From a virus: a stretch of DNA of 32,298 bases. The notes under the pieces were generated by a model that saw nothing but the letters and a program-made list of their open reading frames with translations, was not told the DNA's origin and did not search any database. Shown here one piece after another: positions 1 to 32,298 of this stretch (position 1 is the first letter of the stretch; each line of letters opens with the position of its first letter). Where the stretch lies: the IMG/VR virus record IMGVR_UViG_3300035183_000514, positions 1 to 32,298 of that record; one strand, 5' to 3'. The position numbers and the translations under genes are program-made.

Positions 1-1558
1 GTTGAGTGGTGCCGTGCACTACCTCAATGTACTTCCCCCAGCCGCCATGCACGCCCGCCAGATACTCCTGCACATCAACCAACGCCCCGCCCGTCGCATA
101 GCTGGCAAGATTTTGTGTCGGATAGTTACACGCGAAATTCTCGATCTTCTTGCAATACCACCGGTAGCGTTGTTCGCCGTCCTCGGAGTCCGCAAAGACA
201 TACGGCGGAAGGATCGGCACCGGAATAGACACGCCGGGGATTGACGTTTTTACACGCCCGTGCTGCCACACATAAGCTTTGCGGGACTCCAGCTCTTCAT
301 AAATTTCGGGAAACGCATGGAAGAACTCATCAAAATGCGACTTCGCTTGCTCCATCGTCAGCTCTACGCCGTCCAGCGCCTGGTTGTACCGGTACAGCCC
401 TACACTCATGTTGTAGGTAATCGCCAGCACAATCGCCTTGAGCTGTTTATATTTCGGATGCTCACGGTCTATTTTGCCCCACCCCAGATATCGCTCACCA
501 ATAAGGGGATACCCGCCTTCTACCAACGCCTCTAGAAACTTCTTGCACCCCGCCTGCCATGCGAACAGCCGCGCTTCCAGGTTTTTGTAGTCGTTGGACA
601 CCATCCGCCCGGTGGTAAACCGGGACCGCACCACATCCCGCGCGTCAGCAGGCCAGTTCTGAATCGCTGGCTTGGTGCTTCGTCGGTGGGTCTTCGGCAC
701 CAACAGCAAATAGCGCGGATAAAAGAAATCATTGTCCTGCTTCAGCTTCAGCGGGCGATGAACAAACAGCGTAAGATAGTTGTGCACCTCCTTTGCTTCC
801 AAAATCCGCAGTATCTTTTTCGTCAGCCGGGGCAACTTTTTCACTTTCTTCGCGTTCACCTCCAGCTCGCCCTTGTCCGTGAACCCGAGATGCTTTTCCA
901 GGTAGGGACGTGGGTGAATCGCCAGCAGCATTTCCCGCAACCGGTTGTCGTTGGTCACATCCTCCAGGGTGATGCCCCCGGTCAGCAGCCCCGCCAGGCG
1001 TTGTGACATCTCCTGCTCTTTTTGGTAAAGTTTGGGAACATCCAGCTTTAGCCCGGCCACCTCCACCGCAAAGAACGCCCGCTGCAAGTCGTAGGTGAAG
1101 TCCAACAGCCGCCGTTGATCAGGGCTGGCGTCGTGTTCGTATTGCGCCAACAACTGCTGGCTGGTAAACGTGTCCTTCCCGCAATAGTCCAGCAACTGAT
1201 CAGGATCCAGGGAGTCGGACTGGTCGTCATAAATATACCCGCTCAGCCGCGCCAGCACTTTCAGTTCCTTGCTTGGAGCTTGTGGCTCCAAAAGCCGGGC
1301 AGCTAGGACTGAGTCCTTAAGCCGAAAATCACGGGCGAGCGGAATTCCCCATTCAACCATTTTGTGCAGGTCGGCGATAACGTTATGCCCCACGTAGGCA
1401 GTATCGGGCGGCAGCTCAGACAGCACCCGCCGGGCCACCTCCAGGCTATGGGTGCCATACAGTTGCCCTGAGTGTATCCAGCTTCCGCACCGAAACGCCT
1501 CGTTTTGGTCGGGATATTTGTCCCTTCGCCACCACTCAAAGTCCACCGGGAAATCCAT
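1..1558 (-). CDS. Family A DNA polymerase with DEDDy-type 3'-5' exonuclease domain (C-terminus cut by window edge)
   Basis: Replicative phage DNA polymerase of the Pol I/T7 type; 519 residues are visible before the window ends. Proofreading motifs are present: Exo I (D6-F-E8), Exo II (GHN-x3-D, residues 57-63) and Exo III (Y125-x3-D129). Polymerase motif A is NDYKNLEAR (322-330, catalytic Asp323 and Glu328). Motif B is K371-QLKAIVLAITYNMSVG, with Lys374 and Tyr382. The N-x-P-x-Q segment (478-482) follows. Motif C should lie right at the edge; the visible residues there are VVHGTTQ rather than the usual VHDE. The ATG at 1558 has AAGGAG eight bases upstream and overlaps the preceding stop as TAATG, so translation is coupled. 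Identification is firm; whether the last visible residues are motif C is not. Confidence 0.93.
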   Translation of the reverse strand, partial: MDFPVDFEWWRRDKYPDQNEAFRCGSWIHSGQLYGTHSLEVARRVLSELPPDTAYVGHNVIADLHKMVEWGIPLARDFRLKDSVLAARLLEPQAPSKELKVLARLSGYIYDDQSDSLDPDQLLDYCGKDTFTSQQLLAQYEHDASPDQRRLLDFTYDLQRAFFAVEVAGLKLDVPKLYQKEQEMSQRLAGLLTGGITLEDVTNDNRLREMLLAIHPRPYLEKHLGFTDKGELEVNAKKVKKLPRLTKKILRILEAKEVHNYLTLFVHRPLKLKQDNDFFYPRYLLLVPKTHRRSTKPAIQNWPADARDVVRSRFTTGRMVSNDYKNLEARLFAWQAGCKKFLEALVEGGYPLIGERYLGWGKIDREHPKYKQLKAIVLAITYNMSVGLYRYNQALDGVELTMEQAKSHFDEFFHAFPEIYEELESRKAYVWQHGRVKTSIPGVSIPVPILPPYVFADSEDGEQRYRWYCKKIENFACNYPTQNLASYATGGALVDVQEYLAGVHGGWGKYIEVVHGTTQ

Positions 1559-1833
1559 TATTTGCACTCCTTGGCGGCTTCCTCAAACTCCTTGCGGAGC
1601 CGGGTGGGCTCCTCGGTCAGCTCCTGCATGCATCGTGCATCCTGCACGTAACAAGCAAGGAATTTATCAAACGCCCGGTCTTCGGCGGCAACCAGCGCTT
1701 CCGCAGCACGGGTTGCTTTCTTACATGCAATGTGATGCCGACCCGTAGCCCGACCGCGCAGGGCTAACAGCGCAAGGGCAACAGCCAAGCAAAGCAGGTC
1801 TAGGCGTGGTTGAGAGCCAACGTTCCGGCTCAT
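1558..1833 (-). CDS. Small protein with one N-terminal hydrophobic helix
   Basis: Unrecognised 91-residue protein. Residues about 11-27 are hydrophobic (LDLLCLAVALALLALRG) and could span the membrane. The rest is charged and helical, rich in Ala, Glu, Lys and Arg, with Cys at 15, 37, 60, 67 and 90. The start overlaps the upstream stop as ATGA, and the stop overlaps the polymerase start as TAATG, so it sits translationally coupled between two replication-operon genes. A GGAG lies about nine bases before the ATG. Function unknown; a membrane-anchored helical protein is all the sequence supports. Confidence 0.72.
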   Translation of the reverse strand: MSRNVGSQPRLDLLCLAVALALLALRGRATGRHHIACKKATRAAEALVAAEDRAFDKFLACYVQDARCMQELTEEPTRLRKEFEEAAKECK

Positions 1834-2102
1834 ATGGTCCGCTCCACCAGCCGAACCATCCGCTCTGTCAGCCCGGACTGGATCGACATAAACGCATCTA
1901 GCAACTCTTGATTGACCCTCCGCAAACGCCCTACCTCATTCGCCATGTCTTCTTGGTCGGTCCGGTACTCATCAATGACAAGCCCATACTCCTCCAAGGC
2001 GTCCGTCAGGTCGGCAATAACCCCAACCAAATAATCAATAGTTTGTTGGTGGTGTTGTGGGTGTTGTTGTTTGCGTGGCCCGCTAGAAATACAATCAATC
2101 AT
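1830..2102 (-). CDS. Small helical/coiled-coil hypothetical protein
   Basis: Unrecognised 90-residue protein. After a His/Gln-rich start (QHPQHHQQ at about 13-20) the remainder looks like one long amphipathic helix with heptad-like Leu/Val/Ile spacing (about residues 23-88), suggesting oligomerisation. It overlaps both neighbours by four bases (ATGA junctions at 2102 and 1833), a spacing typical of a tightly coupled phage operon. It lies between the glycosylase-like gene and the polymerase, so a replication-linked role is possible but only by position. Confidence 0.72.
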   Translation of the reverse strand: MIDCISSGPRKQQHPQHHQQTIDYLVGVIADLTDALEEYGLVIDEYRTDQEDMANEVGRLRRVNQELLDAFMSIQSGLTERMVRLVERTI

Positions 2103-2302
2103 TTTTTCTCTCCTTTCGCTTCTTTAGCTTCTTTCGCTTCTTTAAGAATTTGCAAAATCTTTGCGGCCCGATCCTGGCACGACACAATCCGCTCAGTCCG
2201 CAACAGCGCAAACGTAAGCTGATCCCTCACCCAGTCTTCGTGTAGCTCATCTTTCGTGGTATCAATGCCAAGCATTGCGGCAAGATCATCCATCCGGCTC
2301 AT
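2099..2302 (-). CDS. Small charged hypothetical protein with KEA repeat tail
   Basis: Unrecognised 67-residue protein. The C-terminus carries a short repeat, KEAKEAKEAKGEKK, encoded by near-identical codon triplets at about 2105-2145, as expected from replication slippage. The body is helical and mixed-charge. The ATG at 2302 overlaps the stop of the glycosylase-like gene (ATGA), and AAGGTG lies just upstream. It ends in another ATGA overlap with the next gene. No family recognised. Confidence 0.7.
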   Translation of the reverse strand: MSRMDDLAAMLGIDTTKDELHEDWVRDQLTFALLRTERIVSCQDRAAKILQILKEAKEAKEAKGEKK

Positions 2303-2961
2303 GACAGCACCTTCATTTCCGGAAACGCCTTCGGCTGTACGCCGTCGATGTAGTTTTTTATTTGCTTGTAGATAAAATGCAGAAACCCTATGTCCTTCTT
2401 CGCCAGCACCGCCCGTGGACTGTACGACACCAGCACGTGCGTTCCGTCCACGTCCACCACGTGGCCTATGTTCGCCTTCACCTCCGCGCCATTCTGGCGC
2501 AACACCGCGCTGGCCGCCTCACCGCCTAACGCCACCACAAACTCTGGTTTGAGCGCAGCAATGTCTTGGTGCACGAACGCCCCGCACAGCTTCACGTGCT
2601 TAGCGCCAGGCTTGTCAGGAGCGTAACACCGGACCGCGTTGGTAAACGCCACCTCGTCCTTGGTGAACCCCAGCTTTTTGAGAACTTCACCGATGAAAAG
2701 GCGCTCAGCCGAACCAGTAAACAGCTGTCCGCATTCGTCATCGGTCACGGTGGGACTCGCCCCCACCACCAACACCCTCGGGGTTGCTGAACCGTGGGGA
2801 GCCTGAAACGGCGTGTAGCACCGCTGGTCCTTAAACCGCTGGCACTCTTGGCAGCGGTAATTCTGCGCCGACGGCGGCTGTAACGCCGAATCAGCTAGTT
2901 GCTGTTTCTTGGTTATCCGCGGGGACTTCTTCGGTGTTGACGGTGATTGCTGTATCGCCAT
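2299..2961 (-). CDS. Uracil-DNA glycosylase superfamily protein, [4Fe-4S] type
   Basis: Looks like a type 4/5-style uracil-DNA glycosylase, an enzyme that removes uracil from DNA. With the ATG at 2961 it has 220 residues. Cluster-ligand Cys fit the Fe-S class: C37-x2-C40 near the N-terminus, then C112 in TNAVRC and C126 fourteen residues later (C48 is extra). The first loop, VVGASPTVTDDECGQLFTG (65-83), aligns with the family GEAPG...G.PF.G motif but lacks its usual Glu. The late HPS-like motif reads YSP (180-182). These changes may mean altered specificity or a structural role beside the polymerase. Start is uncertain: a TTG at 3033 in the same frame has GAGGTG upstream and would add 24 residues. 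It overlaps the small ORF at 2891-3037 in another frame. Confidence 0.8.
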   Translation of the reverse strand: MAIQQSPSTPKKSPRITKKQQLADSALQPPSAQNYRCQECQRFKDQRCYTPFQAPHGSATPRVLVVGASPTVTDDECGQLFTGSAERLFIGEVLKKLGFTKDEVAFTNAVRCYAPDKPGAKHVKLCGAFVHQDIAALKPEFVVALGGEAASAVLRQNGAEVKANIGHVVDVDGTHVLVSYSPRAVLAKKDIGFLHFIYKQIKNYIDGVQPKAFPEMKVLS

Positions 2962-3037
2962 AATACCCCGGTATAATGGTAAGAAAGTGATCGTCCGGCT
3001 TGTCTTCATCGAAAGGGTCTGGCACCAGGTCAACCAT
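2891..3037 (-). CDS. Possible 48-residue acidic protein
   Basis: A short reading frame with an ATG at 3037 and a good Shine-Dalgarno (GAGGTG, six bases away). It encodes 48 residues, acidic and without Cys, starting MVDLVPDPFDEDKPDD. It overlaps the upstream gene's last codons and runs 71 bases into the glycosylase-like gene in a different frame. The strong ribosome site favours translation of this ORF, or of the alternative TTG start of the glycosylase four bases downstream. No family recognised; a peptide or ribosome-profiling signal would decide. Confidence 0.45.
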   Translation of the reverse strand: MVDLVPDPFDEDKPDDHFLTIIPGYYGDTAITVNTEEVPADNQETATS

Positions 3038-3236
3038 TAATCACCTCAAATTCATCTTCTTTCAAGCTGTACGGCACGCCCTTGGCGTCAATCATGACGT
3101 AATACTCCCTATCTTCGTCCCCGAGCTTCGACACATGTCGGCTGCTGAACTGGAGCTGATCTCCTGGGCGCAGCTTCGGGTAGCACGGAATCACTTTCGT
3201 TACCTTGACCGTAGTGTTTCGGGTGAGGTTTGGCAT
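3030..3236 (-). CDS. Small beta-rich hypothetical protein
   Basis: Unrecognised 68-residue protein. The start at 3236 is chosen because AAGGGAG lies nine bases upstream; the frame is open further upstream, but that part overlaps the helicase and lacks a ribosome site. Alternating hydrophobic residues (TTVKVTKVIPCYPKLRPGDQ, then REYYVMIDAKG) suggest a small beta barrel, perhaps SH3-like. The first 128 bases overlap the last 42 codons of the helicase in another frame, an unusually long overlap. It ends with a one-stop junction into the next start region. Confidence 0.65.
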   Translation of the reverse strand: MPNLTRNTTVKVTKVIPCYPKLRPGDQLQFSSRHVSKLGDEDREYYVMIDAKGVPYSLKEDEFEVING

Positions 3237-4323
3237 CGAGATATCTCCCTTCTGGGTCGGTTCTAATAAAGATGTTTTCTGGCAAGCCGGGCCGCCTGCC
3301 GAACACGTCAAGCTGTATCTCTCCCATCCTCCGCCACAACCCAATAAATAAGTCCATGTACGCCTGACGCTGGGTGCGGTCTTCGGCCAGGTCCGCTGGC
3401 GTCACCATGAACTTCTTGTCCGCCGTTTCTTTGATGTTCTGGGCGGACACCTGCGAGTCCGTAAACACAGGAATCTTGTACAGCTTCGCAAGCTGCCGAA
3501 GGCGCTTGAAAATCGCCTTGAGGTCCCACCGCGTTTCGCGGCTGCGTTTGATCGGCTCCAGCTCTTCGGCTCTGTCCACGATCAACAAGTCCGGCCTTAC
3601 TTTTTTGATGGCGGACTCGATGTCGACCACAGTTGCGCCAAAGGAGTTAAAATCCGCAATAATATAGTTGTCGCGCCGAGCGAGATCAGGATTGAGACGA
3701 GCAGAAATATTACAGACATCAGCATATCCATAGTCAGCCACCGTAATGTAAAGAATCCGCTTGTCCGGATTCCGGTTTACCAGGTTTACAAAAAAGTTAG
3801 ACTTGCCATGTTTGGGCCGGGCAGCCACAATCACTAGCTCGTCGTTCAGACCTTTCACCAGAGCATCCAGCTGTGGGATGTTTGTCTGCATCATGTAGGT
3901 CGCATCCACTCCGTGTTCTGGTGGAGCAACGACTTTGATGTAATCATCCACCACCCCGCTTCCGCCCATATCCAAATATTTCTGGAAGACAGACAGGTCA
4001 TAAACCCCCGTCGCTAACTGATTCGACGATTCGTCCATCAGCCGCCGCAAAATGCTGTGATGATGGATGGTTTCCAGCACCGTCGGCTCTGGCACATACG
4101 CCTCTACCTCTTCCAGCAGGTCGAACGTTTCCTTTTTCGGGTCATACTTGGTCTGGCATATCTTTTTGATATGCTCATAATTCAGCGGCGGCTTGTCACC
4201 CCGCTTAAGCATGTAGGCCACCGTGTTGTATAGCGGCAAGCCAGCGGGCGTGAACGCCAAGCTGTCCACCCCTTCAATCGGCAGCTCGCCGTTGATGGCC
4301 AGGTGTAACAACTCTTTTTCCAA
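3109..4323 (-). CDS. DnaB-like replicative helicase (RecA-fold ATPase)
   Basis: Replicative helicase that would unwind the fork ahead of the polymerase. Counting from the TTG at 4323 (404 residues), Walker A is AARPKHGKS (about 167-175) and Walker B is DLLIVD (245-250). The TDSQVSAQ segment (289-296) fits the polar-Gln motif that follows Walker B in DnaB-family proteins. A helical N-terminal domain (about 1-130) precedes the ATPase. The TTG at 4323 has GAGAGGAG ten bases upstream; an in-frame TTG at 4350 is possible but has no good site. The final 42 residues are Pro/Arg-rich and overlap the next gene out of frame, so this tail is probably dispensable. Identification by motifs is good; the exact start is uncertain. 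Confidence 0.87.
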   Translation of the reverse strand: MEKELLHLAINGELPIEGVDSLAFTPAGLPLYNTVAYMLKRGDKPPLNYEHIKKICQTKYDPKKETFDLLEEVEAYVPEPTVLETIHHHSILRRLMDESSNQLATGVYDLSVFQKYLDMGGSGVVDDYIKVVAPPEHGVDATYMMQTNIPQLDALVKGLNDELVIVAARPKHGKSNFFVNLVNRNPDKRILYITVADYGYADVCNISARLNPDLARRDNYIIADFNSFGATVVDIESAIKKVRPDLLIVDRAEELEPIKRSRETRWDLKAIFKRLRQLAKLYKIPVFTDSQVSAQNIKETADKKFMVTPADLAEDRTQRQAYMDLFIGLWRRMGEIQLDVFGRRPGLPENIFIRTDPEGRYLDAKPHPKHYGQGNESDSVLPEAAPRRSAPVQQPTCVEARGRR

Positions 4324-4630
4324 GTCCGAGATACTCCTCTCCAGCGGCAAACCGCAATATTTGCCGCTTTATTGAATTTTCCGGCCAGCCTAGGACTACG
4401 CACGCCTCATCAACAATGTCTTCCCAGTCAGGGCAGGTTTGTTGCCACTCCCCCGGGTGCCGACTTGCCTGATACATCAATGCGCCCAGCATAAGCACGG
4501 CGCTTTTGGACTCTGTATCAAGCTCCAGAAACACCGTAGCCACCTCCTGCTTATCCTGTCCCGTCCAGTCCACAAACGCATGCAGTCCTTGCCACGCCAC
4601 CTCCGCTATTTTTGTCTCTCCGATATCCAT
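4274..4630 (-). CDS. Hypothetical protein between primase and helicase
   Basis: Unrecognised 118-residue protein, probably all-helical, rich in Trp (W14, W22, W62, W68, W81). It sits between primase and helicase and overlaps both: 25 bases with the primase end and about 50 with the helicase start. The position is where loaders or helicase accessory proteins often lie, but no loader motif is visible and it lacks a Walker motif. The ATG at 4630 has only a weak purine-rich site, so translation may depend on coupling to the primase. Confidence 0.7.
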   Translation of the reverse strand: MDIGETKIAEVAWQGLHAFVDWTGQDKQEVATVFLELDTESKSAVLMLGALMYQASRHPGEWQQTCPDWEDIVDEACVVLGWPENSIKRQILRFAAGEEYLGLGKRVVTPGHQRRAAD

Positions 4631-5259
4631 CGACTAAAATAATCCACTCTTTCATCAGTATTTTTGAAGTCACAAACGTCCTTCTTGCCAAGCGGCAGAC
4701 GAATCAGCCGCGCGCGAAACATGTATTTCGCCAACCGGCCTACGGCCTTAATGCCTGGCAGGTCGTTGTCCGGCACGTAATAAACCTTGTCCGGATTGAC
4801 CACTAACCCACGTAATGCCTGAATCCGCTCAAACGTGATGTTTGAGCCTAACACACTCGCCGCCCGATAGCCGTCGCTAGCTAAGGCCAACGCATCAGTT
4901 GTCCCCTCTACAATCACCAGATGATCGAGCCGACTGGCCGCCCCAGGAAAGTAAATCGCTGCTTTCAGCGCCATGCCAGCGGGAAACATAAAGCGTGTTC
5001 CTAGCGCATCCGCCGCTGCCGGGTCAGTAATCCGCTCCTGGTAGCCCAGGACGTTGTGTGTTACGAAACACAACCCGCGCGGCGTGTAATAAACAGCGTA
5101 TTGGGGCTGCACGGCCTGGCGGGTGAGTCCGTGACCGGCTAAGTACGCAATGTGATGGCCTGCCGGCGCGTCTTGCCGCACCGGAAAATCACCCAGACCG
5201 AGTAGTCTTTTTTCTTTGTCTACGCTTGGTCGGCGGGGATACAGGTTGCGGTATTGCAC
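4606..5259 (-). CDS. TOPRIM-domain DNA primase
   Basis: Primase-like protein of 217 residues. The TOPRIM fold shows in LVIVEGTTDALAL (114-126, catalytic Glu118) and VYYVPDNDLPG (159-169, Asp164 and Asp166), followed by KDVCDF (193-198). This domain binds Mg2+ and makes RNA primers. No CHC2-type zinc finger is present in the protein or in its neighbours in this window, so it is shorter than stand-alone DnaG and also not fused to the helicase as in T7. The start is GTG at 5259, with GAGGTG five bases upstream (GAGGTGATTAGTG). It is followed by an overlapping gene and then the helicase, giving the usual primase-helicase order. Confidence 0.85.
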   Translation of the reverse strand: MQYRNLYPRRPSVDKEKRLLGLGDFPVRQDAPAGHHIAYLAGHGLTRQAVQPQYAVYYTPRGLCFVTHNVLGYQERITDPAAADALGTRFMFPAGMALKAAIYFPGAASRLDHLVIVEGTTDALALASDGYRAASVLGSNITFERIQALRGLVVNPDKVYYVPDNDLPGIKAVGRLAKYMFRARLIRLPLGKKDVCDFKNTDERVDYFSRWISERQK

Positions 5260-5335
5260 TAATCACCTCTTCCGTTTCTTCCATGGCGGCATCCTCCTCA
5301 GCTAGGAGAATGTCCGCCGTTTGCGTCATCAACAT
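5189..5335 (-). CDS. Possible small acidic/basic protein overlapping the primase start
   Basis: A 48-residue frame starting at ATG 5335 (or ATG 5329). It has an acidic first half (AEEDAAMEETEEV) and a Lys/Arg-rich tail (PPTKRRQRKKTTRSG). It fills the 86-base gap between the upstream gene and the primase and then overlaps the primase by 71 bases in another frame. No clear Shine-Dalgarno lies at the usual distance; a GGAAGGAGGAG stretch is too far upstream. The frame stays open further upstream, but that part overlaps the end of the neighbouring gene. Could be chance. Confidence 0.35.
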   Translation of the reverse strand: MLMTQTADILLAEEDAAMEETEEVISAIPQPVSPPTKRRQRKKTTRSG

Positions 5336-5345
5336 GTCCGAAACA

Positions 5346-5777
5346 TCAGCAGTCTTCCGCGTTTTCTCCTCCTTCCCACGACAACCGGAATTGTCGTTCT
5401 TGTATTTTGTTGAAGTAGTATTCTTCAACGTGCTCCCAGACCAGCTTTCGCAAGGTCATGTCCGAAAGCATTTCGTCGTAGGTAGAATCTTCCCACGGAA
5501 AGTATTCGTCCACGCTTATGCCCCACTTGGATAACTGCTGGACATAGTAAACGTACAGTTCGGTTGGCGTAAGCTGGTCGCGTGGGGGAGCCACGAACGA
5601 ATGATGCCCCGCACTCCAGATTGTGGTGCGTTCTACCATGCTCTGGAACTCAATGAGTTCCGGGTTTCGGACTACCGTAACGGGCACGTCTTGTCCGCCG
5701 ATGGTTCTGGTCTCTTCGGTGTAGGTCAGCCCAGATGTTTCAGGTCCACGACGTAAACGAGTATTACTCATGCTCAT
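5346..5777 (-). CDS. Hypothetical protein of the replication operon
   Basis: Unrecognised 143-residue protein. The middle is aromatic and acidic (LYVYYVQQLSKWGISVDEYF, about 74-93; then KLVWEHVEEYYFNKI), suggesting a globular alpha/beta fold. The ATG at 5777 follows GAGG closely, and another ATG at 5771 has better spacing; a TTG at 5780 is also in frame. It overlaps the upstream gene's stop by 14 bases. Second gene of the dense replication cluster. Function unknown. Confidence 0.72.
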   Translation of the reverse strand: MSMSNTRLRRGPETSGLTYTEETRTIGGQDVPVTVVRNPELIEFQSMVERTTIWSAGHHSFVAPPRDQLTPTELYVYYVQQLSKWGISVDEYFPWEDSTYDEMLSDMTLRKLVWEHVEEYYFNKIQERQFRLSWEGGENAEDC

Positions 5778-6063
5778 CAACCCTCACAATGATGACGAAG
5801 TTAAAGCGGTCTCGCCGTTTTTGCCAGCGCACCAACTCACGGTGAGTTGCGAGACCGTTCATTGGAAAATACTTACTTACCGTATGCCGCCACAACTCAG
5901 TAGTTCCACCATGTACCCTCACCAGCTCTTTCACCAAGTCGTTGTAGTAGACAAATTCGCCCGGCTCTCCAACCGCCGCTAACACCTTGGCAATTTGAGC
6001 AGGTCGAGTAACCGCCACCTCAACAACAGGCGGTTGCTCCGATAACTTGTGCACCACAAGCAA
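5764..6063 (-). CDS. Hypothetical protein, possible winged-helix fold
   Basis: Unrecognised 99-residue protein and the first gene of the dense leftward replication cluster. The start is a TTG at 6063 with GGAGGG seven bases upstream, a well-placed site that decides the start. Segment 19-88 (AQIAKVLAAV, then FVYYNDLVKELVRV, then THRELVRWQKRRDRFNFVII) has the helix-helix-helix-strand rhythm of a small winged-helix domain, so DNA binding is possible. This is an inference from pattern only. Confidence 0.72.
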   Translation of the reverse strand: MLVVHKLSEQPPVVEVAVTRPAQIAKVLAAVGEPGEFVYYNDLVKELVRVHGGTTELWRHTVSKYFPMNGLATHRELVRWQKRRDRFNFVIIVRVDEHE

Positions 6064-6116
6064 GCAGATTCCCTCCTCTGAAGCTTAAGCCAGCGCTAGC
6101 TAGACCGTTAGCTAGC

Positions 6117-6188
6117 GAAGATATACGCTAGATGTGTTCCGCCGCACGCATCGAGCGTGCGGCGAAACAGCCAGCACTAGCTATCTTC
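6117..6188 (-). promoter_or_regulatory. Nested inverted repeat in the leader of the replication operon
   Basis: An inner perfect 10-bp inverted repeat (6140-6149 and 6155-6164, loop ATCGA) is flanked by an outer 7-bp pair, GAAGATA (6117-6123) and TATCTTC (6182-6188). The leftward transcript would carry this structure about 55 bases before the first ribosome site. It has no U-run, so it is not an intrinsic terminator. The surrounding bases hold several CTAG words. A role in RNA stability or protein binding is inferred. Confidence 0.6.
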
Positions 6189-6213
6189 ATGCTAGTAATA
6201 ATAGGAAAATCGA

Positions 6214-6245
6214 GTGTTGTATGGTTGGACAACTCGATACAACAC
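6214..6245 (-). repeat. Inverted repeat, possible attenuator
   Basis: GTGTTGTAT (6214-6222) and ATACAACAC (6237-6245) form a perfect 9-bp inverted repeat with a 14-base loop. A second interlaced pair, CGAGT (6211-6215) and ACTCG (6232-6236), offers an alternative fold. In the leftward RNA the hairpin is followed by TCGATTTTCC, a weak U-run. It lies just after the stop of the 51-residue gene and before the replication genes, the place for an attenuator. Confidence 0.45.
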
Positions 6246-6265
6246 CATCCAACAAGGCATATTTC

Positions 6266-6421
6266 CTAACCTTTTCGGGTATCGCCGGTTTTGCTTTCGC
6301 TTTTCCGATTTTTGAGAAACGAACGCAACGAAACGGTGTCCCTGAGGTAGTCAAGCATCGCCTCACGAACAAAATTGGGGTTGACGATATGCCTTTTGCG
6401 GGGTATAGGTTTACTTTCCAC
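6266..6421 (-). CDS. Small basic hypothetical protein (GTG start)
   Basis: A 51-residue protein starting at GTG 6421, with AAAGGA nine bases upstream. The sequence is Lys/Arg-rich at both ends (ESKPIPRKRH, then KNRKSESKTGDTRKG) with a central helix (FVREAMLDYLRDTVSLRSFL). A small basic helical protein placed directly behind a candidate promoter and ahead of the replication operon could bind nucleic acid; no family is recognised. The longer open frame on the same strand (6187-6495) is low-complexity and lacks a ribosome site, so this shorter frame is preferred. Confidence 0.6.
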   Translation of the reverse strand: MESKPIPRKRHIVNPNFVREAMLDYLRDTVSLRSFLKNRKSESKTGDTRKG

Positions 6422-6505
6422 CGGAGTTTTCCTTTCTCAGGCCAGAGACTAGGGTTGATTATCGGTGGCCACGGGGCGGGTGCGGGAACACCCACCCCGA
6501 AACCG

Positions 6506-6535
6506 GCTATATTGCCTATTTCTTGCTTTTGTCAA
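6506..6535 (-). promoter_or_regulatory. Candidate sigma70-type promoter for the replication block
   Basis: On the minus strand, TTGACA (6530-6535, perfect -35) is followed after 18 bases by TATAGC (6506-6511). The -35 sits inside an inverted repeat, TTGCTT-N5-AAGCAA, which could be an operator. It lies upstream of the 51-residue gene and the replication operon. The -10 match is only partial. Confidence 0.55.
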
Positions 6536-6550
6536 GCAATGTCTGTTCAG

Positions 6551-6573
6551 GTAAAATATTAGCGCAGCTAATA
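6551..6573 (-). terminator. Weak intrinsic-terminator-like palindrome after the holin gene
   Basis: TATTAGC (6557-6563) and GCTAATA (6567-6573) form a 7-bp stem; in the leftward RNA it is followed by UUUUAC. The stem is AT-rich and the loop only three bases, so termination would be weak. A sister palindrome lies at 7482-7498. Confidence 0.35.
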
Positions 6574-6582
6574 CCTAACGTG

Positions 6583-6921
6583 CTATTTGTGTTTCTCCAG
6601 CATGGTCGCCAGCGTTTGCGTTTTTTGCGATGACCCTCTGCTAGACCCAAAGTAGTAACTGATAATGGTGGTCCACCCTGTAGCTACGACACCCAACAGC
6701 GTAAACAACAAATTGCGGACACCCTCTTGGGTAGTGAACCTGTCGCCAACAAACAACAGCAACACGATGAGCAGAAAGAACGCGCCGGTTACCCCATACG
6801 CAAGATATCTGTTTGTGTCTTCGTTGTGCTGGACCTGGCGCGCGCGACAGGCAGGGTCATCAGTTGCAGACAAAATCTCCTGCTTTAGAGTATCAAACAT
6901 TTGTGGATCGATTGCGGGCAT
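6583..6921 (-). CDS. Two-helix membrane protein, probable holin
   Basis: A 112-residue protein with two membrane segments, about 39-58 (FFLLIVLLLFVG core) and 70-90 (LLFTLLGVVATGWTTIISYY). They are followed by YFGSSRGSSQK, a motif often seen after the last membrane helix in small phage membrane proteins, and a charged tail. Holins form membrane holes that release the endolysin. The gene directly follows the endolysin gene on the same strand (11-base gap) and has AGGAG before the ATG. Identification as a holin rests on topology and neighbourhood, not on a named family. Confidence 0.68.
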   Translation of the reverse strand: MPAIDPQMFDTLKQEILSATDDPACRARQVQHNEDTNRYLAYGVTGAFFLLIVLLLFVGDRFTTQEGVRNLLFTLLGVVATGWTTIISYYFGSSRGSSQKTQTLATMLEKHK

Positions 6922-6932
6922 AAGCTACACTC

Positions 6933-7454
6933 CTATACGTAGTTAAGCAGCTCGACGGCGCGTGCAATCCATCCACGCAGAAACGCCAACTGACTTTGGT
7001 CTTTCACGACGATATCGGCAACCGCTTTCAGTCGGCGTCCCAATATCTTGCGCGCCAGCCGGTCTTGCGCCGACACATCGAGGGCGTCAAGCGCCTGGCG
7101 TGATGTTGGACCCAACACCCCATCCGCTACCACCCCTAGCTCTTCTTGCAGCCAGCGCACCGCCCGGCTAACGCCATGCAGCACGCCAGCATCGACCAGC
7201 ATTAGCCGAAGTTTGTCACTTTTTGTGTAGTTGAAGCCGGGGGCGCGTATATACCATTCCTGGTATATGGCGCGGGCTTCAGGGAGCGTCAGCGACTGGA
7301 CTTCCTCTGGCGTGGCGTCTCGTCCGAGATTTCGCCAGCGGCCCAGCGCAGACGTGGTAATGCCGAAATTGGTAGGACCACCACGGTCAGCGGGATGGTC
7401 AACGAACCCCCCTTCAAACGCCAATACAATGTCAACAATCTGTTTGTCCGTCAT
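6933..7454 (-). CDS. Endolysin, glycoside hydrolase 108 family (muramidase)
   Basis: Peptidoglycan-cleaving enzyme for host lysis, 173 residues, the usual size. The GH108 signature is clear: LAFEGGFVDHPADRGGPTNF (11-30) with catalytic Glu14 in the E-G-G-[FY] motif, followed by GIT. The C-terminal half fits the peptidoglycan-binding region that accompanies this family (LQEELGVVADGVLGP at about 103-117). There is no signal peptide, so release would need the adjacent membrane protein. The ATG at 7454 has AGGAGG close upstream. It lies in block B behind two members of the unknown family. Confidence 0.9.
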   Translation of the reverse strand: MTDKQIVDIVLAFEGGFVDHPADRGGPTNFGITTSALGRWRNLGRDATPEEVQSLTLPEARAIYQEWYIRAPGFNYTKSDKLRLMLVDAGVLHGVSRAVRWLQEELGVVADGVLGPTSRQALDALDVSAQDRLARKILGRRLKAVADIVVKDQSQLAFLRGWIARAVELLNYV

Positions 7455-7481
7455 TTGTCCTCCTATCCGTTCAGAATGAAC

Positions 7482-7498
7482 TATTAGTTTAGCTAATA
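7482..7498. repeat. TATTAG/CTAATA palindrome at a gene end
   Basis: Six-base arms TATTAG (7482-7487) and CTAATA (7493-7498) around a five-base centre. It overlaps the stop codon of the gene ending at 7489. It closely resembles the palindrome at 6557-6573 after the holin gene, so the pair may be a recurring 3'-end element. Confidence 0.4.
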
Positions 7499-7905
7499 CT
7501 TCCGACAGCAGGCTTATTGTCTAGCGGATTCCACGCCACCGGCGCGCCAGCCGACAGCCAGTCTTCGACGAGCCTTTCCGAATCCACGATGTAATCACAT
7601 TCCGCGATAGTTTCACTCCCTGGTATCGGTCGCCACTCGATGAGTATGTACCGGTTCAACGACGCTGGCGGAACTACAACTTGCGCGTCAGTGGCGTCGG
7701 CCAAAGCGCCGCCTGCACGCCGCGCCTGAGCATCGTTCAGCGTACACGTCAGGTGAGACTGGCGGCTTGCCGGACAGAACTGAACGGCTTGGATGGTTGC
7801 ACCTAGCTGGACTCTGGCCGCGTCGAGTGCGCGCGGATCACGGTCCCGCCGGTCTACAACCACCCATGCCCCATCTTCTCCAACAAACGTTACTGAGAAT
7901 TTCAT
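7489..7905 (-). CDS. Member 1 of a four-copy protein family of unknown function
   Basis: 138-residue protein, paralogous to those at 7946-8392, 9599-10015 and 10723-11130. Shared blocks are an N-terminal strand (MKFSVTF), RALDAARVQLGATIQ, LNDAQARRA, VVVPPASLNRYI, EW, C-D-x-x-x-D and LVEDWLSAGAP-x-x-W-x-P. The predicted pattern is a mixed alpha/beta fold with a C-terminal helix ending in AGAP. No signal peptide, membrane segment or catalytic motif is evident. A GC hairpin (7918-7935) lies just before the ribosome site. This copy is in block B between another copy and the endolysin. Function unknown; an accessory host-takeover role is only a guess. Confidence 0.85.
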   Translation of the reverse strand: MKFSVTFVGEDGAWVVVDRRDRDPRALDAARVQLGATIQAVQFCPASRQSHLTCTLNDAQARRAGGALADATDAQVVVPPASLNRYILIEWRPIPGSETIAECDYIVDSERLVEDWLSAGAPVAWNPLDNKPAVGSIS

Positions 7906-7917
7906 AGCAACCCTTTG

Positions 7918-7935
7918 GCCCGCCTTTCGGCGGGC
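7918..7935 (-). promoter_or_regulatory. Hairpin immediately before a ribosome binding site
   Basis: Seven-base perfect stem, GCCCGCC/GGCGGGC, with GAAA (a GNRA tetraloop) in the leftward RNA. It sits between the stop of the gene at 7946 and the AAAGGG site of the gene starting at 7905. There is no U-run. One of several such hairpins in these operons. Confidence 0.65.
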
Positions 7936-7945
7936 GGGTTATAGG

Positions 7946-8392
7946 TTATTGGCTGTCGGTGCCGTCTTCTTCTGAAGAAGCCATAGGCTTATAGCCGGAC
8001 GGCGTCCATTCTGCCTGAGCACCAGCGGCAAGCCAGTCTTCCACCAACTGCGCGGCATCAATGTCGTAATCGCATGCCGCAAGGGTCTCGTTGTCTGGAA
8101 GGGGCCGCCAGTTAACCAGTACGTACCGATTTAAGGCAGCCCTAGGCACCACCACTTCCGCCTTGAAGGCGTACCCAAACGCGCCCGACGCGCTACACGC
8201 ACGCCTGGCCTGTTCTTCAGATACAGCGCAGCAAACTTCAAAGCGATAGCAGCCCAACGGCTCCGCTATGTGCGCAATTTGTGGTCCCAACTGGGCACGC
8301 GCCCCATCAAGGGCGCGCAATCCGGCTGGAGCATCCGCAATCTCAACCACGTAATCACAACAACTAGAGCCACGAAACATGACAGAAAACAT
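7946..8392 (-). CDS. Member 2 of a four-copy protein family of unknown function
   Basis: 148 residues, the longest copy because of a Ser/Glu/Asp-rich tail. Shared blocks: MFSVMF, AGLRALDGARAQLGPQI, SEEQARRAC, EVVVPRAALNRYVLVNWRPL, CDYDID and LVEDWLAAGA-x-x-EWTP. Cys residues at 11, 12, 48, 54 and 55 are not conserved across copies. GGAGG lies upstream of the ATG and a short hairpin (8408-8423) lies before that. Second gene of block B, transcribed from the promoter at 8929-8957. No function can be assigned. Confidence 0.85.
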   Translation of the reverse strand: MFSVMFRGSSCCDYVVEIADAPAGLRALDGARAQLGPQIAHIAEPLGCYRFEVCCAVSEEQARRACSASGAFGYAFKAEVVVPRAALNRYVLVNWRPLPDNETLAACDYDIDAAQLVEDWLAAGAQAEWTPSGYKPMASSEEDGTDSQ

Positions 8393-8407
8393 ACTTGGTT
8401 CCTCCGT

Positions 8408-8423
8408 GCCCGTATTTGCGGGC
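8408..8423 (-). promoter_or_regulatory. Short hairpin before a ribosome binding site
   Basis: GCCCG (8408-8412) pairs with CGGGC (8419-8423) around a six-base loop. It is followed in the leftward RNA by ACGGAGGAA and the ATG of the gene at 8392. It occupies the same place as the stronger hairpins at 7918, 10031 and 10671. Confidence 0.5.
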
Positions 8424-8432
8424 GGTTAAAGA

Positions 8433-8873
8433 TTAACAAGACTCTACTGCTGCCTTCAGTTCGGCGAGGGCATCGCCGAACTGGCCCGTATCATTGAGCC
8501 ACATAATTTTGGGCACCGCTTTTGCGACAGGCTTAAGGCCTTCAGTAGTAAAAACCCTGTCCAGGTCCATAAACGTTGGAAAACCATAAAGAGATGACGA
8601 TGAAAACAATGCGCGCATGAACGCGCCCATGACGCATACATGCTCTGCACATGCCTGACCCTGGGGACATACCTTGTCGTGCGACGGGCACGCCATAACT
8701 TGCCCATTCTCGACCGCCCATTGCACCGCTCCCAACGCATCTTTCAGTTCGCCTTTCGTAATCATGGTAAGCTCCTTTCTTTCCGCTGGATTGTTAGTTA
8801 CTAATGCGATTGCCTCTCTCACGCCATATCTGCCGTCAGACATGGCAGCTAAAATTTTTTCCGTTTGTGTCAT
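8433..8873 (-). CDS. Cys-rich hypothetical protein with a second internal start
   Basis: 146 residues from ATG 8873, which has AAAGGAG seven bases upstream. A longer frame to 8921 is ruled out because the promoter's likely start point is near 8922, leaving no ribosome site. The middle carries four spaced Cys (C-x6-C-x5-C-x4-C, in ACPSHDKVCPQGQACAEHVC), which could bind metal. In the same frame, ATG 8765 has its own AAGGAG seven bases upstream and would give a 110-residue form retaining the Cys region. First gene of block B. No family recognised. Confidence 0.75.
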   Translation of the reverse strand: MTQTEKILAAMSDGRYGVREAIALVTNNPAERKELTMITKGELKDALGAVQWAVENGQVMACPSHDKVCPQGQACAEHVCVMGAFMRALFSSSSLYGFPTFMDLDRVFTTEGLKPVAKAVPKIMWLNDTGQFGDALAELKAAVESC

Positions 8874-8921
8874 GCGTGCTCCTTTCGGCGGGCTGGTTTT
8901 GGGTTTCGGGTTACTCTTCAT

Positions 8922-8957
8922 AATGCCAATGATAACGCATCACTCACTGTGTGTCAA
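8922..8957 (-). promoter_or_regulatory. Strong sigma70-type promoter for block B
   Basis: Minus strand: TTGACA (8952-8957), 17-base spacer, TATCAT (8929-8934). The -35 and spacing are ideal and the -10 has five of six consensus bases. The start point would be near 8922, giving a leader of about 48 bases to the ATG at 8873. Confidence 0.8.
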
Positions 8958-8959
8958 GT

Positions 8960-9518
8960 CGCCAGCCCCCTCCGTCCCTGGCTTCTATCAGCTATGGGCC
9001 GTTTGCTTTCGGACGGCATCCGGTTAGCGTGACATGGTCACGCCGCCGCCAGCTTTTGCAAGCACCAGCTAGCGCCGCAAAAGCTAGTCAACATACTAAA
9101 CCTAAGCATTGATGTTGACGTAGTCAACCCAGCATGTAGCGCGGAGTGCCGCCGGAAGTGACGCGAAATGCCGCGCCGAATAGCTATTAAACGTCCCGAT
9201 TTCGTTTCTTTCGCTGGCGCTAGCATGTCATCCGCTAACCACTCGCCGGCGCAAGCAAGCAAGCACAACGCAGAAAAGGCTAGTCATCAGGGTAAAGAAA
9301 GACAAGCATGCCGCTAGAATGCTAGAACACTAGAAAGCTCTAGCGTGAGATGCGCTAGACGCGCCAGAATGCCAGGAAACCGCTAGGCAGCTAGACAGAC
9401 AGAAACCCAGGCAGAAACCGCGAAGAAAGACAGAGCAAGACAGAAAGAAAGAGAGAGAGAGAGAGAGAGAACGCTAGGGAGAAACCTAGGCAAACCTAGA
9501 CAACGGCAAACAAAAATG
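8960..9518. repeat. Non-coding CTAG-rich and purine-rich region
   Basis: No convincing gene in about 560 bases. About fourteen CTAG words occur, against roughly one per kilobase in the coding right arm by eye. From about 9380 the plus strand becomes purine-rich (AGACAGACAGAAA, GAAAGACAG) and ends in a (GA)10 run at 9451-9470. It lies between the terminator of block A and the promoter of block B, so it is not obviously transcribed from either. Function unknown. Confidence 0.6.
9451..9470. repeat. (GA)10 dinucleotide repeat
   Basis: Ten GA units within a longer purine run (AGAAAGAAA before, GAACG after). Slippage-prone and able to adopt unusual DNA structure; no link to a gene is visible. Confidence 0.9.
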
Positions 9519-9549
9519 AAAAAAGGCTCCTCCCCTTTTGGGGGAGGAG
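9519..9549 (-). terminator. Intrinsic terminator of block A
   Basis: A perfect 9-bp GC-rich stem, CTCCTCCCC (9527-9535) with GGGGAGGAG (9541-9549), loop five bases. In the leftward RNA it is followed after CC by a run of six U (9519-9524). It lies 50 bases past the stop of the gene at 9599. Orientation fits leftward transcription only. Confidence 0.85.
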
Positions 9550-9598
9550 AAAGGAAGGAATGTGGGGAAGGGAAATGGGGAAGGGATTTAAGGAAGGA

Positions 9599-10015
9599 CT
9601 AGGAGGAGGAAGATTCTGATGCCGTCTCTGGTGGCTCCCATTCAAGGGGAGCGCCAGAAGCAATCCAGTCATTTATGAGCCGTTCCGTGTCCACGTCACA
9701 GTCGATTCGTGCACACGTAGGCGTGCCAGGAGCGCGCACATAGCTACAGACAACGTAGCGGTTCAACGAATGGGCAGGCACCACGACAGTCACGTCCCAG
9801 CTATCGGCAAACCGAGAGCAAGCCATCCTGGCTTGCTCCTCATTGAGAGAGCACTTGGCAGTGAACTTAACAAAGCTTCTGTGCCGTTCGATCTTTACTA
9901 TGTCGGCTCCAAGCCGATTACGCGCCGCGTCTAGCGCGCGCAAGCCGGCGATTGGCTCAGCCATCCGCACAACACAACCATCATACTCTGAACAACGAAA
10001 CTCAACGCTAAACAT
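9599..10015 (-). CDS. Member 3 of a four-copy protein family of unknown function
   Basis: 138 residues, last gene of block A before the terminator. Shared blocks: MFSVEF, AGLRALDAARNRLGADI, LNEEQARMAC, VVVPAHSLNRYVV, C-D-V-D and LINDWIASGAPLEWEP. The tail is Ser-rich (SESSSS), encoded by a run of AGG/AGA-type complements at 9599-9615. A 7-bp hairpin (10031-10048) lies before its AGGAGGA ribosome site. Differences from the other copies in the central loop show that the copies are not recent. Function unknown. Confidence 0.85.
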   Translation of the reverse strand: MFSVEFRCSEYDGCVVRMAEPIAGLRALDAARNRLGADIVKIERHRSFVKFTAKCSLNEEQARMACSRFADSWDVTVVVPAHSLNRYVVCSYVRAPGTPTCARIDCDVDTERLINDWIASGAPLEWEPPETASESSSS

Positions 10016-10030
10016 AATTTATTCCTCCTG

Positions 10031-10048
10031 GCTCGCCGAAAGGCGAGC
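10031..10048 (-). promoter_or_regulatory. Hairpin immediately before a ribosome binding site
   Basis: Seven-base perfect stem GCTCGCC/GGCGAGC with a four-base loop, directly followed in the leftward RNA by CAGGAGGAAT. Same placement as the hairpins at 7918 and 10671, and no U-run. Confidence 0.65.
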
Positions 10049-10064
10049 GGTTAAATAGCTAATG

Positions 10065-10283
10065 TTAATTGACTTCGGCGATAACTTTTTCTAGCTGGCG
10101 CAATGCGCCATGCAGAGCTAGCGCAAAGCGAGCACTCACTAGCCCACGCCTATAGGCGCTAGCAGCTAGCTTTTGTGACTTTCTCAATGCCGCGTAGTCC
10201 ATCAACGCGGCAAACTCGTCGTGAGCACACTTGGCACACAAATTGCGAATTTCAACGCTTCCCTCGCCACAGTGTTTGCACAT
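10065..10283 (-). CDS. Small zinc-ribbon-like protein
   Basis: 72 residues from ATG 10283, chosen because AAGGAG lies six bases upstream; the frame to 10325 lacks a site. Two CxxC pairs at the N-terminus (CKHCGEG at 2-8 and CAKC at about 16-19) form a likely zinc ribbon. A helical basic part follows (LRKSQKLAASAYRRGLVSAR). Such small ribbons often bind nucleic acid or act as adaptors; the partner is unknown. It lies between members 3 and 4 of the paralogous family in block A. Confidence 0.75.
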   Translation of the reverse strand: MCKHCGEGSVEIRNLCAKCAHDEFAALMDYAALRKSQKLAASAYRRGLVSARFALALHGALRQLEKVIAEVN

Positions 10284-10334
10284 AGCTTTCTCCTTATGTG
10301 ACGGATAATGGTTTATGCGTCTCAAGCCAGCCAG

Positions 10335-10655
10335 TTATGCGAACCGTTCAAATACCAATTCGCAGAACGGCATGCCATTGTCCGTGTCTGCATACAACGT
10401 ATGGTCTGGTTCGCCAGACCACACAAGCCCACGCTCGCCAACGGCAATAGCTAGCTGCCGCTCTGACGGCACGTAATCGACAAACTCCCTGTCTGTGCCC
10501 ACGTTGTAAACGTGGGCTCGGCACTTTATGGTCACTTCGCCAACGACAAAACTGTCATTGACGAAATACCCCTCATCTTCGTTCCCCCACACATCGTATG
10601 TGCGGAGTGTGTAGACACGTGTCTTGGTTTTGGGATAGCGTGTTGTTGTTGCCAT
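10335..10655 (-). CDS. Conserved-looking phage hypothetical protein (YDVWGN motif)
   Basis: 106 residues from ATG 10655, with AAGGAG nine bases upstream. The segment YTLRTYDVWGNEDEGYFVND (15-34) resembles small proteins of unknown function that I recall from many phages and mobile elements; this is memory, not a search. Beta-rich throughout, with no Cys pair or membrane segment. A 10-bp hairpin (10671-10694) precedes its ribosome site. Function unknown. Confidence 0.75.
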   Translation of the reverse strand: MATTTRYPKTKTRVYTLRTYDVWGNEDEGYFVNDSFVVGEVTIKCRAHVYNVGTDREFVDYVPSERQLAIAVGERGLVWSGEPDHTLYADTDNGMPFCELVFERFA

Positions 10656-10670
10656 GGTCAGTTTCTCCTT

Positions 10671-10694
10671 GCTCCCTGCCAAACGGCAGGGAGC
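10671..10694 (-). promoter_or_regulatory. Strong hairpin immediately before a ribosome binding site
   Basis: A perfect 10-bp stem, GCTCCCTGCC with GGCAGGGAGC, loop of four. It is directly followed in the leftward RNA by AAGGAG. The strongest of the set; no U-run follows, so read-through to the gene at 10655 is expected. Confidence 0.7.
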
Positions 10695-10722
10695 CGGCTA
10701 CTAGGGTTTCGGTTATTGTCTA

Positions 10723-11130
10723 TCACTTAGTGGCTGCTGCTGGTGACCATTCTAGCGGAGCACCAGCAGTAATCCATGCTTCCACAATATCGGCGCAACG
10801 GATACGCGGAGTACACTCCGCTCTGGTTTCGCTTCCTGGCTGGAGCCGCCATTCAGCAGTCACGAACTGGGTCAATGCTTCAGGCGGTACTGTGACTGCC
10901 GCCTGGCGAGCTTCGCCAAAGACTCCGCTCTTGACGAATGCGCGCCTTGCCTGGGCTTCAGACACGTCACAACAAATCTCGAACCTGCAGAAATGCGAGG
11001 ACGGACGCATGATAGAGTCTACTTGTGGACCTAGAATCGCTCTGGCGTTATCGAGTGCTCGAAGACCATCGGGATGGGCGAAGTCGATAACATAAGCAAC
11101 GGAATTGCTACGGAAAGTGACTATGAACAT
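10723..11130 (-). CDS. Member 4 of a four-copy protein family of unknown function
   Basis: 135 residues and the most divergent copy. Shared blocks: MFIVTF, DGLRALDNARAILGPQV, VSEAQARRAF, AVTVPPEALTQFV, EWRLQPGSET and IVEAWITAGAPLEWSP. The usual LNRY reads LTQF and the C-D-x-D stretch is changed. It has AGGAGG before the ATG at 11130 but, unlike the other copies, no hairpin there. Second gene of block A. Function unknown. Confidence 0.83.
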   Translation of the reverse strand: MFIVTFRSNSVAYVIDFAHPDGLRALDNARAILGPQVDSIMRPSSHFCRFEICCDVSEAQARRAFVKSGVFGEARQAAVTVPPEALTQFVTAEWRLQPGSETRAECTPRIRCADIVEAWITAGAPLEWSPAAATK

Positions 11131-11162
11131 GATTAGAACCTCCTGTGAGAGTTAAGTTTGCG

Positions 11163-11351
11163 TTAGTAAGGCGTAGGCATTTGATCGGTTTCGACCAGCC
11201 ATTTAAGGCCAAAGAGAATAGCCTCACCACACTTAACCGCGTGGTCAGGGAAAGCTCGGTACCCATAGTTGTTCGCCTCTGCCATAAGCATGCGAACGAT
11301 TTCGATTGCTGCCAACTGTTCGCTCTTGCTTAGCTGCTCCAGTTTATCCAT
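11163..11351 (-). CDS. Small hypothetical protein, first gene of block A
   Basis: 62 residues from ATG 11351, eight bases after AGGAGG; an ATG six bases upstream is too close to that site. Helical first half (LEQLSKSEQLAAIEIVRMLM), then an aromatic patch (NNYGYRAF) and a final helix (AILFGLKWLVE). No family recognised. A CGGAAA-N6-TTTCCG inverted repeat lies upstream at about 11405-11422 and could be an operator; no clear promoter was found. Confidence 0.65.
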   Translation of the reverse strand: MDKLEQLSKSEQLAAIEIVRMLMAEANNYGYRAFPDHAVKCGEAILFGLKWLVETDQMPTPY

Positions 11352-11519
11352 GGTCATTCCTCCTGCGAGTTTTATTTGCTTGACTTGTTTATCGTCGCTA
11401 CTTGCGGAAACTTTAATTTCCGTCTCACAAGTTTTCAAGTAGCGCCTGCCGCATTATGCTGCAATGTGCATGCCAGCGGAAACTGGTTGACACACTTTGC
11501 GAGAAACAACAAAACAAAC

Positions 11520-11960
11520 AGCTAGTTAGATTCTAGCGCGTCAACAGGTTTAGCAGGGTGAGTGACAAAATTGTGACAAAACTGCCGTAAATTTTTTGAC
11601 ATTCCGGCGAAAAAGTGACACTTGCTGGCGCTAGCTGGCGCGTTGCTGACTGGCGTGAAAAAAAAAATATATCGCGCGACAAATACCGCCAGCTCTGGCG
11701 CTAGCTATCGCTGGCGAATGTGATGCTAGCCAGAGATCGCGGCTTGCCGGCATGACGCAAGGTTTTAGTCACGCTAGCGCCAGCTAGAAACAGCTAGTCA
11801 ACGTCAACCAGTTATCACGCTAGCGATATCACTAGCTGTGACTGGCATGTCTGATAAGAAACAGTATGTCAAACGCCAACGCCATAGCTAGTGGCTAACT
11901 AGCGATGGCTACACAACATATTGTGGTGGCTAGTTCTAGCTTATCGGCGTAGTCACTGGC
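11520..11960. repeat. CTAG/GCTAGC-rich stretch
   Basis: About fourteen CTAG words in roughly 440 bases, many extended to GCTAGC, GCTAGT or CTAGCT. They are irregularly spaced, unlike a simple tandem array. No coding frame. Confidence 0.7.
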
Positions 11961-11978
11961 TGTGATGGACCAGGCCCC

Positions 11979-12010
11979 CCGGGGACCCGACCCCGGCCCG
12001 CCGATTTTTT
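11979..12010 (+). terminator. Weak terminator-like hairpin with T-run
   Basis: CCGGGG (11979-11984) pairs with CCCCGG (11991-11996), loop six, followed eight bases later by T6 (12005-12010). The gap between stem and T-run is too long for a standard intrinsic terminator, and no rightward gene precedes it. It could end a small RNA. Confidence 0.22.
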
Positions 12011-12289
12011 GGATAACGTGCCAAAAGACAGCTCCAAAAAATTTTCAAATGAGTGTCAAACCACGCCAGACCCAGCCACGCCCGGGCACAAGCTAGAATC
12101 AAAGTCGCGCTGGAGATATCACTAGCTAACCATAGATCACCGCTAGAGCGACGCGATTCTAGCTTGCTTTCCCACCCGCCGCACCCTTCTGGTGTCAACG
12201 GGGCTTGCCGGGTGTCACCTCGTGACACCGGCCAGTAATTCAATTCAATACACAAACCAAGCCGGCGCCAACTCAGCGAAAAACCAGCA

Positions 12290-12620
12290 GAAATTCAGAC
12301 ACACCAACGCCAGCCAACAATCCCTTCGGCCCAGCCAGCCAACCGCCAGCGCAAACCAAGCAGACTCTACAGGCCCTTTGGGAGGGCCTGACCGTCGTGC
12401 CGCCAGCCAAGCCGATAAGCCAAACCGCTAGACCAAGCCGGCCGGACAAACGGCCCGCTAGACAGGCTAGACAGCCCGGCAGGCCAGCCAAACCGATACG
12501 CCAGGCCAGCCAGACAAACGAACAGACAAAAGAACAGACAAACGGCACGGCCAACAGCCAGCCATCGCTGACCAGCCAGCGCCGGCTAAACGGGCCAACT
12601 CACTCCCGCCAGCGTGCTTG
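12290..12620. repeat. Low-complexity A/C-rich stretch
   Basis: Dominated by degenerate repeats of GCCAGCC, CAAACCG, GACAAACG and AGACA on the plus strand. Frames on both strands translate to monotonous Pro/Gln/Arg or Gly/Leu/Ala strings, so it is not read as coding. A 7-bp hairpin, AGGCCCT...AGGGCCT, occurs at about 12370-12390. Confidence 0.5.
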
Positions 12621-12691
12621 CCGCGCCATCGAAAAAAACAAACGCTGTTTTAGATCCCTCGATGCAGGTTAGCCGGTTCCTAAAAAACTAC

Positions 12692-12723
12692 TTGACACGA
12701 AATGAAAATTCTCTCGATATAAC
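12692..12723 (+). promoter_or_regulatory. Candidate rightward promoter
   Basis: TTGACA (12692-12697), 18 bases, GATATA (12716-12721), inside an AT-rich segment unlike its surroundings. It would feed the rightward structural operon about 500 bases downstream. Confidence 0.4.
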
Positions 12724-12850
12724 AGGTAGTTGGAATTTCTCGTTTGTCAAAATTCTAACCCTGCGCAATAACAAGGGAATCTCATTTACCTTGTATGAAG
12801 TAGACAAGTATTGAAAAACTGGCTAACTCTTTGAAAACACTGGATTATTT

Positions 12851-12888
12851 GCACACCGCATTTTTCGCAAAAATGCGTGTGCTATAAT
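12851..12888 (+). promoter_or_regulatory. Inverted repeat with extended -10 promoter
   Basis: An almost perfect 14-bp inverted repeat (about 12851-12882, one bulged C) ends directly at an extended -10, TGCTATAAT (12880-12888). The repeat covers the place of the -35, which is poor, so an activator or repressor bound there could control the rightward genes. The leader to the ATG at 13218 would be about 320 bases. Confidence 0.5.
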
Positions 12889-13075
12889 AGCTATAGATAG
12901 CTAGTAATAGCTAGCGCTAGCTAGTTAATCACTAGCTAGTCATTATTGATTTGTTCTAGCTCACTTGATGTTCGCTAGAACATCAAAGCTAACGTTAGCT
13001 ATCTCTAGCTAGTGATAGCTAGTATTAAGCTAGCGTTAGCTATTACTAGCTAGCGATAGCTATTACGCGCGCGCT
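12889..13075. repeat. Dense TAGC/CTAG array
   Basis: About fourteen CTAG words in 187 bases, mostly within TAGCTA, CTAGCTAG or GCTAGCG. It includes the 14-base palindrome AGCTAACGTTAGCT (about 12988-13001) and a hairpin TTGATGTTC-GCTA-GAACATCAA (12965-12986). It lies in the leader between the promoter candidate and the terminase genes. Confidence 0.75.
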
Positions 13076-13092
13076 AAAATAAAAAATAAAAT

Positions 13093-13128
13093 ATATCCCT
13101 GTTTGTTTAGTTATATCACTGTTTGGTT
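13093..13128. repeat. Two direct repeats spaced 20 bp, operator-like
   Basis: ATATCcCTGTTTGtTT (13093-13108) and ATATCaCTGTTTGgTT (13113-13128) match at 14 of 16 positions. They are exactly 20 bp apart, about two helical turns, a spacing suited to side-by-side protein binding. They lie 90 bases before the small terminase gene. Confidence 0.5.
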
Positions 13129-13217
13129 GTGTACACACCTGCATGGGGAGGGTAGACCCTGCTTTGGTGTGACTTCGTGACTTCGTGTTTGTGAGCATTT
13201 TGTGAGAAAGGGGCGTC

Positions 13218-13922
13218 ATGCCACGCAAGAAAAGCCTGAAGCTGATTAAGCAGTGTGACGCACCGGCATATGTCGGGGTAGCACTGAACACCCTTAAAAA
13301 ATATGTAAAGCGCGGGTTTCTTCCCGCGCCGATGCAGCAGCCGGGCGAGTCGGCCAAGTTTTGGTTGCAATCCGACCTGGACCAACTCAAGTTAAACCTG
13401 GACAAGATCAAGGGCCGCACCGGCGATGAGGCTGCAAAATCACTTGGTGTGACGCCGGTGCCACAACCGGTCGTGTTCCATGCTCCGACCGACATCGTCG
13501 AAGACTACGAGCCTGAGACTTCTGGTGGACCGCCGATTGCGACATCGCCAACGGTAGAGGCGGGGCTGGCGGTCGCTGCTGGCGTGCCGGGGAAGTTTTC
13601 GCAAGCCCAGGCGGAAGTCTTGCTCCGTGAGCAAATTTATGAAATGTCCAGGCGGAATAAAATCGTCAAGCGTCTGTTTGAGCACGCGCTGTCTGACTCT
13701 CCCACTGTCAGCTTAGCGGCGATTAAGGAAATCCTGTCACGGATTGTTCCTACGCTGAAAACCAACCAAATCATCAAGGGAGAATCAGAAGAGCAGGCGC
13801 ATAAATCTGAACGCACGCTTCGTGCGCTGGAGATTATCGCGCAACGCATGCAGCGCATGCCGGGTAGTCCTTCACGGACAATACCTGTCACCCACGCGGA
13901 CTATAGAGTAATAGAGGAATAA
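13218..13922 (+). CDS. Putative terminase small subunit (HTH protein)
   Basis: 234 residues. The N-terminus (about 14-56: APAYVGVALNTLKKYVKRGF, then LQSDLDQL) looks like a MerR/excisionase-type helix-turn-helix, suited to recognising the packaging site. A Pro/Ala-rich linker (80-125) leads to a helical C-terminal half (about 126-212). It lies four bases before the large terminase, the classic position, and is the first gene of the rightward arm. AAAGGGG precedes the ATG. Identification rests on position plus HTH; it could instead be a regulator. Confidence 0.68.
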   Translation: MPRKKSLKLIKQCDAPAYVGVALNTLKKYVKRGFLPAPMQQPGESAKFWLQSDLDQLKLNLDKIKGRTGDEAAKSLGVTPVPQPVVFHAPTDIVEDYEPETSGGPPIATSPTVEAGLAVAAGVPGKFSQAQAEVLLREQIYEMSRRNKIVKRLFEHALSDSPTVSLAAIKEILSRIVPTLKTNQIIKGESEEQAHKSERTLRALEIIAQRMQRMPGSPSRTIPVTHADYRVIEE

Positions 13923-13926
13923 CGTC

Positions 13927-15576
13927 GTGAGGGACTACTCGTTTGTATTCGACACTGAGGACGTTGAGCTGCGCCGCGAACTCATGCGGGAACTGGGCCG
14001 GACAGACCTGTTCTTCTTCTGCAAGTACATCCTCAACATGCGGGACCTGGAAGAACGCACCGACATCCACCACAAATTGTGCTACCACTTCGACGAGCTG
14101 AGCACGCGCGGCCACGAGGGCCGGATGTGTGTCATGATGTTCCGGAACAGTTTCAAAACCTCGCTAGGGATAGGCTGGTTAATCCAGCAGCTCACCGTCA
14201 ACCCGAACTACCAGATCGGCATTGGGTCGGACATCGAGAAGCGGGCGCAAGAACGGCTGTTGGACATGCGGAATATCATCGAGCACAACGAGCTGCTCAA
14301 AACGCTCTACCCGGAAGTCTTTTTTGAAGACCCGCATGCGGAGTCTGATCTCTGGACGAACTCCGCGTTTAACGTGAAGCGGGGGAAAGCCGGAGAAGTA
14401 ACCGGCGGATTCCGCAAGCCCAGCGTAAGCTGCTTTGGCCTTGACCCGCTGCCTACCGGGTCACACTACGACGTAGTGCTTATCGACGACATCGAAAACG
14501 AGTCCAATTGCGCTGACGAGGACCAAATCGCGAAGCTCACCCGGAACTTCAAAGCGTTTCTACCCACGCTCAACCCAGGGTGCATCTTGGCGCTGCTCGG
14601 AACGGTCTATTGCGAGAACGGACCGAACACGTTCTATCAGTCCAAATGGTTCACGTACAAGCGTCCGTGCTACGACAAATACGGCGAGCCAACGTTCCCG
14701 TCGCGGTGGGACCGCGATGCCCTGGAAAAAATGAAGCGGGACATGGACGATGACTATTTGTGGCAAGGCCAGTACCTGCTCAAGCCCGCGCGGCGGACGG
14801 ACTTATTTTTCTACCCGTTTACTGACGTGCGGCTGAATCGCTGCCGGTTGCTCAACACGCACGCCAACCCGGTCATCGTGGCTGGACAAGGGAAGGTTGT
14901 AGAACTGCGTGATTGTTTTATCTACATCCTGGTAGACCCCGCTGGCGGCATGTCGGAAGAACAGCACCAGGCTCAGCCCAAAGTCCGGGCCGACACGTGC
15001 GGGTTTGCTGTCCTGGCCGTAGATAAATCAAACACCTGGTACGTGTTGCGGTTGTGGCGACAATTCTTAAGTGACGAGCAGCTTGTGGACAGACTCTTTG
15101 CGCTGGACGCGGAATATCATCCGTATTTGTTCGGCATCGAAAAGATGCCGCACTTAGACAGCTTCTTGCGGAGCCAATTCCAGCTACGCGGCAAGTCTCT
15201 CCATATTTCGGAACTCAAGCCCCGGAAGCGGTCGAAAGCGGACCGTATCCGGGCGCTCAAGCCGCTGTTGCCGTCGATGTATTTTGATGAGTCCCACGCG
15301 CTGCAGTCTGAAACGGATTTCCATAACTGGCACACCGAGCAGGACCACGAAGACGACCACCTCGATGCGCTGGCCTACGCCATTGACGTATGCCGTCCCC
15401 CGCAGCCGGACCAGTTGCACGCCTGGCAGAAACACCGCGAACAATCCGACGACCGGGAACGGCTCAACCAATTACCGCCGAATGAGCGCAAAGAATGGGA
15501 GTTTATCGAGCGGACCTATTTTCGTGATCCGGCAGAACTCCGGATGGAAACCGAACTACAGGATTTTTTTGCATGA
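13927..15576 (+). CDS. Terminase large subunit (packaging ATPase-nuclease)
   Basis: DNA-packaging motor, 549 residues. ATPase domain: the Walker A-like loop FRNSFKTS (72-79) is degenerate with Lys77, Walker B VVLIDDIE (183-190), coupling motif LGT (224-226). RNase H-like nuclease domain: ILVDPAGG (334-341, Asp337), GIEKM (403-407, Glu405) and DDHLDALAYA (476-485, Asp480). All expected acidic residues are present, so it should be active. The start is GTG at 13927, with GAGG about ten bases upstream. The stop overlaps the next ATG by four bases. Confidence 0.92.
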   Translation: MRDYSFVFDTEDVELRRELMRELGRTDLFFFCKYILNMRDLEERTDIHHKLCYHFDELSTRGHEGRMCVMMFRNSFKTSLGIGWLIQQLTVNPNYQIGIGSDIEKRAQERLLDMRNIIEHNELLKTLYPEVFFEDPHAESDLWTNSAFNVKRGKAGEVTGGFRKPSVSCFGLDPLPTGSHYDVVLIDDIENESNCADEDQIAKLTRNFKAFLPTLNPGCILALLGTVYCENGPNTFYQSKWFTYKRPCYDKYGEPTFPSRWDRDALEKMKRDMDDDYLWQGQYLLKPARRTDLFFYPFTDVRLNRCRLLNTHANPVIVAGQGKVVELRDCFIYILVDPAGGMSEEQHQAQPKVRADTCGFAVLAVDKSNTWYVLRLWRQFLSDEQLVDRLFALDAEYHPYLFGIEKMPHLDSFLRSQFQLRGKSLHISELKPRKRSKADRIRALKPLLPSMYFDESHALQSETDFHNWHTEQDHEDDHLDALAYAIDVCRPPQPDQLHAWQKHREQSDDRERLNQLPPNERKEWEFIERTYFRDPAELRMETELQDFFA

Positions 15577-16007
15577 GACACTGGCTAGTCAAATATGTAT
15601 TAAAGGCGATTTCGGACCTGGTCTCGCATGTCACGGCTGAGCGTGAGGCGCTGATAGCCGCCTATCGTGAAGACCTGAAGCCCATTAAGGAAGCCAACGT
15701 GAAACTCCTGGCGCATGTGTTGGCGCTCAAGGCGGAAATCAAAGACCAGCATGACCGGCATGAAAAAGCGCTGAAAGAAAAGGACCAGCAATATCATGCC
15801 TTGTTGAGGCAATTTCTGGCTGTGGCGTTGCAAAAAGAATCGCGGTCAGCCCCATCGACGCCGGTTCATCAAGCGACGCAGGAGCTTATTAGCTTTGGCG
15901 TGTTTGATGATCTGCCGCCAGGCGATCCACGCGGGTATACCCGCGAAGAACTTTTGATAGGAGGATACCAAGAGCCGACCCATGATCGATCCCAAACTGA
16001 GGAATAA
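15573..16007 (+). CDS. Coiled-coil hypothetical protein between terminase and portal
   Basis: 144 residues. Residues about 20-90 form a long charged helix with heptad spacing (KEANVKLLAHVLALKAEIKD), followed by a low-complexity Pro/Ser region and an acidic tail. It overlaps the terminase stop (ATGA) and the portal start (26 bases). No family recognised; its placement suggests a packaging or portal-associated role. Confidence 0.75.
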   Translation: MRHWLVKYVLKAISDLVSHVTAEREALIAAYREDLKPIKEANVKLLAHVLALKAEIKDQHDRHEKALKEKDQQYHALLRQFLAVALQKESRSAPSTPVHQATQELISFGVFDDLPPGDPRGYTREELLIGGYQEPTHDRSQTEE

Positions 16008-18087
16008 GCAGTCCAAGGTCTACGATCATTGCGAAACAAAACTGAAACAATATGCCCGGCTCAAGATGCACTTAGACCGATTATGGTTTACCTCCATCTT
16101 GTTCTACAAAGGCGAGCAGTGGATCACATTCGACACATCGTTAGGCCAGTTCCGCAGAACCAACCAGCGGCGCGTTATTCCCCGGCCGGTGACGAACCGG
16201 TTTGCCGCCGCCGCTAATAGCCAGATTTCCGCACTGAGTAGGTTTGATCCGAAAATACTCTTTGCCCCGCAATCGGACAGCTACGAAGATCTCACCATGG
16301 CGAAGGCTGCCGTGGACATCATTAAGGTGATCGACGGCGAGATCAACCGTGAGAATCTCAAGGCGGAGATGTTGCCGTGGTATGTTATTACCGGGAATGT
16401 CTTTGAGATTTGGGGCCATGATGCGTCAGGCGGCGGCATGAAGACGGTGGTGGAAACCCGGTGCTCACAGTGTGGGCTGGAAGACACGCGCGAGGAAAAT
16501 GAGGAGCCGGGGATTTGTCAGCAGTGCGCGGAAGCCGAGGGCCTACAAAGCTTCATGCTGGACGTAGTGGGGCCAGACGGTCAGCCAGTGACCCGCGAAG
16601 AACCAGCGGGCAAGCTGGGTGTCGAAATTGGCAACCCGTTTCAGATGTTTTTTGATTATCGTATTCCCCACATTCAGGACCAACAAACAATCATCCGGAT
16701 TCACACCAAGGATACGGAGTATTTACGGCAGAAGTATCCCAGGCTCAAGGACAGTATCCAGCCGTTCAAACGAAGCGAGTTGAATTCCAGGATGCTGCAA
16801 AGCTTGAGCGGGTATTTTTATACCGCCAGCGAGGGTGTGAACGAAGAAACTACCGATCTGGTGGAGGTGTGGCACAAGCCCTGCCTGGATTTTCCGCGTG
16901 GCTATTACGCCGTATATACGTGTGAACAGACGTTCCTGGAATTGCGGGAACTGCCGTATCGCACGAAGCGGGGCGAATATTTTTACCCCATCGTCCATTA
17001 CAAGTACGACCGGATGCCGGGGTCAGCCCTGGGCCGCACGCCGATGTTTGACCTCATCGAGAAGCAAAAAACGCGGAACCGCGTTGAGGCAATCGGCGAG
17101 ATGATTCTCATGCGGACCAGCAATCCGGTGTGGGTGGTGCCGACGCCTGGCACGACGACGGAAATTACTGGCCATGTTGGGCAGGAAATTAAGTACGACC
17201 CCAACCAGACCAACGGGGCAGCCCCCATGCGGGTTGAGGCTGCGCAAATGCCGCCGGCTATTGTGGAATGGCTGAACCGCATTGACCAGGATTTTATTTA
17301 TATCCTGGGGGCAAGCGAGATTACGCTAGGCCAGCGACCGTTGAGCGTTAAGTCCGGCTTCGCGTTGCAGAAAGTGCAGGAAATCAGCAATGACCGGCAG
17401 ACCGCAGTATTTACGAATTATAGCATTGCGGTAGCTGAGTCCCAGCAGATTGCGCTGGAGGTATTCCGGCTGATTAGTCCGACCGAGCGGTACGCGCGCA
17501 TCTTTGGTGACAACAAAGAGTGGACGGTCAAGAAAATCAAAGCTACTGACCTTCAGGGTGCAGTAGACGTGGTGTGTCAGCCGGGAGCCTGGACGCCAAA
17601 GAGCCACATCGAGCGGCTAGCTACGCTGGAGTTTTTTATCCAGAACGGGCTTATCGACATACAAGACCCGGTGCAAAAACTTCGGATTCATCGTGAGTAT
17701 GGCATGCCGGGGCTGCTTGCCAGCATGGACGCCGATGACGCGCAGATCGCCCGGGAGCATGACCGCTGGAAGAACGGTGGTCCGCTTGAAATCTCACCGT
17801 TTGAAAACTCACAAATGCACCTTATGCGGCATTTGGAAAAATGGAAGTCAGAAGAGTTTGAGTCGGTTCCGCCCGAACGCAAGGAAGTGTTCCTCAGACA
17901 TATTCTGGCGACACAATACGTGGTGGAAACCGGCAAAATGCCTCCACCTGGGATGTTCGACCAGCAACCGCAAGGCGGTGCTGGTTTGGGGCGGCCCGGA
18001 CCCCTAGCACCGGCGGGAAGTGGCATGGGTCCAGGGCTGCCAATTGCAGAAGGAGAATCGTATGGGACTAATGGATACGCTGGCTAA
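15982..18087 (+). CDS. Portal protein, podovirus type
   Basis: 701 residues, in the size range of large podovirus portals. The portal forms the dodecameric DNA gateway at one capsid vertex. Supporting features: position after the terminase, RRVIPRPVTNRFAAAANSQI (54-73), LPWYVITGNVFEIWGHD (about 132-148), GRTPMFDLIEKQKTRNRVEA (350-369) and a helical stretch LSVKSGFALQKVQEISNDRQ (453-472) typical of portal wing-stem regions. An insert with C161-x2-C164 and C179-x2-C182 looks like a zinc knuckle and is unusual. The C-terminus is Gly/Pro-rich. The ATG at 15982 has its nearest AGGAGG 17 bases away, so coupling to the previous gene is likely. Confidence 0.88.
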   Translation: MIDPKLRNKQSKVYDHCETKLKQYARLKMHLDRLWFTSILFYKGEQWITFDTSLGQFRRTNQRRVIPRPVTNRFAAAANSQISALSRFDPKILFAPQSDSYEDLTMAKAAVDIIKVIDGEINRENLKAEMLPWYVITGNVFEIWGHDASGGGMKTVVETRCSQCGLEDTREENEEPGICQQCAEAEGLQSFMLDVVGPDGQPVTREEPAGKLGVEIGNPFQMFFDYRIPHIQDQQTIIRIHTKDTEYLRQKYPRLKDSIQPFKRSELNSRMLQSLSGYFYTASEGVNEETTDLVEVWHKPCLDFPRGYYAVYTCEQTFLELRELPYRTKRGEYFYPIVHYKYDRMPGSALGRTPMFDLIEKQKTRNRVEAIGEMILMRTSNPVWVVPTPGTTTEITGHVGQEIKYDPNQTNGAAPMRVEAAQMPPAIVEWLNRIDQDFIYILGASEITLGQRPLSVKSGFALQKVQEISNDRQTAVFTNYSIAVAESQQIALEVFRLISPTERYARIFGDNKEWTVKKIKATDLQGAVDVVCQPGAWTPKSHIERLATLEFFIQNGLIDIQDPVQKLRIHREYGMPGLLASMDADDAQIAREHDRWKNGGPLEISPFENSQMHLMRHLEKWKSEEFESVPPERKEVFLRHILATQYVVETGKMPPPGMFDQQPQGGAGLGRPGPLAPAGSGMGPGLPIAEGESYGTNGYAG

Positions 18088-18313
18088 ACTGAAAGCACAG
18101 CAAGAGCTGATGAATAGCGCGGACAAAGCAACGAAGGAAAAAGAAGCCAAGGATGCTCTCGAGCGCTTGAAGAAAAAGCGAGAAGAAGATTTAAATGACG
18201 GCGGATTTATGTCGTTTCTGTTTGGCGGCAATATAGCTAAAGGCCTGAAGAAACGTGCATCAATCGACGAAGAAGACAAGAAAAAAGACGACGAAGAAGA
18301 CGACGAAGAATAA
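18062..18313 (+). CDS. Small highly charged protein after the portal
   Basis: 83 residues from ATG 18062, which has AGGAG six bases upstream; the open frame further upstream lies inside the portal gene. Lys/Glu-rich helix (KATKEKEAKDALERLKKKRE) with one short hydrophobic patch (GGFMSFLFGG) and a very acidic tail (EEDKKKDDEEDDEE). The composition is like small virion-assembly proteins. It overlaps the portal end by 26 bases. No family recognised. Confidence 0.72.
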   Translation: MGLMDTLAKLKAQQELMNSADKATKEKEAKDALERLKKKREEDLNDGGFMSFLFGGNIAKGLKKRASIDEEDKKKDDEEDDEE

Positions 18314-18399
18314 CCACCACAGCGCCCGCGCTTCAGCAACGTGGGCGTATTTATCAATCCAGTCGAGCCGTTGCTCGTTAAAATCGTAAAGGAGTAAGT
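18314..18399 (+). other. Intergenic gap with two small hairpins
   Basis: An 8-bp imperfect stem (CGCCCGCG...CGTGGGCG, about 18325-18350, one G-T pair) and a 5-bp stem CGAGC-CGTT-GCTCG (18364-18377) followed by TTAAAAT. Neither has a proper U-run. They precede the AAAGGAG site of the scaffold gene. Confidence 0.4.
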
Positions 18400-19329
18400 A
18401 TGACGCTGTTTAGTTTGTCACCCGGCCATCTACAGAGTTTTGGTAGCCCTAGTTATAAACTAGCTCCCAACACAGACGGCGGGGGAACAGGCACTGCTGG
18501 TGAGTCGGAAATGTCTGACGCCGACGAGCCTGAAACGAACGAGGATGATGGCGAGGAAGAGGCGGCGGAAGGGTCAGATGAGGGAAAATCAAAGCAGTCG
18601 AAGTACGTACCCTACAAGCGGTTTCAAAAACGTCACCAGCTTGCGAAGGAGTACGAAAGTCTTGGACTAAGCCCAGAGGACATGCGGAATGTCCTGCGGA
18701 ACTACCAGGAGCTGCTCAACGAAATCAACAAGGCGCAATTGCAGAAGGATGAAGGGACCGCTACCCCGAAAAAAGCGCGTATTTCCGCTGAGAAGCGCCA
18801 GCAGTTGATTGAGGACTTGGAAGAGCTAATTCCGGGAATTAGCAAGATTGGCGTTATCGCCAGCAAATTGCAAGCACTGGATGGTGACGTACAAGACACC
18901 AAAGTAGCTGGGTATGCCCGCACGCTACAGCGTGCCGCCGATCGCATTCCCGAGCTGTTAGCCGACGCGCATTTCGACATCGGCGACAAGCGGTTTGTCA
19001 AAGAAGTGGAACGGCAGGTTGCTAGTATTGTAGGGACTGATAAGTCGCTTATGCAACGCTTACAGCGCGGTGACTTGTCTGTGGTGGACGAGGTCTTTGA
19101 GTCTGTCAATAAAAATTTTCTCTCAAAATACTTGAGCCACATGCGGCGTAAGCCAAAAATTGATCTGCCTAGCCTGCTGAAAGAGGCAGAAGGGAAAAGC
19201 TCCGGTCGGCGCCGCGAAGGTGGGGACGCTGACGAATCCCCCCGTGAGAAGAAAATGCGGCTCAAGCGGCAGGAAGACCGGGAGTTTTACGAACTCTACA
19301 AAGAACTTGAAGAGGCGAACAAAAGCTAA
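18400..19329 (+). CDS. Putative capsid scaffolding protein
   Basis: 309 residues, directly before the major capsid gene, where scaffolds lie. The N-terminus is disordered and very acidic (NEDDGEEEAAEGSDEG, about 47-62), and the middle and C-terminus are helical with coiled-coil character. A basic patch near the end (KIDLPSLLKEAEGKSSGRRR, then EKKMRLKRQEDREFY) suits binding to the inner capsid. AAAGGAG precedes the ATG. The stop shares a base with the capsid start (TAATG). Assigned by composition and position. Confidence 0.75.
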   Translation: MTLFSLSPGHLQSFGSPSYKLAPNTDGGGTGTAGESEMSDADEPETNEDDGEEEAAEGSDEGKSKQSKYVPYKRFQKRHQLAKEYESLGLSPEDMRNVLRNYQELLNEINKAQLQKDEGTATPKKARISAEKRQQLIEDLEELIPGISKIGVIASKLQALDGDVQDTKVAGYARTLQRAADRIPELLADAHFDIGDKRFVKEVERQVASIVGTDKSLMQRLQRGDLSVVDEVFESVNKNFLSKYLSHMRRKPKIDLPSLLKEAEGKSSGRRREGGDADESPREKKMRLKRQEDREFYELYKELEEANKS

Positions 19330-20633
19330 TGGCAACGTTTGATTCTGCTGCGTATTCCGCGGCGCTAAAAATTAAGTACGGAAAGAAACTGGTTTCACAG
19401 GTCAACGACAAGACCACGCTGTTGAAGTTATTCAACGACGACAGCGAAAGCTGGATGGGCCGGTACGTGATGAATCCTATCCTGCTTGGTCGTGGTCAGT
19501 CCTTCATGGCTCACGGATCGTTGGGTTTGCTGCCTACGCCAGCCAACGAAACGACCGTAGAGCAACAGATTCCGGTGAAGTGGGTTCGGGGCCGCATTCA
19601 ATTTGAGGTGGCCTTGATGTTCCAGAGCACCAGCAATGTTGGCGCGTTTGCGAAAGCCAGCGACCTGCTCATGAAGCGGTTGGTGATCAACTTGTCCGAC
19701 GAGCTGAATCGCATGCTGTCCGCAGGGACTGGCACTGGCGTATTGGCGATGGTGGATGACACGTCTTCTGTGGGCACTGCCGCCGACCCGCTGGAAGTAG
19801 ACGCCCCTGGGGGTATTGCCAGTGATGGCTACGGCAGCCGGTATCTCCAACCTGGCATGCTGATTGCTTTTACCGACGGTAATATCATTCGCAGCATTCG
19901 CCAGATTGTGTCGATTGCGTCTGAAACCGCCACCGTGTCCGGTCTTGTGCTGGACACCCCCGTGACCGCTGGCACGCATTATGCGGACAACGATTTCATC
20001 GTGCGTGTGGCTAACCCACAGGTGACGAACCTCGCCCGCGATACCTCGTACAACAACGAGCCGATGGGTCTTGAGGGGATTGTGGATGACGGTACGCTCG
20101 TCACCGTGTTCCATAACATTTCGCGGTCGACGTATCCTGACTGGCAAGCGACCCGCTTGAGCGTGTCCGCGTTGTCGCTCGATGCGCTCCAGCGTTTAAT
20201 GGACACGATTGACCAGCAATCCGGCGAAAGCCCGACTGACCATATCGTGCACCATTCGATTCGCCGTGCATACTACGCGCTGGCCGACCAAAGCCGCACG
20301 TTCATGCAGACCGGCAAAGGCCCGGCGAGTTTCGATATCGGCCAAGAGCCACGGGGCGTTGAGGTTGCGTACAACGGCGTTCCTATCACCGTGGATAAGG
20401 ACGTTCAGCTGGGCGAATGGTTGTCCGTCAACCGCGACCACCTCACCCGCTACGTTCTGCGTGAGGGTGAGTGGGCGGAAGAGACTGGCAGTATGTTCCG
20501 CGCCGTCTCTGGCCAGGATGCGCTGGAAGCCATCTACCGTGTGGGCGTGAACTACTCTACCGACATGTGCAATGCGCACGGCAAGCTCGTTGGCATGAGC
20601 ATTACCAACGCCATCCAGCGGCACGTTGTGTAG
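19329..20633 (+). CDS. Major capsid protein
   Basis: 434 residues, directly after the scaffold-like gene, with the mixed alpha/beta composition expected of an HK97-fold capsid. Supporting parts: a helical N-terminal arm (AAYSAALKIKYGKKLVSQVN), a long spine-like helix (KASDLLMKRLVINLSDELNRM, about 109-129), SRYLQPGMLIAFTDG and the late beta segment EVAYNGVPITVDKDV. There is no strong ribosome site, so coupling to the scaffold through TAATG is likely, although GAGG lies 13 bases upstream. A GC hairpin follows the stop. Identity by position and composition is good; the exact capsid family is not established. Confidence 0.85.
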   Translation: MATFDSAAYSAALKIKYGKKLVSQVNDKTTLLKLFNDDSESWMGRYVMNPILLGRGQSFMAHGSLGLLPTPANETTVEQQIPVKWVRGRIQFEVALMFQSTSNVGAFAKASDLLMKRLVINLSDELNRMLSAGTGTGVLAMVDDTSSVGTAADPLEVDAPGGIASDGYGSRYLQPGMLIAFTDGNIIRSIRQIVSIASETATVSGLVLDTPVTAGTHYADNDFIVRVANPQVTNLARDTSYNNEPMGLEGIVDDGTLVTVFHNISRSTYPDWQATRLSVSALSLDALQRLMDTIDQQSGESPTDHIVHHSIRRAYYALADQSRTFMQTGKGPASFDIGQEPRGVEVAYNGVPITVDKDVQLGEWLSVNRDHLTRYVLREGEWAEETGSMFRAVSGQDALEAIYRVGVNYSTDMCNAHGKLVGMSITNAIQRHVV

Positions 20634-20657
20634 TTTACATTCACTTATACTGAAAGT

Positions 20658-20675
20658 CGGGGGCTTAGTCCCCCG
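20658..20675 (+). promoter_or_regulatory. GC hairpin after the capsid gene, before a ribosome binding site
   Basis: CGGGGG (20658-20663) pairs with CCCCCG (20670-20675), loop CTTAGT. It is followed by CCAAGGAG of the next gene and has no U-run. The arrangement is the same as in the leftward blocks; it may protect capsid mRNA or set relative expression. Confidence 0.65.
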
Positions 20676-20692
20676 CCAAGGAGTATTGATAC

Positions 20693-21067
20693 ATGCCTTT
20701 TTCTCCAGCTCAAAACGAGCGTCTCTTTCTTCTTACATCGGTTAGTCTGGATGCAGGAGCGGCTGACCGTGAGTTTACCTTCCGCGTGCCTTTCGGTTGC
20801 ACCGTGGTTGCGTTGGAAGCGGCAGCGGATGCAGCCGACGCTACAAACAAAGTTACGCCGTCTTTGCGGCGGGGCACGACTGACATTGTGCTGGCGTCTG
20901 CGGTTACATCGGCGGACACCGTGGTCCGCAAGACCACGCCCGAGGCTAACCAGAGCTTAAACCTGGATGGCGGCGAGACCATGAAAATTGCCTTGGTCTT
21001 TGGTGGAACGCCGGCCAACGTCAAGGGCATCAATGTTGTGGTCTGGGCCACGCCTCGCGTGTACTAA
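20693..21067 (+). CDS. Small beta-rich virion protein, first of a tandem pair
   Basis: 124 residues, clearly related to the next gene. Shared parts: D-x-GA-x-x-REF-x-F-x-x-PF (20-35), a D-A-A-x-A-T-x-K-x-TPS segment and the near-identical ending GTPANVKGINV-x-x-W-x-x-P. A beta-sandwich with no Cys is likely. Position after the major capsid gene suggests a head decoration or stabilising protein; this is inference. AAGGAG precedes the ATG. Confidence 0.75.
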   Translation: MPFSPAQNERLFLLTSVSLDAGAADREFTFRVPFGCTVVALEAAADAADATNKVTPSLRRGTTDIVLASAVTSADTVVRKTTPEANQSLNLDGGETMKIALVFGGTPANVKGINVVVWATPRVY

Positions 21068-21082
21068 ACTGAAAGGAAGACC

Positions 21083-21436
21083 ATGGGCGCGTTCTTTAAG
21101 AAATGTCTGGCTTCCGTTTGCATTGATGTGGGGGCGGCGACGAGAGAATTTAGCTTTCAGTTGCCGTTTCAGGCGGCGATTAGTGAGCTAATTGCTTCCG
21201 CCGACGCGGCCAGTGCCACTGACAAATTCACTCCCTCCGTGGTGGTGAACGGCACGACGGTGCTCACCGGCGCGGATGTTACGGCAGCGGATACCCCGAT
21301 CGTGAATGCGGTTAATCAGGGGGCTGACAAAACTATCCCCGCGTACACTACGTGCAAGATCGTTATTACGTTTGCTGGCACCCCCGCAAACGTAAAGGGT
21401 ATTAACGTTAGTCTGTGGGGCTACCCCAAACGCTAA
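21083..21436 (+). CDS. Small beta-rich virion protein, second of a tandem pair
   Basis: 117 residues, paralogous to the gene before it; REFSFQLPF and GTPANVKGINVSLWGYP match the partner. It differs at the N-terminus (MGAFFKKCLASVC). GAAAGGAAG lies before the ATG. The stop shares a base with the ATG of a 24-residue membrane peptide (TAATG). Probably a head decoration protein like its partner. Confidence 0.75.
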   Translation: MGAFFKKCLASVCIDVGAATREFSFQLPFQAAISELIASADAASATDKFTPSVVVNGTTVLTGADVTAADTPIVNAVNQGADKTIPAYTTCKIVITFAGTPANVKGINVSLWGYPKR

Positions 21437-21510
21437 TGGTAGAGACATTCGCAATGCTGGCGCTTATCGGCGCGTATGTCATCATCCTTGTGCTGATGGG
21501 GAAGCTCTAA
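21436..21510 (+). CDS. 24-residue membrane peptide
   Basis: A very short frame starting in the TAATG overlap with the previous stop and ending at 21510. The product has a short polar start (MVETFA), a strongly hydrophobic core (MLALIGAYVIILVLMG) and a final KL, the pattern of a single membrane helix. It fills an otherwise empty gap before the next gene's AGGAG. Its role is unknown; similar micro-proteins can affect lysis or membranes, but nothing here proves that. Confidence 0.5.
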   Translation: MVETFAMLALIGAYVIILVLMGKL

Positions 21511-21525
21511 CTAGGAGTTAAAACC

Positions 21526-21939
21526 ATGCCACTTCCCGGCTTCGTTTCTGTTCATAATTGTTTACCATACGACATTGAGTTTCAATGTGATATGCGTCCT
21601 TATGTGCTTAAGGCGCACCAGTCAGAAGTCATGACCATTCCTATGGCCCAGTGTTGTATTAAGGCCAGCATGTATTTGCTGGACGCTGACAACATCCCCC
21701 ATTACGGGGCCTGGCTTGATACTGACCCTAACAAGCCAGACGATTTGAGCTATGAGGACATTGGCAGATCCGATCCGTCTGACCCGCTCCAGTCAAGCGG
21801 GGTGGAGCTTCAAGACATCGTGCAAATTGGCGGCCAAACTTACGGCCCTCCCACGGTGGTGAAAGTGCCCCAGTCTGAGGTTGTATCGAAACGCCGACCT
21901 GTAGACCCCAAAATGTCCTTTATTGCCCAAAGCGAGTAG
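21526..21939 (+). CDS. Hypothetical virion-operon protein
   Basis: 137 residues, unrecognised. Beta-rich first half (FVSVHNCLPYDIEFQCDM, then YVLKAHQSEVMTIPM), with Cys at 12, 21, 43 and 44; the second half is Pro/Ser/Asp-rich and probably flexible (PNKPDDLSYEDIGRSDPSDP). AGGAG lies before the ATG. It sits in the capsid-to-adaptor interval. No function can be assigned. Confidence 0.72.
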   Translation: MPLPGFVSVHNCLPYDIEFQCDMRPYVLKAHQSEVMTIPMAQCCIKASMYLLDADNIPHYGAWLDTDPNKPDDLSYEDIGRSDPSDPLQSSGVELQDIVQIGGQTYGPPTVVKVPQSEVVSKRRPVDPKMSFIAQSE

Positions 21940-21947
21940 GTAAACAT

Positions 21948-22511
21948 ATGAGAGTGAAAGATTGTTTCGTCTACACTAGCACGACACCCTACAAGCCTTC
22001 CAAGCGATTTTTAGAAGAACTCTACAGGATCGCGGAGGGTCGTCTTCGGGTTCGGTGGTCCGACATGCATGATAAATGGGTCTTGGAAGAAAAGCTCACC
22101 CGCTGTCGGATCAATTTTACCCACCACATTCCGCAATACATTCTTCGGCGGAAGGGCGTCAAGACCGTTGGCGTGCCGAATGACTCGTTCATTCGCGCCC
22201 GGGACGGCTACTGCCTGGTGGGATATTATGACCGAGAGACGCTGTACTATCCGGACTGGGTGCTGCGGGATATCGCGCGGCATGACTTCAGACGGTACGG
22301 CGGGTGGAAGAATGTCTTGCAGCAGGTTGAAGACCGGGAGCGGCGCGCCGAAGAAAGCCTGGATCGGCGACACCAGGAAGAGCGCCGATTTATGTCTGAA
22401 GAAATTTATAATTCATGGACCTGGCAACAGGGTGAGCGGGTTGCTGTGCCGCGCCAATACGAAAATATAGCGGCGGCTCCTGACCCAGGAAAGAGTTCTC
22501 ATGGCAATTAG
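21948..22511 (+). CDS. Hypothetical virion-operon protein, Arg/Tyr-rich
   Basis: 187 residues, unrecognised. A folded first part (RLRVRWSDMHDKWVLEEKL, then VGYYDRETLYYPDWVLRDIA) is followed by a long charged helix (VEDRERRAEESLDRRHQEER, about 126-145). It overlaps the next gene by 11 bases. A structural or assembly role is likely from position only. Confidence 0.72.
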   Translation: MRVKDCFVYTSTTPYKPSKRFLEELYRIAEGRLRVRWSDMHDKWVLEEKLTRCRINFTHHIPQYILRRKGVKTVGVPNDSFIRARDGYCLVGYYDRETLYYPDWVLRDIARHDFRRYGGWKNVLQQVEDRERRAEESLDRRHQEERRFMSEEIYNSWTWQQGERVAVPRQYENIAAAPDPGKSSHGN

Positions 22512-22836
22512 TTTAGAAGTTGTACCCATAGGCAAGTCATCCGTCTTGCGGGGCGTGCTGCTGAATGCCGCGACTAGCACCACCAACGGTGAATGGGTGG
22601 AAATCGCCGGCTATCAGGGCACGGTCCACATTACTGGCATTACGACCGCCACCGTGGAAGTCGATGTGAGCAACGAGCCATCCAAGCCGTTGAACACTAC
22701 ACACGGCATAACGCTGTCGTCCGTTACGGCAAACGCCGGTGTTGTGGTGAATTCGGCGTGGCGCTGGATTAAGGTTCGCTGTACGTCGTATACATCAGGC
22801 ACAATTTCAGCGTACTGGGAAGGAATCGCCTGGTAG
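22501..22836 (+). CDS. Small beta-rich virion protein
   Basis: 111 residues, alternating hydrophobic strands throughout (GEWVEIAGYQGTVHITGI, then TVEVDVSNEPSKPL, then RWIKVRCTSY and GTISAYWEG). It is typical of small phage surface or fibre-base proteins. AGGAAAGAG lies before the ATG. Family not recognised. Confidence 0.72.
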   Translation: MAISLEVVPIGKSSVLRGVLLNAATSTTNGEWVEIAGYQGTVHITGITTATVEVDVSNEPSKPLNTTHGITLSSVTANAGVVVNSAWRWIKVRCTSYTSGTISAYWEGIAW

Positions 22837-22864
22837 CAGGACTGGGTAGCAGTAGGGAGGAGCA

Positions 22865-23161
22865 ATGGACATAGCTGCTGTCGTAGCAGCCGTCGCGTCC
22901 TCTACGGCAGTGGCTTTGCTTTGCTTTTTGGCGAAGTTTATATTTGACGTTTCTAACAAGCAAACGTATCTCAGCACTTGGGCCGAAGGGCACGAAGCAC
23001 TGGACCGGGAACGCTTCACGGCTATAGAACGAGCTATTCAGCACAGAGAAAATATGGAGTGCCAGCGATTCAACGATATACGGGCGGCTGTTAGCCGCAT
23101 TGACGACCGGCTGGCGCATACCGAGAAATTTGAGCACCGAGAGGACACATGGCGACAGTAA
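22865..23161 (+). CDS. Membrane-anchored coiled-coil protein
   Basis: 98 residues: one membrane helix (about 5-27, AAVVAAVASSTAVALLCFLA) followed by a charged helix with coiled-coil character (to about 95). AGGAG lies four bases before the ATG. Topology resembles small holin-like or spanin-like proteins, or an ejection-associated membrane protein. It overlaps the adaptor start by 13 bases. Confidence 0.72.
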   Translation: MDIAAVVAAVASSTAVALLCFLAKFIFDVSNKQTYLSTWAEGHEALDRERFTAIERAIQHRENMECQRFNDIRAAVSRIDDRLAHTEKFEHREDTWRQ

Positions 23162-23889
23162 ATGATTTGCTTCGGCGCGTGCGGGTGGACCTGCATGAGC
23201 CGGTAGAGGCGGTGTGGTCTGACTCCGATATCGCGCAGTGGATTAACGCTGGCATTTATCGCGTCATGGTCCGGCTGAAAGGCGTGCGGGACGACTGGGC
23301 AACCCGGCGTATGCGGAGCACGGATAGCGCCGAAACCATCAACAACACTACCTATAACCCCAGCAATTTGCAAATTACGGCAGGCACGACGATTTACACC
23401 TTGCCGCCGAACCTGCTGGAGATTCGCACGCTGGAGCCACTCAACCAATCGGATATCAATGCTGGAGTAAAGTTTTTGCCCCGCGACATGTCCAGCCTTG
23501 AATGGATTACCATGAACCGCGAGCAGCCGACGACCCAGGTTGTATATTTTTATGACCTGTATGGCACCAACAGCTTGCGAATTACCCCCACGCCAACGGC
23601 AACAATCGACACGGAGATATATTACATTGCGGCTCCGAGTGCTGATCTGGGGCTTGGCGATGCGATTACACAAATACCGTTGTGGACGCTCCATGCCGTG
23701 GAACAATATGCTGTCTACCGCGCGCTGCGAGCGATTAACCACCCAGACGCGAACAGCGAGTTAGCCCGCGCTGATCGGGAACTCGCCGAAATGGTTAGCA
23801 TGGCGTCACCTCGTGAAACAAACGATCCGAAAATTGTAGAAGGGATTTTTGATGAGGAAGACCTGTTGCCTTTTGTTTTTACTTATTAG
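23149..23889 (+). CDS. Putative head-tail adaptor protein
   Basis: 246 residues. The start, MATVNDLLRRVRVDLHEPVE, followed by WSDSDIAQWINAGIYRVMVR (23-42), is the helical opening seen in P22 gp4-like adaptors that bind below the portal. An inner beta region follows (TIYTLPPNLLEIRTLEPL), and the protein ends in helices (LHAVEQYAVYRALRAI) and a C-terminal tail reaching IVEGIFDEEDLLPF. GAGAGGAC precedes the ATG. The order adaptor, fibre-like gene, nozzle fits a short tail. Confidence 0.78.
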   Translation: MATVNDLLRRVRVDLHEPVEAVWSDSDIAQWINAGIYRVMVRLKGVRDDWATRRMRSTDSAETINNTTYNPSNLQITAGTTIYTLPPNLLEIRTLEPLNQSDINAGVKFLPRDMSSLEWITMNREQPTTQVVYFYDLYGTNSLRITPTPTATIDTEIYYIAAPSADLGLGDAITQIPLWTLHAVEQYAVYRALRAINHPDANSELARADRELAEMVSMASPRETNDPKIVEGIFDEEDLLPFVFTY

Positions 23890-25633
23890 TTTGCTGGTGG
23901 GGCGGAGCGTAGACGCTGTCCAGACAACATACGTGCTGGTAGGCTCGCAAGACCTGGACCTCGGGGCGCTCAGCTTTACCACGAACTTTCTGGACACGCA
24001 GGCTGGGTATCTGAGCTATGTGGGGATTAGTTTTTCTTCCGCCCCTGAAGCCAGCGAAACGATTGTTGTGTACGTCGCCAGCCGTAACGGCAGCACGTTT
24101 GATACCGAGCTGGGGCGAATCAGCACGATAGCTGGAACAACCAAGACAGTCACCTTTTTATTTAACGAGTCGGTGCCCGTCAATGCGCTGGATCAGATCA
24201 AAGTCACCTGCACCAACAACAGCCAGAGTGTGGGTGAAGTCAACGACGATCCTACCGTTTCCGTCACCGTAGCGATGGACACCACGGCGCGCCAGGGCGG
24301 CATTATCCAGATTTACCGAGACGGCCAATTCGTGGTGGCTGAGGGAATACATGACTATCGTATGCATTTTGGCGACGTTATTCCTGACGCCAACCAGGAT
24401 TTTGGGCCATACTATTCAGACTGGACCCAAATGCCGACTCCTAGCAACCCGGCAACCGGCACGCGACGGTTGTTTGTCGATAGCAGCACCGGTCAGCTAT
24501 CTGTCCGCACCAGCGCTGGCACGACGGTGAGCCTGGAAGCTGCCGGGTCCGGGTATACCACCATTTATGACGAAACAACCCAGCTCACACAACGGTCTAA
24601 CCTAAAGTTCACGGGGAGTGGGGTAACCTGTACCGACAACGGTACAGACTCCACGGTGTGTGATGTGCCGTCAGGGTCCGGGTACAATACGGTGTACGAT
24701 GAATCGACGCAGTTGACACAGCGGTCTAAGCTGAAGTTCACGGGCGGCGGGGTAACATGCACCGACAACGGTACAGACACTACGGTGTGTGACGTACCGT
24801 CCGGGTCTGGCTCTGGGGACATCACTACGGTGGGTAGCTGTCTTACCGGCGATTGCGCCGTTGAGGGCGGCCAGGATGTCTTCCCGATGCTTTACGAGGG
24901 TACGGCGAATGCGTTTGAAACGACATTCACGGCGAATGACCCCACGGCAGATCGCACTATTACTTTTCCGGATGCAACCGGCGAGGTGAGCCTGCTCGGT
25001 CAGACCATTGACCTTACATCTGAGGTAACAGGCACGCTGCCTGTAGCCAATGGCGGCACTGGGCGATCCTCCCTGACTGGAGATGATTACACGCTAGTGG
25101 CGGATTCGGCCACGTCCCTTACACCGCGCCAGCTTCCGAACTGCACGGACACGGGCGGTCAGCATTTGAACTACTCGCAAGCCACAAACACCTTTAGTTG
25201 TGGCACATCGAGCGGATCATCGGGTACAACCAAACTGATGTTTTCTGGGAACACCAACGGTACGGCGATGAGCACGAGTCCTGCGTATCATATCGTGTCC
25301 GGCCAGAGCGGCCCGGCAAGCACAGAATCCAAGCAAGCCAGAGCTAACGCCTTTGTTCTGAGCGGCACGTTCAAAAATATGTATTGTGAGCTTGGCACAG
25401 CGCCGGGTGCTGGCAACACCAGGAGTGTTACTTTGACGCGGCTAGGACCAACCGCTACTGCCGTTACATGCAACATCGCTGGCACGGCCACGACATGTAG
25501 CGACACTACAAACACTGCAACTATAACCGCTTCTGCCAGCAGCCCTGTATACATGGAATACCGATGGGCGACTGTCGCTGGCACGCCAGCCAACTCAACC
25601 GCTACGTGCTCTATTGAGTTCGATCCATCGTAA
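23852..25633 (+). CDS. Tail-fibre-like protein with N-terminal signal peptide and Cys pairs
   Basis: 593 residues from ATG 23852 (AAGGGA six bases upstream; an in-frame TTG precedes it). The N-terminus is a textbook signal peptide: MRKTCC, then LLFLLISLLVG, then RSVDA with likely cleavage before VQTT. This is odd for a virion gene. Further on, two tandem 43-residue units (YDE-x-TQLTQRS-x-LKFTG-x-GVTC) resemble repeats of phage fibres, and VANGGTGRSSL (about 398-408) is a common fibre motif. Many Cys pairs occur in the second half, suggesting disulphides and export. It overlaps the adaptor gene by 38 bases. A fibre or a secreted accessory protein are both possible. Confidence 0.75.
   Translation: MRKTCCLLFLLISLLVGRSVDAVQTTYVLVGSQDLDLGALSFTTNFLDTQAGYLSYVGISFSSAPEASETIVVYVASRNGSTFDTELGRISTIAGTTKTVTFLFNESVPVNALDQIKVTCTNNSQSVGEVNDDPTVSVTVAMDTTARQGGIIQIYRDGQFVVAEGIHDYRMHFGDVIPDANQDFGPYYSDWTQMPTPSNPATGTRRLFVDSSTGQLSVRTSAGTTVSLEAAGSGYTTIYDETTQLTQRSNLKFTGSGVTCTDNGTDSTVCDVPSGSGYNTVYDESTQLTQRSKLKFTGGGVTCTDNGTDTTVCDVPSGSGSGDITTVGSCLTGDCAVEGGQDVFPMLYEGTANAFETTFTANDPTADRTITFPDATGEVSLLGQTIDLTSEVTGTLPVANGGTGRSSLTGDDYTLVADSATSLTPRQLPNCTDTGGQHLNYSQATNTFSCGTSSGSSGTTKLMFSGNTNGTAMSTSPAYHIVSGQSGPASTESKQARANAFVLSGTFKNMYCELGTAPGAGNTRSVTLTRLGPTATAVTCNIAGTATTCSDTTNTATITASASSPVYMEYRWATVAGTPANSTATCSIEFDPS
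24545..24802 (+). repeat. Two tandem 129-bp coding repeats
   Basis: Unit 1 is 24545-24673 and unit 2 is 24674-24802, in frame, 43 codons each. They encode GSGY-T/N-T followed by conserved TQLTQRS, LKFTG, GVTCTDNGTD and VCDVPS. Third-base differences show that the copies are not brand new. Confidence 0.85.
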
Positions 25634-25697
25634 CGAACCCACCAACATTTACTTCACAATTCGGTTAGCAAAAATTATGTATTAGGGTGCTATCCCC

Positions 25698-27071
25698 ATG
25701 CCAGATAATTTTTTCATCCAGGAACAGCCGGGAAGCTGGTTCGGGCTATACAGTCAGGCAAGCGAACCGGCGGCGTTGAATACGCGGTTCTTCACTATGT
25801 TTCACAACATGGTGATCCACAACGGTATGCCGCAATCTCGCCCGGGACGGCGGATTCTAAACTCCACGCTGCTCGGTGATGGCGCAAGAACCGTGTACGG
25901 AATCGGTATATGGCGGGCGTCTAGCGGTGATTTACTGATTGTGGCGTGTGGAAGTTTGTTGCAGTCTCTCCCAATTACTGGCGGCGATCCCACCACGCTA
26001 GCGACTAGCTATCCTACCGGGTTCCGCACATCCCCCACAGGAGCCAGAACAATTTTCGCTCAGCTTGGTGGTAGGCTGTTTATTGTCAACGGCGTTGATG
26101 CTAATGTGAAGTTCAACGGCACCAACTTGACGCGCATGGGGCTGGTGGCCCCTTCTACGCTGACCGCGCCAACAAAATCCGGGGGCACCCTTACCGGCAC
26201 CCGAAAGTATGTGGCAACGCTGGTATCAAGTACCATTAACGGCAGCGTTGAGTCAGAACCCACGGCAGCCATAAGCGTCAGCTATACAAACCAGCAGGGC
26301 ACATTCAGCGCACCTGCGGTGCCTAGCAGTGATCCCCAGGTAGACAGGTGGAACCTCTACGGCACAACCATGGGAGGGAGCACCTATTATAAGCTTAATT
26401 CTACCCCACAATCGCGGTCAGCAACGATTGTAGATAACCTGACTGACGCCAGCATTCAGGCTGGCACGCTGCTGGCTGCATCGTTGACCAACAGCCCTCC
26501 CCCTGGCACGTTTCGGCTGCTAACTCCACACCAGGGTAGACTGGTTGGCGTAACTGCTGAAGAACCAAACACGCTATATTGGAGCGATCTTGGGCTTGAT
26601 CTGGCGGGAATCTATCCCAAACCGGAAAGCTGGCCGCCGCGCAATAGAATCGTCTTCGGTGAAAACGGTGGTACGGCCATTACGGCGCTAGTGAGCTTTT
26701 TTGACTGGCTATTGGTGTTCCAGAATTTCGGCACCTGGTCCATTAAGGACGATATCAATTCTGACGCCAAGATCATTCGCCCGCTGTTGGTGGGCCCGGA
26801 TAACCGGGGTATTGGCGTTGCTGACCAAACTAACGTCGCCATTGCAGAAAATAAGGTGATCTTTGCCGCCAAAGATGGGTTATACCATATCATACGGGAA
26901 GTGGGGTTCGTGCAGGCTGATCTGGCAGTGAGGCCGCTGTCTTCCAACGTTTCGGACCTGTATCAGAGCATTAATTTTGGCGCGGGCGGTTGTTCCATTT
27001 ATGACCGAGACAAAAAACGTTGGGTATTTTGGGGCAAAGGCCGTGAAAATCTCGACGTGACACAAAACTAA
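25698..27071 (+). CDS. Putative tail nozzle protein, N-terminal part
   Basis: 457 residues with the composition and motifs of short-tail nozzle (gp10/gp12-like) proteins. It has an N-terminal strand region (GLYSQASEPAALNTRFFTMF), repeated propeller-like blades (GIGIWRASSGDLLIVACG, then GGRLFIVNGVDANVKF, then GRLVGVTAEEPNTLYWSDLG), a receptor-facing stretch and a late blade CSIYDRDKKRWVFWGKG. It ends abruptly at DVTQN where a further blade would be expected. The gene at 29885 begins, after a short leader, with a matching continuation. AGGGTG lies nine bases before the ATG. Confidence 0.75.
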   Translation: MPDNFFIQEQPGSWFGLYSQASEPAALNTRFFTMFHNMVIHNGMPQSRPGRRILNSTLLGDGARTVYGIGIWRASSGDLLIVACGSLLQSLPITGGDPTTLATSYPTGFRTSPTGARTIFAQLGGRLFIVNGVDANVKFNGTNLTRMGLVAPSTLTAPTKSGGTLTGTRKYVATLVSSTINGSVESEPTAAISVSYTNQQGTFSAPAVPSSDPQVDRWNLYGTTMGGSTYYKLNSTPQSRSATIVDNLTDASIQAGTLLAASLTNSPPPGTFRLLTPHQGRLVGVTAEEPNTLYWSDLGLDLAGIYPKPESWPPRNRIVFGENGGTAITALVSFFDWLLVFQNFGTWSIKDDINSDAKIIRPLLVGPDNRGIGVADQTNVAIAENKVIFAAKDGLYHIIREVGFVQADLAVRPLSSNVSDLYQSINFGAGGCSIYDRDKKRWVFWGKGRENLDVTQN

Positions 27072-27072
27072 C

Positions 27073-29883
27073 ATGAGCTACGTAAAGTCAGGAACAGCAA
27101 ACATAACATTTTACAACGGCACGTCCTTCTATCAGTTTGAGCAACGGGTTCCTTTAAACATTGCATCCGGCTCAGCCAGTGATATGGATGTTATAACGGT
27201 GGTGTCTTTTACCGCGCAATTTGCTGAGCCAGTGCCAGCGAATACGCTCATTGCGATGTATCCGTCTGGCAGTATCAGCCCCCTACTCAGCGGCACAATC
27301 CCTGCCGGTGAGCGAACGATCAGCTTGAGTGCGTCGGCATCACAGCTCAGTGCGGCTGGTCTTCAGGGCGGTACCCTCTGGAAATATGCATACCTGAGCG
27401 TAATTCCGCAAACCGTTCCGACAAGCCCCACCAATGTAACGATCCAGATGTCCGCGACACTGAACGTGACCAGCACTACCGGCACGGTGCCTGCTGGCAC
27501 CACAGGCGACCGGTTTGCTGTACGGACCCAGCCACCGTCTACCATCGCACCGAATACCCAGTTCACCATAAACATAGATGTTGTGGACAGTAACGGTCAC
27601 CGCGATGCGGGCTACGAAGGTTGGGCATATGTATCAATGTACTACACAGACGAAGCTATCGCTAAATCGGGATGGCTGGCGGCTGAGCCCAAAGTTATAT
27701 TTTATTCCCTACATATTGAAGACGGTACGGCAAGTGTTACGGTGTCGATCTTGCCCGCACATGCCAACCATGATGTGTATTGGAAGATTGAGCCAGAAGG
27801 TGTCGGTTACACCACGCCGCAGAAAACAACCACACACACATGCCACGTAACAGGCACTGGCGGTGGGCCTAGCTGGCATCTTAGCTTTGCGACGCAACCC
27901 CAACTCATTAACACCCTCGGTGATACCATACCCGCTGTAAGCGTGGAGATACTTGACGCAAACGGTAATGTTGATCCGACATTTTTGGACTATGTGCAGC
28001 TTCAGGTCAATAAAGCAGATGGAAAAACGCCAGCGGATACCGGCAGTCTGAGCGGCACTACATTTGTTAAGCTTAGTGGCGGAGTGGCTACATTTGATAC
28101 GTTAAAGGTGCTAAAGCCGGGGGGATATACGCTGCGGGCAACACACTCCTTGGCACGATCGACTACCAGCAACGTGTTTTATGGTGTCGGCACGGATGTT
28201 CTGGCCTCTAGCACAGCGCTTCGGCAGAATATCCGGAACGACAATACTGCATGGCAGAAGACTACCGGCACATCTAATCCTACGTTTGCGACTCCTTCCA
28301 GCACCGAACTCAACAACGTCAACGGCGACCTGGCTAGCACCAACAAGGTTACAGTTGACGGCTTTCGTATGACCTTTCCCTTTTATATGGTGCTTACGAA
28401 GGTCATAATAAAGGCTAAGGTAAGCTCGGTGACGGCTGGTCCATACTGGCAGCTATACACCAGCGATGACACCACAACACCCACCAACGGGACGTGGAAG
28501 GTCAGGAAATCGTATACGCCACCAAACACCAATATCACAACTGTTACCTGGACATTCCCCACAACCACAGTCACCAAAGGATTGTGGGTGACACAAAATA
28601 AAAACGGCGGTAGCAGTACGTGTGACTGGTACAGCATTCAGGTGTTTGGTCATTACATGAATAGTGATATTCAATTTTTCGATGTCACCACCCACCAGCC
28701 GGTTGTTGAAGAGTATATCGGTGTACCGAACCCGTTCAAGACGCTGAGTGGGGCGCAAACCGTGTCCCGGACCCTGCTCGTAAAGAACAACACCTCCGCG
28801 ACAAAACAACTCCAGCTACAACTTGAGCCGATTCGGTCCGGCGGTGATACGCGGGCGGACGCTGATAATGCGGTGCTCTTGGACGAATCCGGTAAAGTGC
28901 TGGACTATCCGCTCATTGTTCCTGCTGATGGCTTTGGAACGTTTCAGGTGAAGTACACGATAGCCGCTGCCGATAACGACAATTCCGGCAAGCATTACAT
29001 GCGGATCAATGCCTACGAATGGGAAGAAACCACGGGCTGGATAGGCACGATATGGACCGGCACTAATCAATTTGTTCTCAAGGGCATTGTGTCTGGTTCT
29101 AATGTCGGAGCCGTCGGTGGCACGAACGTTACGGATTGTGCGTATGACGTGGCGCACCGCAGTCTTCTTTCGTTGTGGATAGGCACTGGCGGATTGAACA
29201 CCTCGTTGTTTGTTGATTGCTCCACACCAACAGGCGCTGGTCCCCTACCTTGGAGCCAGATCACCGGTGTAACTCCTAATACTGGCTTTACCAGGCTGGC
29301 CTTTAGGGATGACAATATATTGCTCACCCGCAACGACAGCACAACCTGTTATGTCTTTTCCAAGGTGTACTCGTTGTCTGGCAGTCAACCGCTCTCAACA
29401 GCCAGCACCTTTACCTTGCCCACTGCCGCTACTGGAGATAAAATAGCGGTTGGTAGCGACACAGGATATTTCCACATTCTGAACGGCACTAGCGGTAGCG
29501 TGCGGCTGTACAGATCGACAACGTCCGGGGCTATAGCGGGCAATGTGTCGCTGTCGTCGTGGTTGGGGTCTGGCACGATTACCGGGATGTGGTACGATGC
29601 TATCAACAGGTTGATATTCTTAGTGACTGCCGTGAGCGGCGGTACGCGAAAGATTGCATGGTACAACTCGACCACGCTGCAACAAGTTGGCACCGCCACC
29701 AATGCCGACCGGAACACGTTTGACTGCTACGGGGGGTTCACCCAGGGCACCAGCTATTATTTGTTCTTTGGGGCGCGGTATTTATGGCGATACGCTTCAA
29801 CGTCATATTCCGGCGGCACGGAGATCAAAGACTTTGCGCCGTCGTCGCCCAGCACGAAAGGCCCGGCCTATTCGGTGATCTAA
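27073..29883 (+). CDS. Large beta-rich virion protein inserted between nozzle halves
   Basis: 936 residues, Thr/Ser/Gly-rich. It has several Ig-like or beta-sandwich segments (for example FAVRTQPPSTIAPNTQFTIN, and the related FATQPQLINTLGDTIPAV; the latter look like repeats of one domain). The region at about 440-530 could be a carbohydrate-binding sandwich. The C-terminal third has blade-like strands (CAYDVAHRSLLSLWIG, then YFHILNGTSGSVRLYRS). It may be a host-contact fibre. It starts in TAA-C-ATG with no good ribosome site, so translation probably depends on the previous gene. No catalytic motif is seen. Confidence 0.75.
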   Translation: MSYVKSGTANITFYNGTSFYQFEQRVPLNIASGSASDMDVITVVSFTAQFAEPVPANTLIAMYPSGSISPLLSGTIPAGERTISLSASASQLSAAGLQGGTLWKYAYLSVIPQTVPTSPTNVTIQMSATLNVTSTTGTVPAGTTGDRFAVRTQPPSTIAPNTQFTINIDVVDSNGHRDAGYEGWAYVSMYYTDEAIAKSGWLAAEPKVIFYSLHIEDGTASVTVSILPAHANHDVYWKIEPEGVGYTTPQKTTTHTCHVTGTGGGPSWHLSFATQPQLINTLGDTIPAVSVEILDANGNVDPTFLDYVQLQVNKADGKTPADTGSLSGTTFVKLSGGVATFDTLKVLKPGGYTLRATHSLARSTTSNVFYGVGTDVLASSTALRQNIRNDNTAWQKTTGTSNPTFATPSSTELNNVNGDLASTNKVTVDGFRMTFPFYMVLTKVIIKAKVSSVTAGPYWQLYTSDDTTTPTNGTWKVRKSYTPPNTNITTVTWTFPTTTVTKGLWVTQNKNGGSSTCDWYSIQVFGHYMNSDIQFFDVTTHQPVVEEYIGVPNPFKTLSGAQTVSRTLLVKNNTSATKQLQLQLEPIRSGGDTRADADNAVLLDESGKVLDYPLIVPADGFGTFQVKYTIAAADNDNSGKHYMRINAYEWEETTGWIGTIWTGTNQFVLKGIVSGSNVGAVGGTNVTDCAYDVAHRSLLSLWIGTGGLNTSLFVDCSTPTGAGPLPWSQITGVTPNTGFTRLAFRDDNILLTRNDSTTCYVFSKVYSLSGSQPLSTASTFTLPTAATGDKIAVGSDTGYFHILNGTSGSVRLYRSTTSGAIAGNVSLSSWLGSGTITGMWYDAINRLIFLVTAVSGGTRKIAWYNSTTLQQVGTATNADRNTFDCYGGFTQGTSYYLFFGARYLWRYASTSYSGGTEIKDFAPSSPSTKGPAYSVI

Positions 29884-29884
29884 T

Positions 29885-30526
29885 ATGGGATTTCTACCAG
29901 GAGCGCATGCGGTAATAGAATTGGGAAAGGCCATTGCAAACCCCAGTGGCCCAACCCTGGATTTAGCGGATTTAAACTTTGCCGTTGTGATGGCCGAAGA
30001 GACGGAAGAACCGACAGCCCGTTTCTCTACATGGGGGATGGCGGCTGATGCAGGAACCGTATACCAGTCCAACACGGCTGGCAATAAAATTATAATCGGC
30101 GACGCCGGGAACTTGTATGTATTGGATCCAGATATCCACAGTGACGATGGCGTGCCGATTCCGCTGGTGATACAAACCGGCCCGTTTCCGGGTGTGGAAG
30201 ACAACACGCCAGCGAATGTGAAAAAGCGGATTCATGAAATAAGCTGGCAGGTAGCTACCGCGCCACCGCCGGGCGGCTATCTCGTGTGGGTAACTGTTAT
30301 GGACGTAGACAACCCCGCCACAAATTACCGGCAATTTGCTGTTCGGCAAACCACGCGGCAAGTCTTGCTTCGCGTGGGGCTGGAATGTCGGCAATTCAAG
30401 ATACGAATTGAGCTTACCACGTCCCAAACTTACGATATCATCACGATCGGCGTAAAGGGGCAGTTGCTACACATGCCCTACACCAAGCTCGCTAACACTC
30501 AATCTCTCACTGTAGGTAACAAGTAA
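29885..30526 (+). CDS. Putative tail nozzle protein, C-terminal part
   Basis: 213 residues. After about 30 leader residues comes NFAVVMAEETEEPTARFSTW (about 38-57), which reads as the continuation of the blade that stops in the gene ending at 27071. IIGDAGNLYVLDPDIHSDDG and TPANVKKRIHEISWQVA follow, then the beta region RQVLLRVGLECRQFKIRIEL, the pattern of the C-terminal part of gp10/gp12-like nozzles. It follows TAA-T-ATG with no strong ribosome site. Could also be an independent tail protein. Confidence 0.65.
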   Translation: MGFLPGAHAVIELGKAIANPSGPTLDLADLNFAVVMAEETEEPTARFSTWGMAADAGTVYQSNTAGNKIIIGDAGNLYVLDPDIHSDDGVPIPLVIQTGPFPGVEDNTPANVKKRIHEISWQVATAPPPGGYLVWVTVMDVDNPATNYRQFAVRQTTRQVLLRVGLECRQFKIRIELTTSQTYDIITIGVKGQLLHMPYTKLANTQSLTVGNK

Positions 30527-30527
30527 T

Positions 30528-31226
30528 ATGGATAGTAATTCTTACGGAAAAACGAACAGTCCCAAAGAATATTTTGGTCTTCGTAGTAACGCCGGGGACG
30601 GCTCCAACTCAAGCTGGCTGAGCTTTAAAGACCTGCTGGCCAAGTTCAGCTCATACGAGCCCCGGTTCGACCCCATTGATAGGGCCGGGCTGGAAAATCT
30701 AAAGAATCGTCTGGCGGAAGCTGATCGGTTAGCCGCCGACCCGCTCAGCTCGCCAGGAGCACAAAAAGCCCTTCAGGCGATTAACCAGGGCGCAGCCCGC
30801 CGTGCGGAGTTTGAGCGCGGGGCTGCTATCGGGCGTGGGGCGGCGACTGGCGCGAATGCATTTAGCGGCAGTCTCGCACAAACGGCAGGAGACATTGTGA
30901 GTCGTCAAAATGACGCCGTTACAGCTATGACCGGCGAGCTGGCTAACAAGCTCATGCAGCAATACCGGGAGGAAGGCTTGTCCTTAAGCCAGGCATACGC
31001 TGCTACACTCAACGACATGGCGCGCATAAATACCGATCGGGAAAAGGTGCGCGCTGACTGGAATGCACAACTGGCGTCAATCCTACAGCGATATAACGAC
31101 CTGCGCTATCAAACCATGATGGAGCAAGCCAGGATAGCCGAAAACGCCCGGCAATTTGACGTATTACACCCCAACGATAAGCGCGTAAACTGGAAAAATT
31201 ACTTCGACATGCTGTTTTACCGCTAG
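30528..31226 (+). CDS. Helical protein, possible internal or ejection protein
   Basis: 232 residues, mostly helical. Ala-rich centre (GAAIGRGAATGANAFSGSL), then long helices with Gln/Arg (MQQYREEGLSLSQAYAATLN, then LASILQRYNDLRYQTMMEQA). The composition and place after the nozzle fit the internal ejection proteins of short-tailed phages, which form a channel during DNA entry. No signature motif, so this is by analogy. Another TAA-T-ATG junction without a strong ribosome site. Confidence 0.65.
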   Translation: MDSNSYGKTNSPKEYFGLRSNAGDGSNSSWLSFKDLLAKFSSYEPRFDPIDRAGLENLKNRLAEADRLAADPLSSPGAQKALQAINQGAARRAEFERGAAIGRGAATGANAFSGSLAQTAGDIVSRQNDAVTAMTGELANKLMQQYREEGLSLSQAYAATLNDMARINTDREKVRADWNAQLASILQRYNDLRYQTMMEQARIAENARQFDVLHPNDKRVNWKNYFDMLFYR

Positions 31227-31249
31227 GGGATTTATGGCTTTTTACACTT

Positions 31250-31272
31250 ATTCCAGTGAGAATTAAACTATG
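31250..31272 (+). repeat. Leader repeat, copy 1
   Basis: A 23-base stretch ending in the ATG (ATTCCAGTGAGAATTAAACT plus ATG), identical to 31802-31824 before the next paralogue. The shared leader carries the only visible ribosome site (GTGAG), which is weak. Confidence 0.9.
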
Positions 31273-31782
31273 GCAGCGAGAATATCAACGAAATTCGAGG
31301 ATTTTATACAAAAAAAGATCGACGATCCATTCGGCCCGCCACCCACTCCAGAACAAATCGAAGAGGCCACGAAAGAAAAACTCAAACAACTCAGAGCCGA
31401 GAGCCAGCTTATGGCCCTGCGACGCGTAAATGAACTCGAGCAAGTTTGGGAGCAAAACAGGAAACGAATGGCAGAGGCGTATGCCGCGCCGGGGGTGTAT
31501 AAGCCGGACATGGGAAGAGAGGCCAGCGAATGGATGAAAAGTGCGGAAGGGAACGACAACATGGCACTGCAATACATGTTGGAGTCCGCACTTGCCGGTA
31601 AACAGATGCATTTTACTATCGGATCAAATCTATCCGGCCCTATCATCAAAGACGACTCCGAGAAGAGGCGTATGCTGGAGGAGCAGGACCGCCAGCGCAG
31701 AGATTTAATAGCCAAATACGGCGAGCGTGGGTTTATGGATCTCCTCGCTAATCTGCAAAATGGTCAGCAAGCAGAAGAATAA
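31270..31782 (+). CDS. Right-end paralogue 1 with shared block
   Basis: 170 residues, helical and charged. Related to the next gene: TKEKLKQLR, MALRRVNELEQ-x-W, then the identical block AEGNDNMALQYMLESALAGK followed by QMHFTIGSNLSGPIIKD. Ends with KYGERGFMDLLANLQ, matching KYGQRGFESLLAGIQ in the partner. Unrecognised; position after the ejection-type gene suggests a virion or entry role. Confidence 0.72.
   Translation: MAARISTKFEDFIQKKIDDPFGPPPTPEQIEEATKEKLKQLRAESQLMALRRVNELEQVWEQNRKRMAEAYAAPGVYKPDMGREASEWMKSAEGNDNMALQYMLESALAGKQMHFTIGSNLSGPIIKDDSEKRRMLEEQDRQRRDLIAKYGERGFMDLLANLQNGQQAEE
31542..31653 (+). repeat. 112-bp perfect repeat, copy 1
   Basis: Identical over 112 bases to 32067-32178 and in frame in both paralogues. 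Flanking bases differ sharply. Confidence 0.93.
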
Positions 31783-31801
31783 GCCCGAGGCACATGCGAC
31801 T

Positions 31802-31824
31802 ATTCCAGTGAGAATTAAACTATG
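31802..31824 (+). repeat. Leader repeat, copy 2
   Basis: Same 23 bases as at 31250-31272, ending in the ATG of the second paralogue. Confidence 0.9.
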
Positions 31825-32295
31825 AGATTCTTAGATTTGCTACGTCGTTCCCTACGTCAGCCCGCCGATGAAGAAGACGACATTACAAAGGCCACGAAAG
31901 AAAAACTCAAACAACTCAGAATCCAAGGCGAAGCCATGGCCCTACGCCGAGTAAATGAGCTCGAGCAAGCTTGGGGGCAAAACAGGAAGGAAACTGCGCG
32001 AAGAATAGCTGAACCTGGCGAGCATAAGCTACCCATGCCAGAGATGGCCGAGAATTGGCTTAAAAATGCGGAAGGGAACGACAACATGGCACTGCAATAC
32101 ATGTTGGAGTCCGCACTTGCCGGTAAACAGATGCATTTTACTATCGGATCAAATCTATCCGGCCCTATCATCAAAGACCCACGGTCTGCCAGCCTTGATG
32201 ATATTTCTAATGAGCGCAAGCTCAAAGAAATGCAAGCAAAATACGGCCAACGCGGGTTTGAGTCGTTACTGGCCGGGATACAAGCCGACATGTAA
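31822..32295 (+). CDS. Right-end paralogue 2 with shared block
   Basis: 157 residues, complete; its stop is three bases before the window edge. It has a different N-terminus (MRFLDLLRRSLRQ), but then matches the preceding gene in TKEKLKQLR and in the 37-residue central block. A 32-bp identical stretch also covers the TKEKLKQLR codons. The pair looks like a duplication kept similar locally by recombination or constraint. Function unknown. Confidence 0.72.
   Translation: MRFLDLLRRSLRQPADEEDDITKATKEKLKQLRIQGEAMALRRVNELEQAWGQNRKETARRIAEPGEHKLPMPEMAENWLKNAEGNDNMALQYMLESALAGKQMHFTIGSNLSGPIIKDPRSASLDDISNERKLKEMQAKYGQRGFESLLAGIQADM
32067..32178 (+). repeat. 112-bp perfect repeat, copy 2
   Basis: See 31542-31653; preserved without a single difference, including third codon positions. 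Confidence 0.93.
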
Positions 32296-32298
32296 GAG

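Follow-up and report, generated by a model that had tools for sequence, protein, structure and literature searches.

Four paralogous genes of an apparently lineage-specific protein family in a podovirus-like phage

Genes and expression signals at the locus

The window analyzed here, by which we mean the whole stretch of DNA, is the entire virus record IMGVR_UViG_3300035183_000514 (32,298 bases). Its minus strand carries four related open reading frames (ORFs), all with ATG starts, and the positions given for them in a preliminary description of this DNA hold: copy A at 7489–7905 (138 aa, pI 4.75), copy B at 7946–8392 (148 aa, pI 4.40), copy C at 9599–10015 (138 aa, pI 5.20) and copy D at 10723–11130 (135 aa, pI 6.10). 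The ribosome binding site (RBS) is of the GGAGG type in B, C and D, and a weaker AAAGGG in A. Read leftward, the order is 11163g, copy D, 10335g, 10065g, copy C, a terminator-like hairpin, about 0.6 kb of non-coding DNA, a promoter-like site, 8433g, copy B, copy A, the endolysin gene and a holin-like gene. The two small ORFs between D and C (10335–10682 and 10065–10325, minus strand) are unrelated to the family, as is 8433g (8433–8921, minus strand), the first gene of the downstream group, whose likely start is the ATG at 8873 or 8765. Copy A is the last family member before the endolysin, which lies directly downstream (6933–7454, minus strand) and has GH108 and peptidoglycan-binding domains. 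The small membrane protein that follows (6583–6921, minus strand; phrog_9990) is holin-like, a role suggested by its position and a sub-threshold match to Phage_holin_2.

Copy C closes the upstream gene group, the end of which is marked by the terminator-like hairpin at 9527–9552 (minus strand). The downstream group is preceded by a sigma-70-like promoter, TTGACA-17-TATCAT (8957–8929, minus strand), a consensus match with 11 of the 12 consensus bases. This promoter is suggestive only, because the scan as a whole was no richer than the shuffles (6 vs. 5.7) and only the near-perfect site carries weight. The layout fits two transcription units, the second of them also containing the lysis genes. 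The earlier proposal of two operons is thus backed by the layout and the hairpin after C, with the promoter-like site as a suggestive addition. We also noted a strongly C/T-rich non-coding run on the minus strand at 9400–9600, with a TCTCTC repeat just past copy C.

The leaders of three copies contain a GC hairpin on the minus strand: GCCCGCC-GAAA-GGCGGGC for A (7918–7935), GCCCG-CAAATA-CGGGC for B (8408–8423) and GCTCGCC-TTTC-GGCGAGC for C (10031–10048). Each is located between the end of the preceding gene and the RBS, with the stem stopping 12–15 bases from the ATG; the hairpin is absent from the leader of D. Aligned by eye, the three leaders have TAACC, the hairpin and a purine-rich site in common, and, going from C to B, both sides of the stem show a T-A to C-G change. 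GC hairpins also occur in the leaders of 10335g (gene start at 10655) and of late gene 20693. In total, 5 of 39 gene starts have a leader GC hairpin with its stem end 12–17 bases from the start codon, compared with 0.41 expected (binomial p = 5e-5, in a post hoc test chosen once the first hairpins had been noticed). The hairpins common to these leaders suggest co-ordinated expression.

The phage and its relatives

The plus strand from 13.2 kb encodes the terminase large subunit, portal, major capsid protein and a protein matching internal virion proteins. The minus strand encodes, besides the holin-like protein and endolysin, a uracil-DNA glycosylase (UDG)-like protein, a DnaB-like helicase and a Toprim primase. 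The phage is podovirus-like and distant from cultured phages. The nearest relative by capsid is the 44.6-kb IMG/VR contig 3300038435_000021 (hereafter G001), with a major capsid protein 54% identical, followed by MW202554.1 (“Podoviridae sp. ctLwi270”), a complete, circular genome with 35% capsid identity. Judging from the sizes of these relatives, the 32-kb record probably represents only part of a ~45-kb genome. No related capsid gene was found in the prokaryote genomes searched, and the endolysin gives no more than a broad indication of phages that infect Gram-negative bacteria. The G001 terminase large subunit (contig positions 39786–41470) is split across two overlapping frames, which may reflect a frameshift, a sequencing error or a programmed event.

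Paralogy and selection

Pairwise amino acid identity among the four copies is 36–50%, with D 50% identical to B. Smith-Waterman scores between copies were 175–301, compared with shuffle means of ~30 (z = 32–54), and alignment of the four over their whole length revealed 30 invariant columns. When the window was scanned with a four-copy profile, exactly A, B, C and D were recovered and the rest was at noise; profile searches likewise added no fifth member, either from the window or from related phages. On these alignments, A–D are true paralogues.

Between pairs of copies, identity at codon position 3 is 25–39%, compared with 50–64% at positions 1 and 2. The dN values are 0.51–0.83 and dS is at or near saturation. 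As position 3 is far more diverged than positions 1 and 2, we infer that each of the four encodes a functional protein kept by purifying selection and that the duplications are old. In an unrooted tree of the four sequences, B, which has the shortest branch, pairs with D from the other gene group and not with its neighbor A. This grouping across gene groups argues, weakly for a tree of four sequences, that the copies are not simply the product of a recent tandem series.

We considered two further repeat structures and rejected both. For an internal repeat within the protein, hhalign of segments gave no signal beyond the stretch common to both windows by design. For a duplicated two-gene cassette, consisting of a small helical protein and a family member, the preceding genes 11163g, 8433g and 10065g did not resemble one another significantly (lowest uncorrected p = 0.03 in ~20 tests).

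Search for homologues

The preliminary description had recognized no known family, and the database searches agree: profile searches of Pfam, PHROGs, NCBIfam and PADLOC gave no above-threshold match, only sub-threshold ones such as that to Pfam Mg_chelatase (12.8 bits, cut-off 20.3). No significant match was detected by profile among PDB sequences (best E = 0.77). With A, B and a consensus as tblastn queries on 50,697 phage records, and E values as high as 10 accepted, one non-significant match (E = 5) appeared. Viral contigs were scanned for conserved peptide patterns three times, each time with a different stretch, and prokaryote genome contigs once; no relative was detected, where such scans detect only relatives that retain the chosen peptides. 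One match on plasmid NZ_CP035508.1 (29% identity over 120 aa, E = 4e-3) was rejected as a chance match, because it runs antisense to an annotated helix-turn-helix gene beside repA/repB, in the RepC position.

No family member turned up when 31 related-phage records were searched by profile, nor when the search was repeated on the unfiltered ORFs of 17 of them. Many of these records are fragments, and the absence is firmest for MW202554.1 and the 44.6-kb G001. Given that the pattern scans need the chosen peptides and that many records are fragmentary, the case for absence is strong where close relatives are concerned but weak for those further away. G001 has the capsid, portal, primase, helicase and UDG in common with the window but no family copy. 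As the closest relative has these core genes and lacks the copies, the family appears to be accessory in its distribution. With homologous copies in one genome and none in near relatives, we regard it as a lineage-specific paralogue family that arose by old duplications within the phage's own lineage. No description of the family was found and it appears to be new, although a small orphan family expanded in a single phage lineage is an already known kind of thing.

Conserved residues and predicted structure

The preliminary description listed an ordered set of motifs common to the four copies. The motifs are present, but their wording was somewhat idealized. The opening motif in copy A is M-K-F-S-V-T-F, only QAR is invariant in the motif given as EQAR, copy D has the variants VTVPPEALTQFV and AWITAGAPLEWSP, and the ending motif varies to AGAPVAW in copy A and AGAQAEW in copy B. 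Polar residues among the 30 invariant columns are R25, D28, R31, C54, Q60, R62 and T99, and none of the 30 is His, Glu, Lys or Ser. The invariant columns thus contain no apparent enzyme-like residue set.

With the alignment of the four copies as input, AlphaFold2 predicted copy A as a compact alpha/beta protein (mean pLDDT 79, pTM 0.69) with the order beta-alpha-beta-beta-alpha-beta-alpha-beta-beta-alpha. The first six elements follow that of a ferredoxin-like domain, in a reading of the order alone. The copy B model is poorer (pLDDT 64), with nearly the same element order and one short strand missing. A single fold for the family is thus predicted, from one model of moderate confidence. Loops that diverge around conserved motifs, as proposed earlier, were not borne out: by the secondary structure of the copy A model, helices average a pair identity of 0.53, strands 0.38 and loops 0.44, and structured and loop positions do not differ (p = 0.37).

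A Foldseek search of the copy A model (pLDDT 79) against the PDB gave no significant match (best E = 0.84, probability 0.06). In BFVD, the same model matched A0A7G9A3S4 (Foldseek probability 1.00, E = 2.5e-3, aligned over 140 columns), in what is a weak fold match with a TM-score of 0.40–0.44, rmsd of 8.8 and 11% identity. A0A7G9A3S4 is an uncharacterized protein of “Bacteriophage sp.,” similar in length (153 aa) to the family members, and no mention of it was found in the literature. It was not recovered with the poor copy B model. This protein may be a distant relative of the family.

Duplicated genes in this phage and others

Paralogues are absent from most dsDNA phage genomes (PMC5694885, citing Kristensen et al. 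2011), so four diverged copies are indeed unusual for a phage, as the preliminary description remarked. They are less exceptional in this genome, because two further two-copy families are present. One consists of tandem paralogues after the major capsid gene (20693–21067 and 21083–21436; 45% amino acid identity), possibly head decoration proteins, of which G001 has one homologue (39–41% identical). The other, at the end of the record (31270–31782 and 31822–32295), has 56% amino acid identity, with aligned DNA stretches 73–86% identical and an identical 24-base leader, TATTCCAGTGAGAATTAAACTATG, and appears to be a recent duplication. Duplication would thus be a habit of this phage and not a privilege of the four-copy family.

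Families A–C of the giant Salmonella phage SPN3US and the pfam12699 proteins of phiKZ likewise have several diverged copies per genome, mostly of unknown function (PMC5694885). However, those are head or tail proteins in ~240-kb genomes, whereas the four copies described here belong to the lysis/replication strand of a 32-kb record and have no Pfam match. Nearer at hand, in the same broad phage group, small paralogues of ~150 aa occur as four Endonuclease_7-type copies in one related phage (G003) and as a LAGLIDADG-like pair in another (G002). A G003 copy matches Endonuclease_7 at E = 1.3e-22 and the LAGLIDADG_1 match is weak, whereas copies A–D matched neither of these domains, nor HNH, in Pfam. 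The G003 copies are also scattered in both orientations, unlike the two same-strand groups of the four-copy family.

Possible functions

It is common biology for small acidic accessory phage genes to form sets whose products bind host factors. We tentatively read A–D as such a lineage-specific set of non-enzymatic binding proteins with diversified partners, because they are small, acidic, accessory, partly co-transcribed with lysis genes and without an enzyme motif or an invariant His, Glu, Lys or Ser. Each copy would be a soluble alpha/beta protein of one fold, and the four would be expressed together from the two leftward gene groups, the second also with the lysis genes. Each would bind its partner non-enzymatically, probably a host protein in host take-over or counter-defense, and the copies would have been retained since they would bind different partners or partner variants. 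Loops that evolve no faster than the structured parts count against a fixed scaffold with binding loops that have diversified. On general grounds, one fold with different targets is nevertheless plausible, because duplicates retained for long usually differ in function.

The anti-defense or regulatory role proposed at the outset gained no direct evidence. No copy had a match in PADLOC, which comprises mainly defense proteins and covers known counter-defense families in part only. Among the neighbors, PHROGs and Pfam scans identified no defense or counter-defense gene but lysis genes and ORFs without assigned function. We regard as improbable the stronger version in which an undescribed family with a fold absent from solved structures supplies four inhibitors, each against a different host defense or host protein. 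If the copies were inhibitors with different targets, they could serve as a ready-made panel in the search for host defense proteins; at present they are one more orphan protein family among many.

The four proteins might instead make up a single hetero-oligomer, or be a regulator internal to the phage, and differ by their place in a complex and not by host target. Their genes share one transcribed region, and hairpins recur in the leaders of three. In a special form, they would bind the CTAG-rich non-coding stretches that sit before the leftward gene groups. All four are acidic (pI 4.4–6.1), however, no DNA-binding family was recognized in Pfam, PHROGs or NCBIfam, and G001, which has a palindrome-rich stretch of a comparable kind built on another motif, lacks any family copy. 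We consider this unlikely. Small enzymes or ligand-binding proteins with diversified substrates are a rather doubtful possibility. All four copies retain R25, D28, R31, Q60 and R62 despite 36–50% identity, and this Arg/Asp/Arg and Gln/Arg set on two helices could form a ligand or catalytic site, but the residues may be internal salt bridges and the PDB search gave no solved-enzyme fold match (best E = 0.84, probability 0.06).

It is very unlikely that A–D are virion or late structural accessory proteins akin to the head proteins that giant phages have in multi-copy families. Paralogous virion families do reach 20 members in SPN3US (PMC5694885), but the genes studied here are on the strand opposite the structural genes, on the lysis/replication side of the genome. 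Nor does it seem at all probable that they are duplicates without a special role, retained by a duplication-tolerant genome. The pairs 20693/21083 and 31270/31822 speak for this reading, but saturated synonymous change with a conserved protein indicates long selection on every copy. Given how uncommon paralogues are in phage genomes, four copies under prolonged purifying selection suggest that the phage needs something in several versions.

Iterated palindromes in non-coding DNA

CTAG palindromes are packed at ~20 per kb in the non-coding stretches before the leftward groups (11440–13210 and 8920–9600), compared with 1.45 per kb in the 17.3-kb late region (13927–31226), and a smaller cluster of seven occurs in 6000–6500. 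Within 11440–13210, TAGCTA occurs 14 times and GCTAGC nine times (0.4 expected for each). Candidate roles for these stretches are an origin, regulator binding or packaging. A comparable 1.3-kb non-coding stretch in G001 (contig positions 43300–44607) has a different degenerate palindrome, CACCATGGTG-like, with seven CCATGG compared with 0.3 expected. Iterated palindromes are thus found in both related phages, with differing sequences.

What the first reader, a model, noticed from the sequence alone, without database searches (positions are those of the whole stretch)
25698..30526. Nozzle gene apparently split by a 936-residue gene
The 457-residue product stops after a propeller-like strand (RWVFWGKGRENLDVTQN). 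The product at 29885 resumes with LADLNFAVVMAEETEEP and nozzle-like C-terminal motifs. Between them lies a large beta-rich gene with tight TAA-N-ATG joints on both sides. A tail protein assembled from two chains, with a host-contact gene inserted at the break, would be unusual.
Basis: partly seen in the sequence, partly recalled or inferred. Interest (0 to 1): 0.7.

Follow-up and report, generated by a model that had tools for sequence, protein, structure and literature searches.

The report
Phage tail nozzle split between two genes
In a small group of uncultured short-tailed phages the protein that forms the DNA-exit nozzle is encoded as two pieces, cut inside one beta-hairpin, with a 936-residue gene of unknown function sitting in the cut; three divergent phages share this layout while their nearest known relative has the nozzle in one piece.

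Summary
Window 25698-27071 (N, 457 aa), 27073-29883 (M, 936 aa) and 29885-30526 (C, 213 aa) are joined by TAA-C-ATG and TAA-T-ATG. Two further virus records share the order N-M-C (N 52%, C 35-38%, M 35-36% identical over its conserved part), with the break at the same place, so this is neither a sequencing error nor decay. N is homologous to podophage nozzle / head-closure (Hc3) proteins. The closest known relative by major capsid protein, podovirus MW202554, has a single 542-aa nozzle in the same operon slot. A profile of N joined to C aligns to the one-piece nozzles straight through the break (55.2, against 46.6 for N alone; 0 of 200 controls with shuffled C reach it). N+M, N+M+C and C+N do not extend. 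By sequence the break lies in a beta-hairpin turn of a late propeller blade. No second nozzle, intein, intron or conserved frameshift signal was found. Most likely the nozzle is built from two separately translated chains. M is probably a virion protein at the tail tip, but its function rests on gene position and composition only. The structure predictions were poor (pLDDT 34 and 42), so the two-chain fold is inferred, not shown.

The parts
23149..23889 (+). adaptor (head-completion) protein upstream of the nozzle
   Evidence: Pfam PF24175 SU10_adaptor E 1.9e-17; phrog_399 5e-15; orthologues in L001, L021 and MW202554
25698..27071 (+). N: N-terminal two thirds of the nozzle (platform N-terminus, FN3-like insert, most propeller blades); 457 aa
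   Evidence: phrog_511 1.2e-10, phrog_8040 head closure Hc3 4.5e-4; HMM of fused nozzles E 8.5e-18 over aa 124-347; 52% identical in L001 and L021. Domain names are transferred from T7/SU10 nozzles, not modelled here.
27069..27075 (+). first junction, TAA-C-ATG; position of the break in a beta-hairpin turn
   Evidence: equivalent loop in fused MW202554 is residues ~352-363 (ANRLGANNTEA)
27073..29883 (+). M: 936-aa beta-rich gene inside the break; aa 1-217 variable, aa ~265-655 conserved (Ig-like and jelly-roll-like), aa ~670-936 five ~45-aa blade-like segments
   Evidence: 35% identity over aa 265-920 to L021 (E 2e-105), 36% over 218-651 to L001; no Pfam, PHROG or PDB match; domain descriptions are by eye from the sequence
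29881..29887 (+). second junction, TAA-T-ATG
29885..30526 (+). C: C-terminal third of the nozzle (last blade strands plus C-terminal platform); 213 aa, first ~26 aa a new lead
   Evidence: 35-38% identical in L021 and L001; hhalign 28.3 to fused nozzles, shuffled columns mean 15.0, max 24.5 of 200; AF2 model aa 89-193 aligned by VIA to P22 gp10 374-472, Z 6.6, tied with unrelated jelly rolls
30528..31226 (+). next gene downstream, probably an ejection (internal virion) protein; closes the nozzle slot
   Evidence: homologue directly after C in L001 (E 2e-10); helical, Ala/Gln-rich sequence; function is inference

Best explanation
N and C are two separately translated chains that together make one nozzle subunit. 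In one-chain nozzles (T7 gp12, SU10 gp17) a seven-bladed propeller sits on a platform made of strands from both ends of the chain. Here the chain is cut in the turn of a beta-hairpin in a late blade: N ends with two strands of that blade, and C brings the following strands, the last blade and the rest of the platform. The two chains would be held together twice, in the cut blade and in the platform sandwich, so neither is dispensable; that would explain why both are conserved. They come from one polycistronic message with stop-start joints from an 8-nt overlap to +3 nt, so translational coupling can keep amounts equal. M occupies the slot between them. In related phages the gene right after the nozzle is often a tail-fibre gene, so M most likely is a tail-tip or fibre protein that entered the nozzle gene at a turn that tolerates a break, and may attach there. 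Shown: homology of N, continuity of N with C, conserved layout, fused relatives. Inferred: two-chain assembly, coupling, role of M.
For: N is homologous to nozzles. N+C profile aligns through the junction to fused nozzles famA (MW202554, HMO-2011, CRP-207) 275-560 -> 156-394, score 55.2; N alone 46.6; N+shuffled C mean 46.85, sd 0.74, max 54.7 of 200; N+M 48.3, N+M+C 48.0, C+N 46.8. Same layout in three divergent records. The lineage nearest by MCP keeps terL, portal, MCP, adaptor in order and has a fused 542-aa nozzle. No other nozzle copy in the three records. No Rfam match in 25000-31500. C's modelled sandwich superposes on P22 gp10 374-472. Blade and platform layout of T7 and SU10 nozzles from PMC6702177 and PMC9509320.
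Against: C alone matches fused nozzles only weakly (hhalign probability 7.5%), and one of 200 shuffles came close (54.7). Against single sequences, or the SU10 or phrog_511 groups, adding C gives no clear gain. AF2 models are poor (pLDDT 34 and 42), so the blade assignment is by sequence only. VIA matches to P22 gp10 are tied with unrelated folds. No protein or virion data. M has no recognised relative among neighbouring fibre genes.
Confidence: 0.8

Rival explanations
1. Recoding or splicing joins the pieces: frameshift, bypassing, intron, intein or trans-splicing restores one nozzle chain.
For: Joints are tight and fused relatives exist.
Against: Joint geometry differs in each phage: +1/+1 nt in the window, overlap GTGTCTAG and +2 nt in L001, +1 and +3 nt in L021. 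M fills the gap but for one base on each side, leaving no room for an intron; no Rfam match; no intein or homing-nuclease family in N, M or C.
Confidence: 0.04
2. N alone is a shortened nozzle and C is an independent virion protein, as may be the case in Pseudomonas phage KPP25, whose 398-aa nozzle (phrog_8040) stops shortly after the same point.
For: KPP25 Hc3 protein is 398 aa, ends ~30 aa past the equivalent of the break (by eye) and is followed by an overlapping 171-aa virion gene.
Against: C, unlike the KPP25 171-aa protein, continues the fused nozzle profile at the right place and its modelled sandwich covers the P22 gp10 C-terminal platform. The KPP25 protein shows no similarity to C.
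Confidence: 0.13
3. Assembly error or pseudogene: a nozzle gene broken by an insertion in one contig.
For: The window is a metagenomic virus record, possibly a fragment.
Against: Three records with 35-54% protein identity share it, all frames open, same break point.
Confidence: 0.01

Closest known systems
Fused nozzle of podovirus MW202554 (542 aa, 'phage stabilization protein') and of HMO-2011 / CRP-207
   Same: Same operon slot after the adaptor; alignable to N and, through the junction, to C
   Different: One chain; the break is an ~11-residue hairpin loop; the fibre or tail-collar gene lies downstream, not inside; MW202554 lacks the FN3-like insert of N
phrog_511-type nozzles (JC1 'head closure protein', MW202744; solved relative PDB 8jov_A)
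   Same: Homologous over N aa 124-347 including the FN3-like insert
   Different: One chain of 530-650 aa
P22 gp10, T7 gp12, SU10 gp17 nozzles
   Same: Propeller plus two-ended platform architecture of T7 and SU10 (PMC6702177, PMC9509320); P22 gp10 374-472 superposes on the C model
   Different: One chain. T7 and SU10 carry inserts near blades 2-3; the present break is late, just before the point of SU10's short-fibre dock loop. Direct sequence similarity to these is not detectable except by family profiles.
Pseudomonas phage KPP25 short nozzle (398 aa, phrog_8040, PDB 26fb_K)
   Same: phrog_8040 matches N (4.5e-4, L001 2.8e-7, L021 3.5e-9); chain ends near the break
   Different: Ends ~30 aa later; next gene is not similar to C; no large gene inserted

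Membership tests
Podophage nozzle / head closure Hc3 | Sequence homology to nozzle families | tested here: met
   N: phrog_511 1.2e-10, phrog_8040 down to 3.5e-9; fused-family HMM 8.5e-18. C: only as continuation of N.
Podophage nozzle / head closure Hc3 | Gene directly downstream of the adaptor in the tail module | tested here: met
   SU10_adaptor at 23149-23889; directly before N in L021, separated by one fibre-like gene in the window and L001.
Podophage nozzle / head closure Hc3 | Propeller and C-terminal platform on one polypeptide | tested here: not met
   Platform part is on a separate ORF in all three records. A variant, not a typical member.
Podophage nozzle / head closure Hc3 | C-terminal platform fold | tested here: inconclusive
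   C model aa 89-193 aligns to P22 gp10 374-472, Z 6.6, but pLDDT 42 and tied with unrelated jelly rolls.
Podophage nozzle / head closure Hc3 | Hexameric ring below the adaptor in the virion | not testable with these tools
   Needs virion biochemistry or cryo-EM.
Intron- or intein-interrupted phage gene | Self-splicing RNA, intein or homing nuclease in the insert | tested here: not met
   No Rfam match, no such Pfam or PHROG family in N, M or C, one spare base on each side of M.
Tail fibre / receptor-binding protein (for M) | Match to a known fibre, spike or receptor-binding family | tested here: not met
   No Pfam, PHROG or PDB match; no similarity to fibre genes of relatives.

The most novel reading that the evidence does not exclude
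A three-chain tail nozzle: M is a structural subunit that docks at, or threads strands into, the cut blade, so the broken hairpin is itself the attachment point of the tail-tip protein. Splitting the nozzle would then be the device by which these phages hang a large adhesin on the DNA-exit channel.
Probability: 0.3. Interest if true: 0.75.

Novelty: new variant of a known kind. Interest (0 to 1): 0.57.

Why it matters
The nozzle gates DNA release in short-tailed phages, and in the one-chain examples looked at here (P22, T7, SU10, phrog_511, HMO-2011 and MW202554 types) the whole nozzle is one polypeptide. A conserved cut inside one propeller blade suggests that this conserved tail part can be built by strand complementation between two chains, gives a natural split site for engineering or labelling nozzles, and warns annotators that a nozzle ORF lacking its C-terminal platform may have it one gene further on.

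Tried and rejected
AF2 on N (pLDDT 34) and C (pLDDT 42) with three-sequence alignments: too poor to decide the fold; the N model was not searched. VIA and Foldseek on the C model return generic jelly rolls and carbohydrate modules as well as P22 gp10 and SU10 chains: consistent, not discriminating. tblastn of N, M and C against 50,697 phages: no match at the limits used (0.01, 0.1, 0.1); genome contigs with N and M profiles: none; further viral-contig scans gave only the same two relatives. Idea that the break equals SU10's short-fibre dock loop: rejected, the break lies ~40 residues earlier. Idea that it equals T7's nozzle-tip insert: rejected, that one is in blade 3 (PMC6702177). KPP25 as an already known split nozzle: its downstream gene is not similar to C. 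M as a relocated downstream fibre of relatives: no detectable similarity. A read-through of M into C was translated (P0001) but not folded.

Full report
Observation. The three ORFs and both TAA-N-ATG joints are exactly as described. I call them N (457 aa), M (936 aa) and C (213 aa). The window is a 32.3-kb virus record with a podophage structural module: terminase, portal, major capsid protein, an SU10-type adaptor (PF24175, 1.9e-17), one fibre-like gene, then N-M-C and a probable ejection protein.

N is a nozzle fragment. N matches phrog_511 (1.2e-10) and phrog_8040 'head closure Hc3' (4.5e-4; 2.8e-7 and 3.5e-9 for its relatives). An HMM of thirteen fused nozzles from annotated phages hits N at 8.5e-18 over aa 124-347. 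The same fused family matches a solved phage chain, 8jov_A, at 9e-125. P22 gp10 is phrog_578 and T7 gp12 is phrog_457; C gives only a marginal hit to phrog_578 (0.07).

The layout is conserved. L001 carries N (52%), M (36% over aa 218-651) and C (38%) in the same order. A scan with the major capsid protein found L021, again N (52%), M (35% over aa 265-920) and C (35%). All three N chains stop within a dozen residues after the same G-(K/R)-G motif, and all three C chains start with a ~26-residue lead before a conserved D-(L/V)-x-x-LN strand. The joints differ: window +1/+1 nt, L001 GTG overlapping the stop (GTGTCTAG) and +2 nt, L021 +1 and +3 nt. That speaks for separate chains with coupled translation and against a fixed recoding signal. 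There is no Rfam match and no spare DNA for an intron.

One-piece relatives. The best annotated relative by major capsid protein is podovirus MW202554 (35%), which keeps terminase, portal (27%), MCP and adaptor (32%) in order and has a single 542-aa 'phage stabilization protein' after the adaptor, followed by a tail-collar gene. HMO-2011 and CRP-207 have one-piece nozzles of 502 and 512 aa, each followed by a fibre gene. Nearly all other nozzles examined are one full-length chain, so the split is most simply read as derived; the exception in length is KPP25 (below).

C is the continuation of N. Aligned to the family of MW202554, HMO-2011 and CRP-207, the N profile scores 46.6 and ends at N's own end. 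The N+C profile scores 55.2 and the alignment runs on through the junction into C (275-560 onto 156-394). With C columns shuffled 200 times the score is 46.85 +/- 0.74, maximum 54.7. N+M (48.3), N+M+C (48.0) and C+N (46.8) do not extend. C alone scores 28.3, shuffled 15.0 +/- 2.4, maximum 24.5. Read together, the N end 'YDRDKKRWVFWGKG' pairs with 'HDSTRNLVIFLANR' and C 'LNFAVVMAEETEEPTARFSTWGM' with 'AFVADYYHLDEQGNPTWSLYSNM' of MW202554, so the break is the ~11-residue turn ANRLGANNTEA (exact pairing adjusted by eye). By eye SU10 gp17 reads 'HQDKKEVWVLYVGPGEPKESFACTKAAVWNYEFDTWSFRTIP' at the same place, about 40 residues before the fibre-dock loop described in PMC9509320. This signal is real but not strong: against single sequences or the SU10 and phrog_511 groups, C adds little.

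Structure. AF2 with three sequences failed for N (pLDDT 34) and was weak for C (42; a six-stranded sandwich at aa 115-194 with pLDDT about 60). VIA-align places C aa 89-193 on P22 gp10 374-472 (Z 6.6, rmsd 2.8) and aa 83-193 on 327-472, i.e. the C-terminal end of the nozzle, but many unrelated jelly rolls score the same. It is consistent support only.

Mechanism. In T7 and SU10 the propeller is entered from, and left into, the platform at one blade, and the platform takes strands from both ends of the chain (PMC6702177, PMC9509320). If that layout holds here, N and C interlock at two sites, the cut blade and the platform. Both pieces would then be obligatory, which fits their joint conservation and the absence of another nozzle copy. 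This is inference from homology.

M. M has no Pfam, PHROG or PDB match and no detectable similarity to the fibre genes of relatives. By eye its conserved middle looks like Ig-like and jelly-roll domains, and its last 270 residues like five 45-residue blades; its first ~217 residues are not alignable between phages. Its constant place in the cut, the variable N-terminus and the fibre gene next to the nozzle in relatives make a tail-tip or adhesin protein the best guess (about 0.55), but host contact is not shown.

Precedent check. KPP25's phrog_8040 nozzle (398 aa) ends ~30 aa beyond the equivalent of the break and is followed by a 171-aa virion protein that is not similar to C. It shows that short nozzle chains exist but is not the same arrangement. 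My literature searches found no report of a two-chain nozzle; the library is partial.

Verdict. A conserved two-gene nozzle with a large gene in the break: a new variant of a known part.

Noticed in passing
window 23849-25633; L001 5008-7992: Fibre-like gene between adaptor and nozzle begins with a signal-peptide-like stretch (RKTCCLLFLLISLLVGRSVDA / RCTLAAILLLGSLLLGSPASA); 43% identical over the first ~130 residues, then diverging. L021 lacks this gene. A secretion signal on a phage virion gene is odd.
   Followed up: partly
L001 3620-4378 and 4347-5126: Two tandem adaptor-like genes, both similar to the single window adaptor 23149-23889.
   Followed up: no
window 20693-21067 and 21083-21436: Two adjacent small genes both match the same single gene in L021 (9497-9886) and L001, a likely tandem duplication after the capsid gene.
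   Followed up: no
L021 3138-4118 and 4013-4822; L023 2320-3975 and 4168-4857: The large terminase gene is in two overlapping ORFs in L021 and is annotated in two pieces in MW202554; could be frameshift error, recoding or a real split.
   Followed up: no
L038 4347-6048 (phage KPP25): The 398-aa Hc3 nozzle seems to lack a C-terminal platform in the same chain and is followed by an overlapping 171-aa virion gene of phrog_8123; both are in solved structures (26fb_K, 26la_U).
   Followed up: partly
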